From: Skeletonema tropicum
Lineage: Eukaryota; Bacillariophyta; Thalassiosirophyceae; Thalassiosirales; Thalassiosiraceae
Length of the DNA stretch: 64,000 nucleotides
Reading direction: 5' to 3'
Assembly: GCA_037178625.1 (NCBI GenBank)
Contig: CM074127.1
Coordinates: 2,294,001 to 2,358,000, forward strand
This document shows positions 1-64,000 of the stretch, one piece after another; positions within the stretch are counted from its first letter, which is position 1; every line of letters starts with the position of its first letter. The notes under the pieces are model-generated. The model did not search any database, was not told the origin of the DNA, and saw nothing but the letters and a program-made list of their open reading frames with translations. The position numbers were made by a program, and so were the translations under genes.

Positions 1-115
1 CTTCTCCATGAGCGCGCAGCCAGCAGCCAGCCAACAGCCAAAGCCCGAAGCCACACAGTCTCACATATAAGATACCCAGGCCAGCGCATTAAAATAAGTA
101 TTAAATAGGAGTATC

Positions 116-134
116 ATGTCTTACCAAATCACTT
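116..134 (+). pseudogene. 5' fragment of host gene split by two transposons
   Basis: An ATG at 116 opens a reading frame (MSYQIT) that meets the transposon edge after 19 bases. If the two-base repeat TT flanking copy 1 is counted once, this frame continues without a stop into 4390-4605, where the sequence looks protein-like (TPEDAAQAAWQL). I therefore read 116-134, 4388-4605 and 8859-9188 as pieces of one gene. The product is not recognised. Read through into the transposon, the frame ends at a stop about 80 bases inside it. Confidence 0.5.
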
Positions 135-155
135 GGGAGCGCGGGAAAGGGGGCT
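135..155 (+). repeat. Left terminal inverted repeat, copy 1
   Basis: Begins GGGAGCGCGGGAAAG. It pairs with the inverted sequence of 4367-4387 with four mismatches in 21 bases. Confidence 0.7.
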
Positions 156-253
156 TGCGTACTTTTATTCGGCATCATCCGGCATTCAAAAGCAAAGTAT
201 CAATTGTCAAGTAGTCCCGTTTAAGGAATTCAACGCATATCGCCAATTGATGT

Positions 254-379
254 GCCGAGTAACGCCGAGTAACGCCGAGTAACGCCGACTGCGTTAATCG
301 GCGTTACTCGGCGTTACTCTGCGTTACTCGAAACAACGGTTATGCCGCTCGGCATTACTCGGCATTACTCGGCATTACA
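254..379. repeat. Left subterminal array of 10-bp repeats, copy 1
   Basis: Three direct GCCGAGTAAC units are followed by the same unit in reverse orientation (GCGTTACTCG, three times) and then by a diverged set (GGCATTACTC). The block can fold on itself. A matching block lies near the other end of the element, so these may be transposase-binding sites (inference). Confidence 0.75.
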
Positions 380-538
380 TTATATGTCACCGGCATAACG
401 ATTATGCTGACGGCATATCAATTGACATGCTACCATGTGACAACTTCAGTCGCACCAACATTTACAGCAGCATCGCCAACTTCACAAACCAACTTGATAG
501 AAGTGCTCATTTTGAGCAGCAGTTACTTCTAACCAACG

Positions 539-1420
539 ATGGCATCCAATCAAAATATCAACGTAGGCACTTTCATCGCCATTGGGAGGCCTATCATCAC
601 GCATCATGGCCGTGCTCTTTCTGAAAGGACGGAACATGGCAAGTTCAAATCATTTTTCTGGGCGAGCGCAGAGGTGTGTTTTGATTTATGGTACAGGCTT
701 GATCCGACTGTCAATATCAGTAGATATGCGAAGCCGAAGCATCTTCTTTGGGCCTTAATGTTGGTGAAAGTATACGCATTGGAAAAGGTGCTGGCGAAGA
801 TGGCATGCTGTGACGAGAAGACGTTCCGGAAATGGGCGTGGACTTTTTTGGAAGAAATTTCCGAGACTGTGATGCCACAAGTCATTTCTCTCGAAAACAG
901 ATTTCGCGATGACGTTGGCAACAAGATCAAGATGACTGTTGATGGAGTGCAGTTTCTTTGCAAGGTTTGCGATGGCCACACACGCAGCACGATGTGGGCG
1001 TGGAAATTTAAGAAGCCTGGGGTGAATTGTGGAATCGGCATCTGTATTCGTACAGGTGACCTTTGTTGGGCGGAAGGGTCCCATCTTGGGCCATTCCATG
1101 ACCTCACCATGTACCGTGCTTTCTTGAAATTGCATCTTGAAGATGATGAAATGGTTAGTGGAGATAAAGGCTACAGAGGAGATGAAACCGTATCTACTCC
1201 TTACACTCAGAACGAAGAGGAGCAAGCGATTTCGAAGGTCCATCGGTCCCGTCACGAAACAGTAAATTGTCGTATGAAGATGTATGGCGCACTTAACACG
1301 GAATTTCGTCATGGGATTGTCAAGCACGGGCGTGTGTTTCGAACTGTGGCGACTCTCGTACAACTCGCAATTGAGATCGACGGTGAGAGATTGTTTGACG
1401 TTCCAGACTATGTGGAGTAG
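539..1420 (+). CDS. DDE-superfamily transposase (Harbinger/HARBI1, DDE_Tnp_4-like), copy 1
   Basis: 293-residue protein that should cut and rejoin the element ends. The catalytic triad can be placed at D135 (TVDGVQF), D209 (SGDKGYRGD) and E240 (RHETVNCRMK). The spacing and flanking motifs (WKFKKPGVNCGIGI, LGPFHDLTMYRAF) are those of the DDE_Tnp_4/IS5-like group. The start at 539 is the first ATG after an in-frame stop at 530-532. No separate DNA-binding domain is evident in the first 50 residues, so end recognition may depend on the partner protein. The frame is intact, so the copy may be active. It differs from copy 2 at residue 199 (His here). Confidence 0.85.
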   Translation: MASNQNINVGTFIAIGRPIITHHGRALSERTEHGKFKSFFWASAEVCFDLWYRLDPTVNISRYAKPKHLLWALMLVKVYALEKVLAKMACCDEKTFRKWAWTFLEEISETVMPQVISLENRFRDDVGNKIKMTVDGVQFLCKVCDGHTRSTMWAWKFKKPGVNCGIGICIRTGDLCWAEGSHLGPFHDLTMYRAFLKLHLEDDEMVSGDKGYRGDETVSTPYTQNEEEQAISKVHRSRHETVNCRMKMYGALNTEFRHGIVKHGRVFRTVATLVQLAIEIDGERLFDVPDYVE

Positions 1421-1604
1421 GTTGTAAAGAAGTTGGTACTCCTACGACTTTGATCACGATGGAAAGTAATACTTATAATGAGATTAGATGTTTAAAGATA
1501 ATCTATCTAAAAGTGCCAAGCAATTGATTCTTGAAAACGTGATGACATGAATACTAATAAATAATCACGGTTTCGAATGAAAGAAGAAATGTGGACCCCA
1601 AACG

Positions 1605-3783
1605 TTAAATATCATCAAACTTAGATGATGAGATTGACATGCTCATGTTGTCGAAGTCATTATGCACAACAGAAACATCGTCTTCGTCTTCGTCCTTCTT
1701 TAGCTTGCCTTTCTTGTTCGCCCCGTTATCGAGGATGGGGACGGAATAAGAATTGTTGTTGGCACGACGTGTAAGCTCGTTGTAGTCGAACTCCGCATTA
1801 CGTTCTTCTTCGTCGTCGTCGTCGTCGTCAGAAGATTCATCGAAATTTTGGTACCTATTGCCAGTGCCATAGTGTGCATTTTGATACCGCGCAAGGTGAT
1901 TAGGATGACGATGGTACTGAGGTTCAACCGATGAGACGTTCGACTGCTGGGGTTGTATATCGCCAATGAACTCGTACGGTTCGCCGTCGGGATCAAGAGC
2001 TCTCGCTTCCGCGGCTAGTTCAGCAAAGGTCACAGAATTGAATAGGTTGCCCTGATCATCGTACTGGTCATCAGCTGCAACATCATCGTGCTGACGAAGA
2101 AATGGAGAATTCCTGGACGCAGATCTGGGAGGTGAATTTGAGGCCGACCTGTTCCTAGGCCTAGGAGGCGTGCCTGACTGATGGAGGCTCACATTCACAT
2201 TGGCCGAGTTGTTCCGAAGAGGTGAAAGTGTTCGTTGCTGGTGGAGCTCATTCACATTGGGGTTGGGCTGAGCTGCGTAATGTTGACGTTGGCTGCCGGG
2301 AATTTATTATAGAAGTAATGAGAGAGAAGAATTATCATTAGTATAACGACACGACCATCAAATCAAGCACTAAACACATTACAGCAGAGCACTTACCCAC
2401 GTGGGCCAGCCCTATGATTCAATTGTGGCTGAAACGAAGGGTTAGAAGGGCGAAATGGAGGTCCAATTCCATGTCCAGAATGGAATGCACCGTAAGGATG
2501 AGGGGGTGGTCCACCTCCACCACCGCCACCATAACCTCCTCCCCCACCACCGCCACCATAACCTCCTCCTCCACCACCGCCACCATAACCTCTTCCTCCA
2601 CCACCGCCACCATAACCTCACCACAACCTCCTCCTCCACCACCACCATAACCTCTTCTTCCACCACCACCACCATAACCTCCTCCTCCTCTTCCTCCTCC
2701 TCCACCACCACCACTATGAGGGGGAAAGGGAGGTGGATTCCACGCCGCAGCAGGAGGGGGGACATGGCGATTGCGGGCGCAACCATCAACAATAGCCATT
2801 GGTGCAGAATGGAAGGCTTGAATCTCATCAGGAGTTGCGGACGAGTGAATAGCACAGACTTGCAGATGTTTCCAAGCAGTTTGACTCCTTCCGTCTGCCA
2901 GAAGCTCAAACTTGAGCCCATTTTCGATTTCTTCCTCACACTCGAGGACTTGATAAATGTAGCGATTTTTATCTTTCCGAAGCCTAAACCCCGCCTCATA
3001 GTCAGTGTGTTGACGAAGATGTTCTTTATGATTCTGTACATGTGCCTCATTGCCTCTCATGTAGATCTGTTCACCATCGTAAGGTCCACCATCGACGATC
3101 ATGTTACCACTGGTGTAAGCATTTTCAACTGTTTCGTGATCATCGAAGGCGGTGGATCCATAACACTTGACGTGAATTAAATGTTTGTTGTCACTATCTC
3201 TTTGAACTTTGAGGTCATCAAGTGAGAAAGTGGAAGGAATGTCAACGTGGAACGTTTCAGTGTTATTGCCACTTCTAAACTGACAGGTAGGGAAATGGAC
3301 TTGAGGGTTTGAGAGCTTTTTATTAGCCTGATCTTTGGTTTGGAGAGGGGCATAATTCATCTTGTTTGACGATTTCTCTGGACGTGGTGGTGGATCTACC
3401 TGAATGCTAGTACTTGTCTTACGACTTGAGGTTGATGTTCGTTTCGATGGCTTCTTGTTTGCGGAGGATGGAGGTGGAGGATATTCTTCGTCACTCTCTT
3501 CCTCAATTTGTTCACGTGCTAATGCAACAGCTTTGGCGAAATTTGATGTGAAGTGCCTGCTGCTGAAGTTGCAGCAGATGTCGTTGTATTTGTTGAAGAA
3601 TTCGTGCGGCTCCGGTAGATCGACCGCTCCGATGATGGCTTGTTTGTACTCAGTTTTGAGGATCTTGACTATTTTCTTCACGTTTTCTGATGTATCGTAA
3701 CTAAAAAATTCCCAGCCGCCTGCAGGTGGTGGTACGTCTTTGGCTGGCCTTGATCCGATGAAGTATAACGAAGGACGAGGCAT
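1605..3783 (-). CDS. Transposon second gene: Gly-rich protein, two exons, apparent frameshift (copy 1)
   Basis: Exon 1 runs 3783-2397, a 104-bp intron (GTAAGT...CAG) spans 2396-2293, and exon 2 runs 2292-1605. The product is not recognised. The N-terminal half is globular (residues 1-90 and about 160-340) with a basic, Ser-rich linker. A (GYGGGGG)n tract follows, then an acidic C-terminus (DDDDDDEEE). In the Gly tract near 2600-2620 the frame slips. The start frame turns into Val/Glu repeats and stops at 2419, while the neighbouring frame carries clean GYGGGG repeats into the splice donor and joins exon 2 in phase. One missing base in the repeat would explain this. The slip is present in both copies. 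PIF/Harbinger elements usually carry a second, DNA-binding gene; that role here is only inferred. Confidence 0.6.
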
Positions 3784-4137
3784 TATTTATGAGCTCATGA
3801 TGAAAATGAGGAGAGTGGAGCCATGAAAACATCAAACATGATGGCAGGATTTTTTTGTTAAGAGCGCCGGCGCCTTTCAAATTATTTGTTTCGTCAGATG
3901 CAGACATATGACTGATGATTGCACAAAAGTCAAGAAAGCATCTTTTCAAGAATAGCATTATTTGATGCTTTTGGCACCAAGTGCAAAGAAAGCATCTTTC
4001 TGTTTAGTTTCGCCGCATACACGAGGGATCGTTCCACATGAGTAATCTTCATGATTGTTTTGTTTGTTGTGGTCAGAGAGGGAAGTGGGTAGTGGGTGGC
4101 AACACTGTAACGTGTTACATCTGTGTGGCACATCTTT

Positions 4138-4262
4138 ACGCCGCCTTGGCGTTACTCGGCGTTACTCGGCGTAATGGTTTTGCCGAGCGGCGTTACTCGG
4201 AGTTACTCGGAGTTTCTCGGCGTTACTCGGCGTTACTCGGCGTAACGGTTATGCCGAGCGGC
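4138..4262. repeat. Right subterminal array of 10-bp repeats, copy 1
   Basis: About eight GCGTTACTCG-type units, some altered (GAGTTACTCG, GAGTTTCTCG), mirror the left array in sequence and orientation. Confidence 0.75.
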
Positions 4263-4366
4263 AATCAAATTTTGGCGATAAAGATGTGCGTTGAATCTTT
4301 GGATAATATCTTACACATAGGTATGATCACAATAGGGGGCATTTATGGGCATAAAAATGGGAATGC

Positions 4367-4387
4367 AGCCCGCTTTCCCACTCTCTC
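4367..4387 (-). repeat. Right terminal inverted repeat, copy 1
   Basis: Inverted, it reads GAGAGAGTGGGAAAGCGGGCT and pairs with 135-155. Identity with copy 2 ends exactly at 4387/8858, which fixes the element end. Confidence 0.7.
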
Positions 4388-4605
4388 TTTGTCACTCTCT
4401 TCGCTCAGCAAAGACCGTATTGTTCGCACCTTGACCCCAGAGGATGCCGCTCAAGCAGCATGGCAACTATGTGTCGAACACAATCTCAACATGCCAAATC
4501 CCTCCTGGAGGATGAAATCATGGGATTCATTTGAAGGCGCTTTTGAAAATAATCCTGTAACCGAACACATGGTACGTGGTTGCCCCCGGGAAGTACCCGG
4601 ACAAG
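4388..4605 (+). pseudogene. Middle fragment of host gene between the two transposons
   Basis: 218 unique bases separate the two copies. One frame is open throughout and reads as a plausible protein (KDRIVRTLTPEDAAQAAW, then LNMPNPSWRMKSWDSFEGAF). It is continuous with the ATG fragment at 116-134. Near 4570-4576 the frame that joins the third fragment is displaced by one base, so the gene looks broken by a small indel as well as by the insertions. No family recognised. Confidence 0.5.
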
Positions 4606-4626
4606 GGGAGCGCGGGAAAGGGGGCT
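4606..4626 (+). repeat. Left terminal inverted repeat, copy 2
   Basis: Identical to 135-155. Confidence 0.7.
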
Positions 4627-4724
4627 TGCGTACTTTTATTCGGCATCATCCGGCATTCAAAAGCAAAGTATCAATTGTCAAGTAGTCCCGTTTAAGGAAT
4701 TCAACGCATATCGCCAATTGATGT

Positions 4725-4850
4725 GCCGAGTAACGCCGAGTAACGCCGAGTAACGCCGACTGCGTTAATCGGCGTTACTCGGCGTTACTCTGCGTTACTC
4801 GAAACAACGGTTATGCCGCTCGGCATTACTCGGCATTACTCGGCATTACA
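4725..4850. repeat. Left subterminal 10-bp repeat array, copy 2
   Basis: Identical to 254-379. Confidence 0.75.
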
Positions 4851-5009
4851 TTATATGTCACCGGCATAACGATTATGCTGACGGCATATCAATTGACATG
4901 CTACCATGTGACAACTTCAGTCGCACCAACATTTACAGCAGCATCGCCAACTTCACAAACCAACTTGATAGAAGTGCTCATTTTGAGCAGCAGTTACTTC
5001 TAACCAACG

Positions 5010-5891
5010 ATGGCATCCAATCAAAATATCAACGTAGGCACTTTCATCGCCATTGGGAGGCCTATCATCACGCATCATGGCCGTGCTCTTTCTGAAAGGA
5101 CGGAACATGGCAAGTTCAAATCATTTTTCTGGGCGAGCGCAGAGGTGTGTTTTGATTTATGGTACAGGCTTGATCCGACTGTCAATATCAGTAGATATGC
5201 GAAGCCGAAGCATCTTCTTTGGGCCTTAATGTTGGTGAAAGTATACGCATTGGAAAAGGTGCTGGCGAAGATGGCATGCTGTGACGAGAAGACGTTCCGG
5301 AAATGGGCGTGGACTTTTTTGGAAGAAATTTCCGAGACTGTGATGCCACAAGTCATTTCTCTCGAAAACAGATTTCGCGATGACGTTGGCAACAAGATCA
5401 AGATGACTGTTGATGGAGTGCAGTTTCTTTGCAAGGTTTGCGATGGCCACACACGCAGCACGATGTGGGCGTGGAAATTTAAGAAGCCTGGGGTGAATTG
5501 TGGAATCGGCATCTGTATTCGTACAGGTGACCTTTGTTGGGCGGAAGGGTCCCATCTTGGGCCATTCCATGACCTCACCATGTACCGTGCTTTCTTGAAA
5601 TTGTATCTTGAAGATGATGAAATGGTTAGTGGAGATAAAGGCTACAGAGGAGATGAAACCGTATCTACTCCTTACACTCAGAACGAAGAGGAGCAAGCGA
5701 TTTCGAAGGTCCATCGGTCCCGTCACGAAACAGTAAATTGTCGTATGAAGATGTATGGCGCACTTAACACGGAATTTCGTCATGGGATTGTCAAGCACGG
5801 GCGTGTGTTTCGAACTGTGGCGACTCTCGTACAACTCGCAATTGAGATCGACGGTGAGAGATTGTTTGACGTTCCAGACTATGTGGAGTAG
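5010..5891 (+). CDS. DDE-superfamily transposase, copy 2
   Basis: Same 293-residue DDE transposase as at 539-1420, with D135, D209 and E240 intact. The only visible change is His199 to Tyr. Residue 199 lies between the second Asp and the preceding helix and is not part of the triad, so both copies could encode active enzyme. Confidence 0.85.
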   Translation: MASNQNINVGTFIAIGRPIITHHGRALSERTEHGKFKSFFWASAEVCFDLWYRLDPTVNISRYAKPKHLLWALMLVKVYALEKVLAKMACCDEKTFRKWAWTFLEEISETVMPQVISLENRFRDDVGNKIKMTVDGVQFLCKVCDGHTRSTMWAWKFKKPGVNCGIGICIRTGDLCWAEGSHLGPFHDLTMYRAFLKLYLEDDEMVSGDKGYRGDETVSTPYTQNEEEQAISKVHRSRHETVNCRMKMYGALNTEFRHGIVKHGRVFRTVATLVQLAIEIDGERLFDVPDYVE

Positions 5892-6075
5892 GTTGTAAAG
5901 AAGTTGGTACTCCTACGACTTTGATCACGATGGAAAGTAATACTTATAATGAGATTAGATGTTTAAAGATAATCTATCTAAAAGTGCCAAGCAATTGATT
6001 CTTGAAAACGTGATGACATGAATACTAATAAATAATCACGGTTTCGAATGAAAGAAGAAATGTGGACCCCAAACG

Positions 6076-8254
6076 TTAAATATCATCAAACTTAGATGAT
6101 GAGATTGACATGCTCATGTTGTCGAAGTCATTATGCACAACAGAAACATCGTCTTCGTCTTCGTCCTTCTTTAGCTTGCCTTTCTTGTTCGCCCCGTTAT
6201 CGAGGATGGGGACGGAATAAGAATTGTTGTTGGCACGACGTGTAAGCTCGTTGTAGTCGAACTCCGCATTACGTTCTTCTTCGTCGTCGTCGTCGTCGTC
6301 AGAAGATTCATCGAAATTTTGGTACCTATTGCCAGTGCCATAGTGTGCATTTTGATACCGCGCAAGGTGATTAGGATGACGATGGTACTGAGGTTCAACC
6401 GATGAGACGTTCGACTGCTGGGGTTGTATATCGCCAATGAACTCGTACGGTTCGCCGTCGGGATCAAGAGCTCTCGCTTCCGCGGCTAGTTCAGCAAAGG
6501 TCACAGAATTGAATAGGTTGCCCTGATCATCGTACTGGTCATCAGCTGCAACATCATCGTGCTGACGAAGAAATGGAGAATTCCTGGACGCAGATCTGGG
6601 AGGTGAATTTGAGGCCGACCTGTTCCTAGGCCTAGGAGGCGTGCCTGACTGATGGAGGCTCACATTCACATTGGCCGAGTTGTTCCGAAGAGGTGAAAGT
6701 GTTCGTTGCTGGTGGAGCTCATTCACATTGGGGTTGGGCTGAGCTGCGTAATGTTGACGTTGGCTGCCGGGAATTTATTATAGAAGTAATGAGAGAGAAG
6801 AATTATCATTAGTATAACGACACGACCATCAAATCAAGCACTAAACACATTACAGCAGAGCACTTACCCACGTGGGCCAGCCCTATGATTCAATTGTGGC
6901 TGAAACGAAGGGTTAGAAGGGCGAAATGGAGGTCCAATTCCATGTCCAGAATGGAATGCACCGTAAGGATGAGGGGGTGGTCCACCTCCACCACCGCCAC
7001 CATAACCTCCTCCCCCACCACCGCCACCATAACCTCCTCCTCCACCACCGCCACCATAACCTCTTCCTCCACCACCGCCACCATAACCTCACCACAACCT
7101 CCTCCTCCACCACCACCATAACCTCTTCTTCCACCACCACCACCATAACCTCCTCCTCCTCTTCCTCCTCCTCCACCACCACCACTATGAGGGGGAAAGG
7201 GAGGTGGATTCCACGCCGCAGCAGGAGGGGGGACATGGCGATTGCGGGCGCAACCATCAACAATAGCCATTGGTGCAGAATGGAAGGCTTGAATCTCATC
7301 AGGAGTTGCGGACGAGTGAATAGCACAGACTTGCAGATGTTTCCAAGCAGTTTGACTCCTTCCGTCTGCCAGAAGCTCAAACTTGAGCCCATTTTCGATT
7401 TCTTCCTCACACTCGAGGACTTGATAAATGTAGCGATTTTTATCTTTCCGAAGCCTAAACCCCGCCTCATAGTCAGTGTGTTGACGAAGATGTTCTTTAT
7501 GATTCTGTACATGTGCCTCATTGCCTCTCATGTAGATCTGTTCACCATCGTAAGGTCCACCATCGACGATCATGTTACCACTGGTGTAAGCATTTTCAAC
7601 TGTTTCGTGATCATCGAAGGCGGTGGATCCATAACACTTGACGTGAATTAAATGTTTGTTGTCACTATCTCTTTGAACTTTGAGGTCATCAAGTGAGAAA
7701 GTGGAAGGAATGTCAACGTGGAACGTTTCAGTGTTATTGCCACTTCTAAACTGACAGGTAGGGAAATGGACTTGAGGGTTTGAGAGCTTTTTATTAGCCT
7801 GATCTTTGGTTTGGAGAGGGGCATAATTCATCTTGTTTGACGATTTCTCTGGACGTGGTGGTGGATCTACCTGAATGCTAGTACTTGTCTTACGACTTGA
7901 GGTTGATGTTCGTTTCGATGGCTTCTTGTTTGCGGAGGATGGAGGTGGAGGATATTCTTCGTCACTCTCTTCCTCAATTTGTTCACGTGCTAATGCAACA
8001 GCTTTGGCGAAATTTGATGTGAAGTGCCTGCTGCTGAAGTTGCAGCAGATGTCGTTGTATTTGTTGAAGAATTCGTGCGGCTCCGGTAGATCGACCGCTC
8101 CGATGATGGCTTGTTTGTACTCAGTTTTGAGGATCTTGACTATTTTCTTCACGTTTTCTGATGTATCGTAACTAAAAAATTCCCAGCCGCCTGCAGGTGG
8201 TGGTACGTCTTTGGCTGGCCTTGATCCGATGAAGTATAACGAAGGACGAGGCAT
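6076..8254 (-). CDS. Transposon second gene: Gly-rich protein, two exons, apparent frameshift (copy 2)
   Basis: Exon 1 is 8254-6868, the intron 6867-6764 and exon 2 6763-6076. The sequence matches the copy-1 gene, including the one-base slip in the Gly repeat near 7070-7090. Because both copies carry it, the slip predates their separation. It is either tolerated (the truncated 454-residue form functions), or it marks a parent copy that depended on protein supplied elsewhere. Confidence 0.6.
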
Positions 8255-8608
8255 TATTTATGAGCTCATGATGAAAATGAGGAGAGTGGAGCCATGAAAA
8301 CATCAAACATGATGGCAGGATTTTTTTGTTAAGAGCGCCGGCGCCTTTCAAATTATTTGTTTCGTCAGATGCAGACATATGACTGATGATTGCACAAAAG
8401 TCAAGAAAGCATCTTTTCAAGAATAGCATTATTTGATGCTTTTGGCACCAAGTGCAAAGAAAGCATCTTTCTGTTTAGTTTCGCCGCATACACGAGGGAT
8501 CGTTCCACATGAGTAATCTTCATGATTGTTTTGTTTGTTGTGGTCAGAGAGGGAAGTGGGTAGTGGGTGGCAACACTGTAACGTGTTACATCTGTGTGGC
8601 ACATCTTT

Positions 8609-8733
8609 ACGCCGCCTTGGCGTTACTCGGCGTTACTCGGCGTAATGGTTTTGCCGAGCGGCGTTACTCGGAGTTACTCGGAGTTTCTCGGCGTTACTCG
8701 GCGTTACTCGGCGTAACGGTTATGCCGAGCGGC
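8609..8733. repeat. Right subterminal 10-bp repeat array, copy 2
   Basis: Identical to 4138-4262. Confidence 0.75.
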
Positions 8734-8837
8734 AATCAAATTTTGGCGATAAAGATGTGCGTTGAATCTTTGGATAATATCTTACACATAGGTATGATCA
8801 CAATAGGGGGCATTTATGGGCATAAAAATGGGAATGC

Positions 8838-8858
8838 AGCCCGCTTTCCCACTCTCTC
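8838..8858 (-). repeat. Right terminal inverted repeat, copy 2
   Basis: Identical to 4367-4387. The unique flank starts at 8859. Confidence 0.7.
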
Positions 8859-9188
8859 AAGGTGGAGTTTATGCATAAAGTCATCGATGCATTGACTGAA
8901 AATCCTCGTGCTGGGAATCTCAGTGTGTTGATGATGAGGTCAGGAATGCCCCACACGCCTGCTCCAGCAAGTTCCATCGGGAGATTTGAAATGACGAGGG
9001 GCCAAAAAAACTCTCTTGTTATCGAGTATATGGATGACATGGAGCTATCCGTGGTGGATGACTTTGCGCCAAAGTTGGCTGATGTTATTCATTCAGCGGA
9101 AGAGGCTGGAGAATTGGATGCATTGGTGAAGCTATTGGAGGCGAACCTTGACATCCTGACTGCAAAGAAAAGAAAGACTGAGGAGTAA
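8859..9188 (+). pseudogene. 3' fragment of host gene after second transposon
   Basis: Open frame from the transposon edge to TAA at 9186-9188. It has a protein-like, partly acidic sequence (VEFMHKVIDALTENPRAGN, then LDALVKLLEANLDIL) and a lysine-rich tail. With AAG counted once, the frame extends back into 4570-4605 (YVVAPGKYPDK), one base out of phase with the frame of 4388-4570. An ATG at 8871 could allow a truncated product. Unknown family; the acidic helical C-terminus is the only visible feature. Confidence 0.5.
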
Positions 9189-9371
9189 TGGAGAAAATAG
9201 GAGAAATTTATGTGGTAGAAGAATACACTTGCATGGGAAGAAATGGAATGCATATATAGTCACTTTGTAAAAGAAGCATTATAACAAGTCTTTATTGATT
9301 CAAAATTCACAACTACAACACATTTTTACGAAGTATTACATCAAGCCCTTATCAATAAAGAAATAAACAAC

Positions 9372-10250
9372 TTAAAGCTCATCTCTGTTTGCCTCCAGAC
9401 TATCTTGAAACGCTTTGTCTGCAACATTCACGTAATCTTCATACGTGAGTTTGGCAATATCCTGTTGCGCACCATCCCCTTCTTTGTCCTGTAACTTCCT
9501 TTTGGCATCCGCAACCATTGCTGCTCCCAGTAAACGAACATGTACTGAGTGATACTGAGCAGGAAGGATCGGATCTAACAGCCCGTGAAGTCGAAAGAGA
9601 ATTGCATCAAACCATCCATACCTAGTTTGATCTGTTAGAATTGTATTTGGCTGGAAGAGACGAATATATTGCACATCACTAGCATTTTCAATGACTGCTT
9701 TCTCTTCTAACCCCTTGACACGCATGTAAAGCATAATCATCTTAATCCAACCTAACGATCCCTCACCATACGATGCAATCTCTTCCTTGGTGAATGGTAC
9801 CGCTGATTCGTTCTCGACATCCACCGCAGAGAGTAACGAGATGGATCTAACTTGAATCTTGTTGCAAAACTCTGCAATAGTGCCGATCAAGTCAACCTCT
9901 ATTGAGAGCCATTGCTGTAAATTGTTGTGGTGTGGAGAGCTGACCCCGAGCGCAATTAGGCATGCATCAGCCCGTTCAATGCCGGCATAAGTAGATATAT
10001 CTTCAACGCGGTCAAGATTGATATTCGTGACTTTTTCTTCACTTCTTGTAGATGATACTATATCATTAATCTTCTCGGAGCTGCTTTGCCTACCGACGAC
10101 AATTACTTTTTCAAAGAAGTCGTCGGAAAGCACAGATTTCAATACCTCTGAGCCGACAGCTCCACTGCCACCAAAGACTACGGCAGTTTGTGCAGAGGCA
10201 TAGCTGATGAGAAATAAGAGGAATAGTAAGTTAATTGGAGAGGTCAACAT
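9372..10250 (-). CDS. HTATIP2/TIP30-like atypical short-chain dehydrogenase, secreted or organellar
   Basis: 292-residue Rossmann-fold protein. A hydrophobic signal-like segment covers residues 1-20. It is followed at once by the nucleotide-binding loop GGSGAVGS (about 27-34), then VVGRQ after the second strand, and a YMRVK motif (the YxxxK catalytic pair of SDRs) near 176-180, followed by the LFQPN strand. Order and spacing match the atypical SDRs of the HTATIP2/TIP30 group, which bind NAD(P)H. The substrate is unknown. The leader suggests entry to the ER or an organelle, unlike animal TIP30, which is cytosolic or nuclear. The gene is divergent from the HAD gene, with 258 bp between the two starts. 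Confidence 0.7.
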   Translation of the reverse strand: MLTSPINLLFLLFLISYASAQTAVVFGGSGAVGSEVLKSVLSDDFFEKVIVVGRQSSSEKINDIVSSTRSEEKVTNINLDRVEDISTYAGIERADACLIALGVSSPHHNNLQQWLSIEVDLIGTIAEFCNKIQVRSISLLSAVDVENESAVPFTKEEIASYGEGSLGWIKMIMLYMRVKGLEEKAVIENASDVQYIRLFQPNTILTDQTRYGWFDAILFRLHGLLDPILPAQYHSVHVRLLGAAMVADAKRKLQDKEGDGAQQDIAKLTYEDYVNVADKAFQDSLEANRDEL

Positions 10251-10508
10251 TTTCTTTGCAGATCCAGTTGTGCGTAAGTTATAAGTATGTTGAAATGCCC
10301 ATACTTAAGATCTCCCCAAAGATTCCAAATCCTCTAGTTCTGGCTGTTCCTACTGCATGCTTAGCGTAGGAATTAGTATCTGATCGTCATTTTCAGGGCT
10401 AAGCCTTTGAACGGCGCGCCACTACAGCTACTCGGGATCCATCCCGCCGTTATTTTTTTCGCACAACATCATGCTTGCCTCATACTTACAACTACTATCC
10501 ACTGCACC

Positions 10509-11234
10509 ATGGTTCTAGTTGACGTTATCTTCCTTGACATAGACGGAGTGCTCCTCCCCTTTGGCTCAGCAAAGAAGTCAAGTCAAGATGATAAGGACTA
10601 CAAATGCGATGATTGCATCTTCCCCAACAGCACCATGCATGCATTAACAACCCTGTTGCAAAAAGTTGGTGACATATCTCTAACGATCAAAGATAAAGGC
10701 AACACGCATCAAACAATCAGAGGAAACCCAGTATTGGTGCTGTCTTCTACGTGGCGTGCTCAACTAGAGTTTATTACAGATATAGTGGACAGCTTTAAGG
10801 GATACGTTGCTTTTGTACAGCAAAAGCAGCAGCTGCAGCAACCGGAAGTGCAACAAATATGGAAACCTCATCTCGATGCATTTTTTGATTTAGTAGATCC
10901 CTGCTATCATGCCACAAGACACGATGAAATATTTTCATGGGTAAGAGACAATGAAAAAGGAAAACATAGAAGCAGCAACGATAGCAGTAAGAAACGAAAG
11001 AGAAGAACACCTCAAGAGTTGGAGTGTACTGCGACAATGGTAGATTTTCAGGTACGGAGTTGGATTGCTTTAGATGACGAAGATTTAGTGAATGTAGAAG
11101 AAGATAGGGTAGAGAAAAAGGCAATACCACATGCTGTGAAAACAGAAAGCAGTGTTGGATTGACTTTACAAGATGTAGACCTCGGAGTGAAACTTTTAGA
11201 GGATCAAATGAATTCATTTTATCAGCTAACGTAA
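10509..11234 (+). CDS. HAD-fold domain protein
   Basis: 241-residue protein starting at the first in-frame ATG; the open frame upstream has none. HAD motif I is FLDIDGVLLPFG at the N-terminus, the motif II-like Ser lies in VLSSTWR, and an acidic motif WIALDDEDL stands at motif IV. This order (DIDGV, SSTWR, ALDDE) is that of the small HAD domain family also fused to RNA-repair proteins. A Lys/Arg-rich insertion (KKRKRRTP) sits before the last motif and may be a nuclear signal. Phosphohydrolase activity is plausible; the substrate is unknown. Confidence 0.65.
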   Translation: MVLVDVIFLDIDGVLLPFGSAKKSSQDDKDYKCDDCIFPNSTMHALTTLLQKVGDISLTIKDKGNTHQTIRGNPVLVLSSTWRAQLEFITDIVDSFKGYVAFVQQKQQLQQPEVQQIWKPHLDAFFDLVDPCYHATRHDEIFSWVRDNEKGKHRSSNDSSKKRKRRTPQELECTATMVDFQVRSWIALDDEDLVNVEEDRVEKKAIPHAVKTESSVGLTLQDVDLGVKLLEDQMNSFYQLT

Positions 11235-11276
11235 AAGACCTTTAATGATACAAAATCAAATCATCATTGCTATTGA

Positions 11277-13136
11277 TTACTCAGTATCAATCTTTGGTTG
11301 CTGCAAAGCAAAGAAAGCAGTAGAACCTTGCATTAATGAGCCATCTTGTGAATTATACAACCGTGACGTTCTAGAACAGTAATATTCTGGAACTGTATCC
11401 ATATCAGCCACAATACTATCAAGGCTTGCTGTGGAAGACGATTTGTCACTCTTTGGACGAAAGAATATCATATACTCTGTGAGGTAAGGTTCCCTGCTAA
11501 TGCTTTGTGACTTTGAAGAGAAAGTCATGTATCGTGGTGCCCGAAAGTAAGCACTGCCAATCAATCCAGCAATGTAATTTCCACCATCAAAGTCCAAAAT
11601 CACACGTTTCTCCTCTCTCTTCTTCATCCTACGAGCTTCATTCACAACAATCATACCTTCACTCTTGATATTGGCCATTGATGATAGAGATGTCGCTGTT
11701 CCCATGCAGCGTCCCCAGTTACATCTCTGCGCAATACTGGTGCCGTAATCCCATTCAAATTGCATTGTTACCTTTTGAACTCCCACAGACCATGTTGCAA
11801 ATCGATCTTCTTTGTCATCGTTACCCTTGGTTTCTTCTTTCTTTCCAAATCCTCTTGATGAGGTTTGTTGCAGTTTTGACGGTATGATGCTCTCACGAAT
11901 GAATGCATCACCAAGCCAAACGCCAGAGGTCAAGCCGAACATGCCAACGCTGTAGAGTTGCATTTCAGAAGCAGTTTGATCACTAGCGCCCATTCCTTGC
12001 TCGATTACCTTGTTGTTATGATTCTCTAATGATTTCATCAATCGCTCCATTTTATCCTCTTCCTCGTCATCATTCTGACTCTTTATTTCAAGAAAGTCTA
12101 ATGGGGATGGTCCTTCATTTTCTTTTCCTTTGTCACTTTTGAGTAAACTCGTTCTTGTTGGTTCTATATCTACAGCTTCTGATGTTGGCATTACTTTCTT
12201 CTCATCTGCAAGTACAAGCCCTATCAATCTGTACGAGCGGTCAGCATTATTTGTCGTTTGATCATTTCCTCTTTTTCTTTTCGCATTCTCTGCTGCCGTT
12301 CTTGCCGCCAAGATGGCAAAGTCATCGTCTTCCATCGCAGGTGCTTTATCGCTTGTATTGTCGTTTTCATCATTGATGCTTCCATACAACAAAAAGCATC
12401 GACTGCGCTCTAACTCAGAAACTGCCAACGTATGTTCAACAACAAATTCAACAGCAGTATGATCGATACCATTCAACAGTGATGGTGGTAACAATGGCAA
12501 TGGCGCGACATCCTCATCCTCCGTAGTAGATACAGACGGCAGCATAATATCATCCAGTGAATAGCTAGAATCGACTGAATCAACGTCTACATTCGCTCCC
12601 AAAGATATTGATCTCACAAATGGCAACGTCGATTCATCAAATTGTATAGATTCCACAAGCCGAAGTCCCTTCTCATTTTTGTTACTGCTCATCAATTCAC
12701 CCATATCAATCTTGACAGAACTTCTGTATGGTTTCGAAATACGTCCTTTCTTAATACCAGCCGCAGGGTCCATTGATACAGCGTAGGTGATTGCTCCATC
12801 TGCACACTCCCAATAATCAGCTTTTACCTCCTCATCCGAGTCACCATCAAGACCCATCGTATCCAATCCTGCAAGGAGAGAGCTCACTTGATCTGATTGT
12901 GTTTGCGATGTGGAAGTTTCGTGGAAAGATGATAGAGCGTTGTAGGCCTCTGCCTTTTGAGTCATTAATTCATCGGCAGTCGGCATATTGTTGTTTGTGT
13001 CCTCACCCCTTGATGAATATAATGTTGTTGTTCTTGTTATCGAATTGATAGGGACATGAAATGCATACGATGGTGGGATTGTCGTCATCATAATGTTGAC
13101 GACCACCGCCAGCGTTATTGACGAATAAGACACCAT
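11277..13136 (-). CDS. Plastid-targeted protein of unknown function
   Basis: 619 residues. The N-terminus is a signal peptide ending in SYAFHVPIN, the Phe-containing cleavage motif of diatom plastid pre-proteins, followed by a Ser/Thr/Arg-rich transit-like stretch. The middle is acidic and low in complexity. The last 200 residues look folded and rich in beta strands (FEWDYGTSIAQRCNWGRC, DFDGGNYIAGLIGSAYFRAP). I do not recognise the family. The gene is divergent from HSP90C with 366 bp between the two starts, so the two may share a promoter region. Confidence 0.7.
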   Translation of the reverse strand: MVSYSSITLAVVVNIMMTTIPPSYAFHVPINSITRTTTLYSSRGEDTNNNMPTADELMTQKAEAYNALSSFHETSTSQTQSDQVSSLLAGLDTMGLDGDSDEEVKADYWECADGAITYAVSMDPAAGIKKGRISKPYRSSVKIDMGELMSSNKNEKGLRLVESIQFDESTLPFVRSISLGANVDVDSVDSSYSLDDIMLPSVSTTEDEDVAPLPLLPPSLLNGIDHTAVEFVVEHTLAVSELERSRCFLLYGSINDENDNTSDKAPAMEDDDFAILAARTAAENAKRKRGNDQTTNNADRSYRLIGLVLADEKKVMPTSEAVDIEPTRTSLLKSDKGKENEGPSPLDFLEIKSQNDDEEEDKMERLMKSLENHNNKVIEQGMGASDQTASEMQLYSVGMFGLTSGVWLGDAFIRESIIPSKLQQTSSRGFGKKEETKGNDDKEDRFATWSVGVQKVTMQFEWDYGTSIAQRCNWGRCMGTATSLSSMANIKSEGMIVVNEARRMKKREEKRVILDFDGGNYIAGLIGSAYFRAPRYMTFSSKSQSISREPYLTEYMIFFRPKSDKSSSTASLDSIVADMDTVPEYYCSRTSRLYNSQDGSLMQGSTAFFALQQPKIDTE

Positions 13137-13502
13137 TCTTGATCGATATTATTCTTCGCACTAGACTTTCACTCTCGGCCAAGCTTTGACTGAAGTTGCC
13201 GACTCCTTGTCACACTGGTGGTAAGTGTATTGTCGACGACTATTCTTCTGTTATCGTACAACGAGACCGATCAGTGGTGTGATTCGACGACGACATCGAA
13301 GAATTGCACTTTTCATTAGTTCCACGGGGAACCTTTCCTGGCCGTCCGAATGCTTTTCCAAAGATTTTCCATCACATCATCACCGCACACCACACACCAT
13401 CACATCTTTGGAAATCTATGCTGATGTCAGTGCTTTCAGAGAGCTGCCGCCCGTCCTCATAATCTCTTGCGTACTACTCAAACAACTAATAATATCAACA
13501 CC
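13137..13502. promoter_or_regulatory. Shared intergenic region between divergent plastid genes
   Basis: 366 bp between two divergent start codons. It must hold both 5' leaders and promoters. I see no clear TATA box and no canonical run of heat-shock elements, although an HSP90 gene lies downstream. Confidence 0.4.
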
Positions 13503-15855
13503 ATGAAGCTCTACCAAGCAGCAGCCGCCTTGTTTGCATCGGCCGTAGCGGTCAGTGCTTTCACTACATCCAATGTGCCCATCAACCGCAACATCGGAAC
13601 ACGAACATTTGTTCCTAAATTCGGTACATCGTTGGCCATGTCGGACAGTGCTGTGATCGATGCTGAAACTGTTGAGGAGGGAGAAACCTTCGAGTAAGTG
13701 CTTTTCAATTTAAATATCACTGAAGCTAAAGTATTGCATGCACATCATGAGTACACTAATGCACTGCTTAATTATATTATTTGCAAACTCACATAGATTT
13801 CAAGCAGAAGTTGGACGTGTTATGGATATTATCATCAACTCCCTATACTCCAACAGAGATGTCTTCCTTCGCGAGCTCGTCTCAAATGCTGCCGATGCCT
13901 GCGACAAAAAGAGATTCCTCTCAATCACTGATGGAGATACCGCATCTCTTGCCAAACCTGAAATCAAAATCAAAAGCGACAAGGATGCCATGACTGTTAC
14001 CATTGAAGATACTGGTGTAGGTATGACTAAGTCGGAACTTCAGAATAACCTTGGAAGGATTGCTCAGTCTGGAACGAAGAAGTTTATGGAAGCACTTGGA
14101 GAAGGCAAAGCAGATGTAAACCTCATTGGTCAATTCGGTGTTGGATTTTATTCTGCCTACCTCGTTGCCGATAAGGTGGAAGTTGTAACCAAGTCAATGC
14201 AAGCAGATTCGCCTCAGCTCAAGTGGACTTCCGATGCCTCCAGCAGCTACACAATTTCCGAAGACAATTCCGATCCGATCGAGGGAAGTGGAACACGTTT
14301 GATCCTCCACTTGAAGGACGATGCGCTGGAATACATGGAATCCGCCAAACTCGAGGAGCTTCTTCAACACTACTCCGAGTTTGTTGAGTTCCCAATCTCT
14401 GTATGGAAGGAAAAGACGGAATACAAACAAGTTCCAGATGAGGAGGCCAACAAAGATTTGCCCGAGGGTGAAGAACCCAAGATGAAGACTGTTCCCGAGA
14501 CGACGGAAGATTATGAGCTTATGAATACCAACAAACCCATCTGGTTGCGAACTCCAAGTGACGTTACAGAGGAGGAGTACAAGGACTTTTACCAATCAGC
14601 ATTCCGTGCCACCTACGATGAACCAATGGCCCACACTCACTTCTCTCTTGAGGGACAAATTGAATGTAAATCCATCCTTTACATTCCTGGCATGCTCCCA
14701 TTTGAGCTTAGCCGTGACATGTTCGACGAAGATGCCAAGAACATCCGTCTTTACGTGAAGCGAGTCTTTATCAATGACAAATTCGAAGACATCGTCCCAC
14801 GTTGGCTCAAGTTTGTGCGCGGAGTTGTCGACTCACAGGATTTGCCACTGAACGTGAGTCGTGAGATCTTGCAGAAGAGTAAAGTTCTTAGCATTATCAA
14901 CAAACGTCTTGTGAGGAAGAGTTTGGATATGATCAAGGAGATTGAAAGTGACGAAGACGAGAGCAAATACATCATGTTCTGGAACAATTTCGGAAAGTAC
15001 CTCAAGGTTGGTGTGATTGAAGATCGACGCAACAAAGATGATATTGTGCCTTTGCTCCGTTTCTTCACTTCCAGAAGCGGTGAAGAGTATGCCAGTCTCG
15101 ACCAATATGTTGAGAACATGAAGGAGAATCAGAAACAAATCTTTTACGTGACTGCCGATGGAAAAGAGAAGGCCCAAATGAGTCCTGCTGCCGAGAAAGT
15201 TAGAAGCCGTGGGTACGAAGTGATTTATTTGACTGAACCTATTGACGAGATCATGATTGAGAATGTATCCGAATACAAGGATTTCAAGTTGGTTGATGTC
15301 TCCAAGGAGGGCTTGAGTTTCGATGACGAAGACAAGGAAGAGCGTAAGAAGAAGGAAGAAGAACTCAACGTTGACCACAAGGCCGTGAAGGACTACCTCG
15401 AGGGTGCATTGGCTGGAAAGGTCCAAAAGGTTCAAATCACTGATCTTCTCTCAGATAGCCCCGCAGCTTTGGTGCAATCTGCCTACGGTATGAGCCCAAC
15501 TATGCAACGTTACATGAAAGCCCAAAATGTCGCCGCTGGCGGATCCGACGATGGAATGATGGGAAGCTTCAATCAAGCAGTGCTGGAAGTGAATCCAACT
15601 CACCCAATTGTCCAAGACTTGGAACGCATGGTGCGATCTCAGGGAGAGGAGAGCGACGAAGCCAAAGACTTTGCCGTATTATTGTATGACGTCGCTGCCT
15701 TGACCAGTGGATATGAAATTGAAGATTCTGGAGACTTTGCGAAGAGAATTTTGTCAATGATGACTCTCAAATCAAAGTCTGATATTAGAGACGCCGAGGT
15801 TGAAGCTCAAAACGTGGTGCAAGAACCAGTTGAGGATAACCACGAGAATGTTTAA
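13503..15855 (+). CDS. Plastid HSP90 chaperone (HSP90C)
   Basis: Exon 1 is 13503-13693, the 103-bp intron 13694-13796 and exon 2 13797-15855, giving 749 residues. The join restores the family start ETFEFQAEVGR. HSP90 signatures are clear: NSLYSNRDVFLREL, the ATPase pocket (EDTGVGMT, GQFGVGFYSAYLVADKV), a charged linker (EEANKDLPEGEE), the middle-domain segment LPLNVSREILQ and the dimerisation domain. The N-terminus is a signal peptide with the plastid motif VSAFTTS. The C-terminus ends NHENV, without the cytosolic MEEVD or the ER retention signal KDEL. Together these place it in the plastid stroma, where HSP90C folds imported proteins. Confidence 0.93.
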
Positions 15856-15966
15856 TTGTTTGGACGTCGTTAATCACTTAATAGTTTAATTGCATGAAGC
15901 TAAGCTAGCTAGTTCAAATAATAGAGCAACTACCTACATATAATTCATGAGGTCAGTCACCTATTT

Positions 15967-17259
15967 TTAAAGAATTGCAGGTAACTTTTGATCATAAATC
16001 ATATCCATAAGTGTCTCAGCACTTCTCATACCATCTCCATCTCTGGTTTTTGAGTCGCATCTTTGCCACGCCACCAACGATGCAAATGTTCCTGCATTCA
16101 ATGGGCATACCCTCCATTTACTTCCCCACGAACTAGCTGCAAGACTAAAACCGGCAAACAAAGCATCTCCGGCACCATTAGTGTTGACACCACCGTGCTC
16201 AATCTTGAATGCAGGTACATGCACTTGCGTCCCTGCATCCCATTGACTCATTGCCATGTTGCATTCTGAAGATGAAAGTTGCTGTAATCGTTCAGCATCC
16301 GGTGTCACAGACACGAACGCCCCTTTGGATCCAAGTGACAGCAACACTACTGCACAGCCATGCTCATGAAATGATGATATTTGAGACAACAGTTTCGAGC
16401 TTACCAGACTGTTGCTTTCGTCATCGCCATCATTAGAAGCAGTGGAAGGAGATGATGATGATGAAAGCACCATTGCCTCGTCTTCATTTAAATGCAACAC
16501 GTCAATCTCACTTAATGCTGGAATCAAAGCTGCCTTGGCAACTGCTGTATCAGATCCATCAACTCCATTAAGGTCAACTGCAATCAAAACTTTATTCTCG
16601 TCCGATGATAGCTTGTCACGTACATTTTCTAGCATTGTTTTCAATGCATCACCTTGCATTTTGGGCATCAAATGTGGATATCCAAACAGAAAAGCTCTAG
16701 GCGGAGGAGGAGGAGGATTCGACAATGATTCTGAATCAGTAACAAAGTATTTATCTACCTGTTGCAACATTTCGTCAGAGGTAAAGCCATCGTTACATGC
16801 CAAGTTCACAAAGCATGCACGTTTCCCAGTCTGAAAAATTGGTAGCACCGCCATAGATGTACGCGCTGAATCATCGGAAAGTACAAGTCGAGTGGAGGCA
16901 CCCGCTCGACGATAGAATTCCAGCATCGTATCACCCGCAAAGTCTGGTCCAATCTTTGTAATTACGTGTACTTCCTCTTGTTGTTGTGTTTTCATCAGTA
17001 ATGCAAGTGTAGTTGCAGTCATGGAAGCTGACCCACCTGCACAGTGGATAGCCTCATCGTATCGTTCGATGGCTTCATCACTTCCAGATTGGGTGCACCC
17101 TACTAGTTGTAGATCGAGGCAACTCAATCCTGCGCAGATGATGCTCCCTCCCATTGTGTTTTTGTCGGTGTTGGAATTTCTGGCGTTTTGTGAGTAGAGG
17201 CTCGATGTCGTGACGGCGGCAACAGCAGTGAAAGATTTGGCAATGGATGTGAGTAGCAT
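15967..17259 (-). CDS. pfkB-family carbohydrate/nucleoside kinase
   Basis: 430-residue ribokinase-fold enzyme that should transfer phosphate from ATP to a sugar or nucleoside hydroxyl. The first pfkB-type motif is HCAGGSASMTATTLALL, in which the Asn usual at this site is Met. The second signature is NTNGAGDALFAGF, holding the catalytic Asp and the anion hole. A hydrophobic N-terminus (residues 1-25) precedes a possible second start, MGGSIICAGL, where the kinase fold begins, so the leader may target an organelle. Substrate not predictable. Convergent with HSP90C, 111 bp away. Confidence 0.8.
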   Translation of the reverse strand: MLLTSIAKSFTAVAAVTTSSLYSQNARNSNTDKNTMGGSIICAGLSCLDLQLVGCTQSGSDEAIERYDEAIHCAGGSASMTATTLALLMKTQQQEEVHVITKIGPDFAGDTMLEFYRRAGASTRLVLSDDSARTSMAVLPIFQTGKRACFVNLACNDGFTSDEMLQQVDKYFVTDSESLSNPPPPPPRAFLFGYPHLMPKMQGDALKTMLENVRDKLSSDENKVLIAVDLNGVDGSDTAVAKAALIPALSEIDVLHLNEDEAMVLSSSSSPSTASNDGDDESNSLVSSKLLSQISSFHEHGCAVVLLSLGSKGAFVSVTPDAERLQQLSSSECNMAMSQWDAGTQVHVPAFKIEHGGVNTNGAGDALFAGFSLAASSWGSKWRVCPLNAGTFASLVAWQRCDSKTRDGDGMRSAETLMDMIYDQKLPAIL

Positions 17260-17536
17260 TAGCTGTTTGTGGATAGGTTAGAGCTTCTCTAGCTGTCTAC
17301 TAAGAAACCTTTCTTAGCGTGTATGTGAATGTGCGCCATGGTATGGTTGTGAACTACTCTGATGACGAATGACGCCTTGGGTAGAATAGAGAATAAAGAA
17401 TCAGGATAACCGTGAATAGGAGTCGAATCTAATGCAATCATATGCCGAATGAAAAATGATAATTGCGTTGTTGCTTTGCTGCTCCGCTAATAAGTATTGA
17501 TTTGACACCGCTACAAATTATTACTACCACCATACA

Positions 17537-18318
17537 ATGGACGGAGAAACACCAAGTTGGCTCGAGACTGAAGCTGCGGCTCCAGCCCCTACCCCGGTAC
17601 CTGTGCCAGAGCCGACGTCTGAGCCCGAAACATTTGATTTAAATGAGCCTGCTGCACCCTCGGAAAAGACCGCCCGTGCTCCGACAGATAATATTGCTGG
17701 CTCAATTATGAATACTATCAATACCACCGAAAATAAACCAGAGAAAGAAGTGGATGAGAGTGATTTGCCCAAGATGATCTTTGTTATGAGATTGCTGAAT
17801 TTGGCTGCTGCCGGTCTTCTTATTGCAGTATCGGTAAGATTTTTATGTCACAAAACACAAATGATTCGTGCATATACAAAAGATCTACATTATATTGTAC
17901 TAACAACTTGTTTCAGATTGTCCAATTGGTTGGATTACCTCATATTTCAGTATGGATCATGGCATTGTACGCCACCTTTGGGGGAATCTTAGTCTGCTGC
18001 CTAGAAACCCAATTAAAATTCATCCGAACAACTATTGCCATGAACTTTGGCTTCCTCTTCAACTCAGTGTACCGTTTCTTATTTTACTGCCTAATGGCAA
18101 GTGTTTCATGGGGATATGAAAATCTTCTTGGTAAGATTACAGCAATAGTGTTGGGTGTTACTGCGGTGTTTAATACATTTGTCATTTGTAGATATCCGTC
18201 CTATCGAAAGCAGAGGGAAAAGATTGCCGCTGAGGAGGACAAACGTATCCAGGCAAAGATCAATCAGCAGGTTAGGAAACAGGCCTTTAGTCAGATGGGA
18301 TGGGGAGGATCTAAGTAA
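17537..18318 (+). CDS. COPI-associated-type membrane protein
   Basis: Exon 1 is 17537-17833, the intron 17834-17916 and exon 2 17917-18318, giving 232 residues. The acidic Pro/Glu-rich cytosolic N-terminus (residues 1-80) is followed by four hydrophobic segments and a charged C-terminal helix (YRKQREKIAAEEDKR). The MRLLNLAAAGLLIAVS opening of the first membrane segment and the four-helix layout match the COPI-associated protein family of the early secretory pathway. Intron removal fuses the first helix to IVQLVGLPHISVW, which supports the exon call. Function is inferred from family only. Confidence 0.7.
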
Positions 18319-18530
18319 TTAAAGTTACCTATGTGTTATGTTTGTAGGGGCGTCTGGGCTTATGGTGATGATGCCGGTCGCGTCATTGCTTTCAAAAACA
18401 AATGAACAAGGGGTGTTGGGTATTTAGAAAATAATGTATTTGTGCTTCATTATCGTTGTGTAAATATCAGAGTCAACAGTGATACAGTTTCATTACACGA
18501 TTATCATTATGCAACGACGGCCAATGTTTC

Positions 18531-19970
18531 CTAACGCAGATTCCGTCTCGAAGTTTTGAACATGAATGCCGCCGAAGTAAGCAAATCTACTGCTTCCTCC
18601 TCCTCATCCACAGTACTCTCCCCATCCCCATCCTTGTCACGCCTCTTTTTGTACGAAAGGGCAAATTTGGCATCAGCATCCAACGACGGTGTGCCAGTCA
18701 CATTACCCAGCATACCCAAATGCTGACCGTCATCCTGCTCTTCCTCCACACCTTTCATTCTCGCCTCCATGATAACTCGTGTCTGTTCTGGTGGTAAAAG
18801 AGGGAAGGGTGCCTTCCTCATTGTAACGGTGCAATTTGATTCGGCAGACTCGTGGACAAACTTCATGTGTTTTCGTAGCGGAGACCCAATGAGTGGATGT
18901 TCCTCTGGATCTCTCTTGTTTAGTTGTTGTTCCTCTTGTTGTTGATGTACCCCAGAGCTACTAGCAGTGTTGCCTTGACTATTGGAATCGTCTTGGCGAT
19001 GAGCCGCGTCTGCTGTACTACTGCTGCTACTATTGTTGCCTGATGCAGCCTGCACTTCAACCTCTTCCATCAATTGAGTATTATCTCGAGTCAACTTGTC
19101 ACATTTGCGTTCAAGTCTCGAATTCCGTTTCATGAGTTTTTCATTATCCTTTTCCAATGCTCGCAATTGTCTCTTTAGCATTTCGGTTTCATCATCAGTA
19201 GTAGCCTCACTGTTGCCTTCAATGGCTGGTGGAGATAGATTGGACTGAGATGATGAATTGGCCTTTTGGGGAGATGAAAAAGTACCCTTTTGAGGAGAAG
19301 ATGTAGAGGAAGTACCCTTTTTTGGAGACTTCCTTCTTTGTCGTTGCATGGCTGGTGACAAAACTCGGACACCATCCTTGCTTGTAAATGAATAGGGTGC
19401 CGCCGCTGCGTCGATGGAAGCAGCAGGTAGGTTTGATTCATTCTCTTTTTCGCAATGGCTTGGATTATACGGCGCTGTTTCATTACCGTCAGCGTGTTCG
19501 ACAAAAGTCTTATTCTCGTCAGGTTGCTGCTGACGATGCTTTCGCCGTGTAGTCGTCTTGACCTCGTTTTGGTGGTGACGAGGTTCTTTCAAAGTACTCT
19601 GATTGCTTCCATCATCATTGCTGCCACGTTGAGAAGGCACGGTCGCTGAATTGAACCGATTGATTTGATCTCGAACTCTTGACCGGTGTGCAGCACTAGC
19701 CATATCACTGCCACTAGCAGCAGCACCATTGTGACGATGATGATGACGAGACGGGCTCTGCTTGTTGTTGTCCCGTGTGCTGTTGCTGTTGCTGTTGCTG
19801 TCCACTTCTGCCATTCTGGATTGGACCTGCTCGTAGAATTGAGAGCCCTTGTGGGCAGCCGTGGCGGCTAGCTTTGTTCCGCGGCGTGCTGCTTTGGATA
19901 TCTTCTTGATTGGGCTTTTGTCCTTGATATTCATCATTATTGGACTGCGGTTGTTGCTGTTGCTCATCAT
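18531..19970 (-). CDS. Low-complexity coiled-coil protein, unknown
   Basis: 479 residues, mostly disordered. The N-terminus is basic (SPIKKISKAARRGTKLAATA), followed by Ser/Asn/His/Gln-rich stretches and repeated SPQKGTFSSPQK-like motifs. A short coiled coil (about residues 262-310, TEMLKRQLRALEKDNEKLMK) has leucine-zipper-like heptads. The C-terminus carries PFPLLPPEQTRVIMEARM. No enzyme motif is visible. The basic N-terminus could bind nucleic acid or membranes; this is a guess. A single open frame of this length and the sustained charge pattern support a real gene. Confidence 0.65.
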   Translation of the reverse strand: MMSNSNNRSPIMMNIKDKSPIKKISKAARRGTKLAATAAHKGSQFYEQVQSRMAEVDSNSNSNSTRDNNKQSPSRHHHRHNGAAASGSDMASAAHRSRVRDQINRFNSATVPSQRGSNDDGSNQSTLKEPRHHQNEVKTTTRRKHRQQQPDENKTFVEHADGNETAPYNPSHCEKENESNLPAASIDAAAAPYSFTSKDGVRVLSPAMQRQRRKSPKKGTSSTSSPQKGTFSSPQKANSSSQSNLSPPAIEGNSEATTDDETEMLKRQLRALEKDNEKLMKRNSRLERKCDKLTRDNTQLMEEVEVQAASGNNSSSSSTADAAHRQDDSNSQGNTASSSGVHQQQEEQQLNKRDPEEHPLIGSPLRKHMKFVHESAESNCTVTMRKAPFPLLPPEQTRVIMEARMKGVEEEQDDGQHLGMLGNVTGTPSLDADAKFALSYKKRRDKDGDGESTVDEEEEAVDLLTSAAFMFKTSRRNLR

Positions 19971-20449
19971 GGTTGCATGCTATGCTGGTGTTGCTCTTCC
20001 CTACTGCTACTGCTACTGATGCCCAAGCCTACTCTGGATTTTGATGCCATCGCCAAAGAAAAAAAATGATGTCGGGCGGGGCGGGGCGGTCGGCCGGGCG
20101 GTCCTCCAAAACTTCACCCCCTAAAATTCCAAATCTTTGGGAAAAATTTTATTCCCTAGCTTTCTAACACGAATACTGTCACTTTAACTTGACCTACCCC
20201 CCGCCCTTGAAAAACGGGGGTGAAATTCTGGATCTTTCATATTGACGGGCAGATGAATTCTCTTGCCCCAAGAAATCCCCCAAGACAAGTATATTGGGTA
20301 CCAGAGACGGAGCTGGTGTTCATTTATTGACAACTTTACACCAGATTCGGTGATAATTAGTTCTGCTCAAAAGGGGGTCGGAACCTCTATCCCGAATTTT
20401 CAAAGATTTTCAAATCCTGCTCACACTCACATTTTTTACAATCACAACC
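19971..20449. other. Intergenic region between divergent genes
   Basis: 479 bp between the coiled-coil gene and the SNAP gene. A strongly G-rich strand at 20073-20104 (GGGCGGGGCGGGGCGG) could form a G-quadruplex or Sp1-like GC box. Nothing else recognised. Confidence 0.4.
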
Positions 20450-22144
20450 ATGGCACACTACAAGCGAGACCAAGCGTCCAACCGCGACGCTCTCTTCGGA
20501 GGAGCCAGCAGTGGCGGTGGTGGTGGAGGAGGGAGGAAATCAAGGCCATCGTCAACACGCTCGGCGGCTTCTCCAACCACAGCTGCTGTTCGTCCTGCGA
20601 CGTCTCCCACAGCGGCTGCTGTACCAAGACAGTCACCCCGAGCCGTTGCTGCAGCAGGACCCCGTTCCACCCTTGGCAGTAATACCTCCAGCACGCCTAC
20701 CAATGATCCGCAAATCACCCCAGGTCCATCTTCAATCTTTGGGGGCAAAGTAGCCTCACGTACTAGACTTGTATCCATCCTCAATGGTCAAGCGAAAATT
20801 GATAAAATGGCCGAAGCCGAAGATTATCGATTGAAAGCAAAGCAGGCAATGACCCGTGGAATATTCTCCAAACCGGATCCGATTAGTGCGGCAAATTTTT
20901 ATAAACGAGCTGCGGATGCATACAAGGCTTGTGGAGAGAATAGATTGGAACGGTAAGAGAGAGTAGAATATACATGATTGTTGTGATTTTCTCATTACAA
21001 CTCATCAGAATCTCATCCTATTATACTATATCTTGTTTCATTTCACAGTCTACACCGAATTGCCTCTGGAGACTTGCAAATGGGACAGGACGCATACGCC
21101 ACAGCTGCAGCAGAATACACACGCGCGGCAGAACTGGCTGAAATCAGCGATGAAACACTTGCACGTAAACGACAAGAATGTCACAAATTACACTCTGACG
21201 CGGCAACCGCTTGGGCCAACATGGGAGAGAAGGGCAGATCTGCCGAATCGACAGTCAAGGCAGCGTTTGGATTGATCATGGGGCAAGAGGTGACTGCGGC
21301 TATTGACAAAAAGGCATTGGCTCGAATTGAGGAATCTATTGAAACGTTTGTTCCAGATCCGTTGAATCGAAAACGAAATTATCGTCGTGAGGGAATCTCT
21401 GCGTATGATGATCCCAATGCCGATCCAAATGACCAATCTGCCCAGAGAGCTGCTTTAGAATTGGCAAAACAAAATATTGTAACTGATTCATATGCCAATG
21501 AAACATTGTTCCAAATTGGAGCTGAATTAATCCGTCGACGACACTACGAATCTGCATTATATGCACTAGGTGCAGGTACAGCTTCATTGGAAGCGGAAGG
21601 ATTCGCCACCATTTCTTTGTCTCGGGCATATGTATCTGAAACAATATTAACACTTGCCATGGGTGACACAGTGGCAGCCTCGCAGGACTTTCAGCGTGTT
21701 CATTTGCAGCGGACGTCGTATTTGTCTTCGAGGGAGTGTGCATTGGGAGAAGACTTGATCCGGGCGTGTGATGCCATGGATTTGGATGCATTGGATGAGG
21801 CACGTTCAAAGACAGGACCTCATCGGGCGGCGTTGGCGAATTTAGAACCTGCATTGAGAGGATTGGTGATGGAAATTCGTGTTAGTGGAAGAGCTAAGAA
21901 GGAAAAGAAGAGTGTGGATGTCATGTCTAAGAAGCCGGCCAAAACAGCTGTGGCTGTTGCACCAGCAACTGTAGCTTCACCTAGAAAGTTTCCACCTACA
22001 TCACCTAAAGCAGAACAATCTAGTGAAGATGTCCTGAAGGAAACGGCTGCTAGTTTTGAGGAAATGGACGATCTTATGGATTCTATGGGTCTTGGTGACG
22101 ACGACGATGAAGAAGAAGACGACGATGAAATTGATCTGACATAA
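20450..22144 (+). CDS. SNAP-family (alpha/gamma-SNAP) vesicle-fusion adaptor
   Basis: Exon 1 is 20450-20952, the intron 20953-21048 and exon 2 21049-22144, giving 532 residues. After a disordered Gly/Ser/Ala-rich N-terminus of about 110 residues, TPR-like helical pairs follow (AANFYKRAADAYKACGE, AAAEYTRAAELAEIS, NETLFQIGAELIRRRHYESAL). Near the end lies the SNAP signature region (LSSRECALGEDLIRACDAMD). SNAP proteins recruit the ATPase NSF to SNARE complexes. The long N-terminal extension and the acidic tail (DDDDEEEDDDEID) are unusual. Gamma-SNAP is somewhat more likely than alpha, but this is not settled. Confidence 0.72.
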
Positions 22145-22548
22145 GGCTGGCACTTGTTATTTCGTAGTGTAATTGTTATGCAGCTTTTTTTGACAATGTT
22201 GCAAACTAAACTAACTTTAATTTACTGTACATATATTTTGCTCTTCATGAAGAGTGTTGCATTGGAAAAAAACCGTTCATGTGCTGCCACTTTAGGCGCT
22301 CGTTATTCTGAAATCTGCTCATGAAATATGAATCTTTCCAACTTCTTTGACGGTCCTACTGCTTTTTCAATACTTGACTCTATCAACCGGTTATACTTAC
22401 TTCTATATTTACAAATAATGTTGTTGGATGTCCCGAACGAATTTACTCTGCTGAGAAGGCTCTCGAGACTTTACAGGATGCTGTGATGCAGTATATTTCC
22501 TGTGTTCTTTGCCAAATTTCCATTTCTGACTCTCTCCATGTTATACAT
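22145..22548. other. Intergenic region between convergent genes
   Basis: 404 bp between the 3' ends of the SNAP gene and the next gene. AT-rich; no ORF, RNA or repeat recognised. Confidence 0.4.
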
Positions 22549-23403
22549 TCATTTCCGGCGATAACCCAAAAGAGTATTGTAAAGCATTCTCCAAAACGCC
22601 AACACCGTCAATGAATCAAAGATAAAGTCTGCATCAGCATTTGTCATACCTCCACGGGCCGCTGCACTCTGAGGATGAATCAAATCAATCTGATGCCATA
22701 AATAATCACTTCCCCACGCCAAACCCACCATCATTAGTGTCGTGAAAGCCCACGTTCGAAAAGTGGCAAGGAGCGCATCCGATGTGTCGCATTCGAGAGT
22801 ATTGCGCATCTGAAATGCCTGTGTGAAATATCCACTCACTATCCAGCAGAAAGAGATGGACACAAATGCTAGACCACTCGCCGCAGTGGCTGGTGAGTAT
22901 GGATTTTCAACTGTGTTGCGAATAAGCCAATGACCATGCTCAGTGATTTGATATGGGTCAAACCACACTGGTAGGGTCATGCGTTGCTCGAGCGTTGCAG
23001 TAACTAGTTGTGACAAATCCATTCGAGACGCCTCGTAGAACATGGCATTGATGATGTGATCGACGTAGGTGTAGACGAAGAGGACGACAACATCGCCCGA
23101 GAGGACAAAGTGGTCTTCTGGCAGTGGAGGTAGTTTGAAATTCATGAATAGATCTTTCATGTTGAGGTTGGGTAGATTGAAATTATTATTGTCATCATCT
23201 TCGGGAATGGAGGACATGGATAATGCTGTCATGGATGCTGTTCCAGCAAGGGTGTCGCCAAAATCAGTCGATATTCTTGACACTGAGCCATTATTGGATC
23301 GCTGCCGCTGCCCTGTTGCGACAGGTTGAAAGCAAAGCACATCGGATGTAAAGAATGCGGCTGCCCAGAGCACGACGCCTCCAAAACAACTTGAGACCTT
23401 CAT
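22549..23403 (-). CDS. Plastid-targeted four-helix membrane protein, unknown
   Basis: 284 residues from ATG 23403. A longer open frame upstream has an alternative start, but the start used here gives a proper signal peptide ending LCFQPVATG, a diatom plastid cleavage motif with Phe. The mature part has about four hydrophobic segments (DVVVLFVYTYVDHIINAMF, GLAFVSISFCWIVSGYF, FTTLMMVGLAWGSDYLW and a C-terminal one), so it likely sits in a plastid membrane. No catalytic motif is visible and the family is not recognised. Divergent from the plastid GNAT gene with 379 bp between starts. Confidence 0.7.
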   Translation of the reverse strand: MKVSSCFGGVVLWAAAFFTSDVLCFQPVATGQRQRSNNGSVSRISTDFGDTLAGTASMTALSMSSIPEDDDNNNFNLPNLNMKDLFMNFKLPPLPEDHFVLSGDVVVLFVYTYVDHIINAMFYEASRMDLSQLVTATLEQRMTLPVWFDPYQITEHGHWLIRNTVENPYSPATAASGLAFVSISFCWIVSGYFTQAFQMRNTLECDTSDALLATFRTWAFTTLMMVGLAWGSDYLWHQIDLIHPQSAAARGGMTNADADFIFDSLTVLAFWRMLYNTLLGYRRK

Positions 23404-23782
23404 TTTTTCTTCCCTTTTATTAAAATAATAAATAATCAATGCGATTGCTCCACTTCTCTTTCGACCAGCCAATGCAATGCCAATGCAACAGAGCAATGCA
23501 ACTGCCGATTGCCGCCGAGAAGAACAACCACAAAAGCAAAGCAAAGTGCAGCCAGATGCAGAATTTTTGTGTCCTTGTTGCGATGTTGACGCCTCCAATA
23601 ATTCTTGGGGGGGATACCGGGGGGAAATACCCCCGATATTCTTCAACTCAAACCAATGCAAAGGACTCCCTACAAGCGCGTGCCCTCCATCCGCTGCAAC
23701 AAAACAACTCTAGCTTGAGATGATGAAGACTGACGTTGCCACAACGCAATTGAACGCCTCTACTTACTGTTGTCTTGGCAAA

Positions 23783-24722
23783 ATGAGGACAATTATACTC
23801 GCCTACCTGGCCACATACATTACCACAACAACTGCATTCGCACCCCCATCATTTGGCCTAGGAGCTCTATTTCGTCCACCGAATATTAAAATCATCAAAA
23901 GCGAAGGAGATCCCGACAAACTAGAAGAGGCGGGCATATTTTTCGTAGATGCATTCTGGACAGGCAAGGTCGGAGGAGGTGCCGATACTCTCTCTCCCAA
24001 ACAAGCATTTCAATTAGAGCGTCAGCAAGTGGCGGAATTTACCAAACGGTACAGACAACTTGTGGCGAAGCAGAGTGGGAGACTTCCGGGGAACTATGCT
24101 GGACGATCGATTGATTCAAATTCAGAGTTGGTTTTGTGTGTAAATGGAAAGGATGAGGTTATTGGTTGCGCTGGTATAGAAGGTAAGGAAAGGATATACG
24201 ATGGTATAGGAGAAGTCGCAGTTTTGTCCACGTGTATCATTACTTGTGTCTTGATACACATGTTGTGTCTCGACTTGTCGTTCGCTTCAAATGCAATGCA
24301 ACATACTAATGTGATTGCATGTTTGTGCTCTTCTATTGATTTGGTGTTGACTTTTCAAACAAACAGTCAGCAGAATAAAGAAAATGGATGGCTATGACTC
24401 ATCATTTTCGGGTCCAATTATGAGCAATTTGGCAGTATCGCGCAAATACAGAAGGAAAGGCTTGGCTGAGGATTTGGTCAAGGCAGCAGAAAATATCGCA
24501 AGGAGAGAGTGGGGTTACGATGATTGCTATTTGTATGTAGAGAAGCGAAATACACCGGCTATCAAGTTGTATCAAAAGCTTGGCTACAAATCTCTGTGGG
24601 AAGATGACACTGCAACAACACTGCTGCCAACAGGTGATGGCAGAATCGCTAATGGAAAGACCACAATTGTCTGTATGAAGAAACGTGTTGGCGCAGGACT
24701 ATTCGGCAACCTTTTTGGGTAG
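23783..24722 (+). CDS. Plastid-targeted GNAT acetyltransferase
   Basis: Exon 1 is 23783-24182, the 184-bp intron 24183-24366 and exon 2 24367-24722, giving 251 residues. The leader MRTIILAYLATYITTTTAFA ends in the plastid motif TTAFAPP. The C-terminal half is a GNAT fold: strand NLAVSRKY, the acetyl-CoA loop RRKGLAEDLV (the R/QxxGxG/A motif), and the late helix-strand NTPAIKLYQKLGYK. It should transfer acetyl from acetyl-CoA to an amine or a protein lysine in the plastid; substrate unknown. An in-frame ATG at 23720 would add 21 residues before the signal peptide and is less likely. Confidence 0.82.
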
Positions 24723-24824
24723 GCTACAAAAATAATCACATTGCTATTGGCTACAAGAATAACAGTGTAATGAAACGGCACTAATAACATGCATTGAATC
24801 GTTCAAGCTAACAAGTTTCTTCAA

Positions 24825-25847
24825 CTAAGTGAATGTTCTGGCAGTACGACGGGCGGCACAAGAAGGACAAGCATCCAAAAATGCCCTAATCTGCGCATCA
24901 GGCAAATTCGCATAGCGTTCATCAGCCAAATTCTTGGTAGCATCACGTCCACGATGACTAAGTTCCATAACATGCATTTCAAATAACGCGTCAAACACCT
25001 GTCCAATCTCAAGATAAATGATGCTCTTTGTCCCATCCTTGCTGTGTCGACACAAGTACTTTGTTCCATCGTCAGTTTCACGTATGTGAATACCAGTCCT
25101 GCGACCTAGCTTGTAGGTTACTGGTTTCATTCTGGAATACCACGTCTTGTGCTTTGCACGAAATTGACCAGCATCCAATCCATCTACTCCGGTGGCCCAG
25201 TGTTCCGCAATGTAGATCCATTCCTTTAATTGAGCCTTGCTCTTGAGGTTAGCATTGGTTGGAGGAGGGACATAACTGTCTAGATCCGCAGCAGATAGGA
25301 CAGCTCCTCCTGTCAACTGACGATAAAAGCTGTCACGGAAATTTGCCACCAAAGCTTCATCCATACCGCCCCCTTCCGTATAGCGAGGTGGTAAGTAGAG
25401 AGTGTTGGTGGGGTAGGTTGCCTCCTCGGCAAGTTGGGCAACACTCACGCGAGGCATCTTTTCCACCTTGGCACGTTTATTGGACGAGTTCCCACTCCCA
25501 GCAGCAATCCGTGAGTTGAGGGGAGTATATCCCGACAAAGCCTGCGCAGCGGTCTCATAAACATCCTTTGCAGCCGCAACACGCCTTGTGGCGACCACCT
25601 TGGCCTCTTCTACATCCTCAAGGAATTTTCTGCAATTTTTTAGAGCATCAAGGAGAGACTTGTCTCGAGCTGATTCGTCCGTGATGGATTTGGCTTGCAG
25701 GACCTCGTTCCGGAGACGCGCAAGTGATGTGGAAAAGTCTTCTTCCACTACTACTCCGGCAACGGCAACCTCCGGGAGAGGGAGCGGCGGCGGTGGCAAT
25801 GCAGGCACATCGTCACTTATGAATTTGTCAGAGTCGGAGTTGGCCAT
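24825..25847 (-). CDS. Host gene with retroelement integrase-type H2C2 zinc finger
   Basis: 340 residues in one exon. The N-terminal third is acidic and Pro-rich, then helical (LKNCRKFLEDVEEAKVVATR). The C-terminus holds a zinc motif HX5HX28CX2C (MHVMELSHRGRDA ... CPSCAARR), within the HX3-7HX23-32CX2C range of integrase N-terminal zinc domains, and with the integrase-like SHRG and PDAQIRAFLDACPSC context. No integrase core (DDE), reverse transcriptase or LTR is found nearby. It is therefore a stand-alone integrase-finger protein, either domesticated or a fragment. The frame is intact and long, which favours a functional gene. Confidence 0.6.
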   Translation of the reverse strand: MANSDSDKFISDDVPALPPPPLPLPEVAVAGVVVEEDFSTSLARLRNEVLQAKSITDESARDKSLLDALKNCRKFLEDVEEAKVVATRRVAAAKDVYETAAQALSGYTPLNSRIAAGSGNSSNKRAKVEKMPRVSVAQLAEEATYPTNTLYLPPRYTEGGGMDEALVANFRDSFYRQLTGGAVLSAADLDSYVPPPTNANLKSKAQLKEWIYIAEHWATGVDGLDAGQFRAKHKTWYSRMKPVTYKLGRRTGIHIRETDDGTKYLCRHSKDGTKSIIYLEIGQVFDALFEMHVMELSHRGRDATKNLADERYANLPDAQIRAFLDACPSCAARRTARTFT

Positions 25848-26074
25848 TTTGATCCAGATTGATGGCAGTATCGAGAATAAACAGCGTTATGGCGATTCCA
25901 CCACGGATTCCACTGAATGTGATGAACGTTCACGTAAAAGCATGAGGTGCACAATAAGGAAATAATACTAATTCCTACGTAGGATCTTGGATCTGAAATC
26001 AATTGAGCCCACCTCCCTCCCTCTCCCCCTCTCTTCCAAGGCAAGCTACGCAGATGTTGTTGCATACCCAAACC

Positions 26075-26491
26075 ATGGGCATACTGAATAAAAGAACAAT
26101 CGTGACAGCTGTATTTGGTTGCTGTATCGCTGCATATGCAAATGCATTCGTAAATCATCGCCATAGTAGACACATCATACCCAGTACACCTATTCAGCAC
26201 TCAAGATCAAGATATCCAACAACAATCTTCAACTCCTCCGATAATGATGATTCAGCAGAAGATAGTGAGAATGACAGATTAGGTACTAGCGACCCTGCCG
26301 GTGTGCCACTCTTTGATACCAACGATAGAGCGACGCTGTTTGGTCTCGAGCCCAACGCTGATGTGGATCCACTTGACAACCCAGGGCTCCAGTTTACTGG
26401 ACCAATCATCATGTTCTTATCACTCTACGTAACGTTGTCTCTCTTTTTTGCTGGTGATGGTGAGTTGGTTCTCTTCGATAACATTCAATAG
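26075..26491 (+). CDS. Small plastid-targeted single-pass membrane protein
   Basis: 138 residues. A signal peptide (GILNKRTIVTAVFGCCIAAY) ends in ANAFVNH, the plastid motif. The mature part is about 110 residues with an acidic start, DRATLFGLEPN, and one membrane helix near the C-terminus (PIIMFLSLYVTLSLFFAGD). Size and layout resemble small thylakoid-associated proteins, but the family is not recognised. An in-frame ATG at 26054 adds seven residues. Divergent from the integrase-finger gene (228 bp). Confidence 0.65.
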   Translation: MGILNKRTIVTAVFGCCIAAYANAFVNHRHSRHIIPSTPIQHSRSRYPTTIFNSSDNDDSAEDSENDRLGTSDPAGVPLFDTNDRATLFGLEPNADVDPLDNPGLQFTGPIIMFLSLYVTLSLFFAGDGELVLFDNIQ

Positions 26492-26574
26492 CAAGCACAT
26501 GACAAAGAAAAGTGATAATAATGATGCGCTAACTAACTAACTAAGATGAAAAGAAATACAAGATGCTACTCAAA

Positions 26575-28503
26575 TTAATACTGCGCATCTTTTGCCTTGA
26601 CCCATGCGTCAACTGCCCTAGACAAACTCTTTACGATAACACCTTCACTCATTTCCTTCACGATTGTTTTGTAGTCCAGATTGCATCGTCTGGCTCGGAC
26701 ACGAATATTGCCATCAGTGGTTTTTTCTACCAATACTTCAACCCCGCCTTCTTTGCTTGACTTCGTCGTCAATGGTTTTGACGACTTTTTGACCGTTCCG
26801 CCGCCACTACGTTCTTTCTCTTCTAATTTCTCTTCCGATGCAGATTTGTATCTATCACCAGTATTGGTTGTCTGGAAAAGGATTCTCACACCTTGCCTTT
26901 CTACAACACCATCAAACTTCGAGGCAGGTTTCCTGCTCTTTCGAACCAAGACTGGAGTTGTCAATCCTGTTCCTTTACGATCACCTTCAAAGGTAGCCGC
27001 CCACTCTTGTACGTATTGTGCAAGTTGCTCATACTTTGGATCAAGGATTGCATCATCAGTTGAAACGCCTGGTCCCACATCTACGCGCAGCAGTTCTGGT
27101 CCTGACAAGCAAACAAACGCATCGTTCCATTCCACTGTTGCACCTTCTGGGAGACTACCTGTACTGCACAGAGTAGAGTTTCTCGCATATGGTTGATATG
27201 CCAAGGCCTGAAGAAGCACGTGTGCGGCAGCATTTGGACCTATTTCCCCGTCAAGTACATCCCCCGGTCTAATTTCAATACTCGCATCTTTGTCGTCGGA
27301 CGATGCAATATCTCCAAACTTGACAATTGTATAATCTAATGGGTTCTGCTTGCCCACTATGCGGCTGCGAGAAATAGCAATGATGGATTGCTCGATTTCA
27401 CGAAGTTTGTCGAGTTTACCCCCAAGTAGATTTTGCATGGAATATGGCATTTTGTTTGTTCGTTCAGTACCCAAGCCGCTAACAACTACTACATGGCTCG
27501 GAGGCATGCCAGGTGCGGACCCTGCGACAGGTGCAGTTCGTTTCAGCACTCTACCAAGTAGATTTTCTAGCGAAGATCGATCATTGAGAGAGGATGCAAA
27601 GACAAGTGCAGTTTGAGCGTTGTTCCCTCCGATCGGGATATTGCCTGTTGGTCCATAAGTATCAACAATAACTTCTGATTCAAAGGCTTCTTGTAACAAC
27701 TCTTTCAGCTTTCCCAAGACTCTATCAGAACCTTTCGACTTCTTTTCGTCGACAACTACCAACACTCGATTATCATGCGTAACTGCTGGTGGATCATCGT
27801 CCCCTTCCAATGTTGCTCGTTTTCTTGCAGCAGCAACACTTCCAAGGAGAACACCCTCGCTTGGCCCTAGAACAACATCCATTCCACCAACAGATCCCCA
27901 ACTTCCCCAGTCAACACCTCTGCCTGACGAGGACGCCATTCGGTCGGCAGCTGCAGCCTTCTTCGTACTTTCCCTAAAATCAGCATTTGCATTTAAGAAC
28001 TCATTACTTAGACGATCAATCTTCTCCATCAAATTTTGCTTTTCATATTGGACATTCAGCTGACTAGCCGTCTCCATCCTTTTCCTTGACTGGGAAAGAT
28101 CCTCTTCCATTTCTTCTCGGAGCTTTTCAATATCGGCAAGCCTTCCGTCAACAGCCTTGTCTAGTGTAGCCTGAGCTTGAATACGTATATCCTCAATCTC
28201 TTCAGGTGACAGAGCCGGAAGCTGGGCACCAATATTGATGCCTAGCTTCTTACCAACAAGATCATCAAGCCCATCTTCTTCTTCCTCCTCGTCTTCGTCG
28301 TCGAAATCCTCATAATCATCATATTTGTCATTCTGAGCACGAATTGTTTTAACACCACTTAAGAACTCTCTTCCGCTCAGACGACTACGCTGCTGTAGGA
28401 TGCATGACTTCGGGTTCGAGAATGCCGTAGCTACATGAGCTATATGAGAACATCCTACGAACAGCAGTATAGCGGCGGGTATATATGTACGGTGGAGACG
28501 CAT
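26575..28503 (-). CDS. Plastid-targeted Rossmann-fold (atypical SDR-like) protein
   Basis: 642 residues from ATG 28503. The open frame reaches 28719, but the start used here places a signal peptide (RLHRTYIPAAILLFVGCSH) before ATAFSNPK, a plastid motif. An acidic stretch (DDEDEEEEEDG) and a coiled coil (about 120-180, DIEKLREEMEEDLSQSRKR) come first. A Rossmann-like region (NRVLVVVDEKK, TALVFASSLNDR, SHVVVVSGLGTERT) follows, then DYTIVKFGDI, as in NAD(P)-binding atypical SDRs. The dinucleotide loop is not canonical, so it may be a structural or chaperone-type relative. Function unknown. Confidence 0.65.
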   Translation of the reverse strand: MRLHRTYIPAAILLFVGCSHIAHVATAFSNPKSCILQQRSRLSGREFLSGVKTIRAQNDKYDDYEDFDDEDEEEEEDGLDDLVGKKLGINIGAQLPALSPEEIEDIRIQAQATLDKAVDGRLADIEKLREEMEEDLSQSRKRMETASQLNVQYEKQNLMEKIDRLSNEFLNANADFRESTKKAAAADRMASSSGRGVDWGSWGSVGGMDVVLGPSEGVLLGSVAAARKRATLEGDDDPPAVTHDNRVLVVVDEKKSKGSDRVLGKLKELLQEAFESEVIVDTYGPTGNIPIGGNNAQTALVFASSLNDRSSLENLLGRVLKRTAPVAGSAPGMPPSHVVVVSGLGTERTNKMPYSMQNLLGGKLDKLREIEQSIIAISRSRIVGKQNPLDYTIVKFGDIASSDDKDASIEIRPGDVLDGEIGPNAAAHVLLQALAYQPYARNSTLCSTGSLPEGATVEWNDAFVCLSGPELLRVDVGPGVSTDDAILDPKYEQLAQYVQEWAATFEGDRKGTGLTTPVLVRKSRKPASKFDGVVERQGVRILFQTTNTGDRYKSASEEKLEEKERSGGGTVKKSSKPLTTKSSKEGGVEVLVEKTTDGNIRVRARRCNLDYKTIVKEMSEGVIVKSLSRAVDAWVKAKDAQY

Positions 28504-28910
28504 TTGTTCTTTGATGTAGCGTAGGCAGCGTTCTTCCTCGCCATATGCTACTTTTATGTACAACATTGTGAATCCAGATTGCAGATTAAAAGCAGAGCAA
28601 AAGCTCTTGTTTGATTTGGATTTTGAAGTTCGAAGATACGTATCATAAGCGATGATATGATCGCCATTGGAATCCATCTCGCGACATAAAACGATTCCGA
28701 TGTGTGTTTTGACGCCCACTATGACAGAGGCAGAACAAACTAAGCAACGGCGTGATAGTGGTGCATTCTTGCGGTGTTCATATTAGTAGGGCGGAAATAT
28801 CGATATAAAAAGAGCAGCTGGATACAGTAGACCGCTCGTAGCAGCAGCGTAAACTCAAAACTCTGTGTAAAGAGCGACAGAAAACAGACAGAACATTATT
28901 TGCATAAAAC
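28504..28910. other. Intergenic region between divergent genes
   Basis: 407 bp. Part is open in the frame of the plastid Rossmann gene but lacks coding character. It must carry both promoters. No specific site identified. Confidence 0.35.
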
Positions 28911-29856
28911 ATGCCATTTTGGGCAAACAAGAAAGATAGTCAACCTGAGCAAAAGCCTCAGCAGTCCACTACTTCGTGGGCAAACACGAATGATGATTCG
29001 GGATTCTTGCATCCAGAATCATCCTTGGCAAGCAACCGAGACCTCAGGGAAAGTGCATGGTCCAAAGAAAGGAGCAACCAACAACTTGACTTGGAAGACG
29101 TTTATAATGAACAGCTAGGATGCTGCAGCAAAGTTGGCGTGTATACTGTTAAGACTCTCCATGCGATTGACTTCTGCTTAGGACTGTCGTTGGTAATTTA
29201 TGGTTCATTGCTGCTGACACAGTTTGAGACACCTGCAAAAGCTGCAGTTTTATTTTGTTTGATGCTGGGCACAATTCACCTGGCGTCAAGTTTGGCAGGC
29301 ATATTCTCCTTTATTGTTGGATCTTGTTCTCGAGTTGGTCTTGTCATCAGTGCATACATTGCACCCTACTATGTTCTTGTGTATATCAGTATTGTGATTT
29401 CTCTGGTAGTCGATTCTGATGGTTTCTTGCAATACATTGACGACCACAAAGATCAGATGTTTCTAGGCCAAGATGCAGCTGCAAATTTCAAGAGGATGCT
29501 GCCTCTGTTCTACACAATTTTGGTTGTCTTGGGAACGTTGGAGTCAATGAGGTGAGATTTACTTCACAGTTATCGCGTATATTTCCAAGTTTGCGTGGCC
29601 ATCTCACCAGTGTTTTGAATCTTTGTAATCTTATTTTCTATATTGCAACAGGTTTCTGGTTCTATTCCAAATTAGAGAGCGCCTCATACGTCGTGATGAA
29701 GCTGATCCTCTTAAGCCTAGATCAACTAGGTCTAGTAATGGACCAAATGAGACGTTAACGGAAGCATTGCTTGAGAGCAACTCAGTCACTGATGAATCAC
29801 TAGAAACAGGAGGCATGGGCAAGGGTCACGGAGAGCAAAAGTGGTGGGAGAGTTGA
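28911..29856 (+). CDS. Tetraspanin-like four-helix membrane protein
   Basis: Exon 1 is 28911-29551, the 100-bp intron 29552-29651 and exon 2 29652-29856, giving 281 residues. The hydrophilic N-terminus (70 residues) is followed by four membrane segments: IDFCLGLSLVIYGSLLLTQ, LFCLMLGTIHLASSLAGIF, a third at ISAYIAPYYVLVYISIVISL, and a fourth split by the intron (FYTILVVLGTLESMR joined to FLVLF). A short loop with QMFLGQDAAANF lies between helices 3 and 4. The C-terminus is cytosolic and polar. The arrangement is tetraspanin-like, but the CCG motif is absent, so the family call is tentative. Confidence 0.6.
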
Positions 29857-29869
29857 TATGTATAAACAT

Positions 29870-29979
29870 GAAATTTATTATAACCTTTGACTACTACCTT
29901 CTCATTACACTACTCTAAAAGTTACATGCAAGCCGAAATCAGCGGCTCAAATGGATTCGTCAACGGTGAAGAAGAACTG
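29870..29979 (+). repeat. Direct repeat, first copy (about 110 bp)
   Basis: AATTTATTATAACCT through GAAGAAGAACTG recurs at 30022-30129 with about 80-85% identity by eye. It includes a segment GGATTCGTCAACG. This is a local tandem-type duplication in a gene 3' region. Confidence 0.65.
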
Positions 29980-30021
29980 TTCAAAAGTGGTGTGAGAAAT
30001 GATGCGTATATGTATGGACAG

Positions 30022-30129
30022 AAAATTTATTATAACCTAGGACTACTTCTCATTACACTACTCTATAAAGTTAGAGGCAAGCCGTAGATCAGCGGCACAG
30101 CTGGATTCGTCAACGATGAAGAAGAACTG
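30022..30129 (+). repeat. Direct repeat, second copy
   Basis: Partner of 29870-29979, shifted by about 150 bases. Confidence 0.65.
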
Positions 30130-30207
30130 GTGGTGGTGGGAAATAACTCGGAAGTTTTAGTATGTGCACATCCGTCGTAAAGCTTTAAGCAAGACTGGTG
30201 AAAATGT

Positions 30208-30717
30208 CTATTTCTTGCTCTTCTTGCCGCCGAAAAGGTTGAAGTTCTGGGCACGAACTCCAGTGTACATTGGGGTCTCTCCCTCAGTCTCACCAGACCA
30301 GTCATACTTGGTCTTGGCCATTCTATGTCCAAGGTTGGGGAGCTTCATCCAGCTGCCGTTCTCAGAAGTACCACGGGCAAGGTAGAACTCGGTGTAGTCA
30401 GTGAAAACTCCGGCCTTCTTGACGTTCCTCTCGTAGTTGGCAGCCTTCTTGGCATCAGCATCGGCACGGATCTTTGCGTATTGCTCTCTGGTGAGGCCGG
30501 ATGGAACATAAGACTTATCAGTGAGGGTTCCGGTCTTAAGATTCTTCTTTCCTCTGGCACCGTATTCGTTACTGTCGGCAACAGGGGCCCAGAGATCCAA
30601 ATCGGAGATGGTCTTGAAAAGTCCATTGAGCTCGGTGGAGACTGGGGCCTTGGCGGCGGGCACGAAGGCGGAAGCAGAGGCCACGGAGGCAGCGACGATA
30701 AGGGCAGAGGTCTTCAT
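30208..30717 (-). CDS. Small plastid-targeted protein, paralogue A
   Basis: 169 residues. Signal peptide plus textbook plastid motif SASAFVPAAKAP. The mature part begins with a conserved helix (TELNGLFKTISDLDLWAP). It continues with repeated basic/aromatic motifs (KSYVPSGLTREQYAKIR, YERNVKKAGVFTDYTEFYL, GSWMKLPNLGHRMAKTKYDW) and a C-terminal FNLFGGKKSKK tail missing from paralogue B. No membrane helix, cofactor motif or enzyme signature. The compact charged sequence with WxP and YDWSG motifs would suit a peripheral subunit of a plastid complex; this is inference. Use of few, preferred codons suggests strong expression. Confidence 0.75.
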   Translation of the reverse strand: MKTSALIVAASVASASAFVPAAKAPVSTELNGLFKTISDLDLWAPVADSNEYGARGKKNLKTGTLTDKSYVPSGLTREQYAKIRADADAKKAANYERNVKKAGVFTDYTEFYLARGTSENGSWMKLPNLGHRMAKTKYDWSGETEGETPMYTGVRAQNFNLFGGKKSKK

Positions 30718-32104
30718 GGTGCTTTGATGATGTGCAAGTAAAATAAAATTTGGGATGAATACGAGATCGATCTTTCATCTTCCAATTCTTCTTCGGGAGG
30801 TCGGTAAGCGAGGAACCATTGGATTTCACTGACTCAGCAAGCGCAGAATAGAAGCATTTATCGTCCATCAGTTGTCGGAGGGAAGTTTTGTTGAAGAGAT
30901 TTCCGGAAGTTTCAACTTTCTCACTAGTGACAGCAAGGTGACAGCATTGATTTGTATGAAAAAAGCCGTAGAAGTTTCTCATCCATCGTTTCATTTCTCA
31001 GCATTTTCCTTTTGCCTCTTTGATGTTGTTCTGCAGTTTATGTTCAACTGAAAGATCGGTCGCTGACGCACTTTTCTACGATGTTGCAGCCGAACCACAA
31101 CTTGTTCGTCACCATGATGATGATAATATGATTTTCCAAGCCACCAGCGCCTTGTAGCGGCGGCGGTTTGTGATGTCGTGTGCTCGCGTTCTATTGGAGT
31201 GGAGTGTGGCCGATTACTCTCTCAAAGAGGTTGGGAATAGCAGGAGTTGCAGGTGAGTAGTACAGACAATGAGGTCCTGACGAATACTGAGACGCTGCCA
31301 CTACCGGGCTGGCCGCCGCGCTGCCGACGTTGACGAAATGCCATTGGATGGGTGTTATATTGCATATCTTATGAATGCATTTCGATGGGTTCAGGTTCGA
31401 TGCAGCTTTGATTCATAAAAGTTCGTCACTCTGCCTGAGAAAGATGTAGGCAGTCCACTTTGGTTCTCTGTTGTAGGTATGTCCAAGCGTCTTGATAGAC
31501 ACAATGTAGGCGTGATGGTATCCATTGTTTTGATCTCCTCTGCGATGCATGTAATTTGGAAGCAAGACCAAAAAACGAAATCACACTCGTCAAGTCAAAT
31601 AAGCAAATCAGATTCGAGTTCCAGTTCACAAAAGCGGCTTGTGGAATTGTGGAGTTGTGGAGTTGTCGCCTGTTCATCGATTCACAGAGCGGAGATTCTT
31701 GGTGGCGTCAAGTCAACGCTCCCCATGGAATTGTTTATGAATGCTACGCACAATTTGGTTGGAAGTATGCATGGAAGTTGTCGGCTCAAGGCGGAAAGCA
31801 GTTCACGAGGACGTGAAATGCTGCCTCCTCGATTATGAATGGAACTAGTGAGAGTGAACAATTTAGAAGAGAATGCTGCTGTCAAAAATCAACTTCTTAT
31901 TTTTATTGTTGTCTGTCAGCATGAGTAGAAGGTTGCCATGGAGTGATTCCATCCGCGCTATGTTGGGTTACCAACACTTCGGAAAAGCCTAAAGCTCGCC
32001 CGGTATTTGGTCGCTGGAATTCAGGTGTTATTTCCCAGTCCGGTTCTTCTATGTACTTCCTCCCACAACACCAAGTAGTGGAAAATGAAAAATCAGGAGC
32101 GCAC
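30718..32104. other. Intergenic region between the two plastid paralogues
   Basis: 1387 bp. An open frame at 31497-31816 (without ATG) and shorter ones overlap, but none matches a family or shows clear coding bias. An earlier gene remnant cannot be excluded. No RNA gene or transposon end recognised. Confidence 0.4.
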
Positions 32105-32587
32105 TTATTTCTTGCCGAAGAAGCTTACTCCAGTGTAGGTGGGGGTCTGTCCTTCAGTCTCACCAGACCAGTCATACTTGGTCTTGGCCATTCTGTGTCC
32201 ACGGTTGGGGAGCTTCATCCAGCTGCCGTTCTCTGAAGTACCGCGCTTAAGGTAGAAGTCGGTGTAATCAATGAAAACTCCGGCCTTCTTGACGTTCCTC
32301 TCGTAGTTGGCGGCCTTCTTGGCATCAGCATCGGAACGGATCTTTGCGTATTGCTCTTTGGTAAGGCCGGATGGAACATAAGACTTATCAGTGAGGGTTC
32401 CGGTTTTAACGTTCTTCTTTCCTCTGGCGCCGTAATCGTTACTGTCGGCAATAGGAGCCCAGAGATCCAAATCGGAGATGGTCTTGAAAAGTCCATTGAG
32501 CTCGGTGGAGACTGGGGCCTTGGCGGCGGGCACGAAGGCGGAAGCAGAGGCCACGGAGGCAGCGACGATAAGGGCAGAGGTCTTCAT
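32105..32587 (-). CDS. Small plastid-targeted protein, paralogue B
   Basis: 160 residues. The first 49 residues are identical to paralogue A (30208-30717). The rest differs only by scattered conservative changes (V/I, E/D, R/K) until the C-terminus, which ends TYTGVSFFGKK instead of the longer tail. Signal peptide and SASAFVP plastid motif as in A. The two genes lie in tandem 1.4 kb apart on the same strand. The flanks are not similar, so the duplication is older than those at 135-8858 and 34251-38068, with conserved coding sequence indicating selection. Confidence 0.75.
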   Translation of the reverse strand: MKTSALIVAASVASASAFVPAAKAPVSTELNGLFKTISDLDLWAPIADSNDYGARGKKNVKTGTLTDKSYVPSGLTKEQYAKIRSDADAKKAANYERNVKKAGVFIDYTDFYLKRGTSENGSWMKLPNRGHRMAKTKYDWSGETEGQTPTYTGVSFFGKK

Positions 32588-33038
32588 GGTTAACAATGTA
32601 CTACGGATATAATTACTACTAAGAATATGATGCAGCTGTGTTGAAAGCGTTGCACTTCTTCGAGAGGTGGTTGTCAAAGGACCCACACGCACATAGTAAA
32701 TTCCCACGTAGACGTGTTGAGGTAAAGATTTGCTCTTCAAGTTCGAGTCCCTCTTCTACGGTCCCAATTAAAATTAAGATACATGTCTGAATTTTTACTG
32801 ATTTAGATAGTTCTATTCTGGTGAAAGGGAACCGAACTTTTCCGGCCGGCGCATCTTTTGTCGCTTTTCATCACTACTTCCAGTCGCTTCTTCCGTCGGT
32901 GCTATCACTTTGCTCAACGCACGGGGCTCAACTCAGCTGCTTACTGCCCTCCAATGGGTGTCACCTGGTGTCAACTCACTTCATCTCGTGCTAATTGTAT
33001 TAGAGAACTAGAGAACTTTTTTCTTCGATAACAACATC
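32588..33038. other. Intergenic region between divergent genes
   Basis: 451 bp between plastid paralogue B and the kinase. Open frame continues upstream of paralogue B but without a better start. No recognised site. Confidence 0.35.
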
Positions 33039-34421
33039 ATGACAGAAGGCGGTAACTGGCCGCCAGAAATTGAGGCAGATTTCGAGAGAGTCAGTCCTCT
33101 TGGGAAGGGAGCTTTTGGTGTAGTGTGGCTTGCTAAGGCGAAGAACAACCATGCCGTGGTCAATTACGATGATGCCTCTGTGGACTCAGATGAGAAGGAA
33201 GACATGTTTCGTTCCACCCAACAGGCAGCGAAGTATCCAAAATATGTAGCAATCAAACAAATTCGTGCCTCGAATGAAGAAGAGATACTTTACGCAAACA
33301 GAGAGATCACTATATTACGTGAAGTTGATCATCCCAACATTGTCAGGTGTCTCCAATCAGTTGATATGAAAAACAGTAGGCTTGTAGTTTTAACACTCGC
33401 AAATGGACCCAATCTTGGAGAGCTCGTTGATGCTGGTGGTGCATTGAGCGTTTCACTAGCCCGACTTTCTGCGAGACATTTGATCGCAGCTGTGAGCTAC
33501 TTGCACAGTCGCGGTGTTATTCAGTAAGTACATGTTGGTAATGCTCTTGTCATCTGTAACTGCTATCTCAAAACAAATCATTTTATCAGCCGCGATATTA
33601 AACCAGACAATTGTATCATGATGAAAACTGATGATTCACTTATTCAGAAACAAACAAAGGAGGACTGGATGACAAACGATGCACTATGGGATGACAAAGC
33701 TGTATTTACGAATGAGTTTCGGCTTGTCTTGGTTGACTTTGGATTTGCTAAGGCCCTCACTCCAAAAGAGGTGGGTTTAGAACGCGATAGTTTTAGACAA
33801 GCAAGTGTAAGAAGTTTTGTTCAGAGAACAATTGAAGAAAAAGGAGATGTCGTGACTATTGCAAAAGACAACCCACAGAAAGCAAAAGCTAGGACTGCCA
33901 CAAAGCTATCAAAGTTGCATCGTGCAATGTCTGCCTTAGGTACGAGAAATTATGCTGCTCCAGAAGTCCAAAGAGTTCGAGACAAGAATGACGGCGAAAC
34001 TGCGCTCGCTGCATATGTAGCTGATTATGGTTTAATATCTGATGCTTACTCAGTTGGAGCAACTATCAAAATGATCCTGACAGGGGTGCCTGCAGGAGAA
34101 AATGAGATGGCTTTCATCAGTGCCAATGATCGTGCGATTGGCAACATCCTAGATGCAATCTGTGGCTGCAGAAAGAAGAATTCTAGAAAGCGTAGGAAGC
34201 GGTACAAGTTTCTTGATGAAGCGCCTAAACCAGCACGTGAGCTGGTTGGAAAATTGCTGAAGGTAAGAGAAGAAGAAAGGCTCACAGTTCCGTTTGCACG
34301 AGAAGAACCGTGGATCAAGGGAGGAACGGACAAAGACGACCCTGTTATTGAATTGCCTGCAGGAGATATCAATGCCGGGAATGATGATCCAATTGTCTGC
34401 TTAAAGTGTGCTGGGAACTGA
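33039..34421 (+). CDS. Eukaryotic-type Ser/Thr protein kinase
   Basis: Exon 1 is 33039-33523, the 66-bp intron 33524-33589 and exon 2 33590-34421, giving 438 residues. The kinase domain opens with the Gly loop GKGAFGVVW (22-30), the ATP lysine K73 (VAIKQI), helix C Glu (NREITIL), the catalytic loop HRDIKPDN (162-169, D164, restored exactly by splicing), DFG at 211-213 and APEV after a long activation region. The 110-residue insert between DFG and APE and the early 40-residue insert in the N-lobe are unusual. The C-terminus ends CLKCAGN. Predicted active; pathway unknown. Its last 170 bases are duplicated downstream at 36163-36333. Confidence 0.85.
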
Positions 34422-34884
34422 TAACGCGCTTGAATCTTCATCTAGCATTACAAGCCTGACTGTCCCCCAAGACGAAGTTAACGAATACTAGCCATCAGTT
34501 GGACTAATACCCCGCCTAGCTCTGGCCTCCATTGTACTTAACCTACTCAACAACAAAACCAAGTCCTTGATGCCCTCAATCAAGAGATACACAGAGGCTT
34601 GAACTCGAACCTACCTACGTACCTACTTCTAAGTACCTAGAAGTACCTACCTGAGAACTGAGATCGACGTAGATTCTATAGATAGATAGATAGAGATTAT
34701 TTTATTCACTACTCCGTAGATAAGACCTAACAGTACCATACTATTGATTTTTTATGTACGTTAGATTTTTTTGGCACCTTTTAGTTTGTTTCAACAACTT
34801 CTTTTCGTTTTAGCTCTTTGCACTTTCCGCTTCCGATGAAAATGAATTCATTGTCACCGGCTGACATCATTATTACAGTCGATC
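34422..34884. other. Kinase-carrier intergenic region with simple repeats
   Basis: 463 bp. It contains CTACCTACGTACCTACTT-type repeats with an imperfect hairpin (34625-34645), then a short GATA run (34680-34698). The GATA run differs between this region and its copy at 36334-36797. No gene. Confidence 0.5.
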
Positions 34885-36154
34885 ATGAGCGATAATGATG
34901 GTGGCGGTGGCAGTCAAATCTCTGCCTTAGACGATCTTCTAGCCGGGGGCATTGCCGGGTCTGCTAGTGTCATAGTCGGACGTGAGTTGGATCTTTTATC
35001 CATTATACGTTTGCTATGCAATTTTTGATTTTTGCACATGAGAAGCAAGAACTGCATCGTCTAACAACTTGATTTCCTTTCCTATGTTTTTCTTCCACTG
35101 CTCAGACCCATTTGACACTATCAAAGTTCGTCTTCAAACTTCTTTTGCAAATGATAGTGGCAAAAAGACTTCATCGTCGTCAGCCGCATCAGGCGGATTC
35201 AAATCTCTCTTCAAAGGAATGTCACCGCCTCTGGCAACTGCTGCTATATGCAATGCCATAATTTTTGCATCTTATGGTCATTCTACGAGGTTATGGGATG
35301 AATATGTCGAACATAAAGGTATTGAACAACAACATGATGAAATACACGGGACTGTGACAGGCGCTGTATTGATTGAGCATGGAGAACATGGAACTCACGA
35401 GCAAGTGAAGACTTTGAAACAACATGGAAATAACAATAATCATGATTCTAAAGACAGCGTTAAGATACAATGCAATCAAGAGGATTCAATTGGATCATCT
35501 CAGCAAACAGAGGACGCACTAAAGACTTCATCAACCGAGCAAAATTATTTGAAAGTATTCACTTGTGGTGCGCTGGCTGGTACCGTTCAGGCATTTGTCA
35601 TCTGTCCAGTGGAGCATATCAAATGTCGGCTGCAAATTCAAGCAACGTCGGGAACCAAACAACTGTACAAAGGACCAATAGATGCATGTGTGTCAATAAT
35701 TAAGAACCACGGTATCTTCCGAGGCTTATATCGAGGTATGGGTGTTACTCTCTGGCGCGAGACGCCTGCCTTTGGAATGTACTTCGCTGTGTATGATGAA
35801 ATTAAAGATCGCGTCGAAAGTCTTCTAGAAGAGAAGGATGATGATCATCCGATCCCATCTCATGCACACGCTTGGGCTGCATCGGCTTTAGCTGGAGGAA
35901 TTTCAGGTGCTTCGACGTGGGGCATCATATACCCATTTGACGTGATAAAAAGTCATATGCAGACTTCACCGTTGGAGCGACATCTTCAAAAGGGGATGTG
36001 GACAGTGGGAAGTGATATTATCAGAGATCATGGGTTCAAGCACATGTTTCGGGGATTGGGAGTTACTTTAGTGAGAGCTTTCCCTGTGAATGCAATTATC
36101 TTTCCAGTGTATGAATTTGTTCTGATGCAAATTGGAAGCTGGAAATCAAGATAA
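34885..36154 (+). CDS. Mitochondrial carrier family (SLC25) transporter, copy A
   Basis: Exon 1 is 34885-34981, the 124-bp intron 34982-35105 and exon 2 35106-36154, giving 381 residues. There are three carrier repeats with signatures HPFDTIKVRLQT (His codon split by the intron), CPVEHIKCRLQIQ and YPFDVIKSHMQT, each a P-x-D/E-x-x-K/R motif. The layout suggests an acylcarnitine/basic amino-acid-type carrier of the inner mitochondrial membrane, but the substrate is not certain. A hydrophilic insert of about 70 residues (HDEIHGTVTG ... SSQQTEDALK) separates repeats 1 and 2, longer than usual. It differs from copy B at two residues: Ser versus Cys near residue 24 and Ile versus Thr before the third signature. 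Confidence 0.88.
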
Positions 36155-36162
36155 GGATGCAA

Positions 36163-36333
36163 AAATTGCTGAAGGTAAGAGAAGAAGAAAGGCTCACAGT
36201 TCCGTTTGCACGAGAAGAACCGTGGATCAAGGGAGGAACGGACAAAGACGACCCTGTTATTGAATTGCCTGCAGGAGATATCAATGCCGGGAATGATGAT
36301 CCAATTGTCTGCTTAAAGTGTGCTGGGAACTGA
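36163..36333 (+). pseudogene. Duplicated 3' tail of the protein kinase gene
   Basis: Copy of 34251-34421 encoding the last 56 or so residues of the kinase (KLLKVREEERLTVPFARE to the stop). It has no promoter or start of its own and lies directly after carrier copy A, so it is a non-functional by-product of the duplication. Confidence 0.85.
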
Positions 36334-36797
36334 TAACGCGCTTGAATCTTCATCTAGCATTACAAGCCTGACTGTCCCCCAAGACGAAGTTAACGAATAC
36401 TAGCCATCAGTTGGACTAATACCCCGCCTAGCTCTGGCCTCCATTGTACTTAACCTACTCAACAACAAAACCAAGTCCTTGATGCCCTCAATCAAGAGAT
36501 ACACAGAGGCTTGAACTCGAACCTACCTACGTACCTACTTCTAAGTACCTAGAAGTACCTACCTGAGAACTGAGATCGACGTAGATTCTATATAGATAGA
36601 AGTAGATAGATTATTTTATTCACTACTCCGTAGATAAGACCTAACAGTACCATACTATTGATTTTTTATGTACGTTAGATTTTTTTGGCACCTTTAGTTT
36701 GTTTCAACAACTTCTTTTCGTTTTAGCTCTTTGCACTTTCCGCTTCCGATGAAAATGAATTCATTGTCACCGGCTGACATCATTATTACAGTCGATC

Positions 36798-38060
36798 ATG
36801 AGCGATAATGATGGTGGCGGTGGCAGTCAAATCTCTGCCTTAGACGATCTTCTAGCCGGGGGCATTGCCGGGTGTGCTAGTGTCATAGTCGGACGTGAGT
36901 TGGATCTTTTATCCATTATACGTTTGCTATGCAATTTTTGCACATGAGAAGCAAGAACTGCATCGTCTAACAACTTGATTTCCTTTCCTATGTTTTTCTT
37001 CCACTGCTCAGACCCATTTGACACTATCAAAGTTCGTCTTCAAACTTCTTTTGCAAATGATAGTGGCAAAAAGACTTCATCGTCGTCAGCCGCATCAGGC
37101 GGATTCAAATCTCTCTTCAAAGGAATGTCACCGCCTCTGGCAACTGCTGCTATATGCAATGCCATAATTTTTGCATCTTATGGTCATTCTACGAGGTTAT
37201 GGGATGAATATGTCGAACATAAAGGTATTGAACAACAACATGATGAAATACACGGGACTGTGACAGGCGCTGTATTGATTGAGCATGGAGAACATGGAAC
37301 TCACGAGCAAGTGAAGACTTTGAAACAACATGGAAATAACAATAATCATGATTCTAAAGACAGCGTTAAGATACAATGCAATCAAGAGGATTCAATTGGA
37401 TCATCTCAGCAAACAGAGGACGCATTAAAGACTTCATCAACCGAGCAAAATTATTTGAAAGTATTCACTTGTGGTGCGCTGGCTGGTACCGTTCAGGCAT
37501 TTGTCATCTGTCCAGTGGAGCATATCAAATGTCGGCTGCAAATTCAAGCAACGTCGGGAACCAAACAACTGTACAAAGGACCAATAGATGCATGTGTGTC
37601 AATAATTAAGAACCACGGTATCTTCCGAGGCTTATATCGAGGTATGGGTGTTACTCTCTGGCGCGAGACGCCTGCCTTTGGAATGTACTTCGCTGTGTAT
37701 GATGAAATTAAAGATCGCGTCGAAAGTCTTCTAGAAGAGAAGGATGATGATCATCCGATCCCATCTCATGCACACGCTTGGGCTGCATCGGCTTTAGCTG
37801 GAGGAATTTCAGGTGCTTCGACGTGGGGCATCACATACCCATTTGACGTGATAAAAAGTCATATGCAGACTTCACCGTTGGAGCGACATCTTCAAAAGGG
37901 GATGTGGACAGTGGGAAGTGATATTATCAGAGATCATGGGTTCAAGCACATGTTTCGGGGATTGGGAGTTACTTTAGTGAGAGCTTTCCCTGTGAATGCA
38001 ATTATCTTTCCAGTGTATGAATTTGTTCTGATGCAAATTGGAAGCTGGAAATCAAGATAA
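36798..38060 (+). CDS. Mitochondrial carrier family (SLC25) transporter, copy B
   Basis: Exon 1 is 36798-36894, the 117-bp intron 36895-37011 and exon 2 37012-38060, giving 381 residues. Same gene as copy A with Cys in GIAGCASVIVG and Thr in STWGITYPFDV. Both frames are intact, and the full upstream region was duplicated too, so both copies can be expressed. Thr at the third repeat looks closer to what carriers usually have before YPFDV, so copy A may carry the newer change (inference). Confidence 0.88.
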
Positions 38061-38136
38061 GGATGCAATACAGCAAATATCGTGATGTGTGACTGTATCA
38101 GACTGGCAATGTGGACACAATTTTGAAGTAATTATT

Positions 38137-39003
38137 TTAGATGACACAACTTGTGCCATTATTTGCTCGAAACAATTCATTCACTGCCCGATGTATAATT
38201 GGTGCAGCATCATTTAGATCGCCATGCTTGATCAATGCATACATTGCGTTTCTCCATCGAAAACAAGTCGAAACAGCCCATTCTGCAGAAAGGTTGAAGT
38301 TGGCCACCACTTCTTGATAGTTCGATACATTATTGCAGAATGAGTTCCGTTGTAGCTCGTGCTTATACAAAGGTGGTGGTTGTATTTTGATCAATGCGTG
38401 TTCAGCAGAAGTAAGTAGTTGAAAGTGCTTGATTGCCGATTGGATTCTTGTTCGATCAATGAATTTGGGTTTCTTTGCTTCTTTTCTCAAGTTTCGGTGT
38501 GTAGTTGATAACATCCAAGTATGCTGTGTGGCAGCTTCGATGATCAAATCGATCTCATGCTCTGATATTGTATATACTGTTATGTCGTCAAATTCATCTC
38601 CTCTCTTTTCATGGTAAATCATCGAATCTAGGTTGAATTCAATCTCGTGATCAGCTGATGGTGGGTTTAAGAAGCCTTCCGGGTGATGGCCAACCTCATC
38701 GCTTGCAATGTGACAACCAAACCCTAAAGCAAAATCAATCAAGTCGTCAGTTGATGAATTGTATGCATACCTGAATAACTCCGCCGCAAACTCTAAACTG
38801 TGCAATTCAGGCCAATTTTTCTTCAAGATATCTGGTGAATTGCATCCAGTATAAAATGAATGCAAAGTGGAGGGCGTTGTTGTTTCATTGTGAGCTAGAG
38901 AACATAAGTAAAGATGTGTCAACGGGCCCCAAGCGTGTAAATGCAGAAGAGAAGTCCCCCAAATAATGAAGAAGAGGATTGCTGTTTGTAGTTGATGCGT
39001 CAT
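38137..39003 (-). CDS. Secreted zinc-dependent phospholipase C-like protein
   Basis: 288 residues. A signal peptide (residues 1-24) ends HLHA, so cleavage would expose Trp25. In zinc-dependent phospholipase C and the GPI-phospholipase D N-terminal domain, the mature N-terminal Trp or a residue near it binds zinc. Further ligand-like residues follow in family order: H30 (WGPLTHLYL), D58 (NSPDIL), H68 (ELHSLEF), then H98, D102 and H106 in GCHIASDEVGHH. It should hydrolyse phosphodiester bonds of lipids or lipid anchors outside the cell. The C-terminal 100 residues are less conserved. Whether all ligands are present needs an alignment. Confidence 0.72.
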   Translation of the reverse strand: MTHQLQTAILFFIIWGTSLLHLHAWGPLTHLYLCSLAHNETTTPSTLHSFYTGCNSPDILKKNWPELHSLEFAAELFRYAYNSSTDDLIDFALGFGCHIASDEVGHHPEGFLNPPSADHEIEFNLDSMIYHEKRGDEFDDITVYTISEHEIDLIIEAATQHTWMLSTTHRNLRKEAKKPKFIDRTRIQSAIKHFQLLTSAEHALIKIQPPPLYKHELQRNSFCNNVSNYQEVVANFNLSAEWAVSTCFRWRNAMYALIKHGDLNDAAPIIHRAVNELFRANNGTSCVI

Positions 39004-39035
39004 AATATATTGTTGTATCGCTTGAACACTCCTAA

Positions 39036-39487
39036 TTATTCAGAGTGAAAGAAGTTCGGATGTTTCTTCATGCACTTGATAAGCACATCCGTCTGCCTTG
39101 GGCATGCAGCCATTTTTTTCTGAGGTAGAGGCAAAGTAAATCGTTGAGAAGAACACGTTAGAAAAAGAAGATGAAGTGTGTGCAGCTTCTAAATTAATGA
39201 GAGGAGTTTGTGCAACGTCCATCACAATTCTAACTCACCATGTGGTTGTTGGTAATTTTTTTCTCGGTTGCACACTTTTCTAGCTCAATGTAATGCTCTG
39301 CACATGGGCCGTCCCTCAATTTGTTGCTCGTCTCGCTCTTCTGCTCAATCGCCATGGTGTCCTGCTGCTCTGTCTGGTCGTCCGATGCCTCAATTCTCAC
39401 GCTGCAACCGACAGTTGTTGCATCTTCGTCATGGTCTCTATCCTCCGACTTCGACTTCCGAGTTCCGAGTTCCGAGTTCCGAGTCAT
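39036..39487 (-). CDS. Twin CX9C mitochondrial intermembrane-space protein (COA4-like)
   Basis: Exon 1 is 39487-39239, the 119-bp intron 39238-39120 (GTGAGT...CTCAG) and exon 2 39119-39036, giving 110 residues. Splicing joins CAEHYIELEKC (C62-C72) to CPRQTDVLIKC (C89-C99), two CX9C motifs about 16 residues apart. This is the fold of small proteins imported by the Mia40 system, many of which help assemble cytochrome oxidase. The motif pattern is closest in my view to COA4, but this is tentative. The first 44 residues are charged and repetitive (SELGTRKSKSEDRD); an internal Met45 (39355) could be the real start. Confidence 0.72.
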
Positions 39488-40072
39488 TCATTTGGGTAAG
39501 GGCGGTAAGGAAAAATGAGAATCTTCGGAATGAGAGGAATGGAGAATGGGAGTACGCAGCTGATGGGCCTTACCATTTACTTGGATTTTTGGAGGCATTT
39601 CACGCTGGAATTAGTATGACGCCCTACGCTACACTCCCTCCCCATCTTCATCCCGATCGACATCTATCAGCCAACATCCGACTCTACCTCACTTTTTAGC
39701 GTCTCCTCTAAACAAATCGTAAGTTGACCGCGAGGACTATGGCGCTGGCATCCCCTCCTCCACTGAGGGTCGATGCCAACCGGTTTTTCTACCCTGCTAT
39801 GCTCTGCAATCGGCAGATGCGTTAGAGCGGTGTCTTGTGGTGGTGCGGACTGGACACAAGTTCCTCCACGAAAATGGATCAAGTTTGCTCTGCGGCGGCG
39901 TTCCAACAATGTCGCCTGAGCAAATTCAGGCCATCTCATCGGCTTGTCTACCACTACATCCACACACTCTACACGCATCTTCGCGCAGCTTTCTTCATGT
40001 TCACAAAATATGTAAGTTGCTTACCTTTATTCCATCTCTTTCATTTTGTTCACAGTCTCTACATAAGTCAAA
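39488..40072. promoter_or_regulatory. Upstream region and 5' leader of eL42
   Basis: 585 bp between the twin CX9C gene and eL42 (divergent). Pyrimidine-rich stretches occur close to the eL42 leader (TTCTTCATGTTC). Several overlapping ORFs are not coding. Confidence 0.4.
40012..40055 (+). other. Probable 44-bp intron in the eL42 5' untranslated region
   Basis: Begins GTAAGTTGC and ends TTGTTCACAG, 17 bases before the eL42 ATG. Leader introns are common in ribosomal protein genes. Read from consensus only. Confidence 0.5.
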
Positions 40073-40387
40073 ATGGTTAACGTACCCAAAGAACGTAAGA
40101 CATACTGTGCCGGCAAGAAGTGCCGTAAGCACCAAGTCCACAAGGTCACCCAGTACAAGGCCGGAAAGGCTTCCAATTTCGCCCAAGGAAAGCGTCGTTA
40201 CGATACCAAGCAGATGGGTTTCGGAGGTCAAACCAAGCCCGTGTTCCACAAGAAGGCCAAGACCACACGTAAGGTTGTCCTTCGTTTGGAGTGCAAGAAA
40301 TGTAAGACGAAGAAGCATTTGGTTCTCAAGCGTACCAAGCACTTCGAGCTTGGAGCTAAAAAGGCTGAGTCTGGTCACCAATATTAA
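40073..40387 (+). CDS. RPL44: 60S ribosomal protein eL42 (L36a/L44)
   Basis: 104 residues, the usual family length, starting [12 protein letters not shown]. The four zinc-type cysteines are visible (C12, C17, and the CKKC pair near 74-77). It is the large-subunit protein beside the E site. Residue 56 is Pro in [10 protein letters not shown]; in yeasts, replacement of this Pro by Gln gives cycloheximide resistance, so this is the sensitive form. Codon choice is strongly biased, as expected for a highly expressed gene. Confidence 0.97.
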
Positions 40388-40789
40388 TTTCGTCGTTGCT
40401 AACGTAATTAAAAAAAAGTGGCATTGCCAATGAATCAAATACTGTATTATAATGCATATTTACTACTCAAACGAATGTATTACCTAGAATAGCATCCCGT
40501 AGGAGGAAAAGCATCTCTTCGTCATTATATAAGTGCCAAGCTTTATTTCCATCTTCATTGAGGAAAACGATGTCCGTAATCTTTGGTGCCGTAAGGCCAT
40601 CGAGATGACTTCGGTGCCTAGTTATTATTAATGTACATTAATGATAATTTTGATTGTGCGCTCTTGAGCAATCAAAATCGATGTGCGTTTGATTGTAGTA
40701 CTTGACAGACTACTTAGTAAGAAGCCGACAGGCCAATCTATTTCGTGGAACTGTGGCAGAGTGGTGCTGATGGACAACAAAGCAAAAAC
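40388..40789. other. Intergenic region left of the LINE
   Basis: 402 bp after eL42. No gene recognised. The last bases (AAGCAAAAACTAAAACTC) are the insertion target of the LINE. Confidence 0.4.
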
Positions 40790-40805
40790 TAAAACTCTCA
40801 GATCA
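40790..40805 (+). repeat. Target-site duplication, left copy
   Basis: TAAAACTCTCAGATCA, identical to 49408-49423. It marks the left boundary of the LINE. Confidence 0.85.
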
Positions 40806-40898
40806 CAATCCGCGCTGAATTGTCGAAAAATATTGAAAAATGGGAAAATAATTGCTACGTAGGAACTAGTACACCTCGTACAGAGATAGATAATAACC

Positions 40899-41837
40899 AT
40901 GGCGGCCGGAACAGCCACCGAACACACCTTAGCATTACTAGGAGACATTAGAAATAATTCTTTAAAACATACAGGGGACACGACAACGATGAGAGCTACA
41001 TGGTTGAAAAACAGTATCAGAATTCGTTTGTTACTAGAGGAGATAAAGAGAATCGATGGAAAATTGGTCACGGCGTTGATGTTACACGTCGTCGGGCAGA
41101 GACACAGGAGACGATATCATGGAGAGACGACCATGCATGGAACGGATAGAAGGCAGGGAATTTGGCAGGTAATTTTTGTAAAGAAGACATTAGTTGGATG
41201 GGCACCGATGGAGGATATGGATATGATGGATAAGAAATGGGAGGGAACATCCCACCGGAGATGGGATTACCAGCATCATGGAGAGGGAGCACCAGTTACG
41301 GCAGTGGACCAGTTTAGGAAAATAGCAGGTTTATTACCAGAACCCCCCCCGAAGCCGCCGTGGCCACCCCCTGCCAGGGGTGGATTGGGAAAAGCAGAGA
41401 GGATTGTGCAGATTACCTTCTGGCGGGTAATTAAAAAAGCCAGCAGCCACAAACGGCACAGCAGTTTAGAGATCGACAATCTCATTGGTCGTGCCACCTT
41501 AATCGACAATTGTTTCCGTATTAGCATGAACAACAATAATGTCATCAGCACAAACAACAACAGTGTCATTAACAACTTCCTCGACGATGGGGAAACAACT
41601 TTTTCTGTGCCAGATACAGGTGTCACGCAGCAGATTTCGAGACATCTGAGTAGCAGGTATTACAGTATTAGGAGAGGCAACACCAAAAGCTTTCTTCAAT
41701 GTAGTTTAGGTGATTCTTACCAAGAAAAGTTGGATGATAGTGCTCGTATGAACGACTTCGCTCTGGCCTCACAAGCCACGGCAGAGATGCAGGACGCCCC
41801 TCCACGTTTTACGCGTGTTGTGGGGCGAGCGGTGTAA
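40899..41837 (+). CDS. LINE ORF1 protein
   Basis: 312 residues, ending in TAA at 41835-41837, whose last base is the first base of the ORF2 ATG. Position and order make it the ORF1 protein, which in LINEs coats the RNA. No RRM or CCHC knuckle is visible. It is basic, with RHRRRYHG, a Pro-rich stretch (PEPPPKPPWPPPARGG) near the middle and an Asn-rich part (MNNNNVISTNNNSVINN). RNA binding is therefore inferred, not seen. Confidence 0.7.
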   Translation: MAAGTATEHTLALLGDIRNNSLKHTGDTTTMRATWLKNSIRIRLLLEEIKRIDGKLVTALMLHVVGQRHRRRYHGETTMHGTDRRQGIWQVIFVKKTLVGWAPMEDMDMMDKKWEGTSHRRWDYQHHGEGAPVTAVDQFRKIAGLLPEPPPKPPWPPPARGGLGKAERIVQITFWRVIKKASSHKRHSSLEIDNLIGRATLIDNCFRISMNNNNVISTNNNSVINNFLDDGETTFSVPDTGVTQQISRHLSSRYYSIRRGNTKSFLQCSLGDSYQEKLDDSARMNDFALASQATAEMQDAPPRFTRVVGRAV

Positions 41838-44800
41838 TGGATCCACGGCAGCCTCCACCCTCCTTTGCCCGGGAGGCCGAGGTGAGCCATTTCAGACAGA
41901 GGCAACGTGAATATAAGTCTAATAGGCCATCCAAAACAAAGAAGAAGAAGAAGTCAGCACAAAGAGCACAACAATATCGAGATTCTATGAGACGCCGCAA
42001 CACCATTGCAGGAGGAACCAAGCTGGAGGATGCGTTGGATACAGACACAATGAGGCAGTTGCTAGCGGATCGTACAAGACAACGCGATGATCCATCCAAC
42101 AGGGAGCTTGACGAGTTATTGGAGTCGCAGCAGCATAGATCTACTGAGCTGGACGGCCTGCGGTCGGACGGCCTAGATAATAAGGCAGACAATTGCTCAG
42201 TGAGCAGCATCAAGGTGCCGGTGTACGGCCCGCTTAGGGTGGCCCACAAAGGACACGAGACGGTTCGAGTATTGTCCATGAACATCAATGGCCTCAGCCT
42301 GTGGCAGCCCAACAACACCAAGATAGAACGACTGAAGCACGTGCTACGAGAATACAGGGTCGACGTGTTGGGGCTCCAAGAGACCAACACCAATTTTCGG
42401 GCGTTAAATCCATCCTTACAGATTGCTAACACCCTTCGGCACGGAGATGATAGAATTGCATCGGTTCATGCTCACAATACGCGGGAACTCCACAACATCG
42501 GGAACTTCCAAGCAGGGGGGACAGCGGTGGTTCTGAGAGAAGAATTGGCGGGCCTACCTACCACTAGGGGGCAGGATGAAACGGAGCTAGGCATGTTTTG
42601 CTGGTACCGCACCGAGCCGACAAATGGAGTGGGAACGGTGTTCATCTCAGCGTATGCACCCTGCCGCTCGGAAGGGGTTGGCACCTACTACCAACACATC
42701 GTGAGGTACATTCAATCCCATCAATTCGATACAAACCCCAAAGACCTATTTCGTCGAGAGCTCGTCGCGGCCATTATAAAGTGGAGGACATTAGGAGATC
42801 GAGTGGTACTAATGATGGATGCTAATGAGAATGCACTGGACGGCGAATTGAGCAGGCGGCTAGCAGGCAATGACATCAACATGCGAGAGGCTGTTCACAG
42901 AATCATGCCTGGACAGAAAGGGCCCTTCACACACTTCAGAGGCAACGACAATGGAAATGGGGCGATTGACGGTATTTGGGTGTCAGACGATATCGAACTG
43001 ATCAGCGCTTGTTACCTCCCCTTTGATCCAGACTTGGGAGATCATCGGCCGGTGGTGGTAGATTTGCAAACCAGATCCGTCCTTGGCACTGCCCTCTGTC
43101 GTATTGTGCCTCCAAAGGCCAGGAAGTTGAACTCAAAGGTCCCGCGGGTACGAGACAAATATCTCGAGTTAGTAAGAAAGGGTTTCCACGAGAAACAGAT
43201 TGACCAAAAACTCTCCGAGTTAGAGGCTCTTGCCTCCTTCCCGCCTGACGCAGAATTCATTGCCCAGATGGAAACACTGGACAACATTGTCGAAGATGTA
43301 CTCTTGTACGCGGAGTCCAAGTGCAGAGTCCTTTATCCAGCTCATTATGAATATTCTCCAGCGATACAATCTTGGTTAGATAAACGCCACCTCCTGAAAT
43401 GGATACTACGGCACCATCTAGGGAAGCAGGTCAATATGGGGAATATGCGGAGATTCGCAAAAAGGAGAGGTCTAGAACAGTGGCTGTCTACCCCCGTTCC
43501 GGAACTGGTGGACTTGTATCGAAGCACAAAAGAGCATACGAGACAGCTACTGGCGGATTCTCCCTACTTGCGGAAGCACTTCTTAAATGAGAAACTCAAC
43601 GAGGCAATAGCAAATGAGAGGGAAGCAGAGGCAGTCAGAGTGAAAGCCATCCTCAGAGGTGAGGCACAGCGCAAGTGTTGGCAAGGCATCAAAAGAGCCA
43701 CAAAGGCTAAGGAAGTGATGAGTGTAACAAGAGTGGAGGTCGTGCAGGACGATGGTTCAGTGGTTGAGCATACGGCCAAAGAGTCGATTGAGGAGGCGCT
43801 GAAGACCGAGCTGCGAACAAGATTTGGACGGGCCACCTCTGCACCGATTTGTCAAGGTGCTCTATTTGAACTACTGGGTAATTTCGCCGACACATCAGCC
43901 GCAGTAGAGATTCTGGAAGGCACGTTTGTGCCACCACCAGACACGGATCCTCGGACGCTCCTCTTATTCGATGAAATGGCCTCGATCTGGTCCCGGATGG
44001 GAAACGGGGAGATCTCGATCTCGGTGTCACAAGAGGACTTTCAGTACTACTGGCGACACGTGAAGGAAAGAACTTCTTCCTCCTTATCGGGGATTCATTT
44101 TGGGCACTACAAGTCGATGGCACATGATGACAAATTGTCACAGCTGATGGCTAGGAAATTGTCTCTGACCACCACAACTGGAGCAAGTCCTGATAGATGG
44201 GCACGAGGACTGTCTGTAATGCTGGAAAAAATCGCAGGGGTAGCTGTGGTGAACAAATTGCGTGCCATCCTCCTACTGGAAGCAGACTTCAACTTCTGCA
44301 ACAAACTCATTTTCGGGCACAGGATGATCAATTCAGCGAGAGAGGAAGGCATGATTCCAGAGGAGATCTTCAGCTCCAAAGGGAAAACCGCAGAGGACGC
44401 CATTCTGCAGCAGGTTTTACTTTATGACATCGCCAGGGTCACCAAACGCCCGCTTCTAGTTGCTCAAGTCGATGCGGCACAGTGCTATGACAGGGTGGCC
44501 CTTCCAGCCGCTAGTCTCACCCTCCAAGCGTTCAAAGTTCCAAACTGTGCAGTACTGTCGATGCTACGTCCCCTTCACAACATGGAGTTCTTCCTGCGTA
44601 CAGGCTACGGGCAATCTGAATCTTACTTCGGCGGGAAAGAGGACGGCAAGCAGGGGCTCGCTCAAGGTAATGGCGCGGCTCCTGCCACTTGGCAACAGAC
44701 GAGTACCACGATAGTAAATGTGCAACGTCGGAGCGGACACGGTGTTACGATAGAATGCCCAATAACTAGGAAATCTGTCCGGCAGGTGGGGATCCTGTAC

Positions 44801-47800
44801 GTTGACGACACCAACCTTTGGGCTGGTTTGGACGAAGATGATGACCTGTTCTCGACAGCAGCTAAAGGCCAAGCCTCAATCTCGGATTGGGGGGGATTAC
44901 TCGGAGCGACAGGGGGTGCTTTAAAAGGCGAGAAGTGTGGGGTAACTATCCATCATCAATCAGCGGACGGCAAAGGGGGATGGGTGTATACTGATCAGCA
45001 ACAGCGACGGCAGGGAGAGACAGACGGAGCCGAGATGGAGGACAATGATCTGTCCTCGCTAGCCTTCCATGTCCCGACAACCTCAGGAGCTACGGAACCA
45101 ATCGACAAACTCCCTACCAATAAGGCAGACAACAACCTCGGATTATTTGCCAGACCAGATGGAAAGGCGGATCAGCATTTCGAACAGATGAAAGAAAGAG
45201 TGACAACGTGGACCGCTCAGATTAAAAGTGGGCACATCCCGGTTAGGTCGGTCTGGATGAGCTACTCCTGCCAACTGTGGTCAGGATTGCGCTATGGTCT
45301 TGGGGCATGCTCGGCACCAATTGCTGAGCTAAAAAAGGGATTGTCTTCTGCGGATTTCTATCTTCTCAGCAGCCTCGGGGTTACCCGTTCTATCACCAGA
45401 GAATGGAGGTATCTTCCACCAGCATTTGGAGGCATGGGCCTCAATGATCTGACAATCGAGACAACGGCCGCTACACTCGCGTCTTTCCTTCAGCATTACG
45501 ATGACAAACCCCATCCAGCGGTGAAGGACCGTCATCTTGGATTTACGTTGAGTGTGGTCATTCGTCATCTGCAAATTGAATTGGGGGTACCGGACTGTCC
45601 TTTTAGCTATGACTTCCGTACGTGGGGGCATCTTGCAACCGACTCGTGGATCAAATCATTTTGGGAAAAACTTGACGAGCTGGGGATTACTCTTGACTTG
45701 CGGTGTGACGATATCCCACTCCCTCGGAGAGGGGACAAGGTCATCATGCACATGATGGTTGAAATGGGCTTACGAGGGAAAGATCTGTTGCGTGTTAACA
45801 GAGTCAGAAAGGCACAAGAGGCTCTCTTCCTCTCTGACATCACTTCGGCCAATGGAAAATACCTGGAGAAGCACTTACTGGACGGGCACTGGATGGACTC
45901 TGAAGAAGGACTGTTAGGGAAGCATAGGTCTGGACTGCTCTTCGGCCCAGAATTTCCATCTGCGGCAGATTTCAAACTATGGAAAAAATATCTGCTCCAG
46001 ATCGCACCGCTCAATCTGATGCTGGAGGAGCCGTTGAGGGAATGGCTACATCCTTCACATAGGAAATGGAGGCATTTCTGGAACACCGAAACCTTCGCAG
46101 TGGAGATACATACTGACAGCACGATCCAGGAATACGTGCACGACAGGGACTCCGGAGATAGATCACACGTGCTCCACCCGTCAAGACAGCTAGATAGACC
46201 CTCCACCACCTTGGCTCCAGCTACCATCCTTGAATACGACAATGGTTCAGTTAGACTGATGCAGAGAGGCCCACCTCTCGTGGCAGCACCAGGTCATACA
46301 GTCTTTGCTTCATTCTGGGAGAGGCTATTTAGCAAAGGAGGCACGTGGATGTGGCAGGATTTGGCAGGTCAGGAAGATCCAGCATGGATAGTGGAGGCCA
46401 TACACAGAGGATCTCTCTTCTGTTGCACAGATGGTTCTTATATCAAAGAGATTTCAGTGGACGTCTGCGGGGCGGCTTGGATTATGTACTGCGAGGAGAC
46501 GGGGAAGTCATTGCAAGGTGATTTTACGGAGAGATCCAAATGGGCAGGCAGCTATAGAGGGGAGCAGCTGGGGATGTTAGCCATCCATATCTTACTGCTG
46601 ACGGCCGAGGAGCACTACGAGATTCTTTCCAACGCCAACATTTTCTGCGACAATCTAGGGACAATCCACACCTTTTCGACGAAGTATGCCAGGATCGCAG
46701 CTGCGGCCAAGAACAACGATATTCTACGGGTGCTGCGGAAGATACAGTCTCGCTCCAAACTGGTTCACAGACTGTCTCACGTTAAGGCACATCAGGACGA
46801 CATAGTGGGCTACGATGCATTGTCGATAGAGGCACAGCTCAATGTTATCTGTGATGACAGAGCCAAACGGGCTTTGCGGCGGGCAGTGAATACGACGGCA
46901 GCCCACCCTGCAACGCTATCGCTACCTCTCGAGTCAGCGGTGGTAATTATCGGCAATGAGAAGCAAACCGCGGATATGGCCAAAGAACTCCGTTACTACA
47001 TTGGCAAAGAAAGAGCAAAACAGTTCTACTCCGATGAAGGACTCATGTCACCCTCTATCTTCGACACCGTGGCATGGGAGCCCCTGCGGGATCTTCTAGG
47101 GCGTCGGCCTCAGATGTTCAGACTTTGGTACGCCAAGCAGTGTTCTGGTTTCTGCGGCACTGGCCAAATGATTACTAGATGGGACAAGGAAGCCTCAGCG
47201 TTGTGTCCCAACTGCGGGTGTTACGAAACGGCTGACCACCTGAATCGGTGTACAAGTGACATTAGACGGGGATTACTCAGCGACTGCATTGAGAATTTAT
47301 TGGACTGGATGAGAGACCACCACACCCACCCCGACCTAATGATTTGGATCCCAAGGTTTATTGCAGCCCAAGGCAAGCGATTGTTTGTGGACCTGCCGGA
47401 CAAGTATGGCGACAGTATGTCCCAGGAAACGAGACAAGTTGGTAATAGTTTGGATAGAATCGGATGGAGACATTTCACGGAGGGAAAAGTGTCCGTCGGG
47501 CTTCTACAACTGCAACAAAATTATCTTCTGGGCATGCGGCTCCGGCTGACCATCGACAGTTGGACGAAGGGCTTCCTGGACCAGCTACTCTCCCTCACGC
47601 ACACCCAATGGATTTGCAGGAACCTCACCAAACACCACAAAACCAAAGGCACGAAGGTCCTGGCTTCGAGAGAACAAATCCAGAAAGAGATAGAGCACCA
47701 ACTTAGTTTAGGAACTGACGGCCTGCCGGAAGAAGCTAGATGTCTGCTGGAAATCCAACCGGAGGAACTTTTTGCCAAGAGCACTGAGCAACAACAGTAT

Positions 47801-49192
47801 TGGTTGAATGCGGCGGTGGCGAGTAGAGAAGCGGCCGGAGACCTCACGGGAGGTAGACTGGACAATGAAAATCCGTCGATGGCTCAACCAAGGACCGCTC
47901 CACAGGAAACAGACGTGACAGCAGCCACTAGCACCGACAAGACGACTGCCACGAAGGCTCCTTTGCGTTTTGCCCCTATCTTTCAGCAGCAACTTCGGGC
48001 AGAAGCTCGGGCCTCCTCCACCCGGCAGAGGCCAAGGCTACCGCCAGACCTAGGGACGCAACGCACCGATTGTCTGGAGCTGCTACGACGTAATACGGAT
48101 GAAGAGACAAGGACATTCTCCCCAAGGGACCTCTTCAGAGCGGTCCCCGAGACTTTCACCCTTGACATGGCAGGAGGAGATAAGGTTCACCGGGAAGCAA
48201 TGCTCTCACTGCGACCACCACAATGGCTAAACGACGAAATCATCAACAGTTTCCTCCGCAGGGTTCTCTTTCCAAAGGTGAACTCCCAACGGGTCTACTT
48301 CTTCACCTCCTTCTTCATGTCAGCACTCCTTCAGACTGGGACAGACGGGCAATCAATACCCATCTACAACTACAACAATGTGCGCTCCTGGGGCAATACG
48401 TTGAGACGGAAGAACGGGATCTTGGGGGTGCGGGAGATATACGTGCCGATTAACCGGGGTAATCGCCATTGGTTGCTCCTCAAAGCCGACACCGTCCTCA
48501 AGGAGATTAAACTGTGGGATTCCCAGGGCAGGAAGGAGTATAACCAGCGGTACCTAAGGGCTATGCTGCAGTATCTCAAGGATAAGTATCGAGAAATACA
48601 TGGGGAGGCGAACGCTGATTGGGACAACTCTTGGCGACTCATCGATGACTCAATGAACTCTCCACGGCAGACCAACGGATATGATTGTGGTCTCTTTGTC
48701 CTCGTCAACGCAACCCTACTGGCACAAAACATCCCTCTGTGCGAGAATTCCTACAACCAGGCGGACTTCCTCCTCAAAGAGACTAGGATGAGGATCGCAA
48801 TGTTGCTGTGGTCTAGCAGCAGGAATCAACCAAGAGCTCCTGCCGCAGCAAGACTGCCTAGCCGATCGAATTCAACGGGTGGCAAGCGCAAGAGTGGTCA
48901 CCTCGCAGCGGGCAAGCCTATCCCCAAGCCGGTCAGGGTAAAGACGGCTGGCTCAGGTTCATCGTGCAAGGAGCGCAATAAACGACGGAGAAAGGACAAG
49001 CGGATTATCCCAGGCGGCCCCAAAACTAGAGGTAAAGTCCACGGGGACGACCCAACTCCAATGCAGCAGACAGAGTCCCTCCTTAATCAGAAAAGGAGCG
49101 CTGCATCGCTCGCTGTTGGGGATTCAACACTTCAGGCCACTACCCAAAGACACGCACCTCCCAAGCGGAAGAAACGGAAGCTGCCAACCTGA
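41837..49192 (+). CDS. LINE ORF2 polyprotein: endonuclease, reverse transcriptase, RNase H, CCHC, Ulp1 protease
   Basis: 2451 residues. Order of domains: basic N-terminus (SKTKKKKKSAQRAQQ). APE-type endonuclease about 140-410 (LSMNINGL, GLQETN, MMDANENA, GDHRPVVVDL). Reverse transcriptase about 780-1050 with AQVDAAQCYDRV and the catalytic YVDD in GILYVDDTNLW. RNase H about 1525-1680 with D in CTDGSYI, E in YRGEQLG, D in FCDNLGTI and D in CDDRAKRAL. CX2CX7HX3C knuckle about 1789-1804. Ulp1/SENP-type C48 cysteine protease about 2110-2310 (WLNDEIINSFL, His in NRGNRHWLLL, Asp in LWDSQG, Gln and Cys in RQTNGYDCGLF). Basic, nuclear-signal-like tail (KRKKRKLPT). All catalytic residues seen are intact. 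Confidence 0.9.
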   Translation: MDPRQPPPSFAREAEVSHFRQRQREYKSNRPSKTKKKKKSAQRAQQYRDSMRRRNTIAGGTKLEDALDTDTMRQLLADRTRQRDDPSNRELDELLESQQHRSTELDGLRSDGLDNKADNCSVSSIKVPVYGPLRVAHKGHETVRVLSMNINGLSLWQPNNTKIERLKHVLREYRVDVLGLQETNTNFRALNPSLQIANTLRHGDDRIASVHAHNTRELHNIGNFQAGGTAVVLREELAGLPTTRGQDETELGMFCWYRTEPTNGVGTVFISAYAPCRSEGVGTYYQHIVRYIQSHQFDTNPKDLFRRELVAAIIKWRTLGDRVVLMMDANENALDGELSRRLAGNDINMREAVHRIMPGQKGPFTHFRGNDNGNGAIDGIWVSDDIELISACYLPFDPDLGDHRPVVVDLQTRSVLGTALCRIVPPKARKLNSKVPRVRDKYLELVRKGFHEKQIDQKLSELEALASFPPDAEFIAQMETLDNIVEDVLLYAESKCRVLYPAHYEYSPAIQSWLDKRHLLKWILRHHLGKQVNMGNMRRFAKRRGLEQWLSTPVPELVDLYRSTKEHTRQLLADSPYLRKHFLNEKLNEAIANEREAEAVRVKAILRGEAQRKCWQGIKRATKAKEVMSVTRVEVVQDDGSVVEHTAKESIEEALKTELRTRFGRATSAPICQGALFELLGNFADTSAAVEILEGTFVPPPDTDPRTLLLFDEMASIWSRMGNGEISISVSQEDFQYYWRHVKERTSSSLSGIHFGHYKSMAHDDKLSQLMARKLSLTTTTGASPDRWARGLSVMLEKIAGVAVVNKLRAILLLEADFNFCNKLIFGHRMINSAREEGMIPEEIFSSKGKTAEDAILQQVLLYDIARVTKRPLLVAQVDAAQCYDRVALPAASLTLQAFKVPNCAVLSMLRPLHNMEFFLRTGYGQSESYFGGKEDGKQGLAQGNGAAPATWQQTSTTIVNVQRRSGHGVTIECPITRKSVRQVGILYVDDTNLWAGLDEDDDLFSTAAKGQASISDWGGLLGATGGALKGEKCGVTIHHQSADGKGGWVYTDQQQRRQGETDGAEMEDNDLSSLAFHVPTTSGATEPIDKLPTNKADNNLGLFARPDGKADQHFEQMKERVTTWTAQIKSGHIPVRSVWMSYSCQLWSGLRYGLGACSAPIAELKKGLSSADFYLLSSLGVTRSITREWRYLPPAFGGMGLNDLTIETTAATLASFLQHYDDKPHPAVKDRHLGFTLSVVIRHLQIELGVPDCPFSYDFRTWGHLATDSWIKSFWEKLDELGITLDLRCDDIPLPRRGDKVIMHMMVEMGLRGKDLLRVNRVRKAQEALFLSDITSANGKYLEKHLLDGHWMDSEEGLLGKHRSGLLFGPEFPSAADFKLWKKYLLQIAPLNLMLEEPLREWLHPSHRKWRHFWNTETFAVEIHTDSTIQEYVHDRDSGDRSHVLHPSRQLDRPSTTLAPATILEYDNGSVRLMQRGPPLVAAPGHTVFASFWERLFSKGGTWMWQDLAGQEDPAWIVEAIHRGSLFCCTDGSYIKEISVDVCGAAWIMYCEETGKSLQGDFTERSKWAGSYRGEQLGMLAIHILLLTAEEHYEILSNANIFCDNLGTIHTFSTKYARIAAAAKNNDILRVLRKIQSRSKLVHRLSHVKAHQDDIVGYDALSIEAQLNVICDDRAKRALRRAVNTTAAHPATLSLPLESAVVIIGNEKQTADMAKELRYYIGKERAKQFYSDEGLMSPSIFDTVAWEPLRDLLGRRPQMFRLWYAKQCSGFCGTGQMITRWDKEASALCPNCGCYETADHLNRCTSDIRRGLLSDCIENLLDWMRDHHTHPDLMIWIPRFIAAQGKRLFVDLPDKYGDSMSQETRQVGNSLDRIGWRHFTEGKVSVGLLQLQQNYLLGMRLRLTIDSWTKGFLDQLLSLTHTQWICRNLTKHHKTKGTKVLASREQIQKEIEHQLSLGTDGLPEEARCLLEIQPEELFAKSTEQQQYWLNAAVASREAAGDLTGGRLDNENPSMAQPRTAPQETDVTAATSTDKTTATKAPLRFAPIFQQQLRAEARASSTRQRPRLPPDLGTQRTDCLELLRRNTDEETRTFSPRDLFRAVPETFTLDMAGGDKVHREAMLSLRPPQWLNDEIINSFLRRVLFPKVNSQRVYFFTSFFMSALLQTGTDGQSIPIYNYNNVRSWGNTLRRKNGILGVREIYVPINRGNRHWLLLKADTVLKEIKLWDSQGRKEYNQRYLRAMLQYLKDKYREIHGEANADWDNSWRLIDDSMNSPRQTNGYDCGLFVLVNATLLAQNIPLCENSYNQADFLLKETRMRIAMLLWSSSRNQPRAPAAARLPSRSNSTGGKRKSGHLAAGKPIPKPVRVKTAGSGSSCKERNKRRRKDKRIIPGGPKTRGKVHGDDPTPMQQTESLLNQKRSAASLAVGDSTLQATTQRHAPPKRKKRKLPT

Positions 49193-49407
49193 GGCCACAT
49201 GCAGGCTATTTCCCTTCGTGTTAGCAGATGCACTCTCACCTGGTTTCGAACGCTCCGGCGTTTAAGAGGAGCACCCGGCTCCTACGGGGGCACCCGTCTT
49301 GCTGTCTGGTAAGCCTTTCGGCAGTAAAAGACCGTACATTGTACCTAAGCAGGTCCAGATTATACTCGTGTAGATATCTAATCTGATTAATTTTGTATTT
49401 ATTTATT
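49193..49407 (+). other. LINE 3' untranslated region
   Basis: 215 bp after the ORF2 stop. A stretch near 49258-49315 (GGCGTTTAAGAGGAGCACCC to GGGGGCACCCGTCTTG) can form a GC-rich stem. The end is a T-rich/ATTT run. The reverse transcriptase would recognise this part (inference). Confidence 0.55.
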
Positions 49408-49423
49408 TAAAACTCTCAGATCA
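49408..49423 (+). repeat. Target-site duplication, right copy
   Basis: TAAAACTCTCAGATCA, identical to 40790-40805. Its last part (CTCTCAGATCA) is also the start of the satellite unit. Confidence 0.85.
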
Positions 49424-52300
49424 GCTACGAGGCAGTAGCACTCTTACTTTTGCTGATCATATGCGAGAGTCGTACCACTGAGACTAGTGTGACAAAATCC
49501 GTCTGAGCAGTGCAACTATGTCACGATACTATCGACAACAGGAAAATGGGCCACTAGAAGCGGCTCATGCGCATACTGATAAAGATAGATATGATGTGGT
49601 AGAAGGAAATGGTGCAACCCAAAAGAGACCTATCAGCTACGAGGCTGAAACATCTATTCAAAGATAGCAAAACTTCTGATAGCAAAAATGTACTTCAAAA
49701 CAATCGCCACAGACTATGAAAGGCCACTAGAAGCGGCTCAGGCACTTATCGACGACGATAGATGCGATATGGTTCAATGATTTGCAGCTGGTCAGCCCAC
49801 ACTGGACCTCTCAGATCAGCTACGAGGCTGTAGCATCGCTTCTACGAACGCCAAACGTCTGAGCAGTGCTAATGTGCTTGTATACTATCCCCGCCGACTA
49901 TAATGGGCCACTAGAAGCGGCTCATGCGCGTAATGATGAAGATAGTTACGATTTGGTAGGATGTGGGCTGCTGGCCAGCCCACACTGGACCTCTCAGATC
50001 AGCTACGAGACAGTAGCATCTTTTCTACGCACGCCAAACGTCTGAGCAGTGCTAATGTGCTTATATACTATGACCGCCGACTATAATGGGCCACTAGAAG
50101 CGGCTCAGGCACTTATCGACGACGATAGAAGCGATACATGGTTCATTTTGGTGCTGCTGGCCAGCCCACACTTGATCTCTCAATTGATCTACGACCTGTA
50201 GCATGGCTTCTACCAGGGCAACCCTTCTTTGACGTTCTAATGAGCTTCTATGGCTTCGTTACCGACTATAATGGGCCACTAGAAGCGGCTCAGGCACTTG
50301 TCGACGATAGGTACGATTCTTTGGTAGGTTGTGGTGCTGCTGGCCAGCCCACACTGGACCTCTCAGATCAGCTACGAGACAGTAGCATCGCTTCTACGAA
50401 CGACAAACGTCTGAGCAGTGCTAATGTGCTTATATACTATCACCGCCGACTATAATGGGCCACTAGAAGCGGCTCATGCGCGTAATGACGACGATAGATG
50501 CGAAACATGGTTCATTGTGGTGCTGCTGGTCAGCCCACACTGAATCTCTCAGATCCGATACGAGACAGTAGCATCGCTTCTACTCACGCCAAACGTCTGA
50601 GCAATGCTAATGTGCTTGTACACTATCACCGCCGACTATAATGGGCCACTAGAAGCGGCTCATGCGCGTAATGACGACGATAGGTACAGTTTGGTAGGAT
50701 GTGCTGCTGCTGGCCAGCCCACACTGGACCTCTCAGATCAGAGCAACGAGACAGTAGCATCTTTTCTATGCACGCGAAACGTCTGAGCAGTGCTAATGTG
50801 CTTGTGTACTATCACCGCCGACTATAATGGGCCACTAGAAGCGGCTCAGGCACTTATCGACGACGATAGAAGCGATACATGGTTCATTTTGGTGCTGCTG
50901 GCCAGCCCACACTGGATCTCTCAATTGATCTACGACCTGTAGCATGGCTTCTACCAGGGCAACCCTTCTTTGACGTTCTCATGAGCTTCTATGGCTTCGT
51001 TACCGACTATAATGGGCCACTAGAAGCGGCTCATGCGCGTAATGACGACGATAGGTACGATTCTTTGGTAGGTTGTGGTGCTGTTGACCAGCCCACACTG
51101 GACCTCTCAGTTCAGCTACAAGACAGTAGCATCGCTTCTACGAACGACAAACGTCTGAGCAGTGCTAATGTGCTTATATACTATCACCGCCGACTATAAT
51201 GGACTACTAGAAGCGGCTCATGCGCGTAATGACGACGATAGAAGCGATACATGGTTCATTGTGGTGCTGCTGGCCAGCCCACACTGGACCTCTCAGATCA
51301 GCTACGAGACAGTAGCATGGCTTCTACTCACGCCAAACGTCTGAGCAATGCTAATGTGCTTGTGCACTATCACCGCCGACTATGAAAGGCCACTAGAAGC
51401 GGCTCATGCGCGTAATGACGACGATAGGTACAGTTTGGTAGGATGTGCTGCTGCTGGCCAGCCCACACTGGACCTCTCAGATCAGCTACGAGACAGTAGC
51501 ATCTTTTCTATGCACGCCAAACGTCTGAGCAGTGCTAATGTGCTTGTGTACTATCACCGCCGACTATGAAAGGCCACTAGAAGCGGCTCAGGCACTTATC
51601 GACGACGATAGAAGCGATACATGGTTCATTTTGGTGCTGCTGGCCAGCCCACACTGGACCTCTCAGATCAGAGCAACGAGACAGTATCATCGCTTCTATT
51701 GGGGAATTTCTTCTCCGACGTTCTCTTGAGCTTCTATGGCTTCGTTACCGACTATAATGGGCCACTAGAAGCGGCTCAGGCACTTGTCGACGACGATAGA
51801 TGCGAAACATGGTTAATTGTGGTGCTGCTGGCCAGCCCACACTGGACCTCTCAGTTCAGCTACGAGACAGTAGCATCGCTTCTACGAACGACAAACGTCT
51901 GAGCAGTGCTAATGTGCTTATATACTATCACCGCCGACTATAATGGACTACTAGAAGTGGCTCATGCGCGTAATGAAGACGATAGTTACGATTTGGTAGG
52001 ATGTGGTGCTGCTGGCCAGCCCACACTGGACCTCTCAGATCAGCTACGAGACAGTAGCATCGCTTCTACTCACGCCAAGTGTCTGGGCAGTGCTAATGTG
52101 CTTGTGTACTATCACCGCCGACTATAATGGGCCACTAGAAGCGGCTCATGCGCGTAATGACGACGATAGGTACAGTTTGGTAGGATGTGCTGCTGCTGGC
52201 CAGCCCACACTGGACCTCTCAGATCAGCTACGAGACAGTAGCATCGCTTTTGTCAGCGTATCTTTGTTTGACGTTCTCATTAGCTTCTATAGGATCAATT
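49412..52300. repeat. Satellite array, about 15.5 units of 183-188 bp
   Basis: The anchor GGCCACTAGAAGCGGCTCA (or a close variant) recurs near 49551, 49724, 49908, 50091, 50276, 50460, 50646, 50832, 51017, 51203, 51390, 51574, 51762, 51948 and 52132. Units also share CAGCCCACACTGGACCTCTC, AGCTACGAGACAGTAGCAT and ACGTCTGAGCAGTGCTAATG. At least three units (ending near 50270, 51010 and 51755) carry a different segment (TTTGACGTTCT, GAGCTTCTATGGCTTCGTTA), giving a mixed higher-order pattern. Periods that are not multiples of three break every frame, so the array is not coding. The first two units are the most diverged. Confidence 0.9.
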
Positions 52301-52456
52301 CTGATTTTATGATGCATTTTTCAGGCAATATATGTGTCTTTTAGTTTTAGGAAAAATGTTTTTCCAATGAATCAATTCTGTAATATGGCATTATTTTTAC
52401 TGATAATATCTAAGCATTATGTATACACTTTTAGATTGTTGTCATTTGATATACCT

Positions 52457-53823
52457 TCATGCTTCATTTAATCTCTTCATTTCTGCCTTTACTGATGACA
52501 AGTGACGTCGCAAGTCATTTGATTTTGTCAGACTAAAGTCATTCATCAAGTTGACTTTAGTGCTCCTTCCCAATGGATTTCGCGGTAGGTTGGATGGTTT
52601 GCTCTTGAGCAATGTTAGTCGATCTCTAGAAAGCTTCATGCGATCGTCCTCCACTTCACGTTTTAGCCTTACAACTGCATCATGCTCACTTCCAATAACA
52701 CCCTGCCATTCATGTAGCTCTTTCGACAATCTTTGAGCCTCGGCCAATTTGTCCTCCGCCTCCGAATCCTTTTGCGCAACATATTCACTTAGCTGCGCAA
52801 GTCTTTCCATCTCGCTGGAAACTTTGGCTTCTGTCTCTTTCATGGTCCTCATCATCTGATCTGCATACTCAATGTTATCCTTCGCAGCAAGCTGATATTT
52901 AAAGCGAATCATGCAAATGAGACTTGTCCTTCATTCAGGAAAGGTTGAGAGAACAAGCAAACAAAACTTACTTTTCGCTGTTCAAACAGGGCCTCTGCCT
53001 GTTCTAACTGGATTCGTTCTTGCAACAACTTTTCCTTCTCGGTATGCAATGCTTCTTGTTCTTTGCGAAGTATCATGGAATCCTTCTCGTATGAACTCCA
53101 CAGCTCTTCCAATACAGACTTGTTCTCATTTGATTCTTTCTTCAATTCATTCAGGCTTTCCTTTTGCTCCCTACTGCTTGCCTTTTGTGCTTTCATGGCG
53201 GTCTTAAAGGCAGCGGTGAGGTCGACCAAATCATCGTTATGTTTCGCAACGCTTGTCAAAAGGGATTCGATTGTTTCCGATAGATTGCCATGATTTTGAG
53301 TCGACTCTACCCAGTCTTTTAGCTGCGCTATCCCCCGACAAAGTGCAGCTACTTCACTTTGACCTGTGGAAATGCGTGATATGATGGAGGTCTGGGATTC
53401 CAGCAATGCTGACGAAAGATTCGACGAATGATGTTCAAGTTTTACACCTATCACATCAGTCTGCGCTGCTGATAATTGCTGCTGCTTAACTAATATTTGT
53501 TGCACGTCATTGTTGAGTTCTTTTAGTTGCTCCAAGATCATAGAATCCAGTTGTTTGCTGCTAAAGGTGGTATCAGATTTGGATGCCGGGAGGTTTGTCT
53601 TGGAACTCTGCCTTTCAATCAATGATGCCGATTTTGGGCGGACAGTTGGTGTCTTCTTCTCTAACATTGAGAGGATGTCATCGTTATCATCTTCGAACTC
53701 CTCCTCCTCCTCAGCAACCGGATGTAGGAGAGTTCGTCGCTTTGTGTCTGAACTGAATGTTCTAGGGAGCGGCATGTTGGATTCTTCTCCAGAGTCAACG
53801 CTTTCAGTCGCATATTCTGCCAC
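52457..53823 (-). CDS. Coiled-coil protein (possible centriole/cilium FBF1-like)
   Basis: Exon 1 is 53823-52972, the 80-bp intron 52971-52892 and exon 2 52891-52457, giving 428 residues. The acidic N-terminus contains EEEEEFEDDNDDILSMLEKK. A long coiled coil extends from about residue 90 to 400, with heptads on both sides of the exon join (LLQERIQLEQAEALFEQRK, then LAAKDNIEYADQMMRTMKE). The C-terminus is basic. The overall plan and the late coiled coil recall Fas-binding factor 1, a ciliary transition-fibre protein, but I cannot confirm this; any long coiled-coil protein would look similar. Confidence 0.6.
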
Positions 53824-53966
53824 TGTTTGGTTGGGCCAAGGGAAGTTGGGCTTCTCTTTTTAAAATTTAAATTATTGCACGAGGAATCAATCATATTTAT
53901 TTTGTTGTTTGGAGCACTGACTGGTGCGAAGTTGGATGATCTTCGTCAGCGCAAATACACAAGAAA

Positions 53967-54215
53967 ATGATTGCAAAGAAGATATACGTATGCATCATTC
54001 TTGGCGTGACATTCGGTTTAGTCATTGGTAACATTGTCTCTCGGAATTGTTGCATAGACAAGGGAGGAAACGAAGCTTTGGGTATCCTCATTGGATGCCT
54101 CTCCGGTGTGAGCGTTTCCAGTTTGTTTTACATTATATCCACTGAGTCTCAGCGCAATTGCTGCTCGGGTTGTTTAAATTTGGTGCGTCGTGCTGCTGCT
54201 GATGATGCTGCGTGA
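53967..54215 (+). CDS. Small two-helix membrane protein, unknown
   Basis: 82 residues. Two hydrophobic segments (IYVCIILGVTFGLVIGNIVS and ALGILIGCLSGVSVSSLFYI) are separated by a Cys-containing loop (RNCCIDKGGNE). A second Cys pair follows (RNCCSGC). It lies between a divergent coiled-coil gene (143 bp) and the convergent LYR gene (81 bp), with no room for a longer product. No family recognised; a genuine small gene is likely but unproven. Confidence 0.5.
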   Translation: MIAKKIYVCIILGVTFGLVIGNIVSRNCCIDKGGNEALGILIGCLSGVSVSSLFYIISTESQRNCCSGCLNLVRRAAADDAA

Positions 54216-54296
54216 TACCTCTTACAGAGTGATTCTCTTCCCCTACTTCCGACGTGATGGAGAAAAAATTCGTAACAACATAACAATAACTTCTGA

Positions 54297-54912
54297 TTAC
54301 TTCACTCTCTTGATCAAGTCATTCAGAGAATCATTGATTCGACGTGCTTCACCAGTCACATCTACGCCCTGTTTTGAAGACAGTCAAAAGTATACAAGTT
54401 AGATCTTGTTTGTCATTTTATCTACGAAACAACAACATGCACACAACTACACACTTACTTGACCATATCGTCGCCTCATCGTACGATACTTCTTCAATTG
54501 AATCGTCCCCTCCATTTCACGTATGACATAACGACCCTTGCCCACTGCCTTGCGTATGATACGTTCATTTTCCTTGTCAATATTAACATCATTGTTGTTA
54601 TTGGGAATGAGTTGACAATTTTGGGGATCTCGTAACGCCTCCTTCCACTTTCGTCGGACGTAGTCTAGTCCGTCTGGATGTGGATAATCCTTGCCTACGA
54701 TTAGGGCGCTAGAATTTATATTCGAGAGATTGCTTGTTAGTACAATAGATATTTTGTAGCTGAGGGTGTTCTCATGACAAAGCCTGTCGTCTTAGTTTGA
54801 GATATCACGAGACTCGCATGCCAGTGCTGGAAAAGGCGACTTCGTCATCATGCAAACAAAATCTAGAGTTCTCTCACCGTTTATACAAATCTCGAACGAG
54901 GGGGTGAATCAT
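54297..54912 (-). CDS. ETFRF1: LYR-motif mitochondrial protein, LYRM5/ETFRF1-like
   Basis: Three exons: 54912-54878, 54708-54459 and 54368-54297, with introns of 169 bp (GTGAGA...CTAG) and 90 bp (GTAAGT...ACAG). Product 118 residues. It follows the LYRM5 plan closely: VRDLYKRALIVGKDYPHPDG (LYK in the LYR position, Arg codon split by intron 1), DYVRRKWKEALRD, then GRYVIREMEGTIQLKKYRTM and RRRYGQ. In animals LYRM5 regulates electron-transfer flavoprotein in the mitochondrial matrix together with acyl carrier protein. The insert IPNNNNDVNIDKEN is extra. Frame stays open upstream to 55278, but the chosen Met gives the normal N-terminus. Confidence 0.78.
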
Positions 54913-55283
54913 TATCAACGCATTGAAGCAATCGCAACACACCGGATGTAGTTGATGGGTATTGATGGCATGGATTTCGGATTTTGCTTGTTTGATTTTT
55001 TCACTTTCACTTTTCTTGTAAAAGGGAATTGAGATGTGACACGACATTTGTCTCATCAGACAGGTAATTGGGTCATTTATGCAGTCATCGCACCATTCAC
55101 GAAGCATTCGCGGCATCCAGGGGCAGGCAGGCACAACAACTTCTTCCACAACCATGTCGGCGAGGTAGGAGGTGGTCGTAGGTACTGACATAGTTGGTCT
55201 AACTCTCTCTAGAGCTAGAAACAGCAAGCACATAATCCAAGAGCAGCCGCTAACCAGTGACGTGAGCAGTGTGAGCAATCATC
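54913..55283. other. Intergenic region between divergent genes
   Basis: 371 bp between the LYR gene and the aspartic protease. The minus-strand frame is open to 55278 but lies outside the expected LYR protein. It is treated as 5' leader and promoter. Confidence 0.4.
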
Positions 55284-57917
55284 ATGTACGCTCAACATGC
55301 CTACATCAAACAACGTCAGGACAACCTCCTCCCGACGAGATCACCGTCGAACTCAGATAATGACCAGAGGCAACGTCGGCGGCGAGAAGGACCGGTTGCG
55401 GCGGAAGCAGGCATGCTACGATCATCAGTAGCAAACTCTTCGGGACGTTCATTGCATAGTGACTTTAGTGCAGCTATGGATAATTCTTTCAGTGAGAGAT
55501 CAATGATGACCAATAATTATTATCAATCACGTCAAACCGACGAACGTGTTGAGTACGCAAGCAAACGCCGTAAGGTCCGGCAGCTTTTACTCCTTGCGTC
55601 ATTAGCCTTTGTTGGGCTACTAGTGATAGATGGAATGGCTCAATTTCATTATTTGCCTGAAGTGAGTGTAGAAACTGTATATGAGACTGCAGAGCATTAC
55701 GAACGCAAATTGGTGCAGCTTCGTCAACAACAAGAACAAGAGAATGATAGTGAGGGTGGACTTGTCCGCAGATTGGTAGGTGCCTTCCTCGACGGCACAG
55801 AATTAACAAAGGAGCGTCCTCACATTGTCATTAACGATGATAGCAACCACCAAGCCGCAATCCTGGACGCCAGCAATAATAACTCAGTGCAGCGGCAACA
55901 ACAAACACAACGTACGCTTCTTCATACTCTTCCACTCCTTCCAAGGCACGCCTTGCAACATCGTCAGCGTCGTGAACTCATTGCGTCACGCAAGCCAATA
56001 CCCAGGCATTTACGTGAGAATGAGGAGGACGAAATGTACCATGCCCCTCATCATCAACGCAGGAGAACATATTATCCCATGATGACTTCGGATAGGACTG
56101 TTGTCGATGATGCGCGTAATAATCGTCATCTTGCCAATGAGGATGGGTCTATCTACGAGACTGGAGCTCTATATCAAGGTTATGGAACTCACTATCTTGA
56201 TCTTTGGGTTGGAACTCCGCCCCAGAGACAAACTGTGATTGTAGACACGGGAAGCAGCATTACGGCATTGTAAGTCTCTCATTCTCATTGCATTGCTCTC
56301 ATTCCTTCGCCTCGCATAAATGCTAACATTTCCTTTTCTGCTCCAGTCCCTGCTCAGGATGTGATCACTGTGGTGATAACCCTGCCACGGGTGAATTATA
56401 TCATTTGGATGAAGATTTTGACAAATTCAAAAGCCGCACCTACGAACAGGTCGAATGCTCCAATGTCAAGTGCCCACTGGGTGTGTGTCAACATTCCAAT
56501 CCACAAGTTGCCGAGAGTGACCAAGTATGTAAGTTGGCTGTATCCTATGCAGAAGGTTCTTCTTGGACAGCTGTAGAAGGTAGTGATGTCTGCTATCCTG
56601 GTGGACCCCATGAAACTGCATTGGCGAATAGTGAGCAGAGAATGGCGGAGGGTGTAGGCGTGGGTATGGGTGAGTTAGATGCAGGGAAGGAGTTTGATTG
56701 GTTGGATTTTAGATTGAAGTTTGGTTGTCAAACAAAGGTGAGTGGAACTCAGTAACATGTTGTTCCTTCGATTTATTCTTGAAAAGTATTATGTAACTGA
56801 CCAATCATGCCTCGGTTTCAATGATGATCTGTGATAGGTTACTGGTCTCTTCAGAACTCAGCTCGAAGACGGAATAATGGGAATGGATAACCGAGCCGGT
56901 GCGTTTTGGATGCAACTACGAGATCACTACAAGAGTCATGGGACATCGCCAGAAGACCCGCAAGATTTTGACCCTAGTCAATTCGCGCTTTGCTACGATC
57001 GTCAACCTACATCAAGCGAACTCTCATCGGGTGTTGGATCTGGTGCATTGACACTCGGTGGATCCGATTCCCTGCTGCACTCTACGCCAATGGTTTACGC
57101 AGATAATGTGACTCCCAAAATTGGGTGGTATACCGTTCATGTCAAGGGTATGTTCTTGCGTTCGAAGGGTGGATCTCTGTCGGAGCCGGCCAAAAACTCT
57201 CGTTATGTTCGAGTGGATGCTGATGAAACTACTCTGAACGGGAATACAGGTTCTAATCACGGAATCATTGTCGATTCTGGTACAACAGATACTTATCTAC
57301 CCTCCAACCTCAAGCCTGCCTTTTTGGAAGCCTGGAAAGAAGTCTTAAGGGATCCAAATGCTGAGTATCATAACAATCGCATCGAAATGACTGCCGAGCA
57401 GGTCAAGACTCTGCCAACTATTCTTGTCGTTCTTAAGGGCCATAGCAGCGGCAGTGCTCAAACAAATGACTTTGCTGTTGGCATGACGGGTCATCCCTCT
57501 CACGCTGCCATGTTCAACTCGATTACTGACAAGAATCCCTTGACTATATCCAAGAATGATGTAGTCGTAGCAATCCCTCCTGAACATTACATGGAGCAGT
57601 CTCACAGCTGGCCAGGATCTTGGACTGCACGTGTTTACTTCACGGAGAGGTTTGGACAACAAAGCATCTTTGGCAGTAGTTTCATGATGGGTCATGAAAT
57701 TCTCTTTGACAACAGTTCAGATCGAGTTGGGTTCTCTGAATCTCACTGTGATTACTCTAGGTACATGGAAGAGAGGAATTTGCTGCTTGAGCAGAATCGC
57801 CCGAAAGGTACATCGAATCAGGATAATACTGCGACAGTAGTTGAAAAAGAAGAAGATGTTGTGAAATCGGCTCAATTAGAGGGTCAAGATAATTTACACG
57901 GAAGCGGCTGGGCTTAG
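55284..57917 (+). CDS. Membrane-anchored pepsin-like aspartic protease
   Basis: Exon 1 is 55284-56269, exon 2 56347-56737 and exon 3 56838-57917 (introns of 77 and 100 bp), giving 818 residues. The cytosolic N-terminus of about 95 residues ends in a basic stretch (KRRKVRQ) before one membrane helix (100-119), so this is a type II protein with its protease outside or in the secretory lumen. After a 180-residue stalk or propeptide rich in Gln/His/Arg come YLDLWVGTPPQRQTVIVDTG with D321 and, in exon 3, VDSGTTDTYLP with D605, the two catalytic aspartates. Cys-rich CSGCDHCGD follows the first site, as in nucellin-like A1 proteases. Target unknown. Confidence 0.85.
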
Positions 57918-59028
57918 GATATTTTAGGATCTCTAGACAACTAAATCATATTATAATGCACACAGAGTAAAGGAGACGGACGCATGCTGTTATTCGCCCA
58001 TCTTCTTCTGCGTTTAATTGGGCAAGAGCTGCTACTTTGTGATGGTTGTAAATCTTCAAGAATAGCGAAGAAGTAAGACTACACAAAATGACTCACAGAA
58101 GCCTTGAAATACCGGTTAGGAATTTGGATACCGTTTTGGAATTTTGATACCGGTTTGGGACAACTTTCAACGTCGGAATCAGATAATGATAACTATTTTT
58201 CAGTCTATCAGAGGTATCCCGTAACTAATAATGACCTTTTTATTCACGTATACATTCACGGATCAGCTTCTCTCGGACAACTGCTCGCCCACTGCACTGA
58301 ATGAAGGCTTACGCGCTCTCACTACTCCTACTTCTCTCTAGCTTGCTAGCGGCGCCAAAAATTGACACATGCCAAAAATTGAGACAAAATTTTTTCCAGC
58401 GCGCTCTCACACAAAACTCACACAAATGTAGCTTAAAACCATGTCAGCACACCCCACTACTACAGCCCATAAATACGTATTCGACAAAAAAGGCAAGCGG
58501 GTATGCCAAACTAAACACTAACCGAATATAGTTATTCGTTGGTTGACTTATTTATATCTATTCAACATGGAGTTATCTTCAATCGTTCCTGGGTGATTTT
58601 CCACATATTTACTAGATAAAATCACTAAGTAAAATCGCCCCAACACCCCCCTCTGACCCATGCATTCTACCACATCAGGATGAATGCAGCAGTTACAATG
58701 TTGACCAGTGGCTCAAATGAAAGCTCTTTATATATGCTGTCATTATATGGCCGATGATTGTGGTGCTACGCCAAGAATGATGCATTTCGGGGCCGCAACA
58801 GTAAAAATGTCGAAGATAGGGAGGAGTTTTGTGAGACGGCCTCGCTCATCTTGCTAGCTTTTGCCTTCTTATTTTTGTGTCAAATAAGTTCCACGTGGAC
58901 AAATTGAGATGTCTCAATTTTTGGCGCCGCTAGCTTGGAGTTTTGCTGCTTTGCAGTTTGCAGTTGGCAGGTATACTTTTGATCCAAGTTGGTTGCAACG
59001 GCATAAGTACCATACAAGAGAGATAAAT
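57918..59028. other. Intergenic region containing a MITE-like element
   Basis: 1111 bp between the protease and the G8 gene. About half is the inverted-repeat element at 58345-58934. At 58104-58166 a direct repeat of TTTGGATACCGTTTTGG-like units (also TTTTGATACCGGTTTGG) precedes it. No gene supported. Confidence 0.5.
58345..58934. mobile_element. MITE-like element with 21-bp perfect terminal inverted repeats
   Basis: GCTAGCGGCGCCAAAAATTGA at 58345-58365 is matched exactly in inverted form at 58914-58934. The inner ACA also matches after one mismatch. The 590-bp interior has no transposase frame. A second, partial copy of the inner repeat (GCCAAAAATTGAGACA) lies at 58371. TT flanks both ends, a possible short target repeat. 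The right end lies about 95 bp upstream of the G8 gene ATG. Confidence 0.6.
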
Positions 59029-62000
59029 ATGGCCCTTGCACGGGCGGCATCGATGTTTGTAGCGCTTGTAGTAGTAGCTGCTGCTGCTGCTGCTGCTGCT
59101 GATAGGCACCACCTCTCCGACATTGAACGAGCCCGCATAGTCAAGGAAGCAGATGCCGAGGTTGAAGCGATCCGCTCCAGAGCTGCTGCGGAGCGCATTG
59201 CTGGTTATGAGAACAATGATTGGATGCAATTTGAGAACGAAGGTGACGACGGGCGTGTTACCGAGGATATGCATCGCGCATTAATGGAAGAGGCAGATCA
59301 CATGGCACACAAGATGCACCATCCTCTTTCTTGCAACGACGGGATTGAGTCATATACGAGTGAAAGCGAGTGTACGCCCTTCTCTCAATTACTCTCGACG
59401 TACCTCGATTCAATGAATAGTACAGATATGTCACCACTGACAGTTCCATGTGGCACGTGCTCTATTGTGGACATAACAGACTCGCCATTACTAACATTAC
59501 CCCACGGAATACGTATCGAGGGGAAGTTACTGTTCCCATCCGCAGCATCTGTCACGTTACGAACGACATTTGTACTGGTGTTAGGATTACTCAACATTGA
59601 AACGCCAACCCATGGGAATAAAGTAACCTTTAGTCTATATGGTGAGGAAGATGTTTACTTCCACCCCCATCCGGAAAATAGCATGGCTTGTGATGCGAAT
59701 ACTGGATGTAAGATTGGTAGTAAGGTGATTGCCGTGGCGGGAGGGAAGGTGGATATACGTGGTATGCCAGAGGAATGTCCCGCGTGGGAAAAGTTATTGG
59801 ATGTGGGTAGGATGGCATCAGTTAACCCAAGTATGAGTCCTTCGGTTTTACCCAGTTTGAGTCCTTCGTCAGGACCTTCGGAGGTACCGACGTCATATCC
59901 GACTGTTCCTCCTACTGCTGCGGTAAGTTTGGGAGTGATTCATTTGATTGATTATGCGTTGTGAGCTACAGAAAGGATTGAACTTTTATGACTAAACTTT
60001 TGCCATGCCTTTGATTGTTCCAATAGCCAACTCCTTCTCCAACGTCAAGCCCCACACCCGTACCGACTTCATTGCCTACTCCCATGCCCACGGATCAGCA
60101 GGTGAGTTACAATTGTATGTGTACTTATGCATAGAGTGTTGAGCTGGATTCTGACTTGATAATCATCTTGTTTCAAAGGGCACGTGCACTACCAACTTGA
60201 TTCCAAATGGGAACTTCATGGGTGGAACAATTTCTCCCTTTCAATCCAACAAGAGCTTTCGTCAAGATATTTCTGCAGTTGACTGTGATGCAACCCAAGA
60301 CTGTGCTCTGCGTTTCAAGGGCTACCACTGGTTCGAGGGTCCTACTGTTGACATCTCTCCAGACTGCTTCTCCAGCATGGCACCTGAAGCCCAGTGGAAG
60401 GCATCGTTCGATGTACGACTATATGATGACGCAACAGGGGAAGCTGTACCTTGTGACGGAAGTATCTTATATTGCCCATGGTTGCGTATTTGGAGTTGGG
60501 ATTCGAATGGCAAGAAACGTATTGACAATATGTTTGGCAGTTTCCGTGGAGGCTGGAATGCCGGTGCTGGATCAGGTGAGGTGCCCTGGAATCACTTTGA
60601 GACTGACATCGAGGTGCCTGACTACTGGAAAAACGCGCAAAGGATTCGACTTGACTTTGTTGGTGCACCTGACTCTTGGACTATTGCGGAGTTGGATAAC
60701 GCGGTCTTTTCCGTCGAAACAATTCCAACACCTCCTCCCACAAAAGTGCCAACCAATTCGCCAGTGAGAGCAGTTGATTGTGAGCGTGATGACCTCGTGA
60801 CGAACGGCGGCATCGGCGGTTGGACATATGAACCATTTCGAAGCCCTCGCTCTGGCATTGACTTGTCTCTTGTTGAGTGCACCCATCATGGAGACTGTTC
60901 CCTTCAAACGGCTAAAGAGATGTGGTACGACGGACCTATCACTGAGATACCAGCTATTGAATGTCTTGAAACTGTTGGGAAGAAGTGGTGGCTGAGATTT
61001 GATGTGAAGATGATTGACACTGCGACAGGTTCGGTTCTGGACTGTGTTGGAGGACACCTCTGTCCACTGGTACGTATCTGGGTGTATAAAGTTGATGGAG
61101 GGCGTTACATTGAGAACGTATTACCAAGCCCATGGGCTGGCGGGTGGGATATGAGTGGTGGGTACAATCGCTTTGATGCCGTCGTCGAGGTGACAGACAG
61201 TTGGGCCGATGCTACAAAGATTGAACTTCATCTCGATGGTGGACCTGATGGTCCACACTCCACTATCGTTGATAATCTGGCTTTCGTTCCAGAACCTGAG
61301 TGCAACGGTAACCTTGCCGTAAATGGAGCTTTCGATAGAGGGTCCTACGCTCCATTTGTGCCTCCCAGAACTGGTGTGGACCTCGAATTGATTTACTGTG
61401 ATGGAGGTATGGACTGCTCCCTACAAACAACCAAGCCATTCTGGCATGACGGGCCAACGCAGGAGATCAATCACAGGTGTTTTACTGAAGTGGGACAGGA
61501 GTGGTTCATCTCATACGATGTGCAACTCAGTGATGAAGATTCCAATGCCCTCTCCTGCGCAGGCTCTCCATTTGAATGTCCCATGGTCAGGCTTTTTGTA
61601 TGGGATAGTGCTGGAAGTCTGAAGATTGAGGATATTTACACAGATTGGACCAACAACTGGCAAACAGGTGATGGAAGTGGTGCTACGCCATGGAATCACT
61701 TCGAGGCAGTCTTTGACGTGAAAGATTACATGATAGGTGCCACAAAAGCCGAGCTGCACATAGTGGGAGGGCCAAACAATGGCATGTTACACAAAACAGT
61801 CATTGATAATGTTGTGTTCGAGGTGAAACCTGTCACAACATCCCCAACAGCATCCCCAGTAGAAGTTCCTGTGTCTATTGACTGTTCTGTTGATCTAATC
61901 GCAAATGGGGAGATCCAATATAATTCATTCACCCCCTTTGTGCCTATTAGGGATGGGCTGTACCCTTCAGTTGTTGATTGTGATAGTAGTGGTGACTGTT

Positions 62001-64000
62001 CGCTTGAGACTGACAATGATTATTGGCACGATGGTATGAAACAGTCCATCCCACCACGCTGCTTTGTGCACCCAGAACAAGACTTCACGCTCTCCTTCGA
62101 TGTGAAGCTTATTGACAAGGCCACAGGAGACCCGCTACCTTGCAGTGGCAGCATTAGATGCCCTATGGTGCGTGTTCAGACAAATGGCGGCCACATAGAT
62201 AATTATTACCAAGATGATTGGAGCAGTTGGGAGTTAGGAGCTTGGAATCATTTTGAAGTAAACATCACCACAAAGGAAGCTTACATTGGGGCACAAACTG
62301 TTGAACTGATGTTTGTAGGAGGACCAGATTCACCTCACTACCGTGTTATTGACAATGTGGTAAGCATCATATCTTGTAGAGACGAGCACTTTGCTTGCAT
62401 GTCATTTGAGCCCACAGCGTTTCTAACTTTGCTCATGCCAAACTTGCAGCATTTTATTCCAGGTCCAATTCCACCTCCTCCAGAGCCCCCTCTACTTCCT
62501 CCTGATCAGATCGTTGTTACAGCTGGTGCGGCTGAATGCTGGGGGCCAGGGTCTGAGCTTGTTCTTACCACAAATACGCATTTTTCAGCTGATTTTCAGC
62601 ATGTTACTGTGCACTCATCTGACCCTTCCACAGGAGTTCTCACCTTGACAGAGGGGCTGACCTATGACTTCGAAAACCCTCTTAGTACAATGGCAAACGA
62701 TCCAAGGCAGGCTATTGAAGTTGCACTACTCGATCGCCGCGTGGTATTTGAGGCTGATGATGCTCCAGATGACGATGAGATTGGTGGTCACTTTATCTTC
62801 TATCACACACCTGATGTTTATCAGCACCTCGAGGGAGTAGATATTCGCAACTTTGGCCAAGCAGGACGCCTAGGTCGCTACCCCGTTCACTTTCATTTGT
62901 GTGAGAACACACCATCTTTGGTAAAGAAGACAGTTGTCAGACAATCAAATCAGCGTTGTTATGTGATTCATGGATCGCAGCATGTAACGCTCGAGGAGAA
63001 CATTTCATTCGACACCTTTGGGCACTGCTTCATGTAAGCGATTGGTTGATATATATTGTTCTACTGCCGTATTTGCCATGTCCGAATCTTATCGCAAATT
63101 ATTGTTCTATTTCTGCTTCTGTGCCTCTTAATATTTTCAGGACCGAAGATGGCAGTGAACATTCAAATAGCTTCATCCGCAACCTTGGCATTCACACAAA
63201 GAGGGCCACGACGCTTATTGAGAGTGAACGTGGAGAAACGGATGATTCAGCGGGAATCTTTTGGATGGTCAACATGGAAAATTCCTTGTGAGTTTATGTT
63301 TGTTTTCAGGTTTCTCATTTTTTCGTCGAGGGATGCTTTGGCTCATCTTCTTTTCTTCTCTATCTCAGTATTGGCAATGTTATGGCAGGATCTGAGCATT
63401 ACGGATTCTTTATTGAAGGACACAGAAAGATTCGTGGTCCCTCTCTCTACCAGGATCCCGACCTTAGACCAATGGCAACTACTCCAACCATATTCAAAGA
63501 CAACACTATTCACGGACATAAAGGTGAGTCATGCTGCGTTTCATTTCTCGTTCATTTGCATGCGTGAGGTATTATCTGACTGATTGCACTTTTCCAATCT
63601 CGGTAGCTTTTGGGATGACAACATACCCGAAAGGCTGGAATCCGCCATCCCAAGCAATATTGGAGAACCTACGTATCTACCGGGGTCAGACAACGGGTAT
63701 GTTTATCCACAACTCTAACAGTATTACCTTCCAGGGCGGATACTTCTTGAATCATCGTAAAATTGCAATTGAGATGGATGGAGCAGATGAGCTGACTGTC
63801 AATGGAACAATTATTGTGGATCGCACTTCAAGTGACAGGAATATGGGTTGCGATGGAAGCAATCGCAGAGGCATTGTTGTGCATCCTGTCAAGCAAGATC
63901 GCATGAATACAACAATACTTGGTACGACTTTGATCAACGTTGATATGCTTGAGTTCGGAAAGGAACGCTGTGAGAATTGGGAGTCCCTTCCTCTGCAGCT
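59029..64000 (+). CDS. Secreted G8/parallel beta-helix protein with four carbohydrate-binding-like modules (runs off the end)
   Basis: Exons 59029-59922, 60027-60101, 60179-62359, 62450-63033, 63141-63287, 63369-63523 and 63607 onward; all joins keep frame. A signal peptide (poly-Ala) leads to a G8-like half (LPHGIRIEGKLLF, GKVDIRGMPEECPAW). A linker of PSxxPS/PTxxPT repeats follows, then four modules of about 160-175 residues (60190-62359). Each has PF...R, DCSLQT, WxDGP, FDV, CPxVRI, WNHFE and GGPD...VIDNV. Then comes the rest of G8 (CWGPGSELVL, AIEVALLDRRVVFE) and a beta-helix with GRYPVHFHLC and GHCFMTEDGSE, as in PKHD1L1, TMEM2 and CEMIP. Probably binds or cuts extracellular polysaccharide. 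Upstream in-frame Mets lie in the MITE end. Confidence 0.8.

Follow-up and report, generated by a model that had tools for sequence, protein, structure and literature searches.

What is a SUMO-class protease doing at the end of a retrotransposon protein? The question is raised by one long frame in the window, the whole 64,000-nucleotide stretch of Skeletonema tropicum DNA analysed here. The original prediction, made from the letters alone, had placed at 41837-49192 a 2,451-residue polyprotein joining an APE endonuclease, a reverse transcriptase (RT), an RNase H, a CCHC knuckle and a Ulp1/SENP-type (C48) protease. The coordinates and length of this frame are exact. As the limits of the element, however, they describe ORF2 alone; the mobile unit is an 8,602-bp LINE that extends from 40806 to 49407 (Table 1).

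Limits and copies of the element

Near-identical copies of the window LINE are present in the S. tropicum genome. Its first base is the exact start of nine of the 19 genome copies, five of which also extend to the 3' end (one stops 5 bases short), and target-site duplications of 14-18 bp flank all five copies that are complete at both ends, each at a different site. Variable-length duplications, dispersed sites and the lack of an LTR in these five copies, together with an ORF2 that joins RT and endonuclease in a single frame, are the features of a LINE. A second family with an identical layout and 65% protein identity to the window element resides in the same genome. As read from its sequence, the window LINE is a young, intact, autonomous and recently active element. 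(A 186-bp satellite adjoins the window copy; satellite-specific targeting was considered and dropped, because none was found in the flanks of the four further copies that have both ends.)

Table 1. Features of the LINE in the window (positions of the window)
Feature	Position	Strand	Basis
Target-site duplication, left copy, 16 bp	40790..40805	+	exact repeat of 49408-49423
Complete LINE, 8,602 bp	40806..49407	+	shared first base and target-site duplications among copies
5' untranslated region, 93 bp	40806..40898	+	from element start to ORF1 ATG
ORF1, 312 codons, Pro-rich motif PPPKPPWPPP	40899..41837	+	frame; homologous proteins
TAATG, ORF1 stop overlapping ORF2 start	41835..41839	+	junction read in copies
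ORF2, 2,451 codons	41837..49192	+	single open frame
APE-type endonuclease	42272..43024	+	PF03372 and invariant residues
Reverse transcriptase, YVDD at residues 988-991	44255..44839	+	RVT_1 and invariant residues
RNase H, D1532/E1576/D1605/H1652/D1673	46430..46855	+	invariant residues; PF00075 in relatives
CCHC zinc knuckle, following RNase H	47204..47251	+	invariant residues
Ulp1/SENP-type cysteine protease (Peptidase_C48)	48221..48751	+	Pfam profile and catalytic residues
C-terminal tail, basic; by eye, a possible nuclear localisation signal	48812..49189	+	sequence
3' untranslated region, terminal TATTTATTTATT	49193..49407	+	identical or nearly identical tail in copies with 3' end
Target-site duplication, right copy, 16 bp	49408..49423	+	exact repeat of left copy

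A Pfam scan of ORF1 gave no domain match, and five homologous proteins were found, one of them 45% identical across the full length. The junction between ORF1 and ORF2 reads GGTGTAATGGAT in all 12 script-readable F1 copies and in the single F2 copy read, and GAGTAATGGCC in four of six F1b copies. The same TAATG overlap of ORF1 stop and ORF2 start is present in SART1, a telomere-specific element that is not known to carry a protease. In one further copy of the window LINE, which is not complete at both ends (L014), satellite lies inside the 3' flank.

Domains of ORF2 upstream of the protease

In a Pfam scan of the whole protein, Exo_endo_phos (PF03372) matches residues 146-396 (E 5.9e-11), and endonuclease residues E182, D328, N330, D402 and H403 are invariant in all 24 aligned proteins. 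The RVT_1 match to residues 807-1001 (E 7.4e-6) lies below its curated cut-off; RT residues D879, D990 and D991 are invariant (24/24). Neither the window sequence nor a 24-row profile retrieved an RT from the PDB, the best match of the profile being AP endonuclease 2 (E 0.047). The five RNase H residues listed in Table 1, downstream of the RT, are again invariant across the 24 proteins, as are C1790, C1793, H1801 and C1805 of the knuckle. Of nine RNase H segments scanned, five match PF00075 (best 1.3e-5); that of the window is not one of them, and no RNase H is detected by Pfam in the window protein. The predicted structure of this region is unusable (pLDDT 35), and a PDB profile search with it gave matches at chance level only (E 0.86 for RNase H and 0.64 for an unrelated toxin family). 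The putative RNase H of the window ORF2 is thus assigned from the invariant residues and the PF00075 matches of its relatives. The predicted domain list stands for APE, RT, CCHC and C48, and for RNase H by residues, not by Pfam in the window. At the far end of the protein, NxKRxAxS tails like that of the window are also seen in P0006, P0010 and P0012.

The C48 domain and its conservation

Peptidase_C48 matches ORF2 residues 2129-2305 at E 2.3e-22, with 80.4 bits against a curated cut-off of 20.7, and the signature read in the original prediction is present, with Trp2130 and the catalytic His2211, Asp2228, Gln2278 and Cys2284; a second tryptophan is Trp2212. The C-terminus of SUMO is a Gly-Gly that is cut by Ulp1-class enzymes, and the two tryptophans presumably hold this Gly-Gly. 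The best matches of the predicted C48 structure are SENP5, SENP2, SENP1 and Ulp1. The domain resembles SENP1, SENP2, SENP5 and yeast Ulp1 in sequence, predicted fold and catalytic residues, and differs from them in belonging to a 2,451-aa LINE protein.

The catalytic His, Asp, Gln and Cys are kept in all 16 complete C48 domains, so that the triad is not lost in related copies. Constraint on the domain is nearly that on RNase H, with close dN values, and the protease is under long-term purifying selection. The window C48 is probably an active enzyme, a complete and conserved protease of the Ulp1 class. The domain has been captured by several other types of transposon, for example Ginger1 and Mutator (PMC2836005, in the part available to us), and one could regard it here too as captured cargo that does nothing for the element. 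Already disfavoured, such a reading is very improbable given the retained catalytic residues, the dN near that of RNase H, and the presence of C48 in every clade member (see below) with a frame that extends far enough to include it.

Stretches of ORF2 that evolve fast flank the domain on both sides. Together with the great length of ORF2, they would suit a protease that processes the polyprotein, as those of adenovirus and Mavericks do, and that cleaves ORF2p at short Gly-rich sites with no need of a ubiquitin-like domain. By analogy with those enzymes such processing is conceivable, and we consider it unlikely. The window element has no detected ubiquitin-like domain and, by eye, no Gly-Gly site is conserved in the N-terminal region of its subclade, so that its sequence names no substrate for the protease.

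Distribution of the fusion

Within the protein collection, 16 of 61 LINE-type relatives have the same C48 fusion. In the RT tree all 17 C48-bearing LINE proteins fall into one clade (SH-aLRT 100), whose members include P0006 of the diatom Skeletonema marinoi, with C48, and P0011 of Mediolabrus comicus, whose frame ends before it. (Five clade frames are truncated; scoring them as lacking C48 makes the label require six changes on the 62-row tree.) Most simply, the protease was gained once, at the C-terminus of ORF2. The sister clade of the C48 LINE clade has no C48.

The recurrence of this fusion among the relatives and in repeated copies of the S. tropicum genome excludes a chance fusion. The notion that an assembly or frame artefact had joined a LINE to an adjoining SENP gene, to which we attach practically no weight, is refuted by the presence of the fusion at many places in an assembly of 125 contigs and, beyond it, in proteins from other datasets. 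Other copies with the fusion are found in the same genome, in the second family and in S. marinoi.

The genome also has three standalone C48 ORFs, which group within the LINE C48 clade, beside the window subclade (87/94). Since monophyly of the LINE domains is not rejected (p-AU 0.168), the tree does not decide whether these ORFs are donors or descendants. No confirmed relative was found in viral_contigs, and none for the C48 domain among phages.

A ubiquitin-like domain in a sister subclade

Seven of the 22 clade members (P0012-P0017 and P0021) have an N-terminal ubiquitin-like domain that ends in TGG. A profile built from these seven finds no ubiquitin-like match in the other 55 LINE rows, window ORF2 included. 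All eight ubiquitin-like segments match PF00240 with E no higher than 1 (1e-6 for the best); the whole of P0012 exceeds the PF00240 cut-off (27.4 versus 25.4 bits), and the third segment of P0012 alone stays under it (21.5 bits). Single ubiquitin chains in the PDB are matched only at E 0.008 or weaker. TGG is present in all eight aligned segments, followed by A, G or T and then G, after which the chain continues. By analogy, this end is the kind of site that Ulp1 enzymes cut. P0012 has three ubiquitin-like domains, two of which end in TGG; its half-length ninth segment, without TGG, was left out of alignment A2 and of the PF00240 scan. P0010 has LTGGG at the corresponding place, yet gives no profile match. 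Residues 1-400 of P0012, used as a protein query, returned only P0012, P0014 and P0015 among the matches listed.

These domains, restricted to the seven members and threefold in P0012, might suggest that the whole clade relies on an element-encoded SUMO-like tag, matured and recycled by the protease, a tag that one subclade has at the N-terminus and the others have lost or encode separately. However, no ubiquitin-like domain was found in ORF1 or ORF2 of the window, in the F2 copy or in F1b ORF1, and P0014 matches the S. tropicum genome only from its residue 249 onward (18 candidates scored), which leaves such a clade-wide tag quite improbable. Of the frames in the genome that match the ubiquitin family, the longest runs to 1,585 codons.

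Comparison with known elements

A Ulp1-like protease in a LINE is not in itself new. The nematode non-LTR elements NeSL and Utopia-1_TSP encode a LINE polyprotein with an N-terminal Ulp1-like cysteine protease and a restriction-like endonuclease (RLE), in a lineage tied to spliced-leader or U2 genes (the part of PMC4640811 at hand). The joining of protease and LINE polyprotein is common to both; in the window element, however, the protease is C-terminal and follows the RT, the endonuclease is of the APE type with RNase H present, and the five sites read for its family all differ, in contrast to fixed targets. No RLE was found in window ORF2 by Pfam, the one method applied to what is a short motif. 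The APE LINEs with RNase H (the I group and others) likewise have APE, RT and RNase H in ORF2, a separate ORF1 and target-site duplications; Ulp1 is not described for them in the portion of PMC4640811 consulted, whereas the window element has it. Ginger1 also has its Ulp1 at the C-terminus of a transposon protein (PMC2836005, same part), but Ginger1 and Mutator are DNA transposons with transposases and the window element is a retrotransposon.

Within the partial literature covered, most subscription journals and Repbase lying outside it, no APE LINE with RNase H and Ulp1 and no LINE with a ubiquitin-like domain were found. To this extent the predicted novelty holds for the APE/RNase H architecture with a C-terminal protease, and not for Ulp1 in LINEs as such, given NeSL and Utopia-1_TSP. 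The N-terminal ubiquitin-like domain with its invariant TGG in the seven-member subclade is a new observation.

Proposed role of the protease

Taken together, these results favour the view, to which we give a probability of about 0.6, that a LINE of the clade that acquired C48 brings a SUMO-class, Gly-Gly-specific protease in cis, likely to remove SUMO-type modifiers. In outline, ORF2p would be made through termination-reinitiation at the TAATG, nick DNA and copy the RNA through target-primed reverse transcription, with the protease tethered in cis to the LINE particle. Most likely, the protease would strip SUMO, or some modifier like it, from proteins that the particle meets. Candidates are its own ORF1p and ORF2p or, at the target, host factors of repair and silencing; that host proteins would be deconjugated is suggested by the enzyme class. 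In the sister subclade the same enzyme would, most likely, also cut the polyprotein after TGG.

More tentatively, and with the odds somewhat against it, that branch may carry a private SUMO-like system in cis, with the N-terminal TGG-ending domain and the C-terminal Ulp1-type protease in one polyprotein. If so, a cut after TGG would detach the N-terminus from the part of ORF2p that holds the enzymes, and would set free a modifier encoded by the element, mature and possibly fit for conjugation. Proteolysis would then serve the purpose assumed for TAATG reinitiation in the window family. The TGG domain of these relatives predicts a specific cut site.

A LINE clade that differs from NeSL and Utopia in its endonuclease, and has its domains in the reverse order, also keeps a SUMO-class protease under selection; in this clade it can be tested, in a genetically separable way, whether removing SUMO aids retrotransposition. 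In the same genome an integrase-type element, placed outside the LINE C48 clade, has C48 as well, which, together with the capture of Ulp1 in DNA transposons, hints at a shared need of mobile elements.

The C48 protease and the element that carries it

The best-supported reading of the LINE in the window is that its second open frame, ORF2, would carry a SUMO-class Gly-Gly protease to the site of retrotransposition. The frame named in the original prediction does stay open throughout, and the predicted C48 (Ulp1/SENP) protease is confirmed by Pfam, which matches Peptidase_C48 in it at E 2.3e-22, together with Exo_endo_phos at E 5.9e-11 and, under the cut-off, RVT_1 at E 7.4e-6. Because the RT is strongly diverged, no RT in PDB was found either by the window sequence or by a 24-protein profile. 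The examined catalytic positions of APE, RT and RNase H and the CCHC knuckle are unchanged across 24 aligned proteins, with the exception of APE residue 149 (Asn in 19, Gln in five). Residues 1909-1989, after the knuckle, are conserved as well, with W1909, W1925, R1928, H1933 and W1989 invariant in the 24 aligned proteins; Pfam names no domain there.

The element ends in TATTTATTTATT. A search of the host assembly (G000; 78.4 Mb, 125 contigs) gave at least 19 scored matches to ORF2, nine of which share exactly the same first base. Five of these nine reach the 3' end (one stops 5 bases short), and each of these five, complete at both ends, lies at a site of its own between target-site duplications that measure 14-18 bp. 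Identity of the other four to the window copy is 99.1-99.9%, which makes this a young family. The frame is full-length and free of stops in 11 of the 19 matches, four of them belonging to a subfamily, F1b. At L018, a window-type copy stops where an antisense LINE tail starts, with a C48 of a second family, F2, on the opposite strand; an F2 element has therefore probably inserted there. The 186-bp repeat that borders the window copy is also scattered elsewhere in the assembly, where a 371-bp query gave 341 matches; contigs C2 and C1 have long arrays at their starts or close to them.

ORF1 (312 codons) overlaps ORF2 in TAATG, and GGTGTAATGGAT is found in all 12 copies of the window family (F1) readable by script, plus the one F2 copy read. 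The junction is of the same kind in four of six copies of F1b, whose ORF1, with at least 561 codons, encodes another protein. The window ORF1 has five related proteins in other datasets and no Pfam domain. Tandem duplications of ~277 bp lie within ORF1 (element bases 467-742) in copies L004, L006 and L019; one is visible as an internal repeat in protein P0065, and the ORF1 of L040 (F2) also has an internal repeat.

The C48 protease very probably has a function in the element. F1 and the F2 copy have the same layout and 65.6% protein identity, and between them synonymous sites are saturated. In this comparison C48 has a dN of 0.283, against 0.246 in both RNase H and the zinc region, 0.195 in RT, 0.190 in APE, 0.663 in the linker and 0.461 in the tail. 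Between F1 and F1b (L009, L010) the C48 domain has five synonymous and no amino-acid changes, a figure that is little informative because the 3' parts are near-identical throughout. F1b (L009-L012, L015, L016) appears chimeric: measured against the window copy, L009 and L010 show a dS that falls from ~1.36 at the N-terminus to 0.38-0.42 in APE and the next stretch, 0.15-0.22 in RT and what follows, 0.09 in RNase H and 0.01-0.04 beyond.

Origin of the fusion

Of 64 proteins found, 61 are LINE-type, and a precomputed Pfam column lists C48 for 16 of the 61. In a quick RT tree of these 61 and the window protein (62 rows), a 22-row clade with SH-aLRT 100 takes in all 17 C48 proteins. Alignments of the five other rows stop at window residues 1428-1776, ahead of the C48 domain; scoring them as lacking C48 gives six label changes on the tree. 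C48 is listed for none of the 40 rows outside the clade, 35 of which align beyond residue 1970. In a careful tree of 30 selected rows, which omitted truncated and most distant rows, the 15 C48 rows used form one clade (100/100, 100% of bootstrap trees). Most simply, this LINE clade would have acquired C48 once. Its named members, both Thalassiosirales, are P0006 (Skeletonema marinoi, C48 present) and P0011 (Mediolabrus comicus, whose frame stops before C48); these two point to a diatom as the source of the window.

A ubiquitin-like domain in the sister subclade

Proteins P0012-P0017 and P0021, one well-supported subclade on the RT tree, have an N-terminal ubiquitin-like domain upstream of the basic stretch that precedes APE; P0012 has three. 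PF00240 matches all eight complete segments (best 1e-6); a ninth, the second segment of P0012, is of half length, has no TGG at its end and was excluded. Confidence in the assignment is moderate: taken alone, the third segment of P0012 falls below the Pfam cut-off that the whole protein passes, and single ubiquitin chains in PDB match no better than E 0.008, the stronger matches there being to repeated ubiquitins. Nine of the 76 columns in the segment alignment are invariant, the last three being T, G and G; nine columns placed randomly would include all of these in ~1 of 840 cases (9x8x7 over 76x75x74), a guide only, since the segments were located by TGG. All seven proteins have the motif at the corresponding position, and C48 is present in all six whose frames are long enough (P0021 stops earlier). 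In SUMO, TGG or a close variant forms the end of the mature part, the point at which Ulp1 enzymes cleave. Self-cleavage is a direct prediction for this subclade.

No ubiquitin-like domain was found in the window ORF1 or ORF2, the F2 copy, F1b ORF1 or the 40 outside proteins, and a search of the host assembly with P0014 (18 candidates scored) did not find the subclade. A strong ubiquitin-family match lies elsewhere in that assembly (table). For the window family, the enzyme class points to proteins of the host as likely substrates, or else to SUMO attached to those of the element itself.

Relation to known elements and other C48 carriers

The literature search covered open-access papers and found neither a LINE with a ubiquitin-like domain nor an APE+RNH LINE with Ulp1. 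Ulp1 in a LINE as such is already described, in NeSL and Utopia-1_TSP (PMC4640811); these differ from the window LINE in their opposite domain order, their endonuclease and their target behaviour.

A C48-domain search of the host assembly gave 153 matches; those listed include at least 21 full-length window-type domains, F1b counted in (97-100% identical), and at least 39 of F2 type (identity ~64%). This genome also has C48 in an element of another kind, the integrase-type L041, which has a 1,410-codon frame with C48 at its end and a 319-codon frame with a weak match to the integrase core (rve; E 1e-4, under the cut-off). On the C48 tree, three standalone ORFs (L042-L044; 36-40% identical) group with the LINE domains (99/96), next to the window's subclade (87/94), and the C48 of the integrase-type element and of a Helitron fall outside; the standalone ORFs are candidate domesticated or donor genes. 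A Helitron-type protein, P0063, has a UCH deubiquitinase plus a C48 domain.

Coordinates of features in the window and, where prefixed, in contigs (C) or loci (L) of the host assembly G000
Feature	Position	Remark
LINE	40806-49407	8,602 bp
ORF2	41837-49192	2,451 codons
16-bp flanking repeat	40790-40805 and 49408-49423	exact repeat either side of LINE
186-bp tandem repeat	49424-52290	LINE inserted into its edge; TRF: 13.7 copies, 49722-52249
Standalone C48 ORFs	L042:824-1717, L043, L044	~280-300 codons; C48 closest to LINE domains
Integrase-type element	L041:795-6022	
F2 copy	G000:C7:3836421-3843038	within 3,474-codon open frame, ~1,000 longer than others
Ubiquitin-family match	G000:C17:1489198-1489410	within 1,585-codon open frame
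Direct duplication	135-4387 and 4606-8858	4.25 kb, 99.98% identical
1.9-kb unit, head-to-tail	34250-36162 and 36162-38068	99.1%

Each of the duplicated 1.9-kb units in the window has a 356-codon ORF that by eye resembles a mitochondrial carrier.
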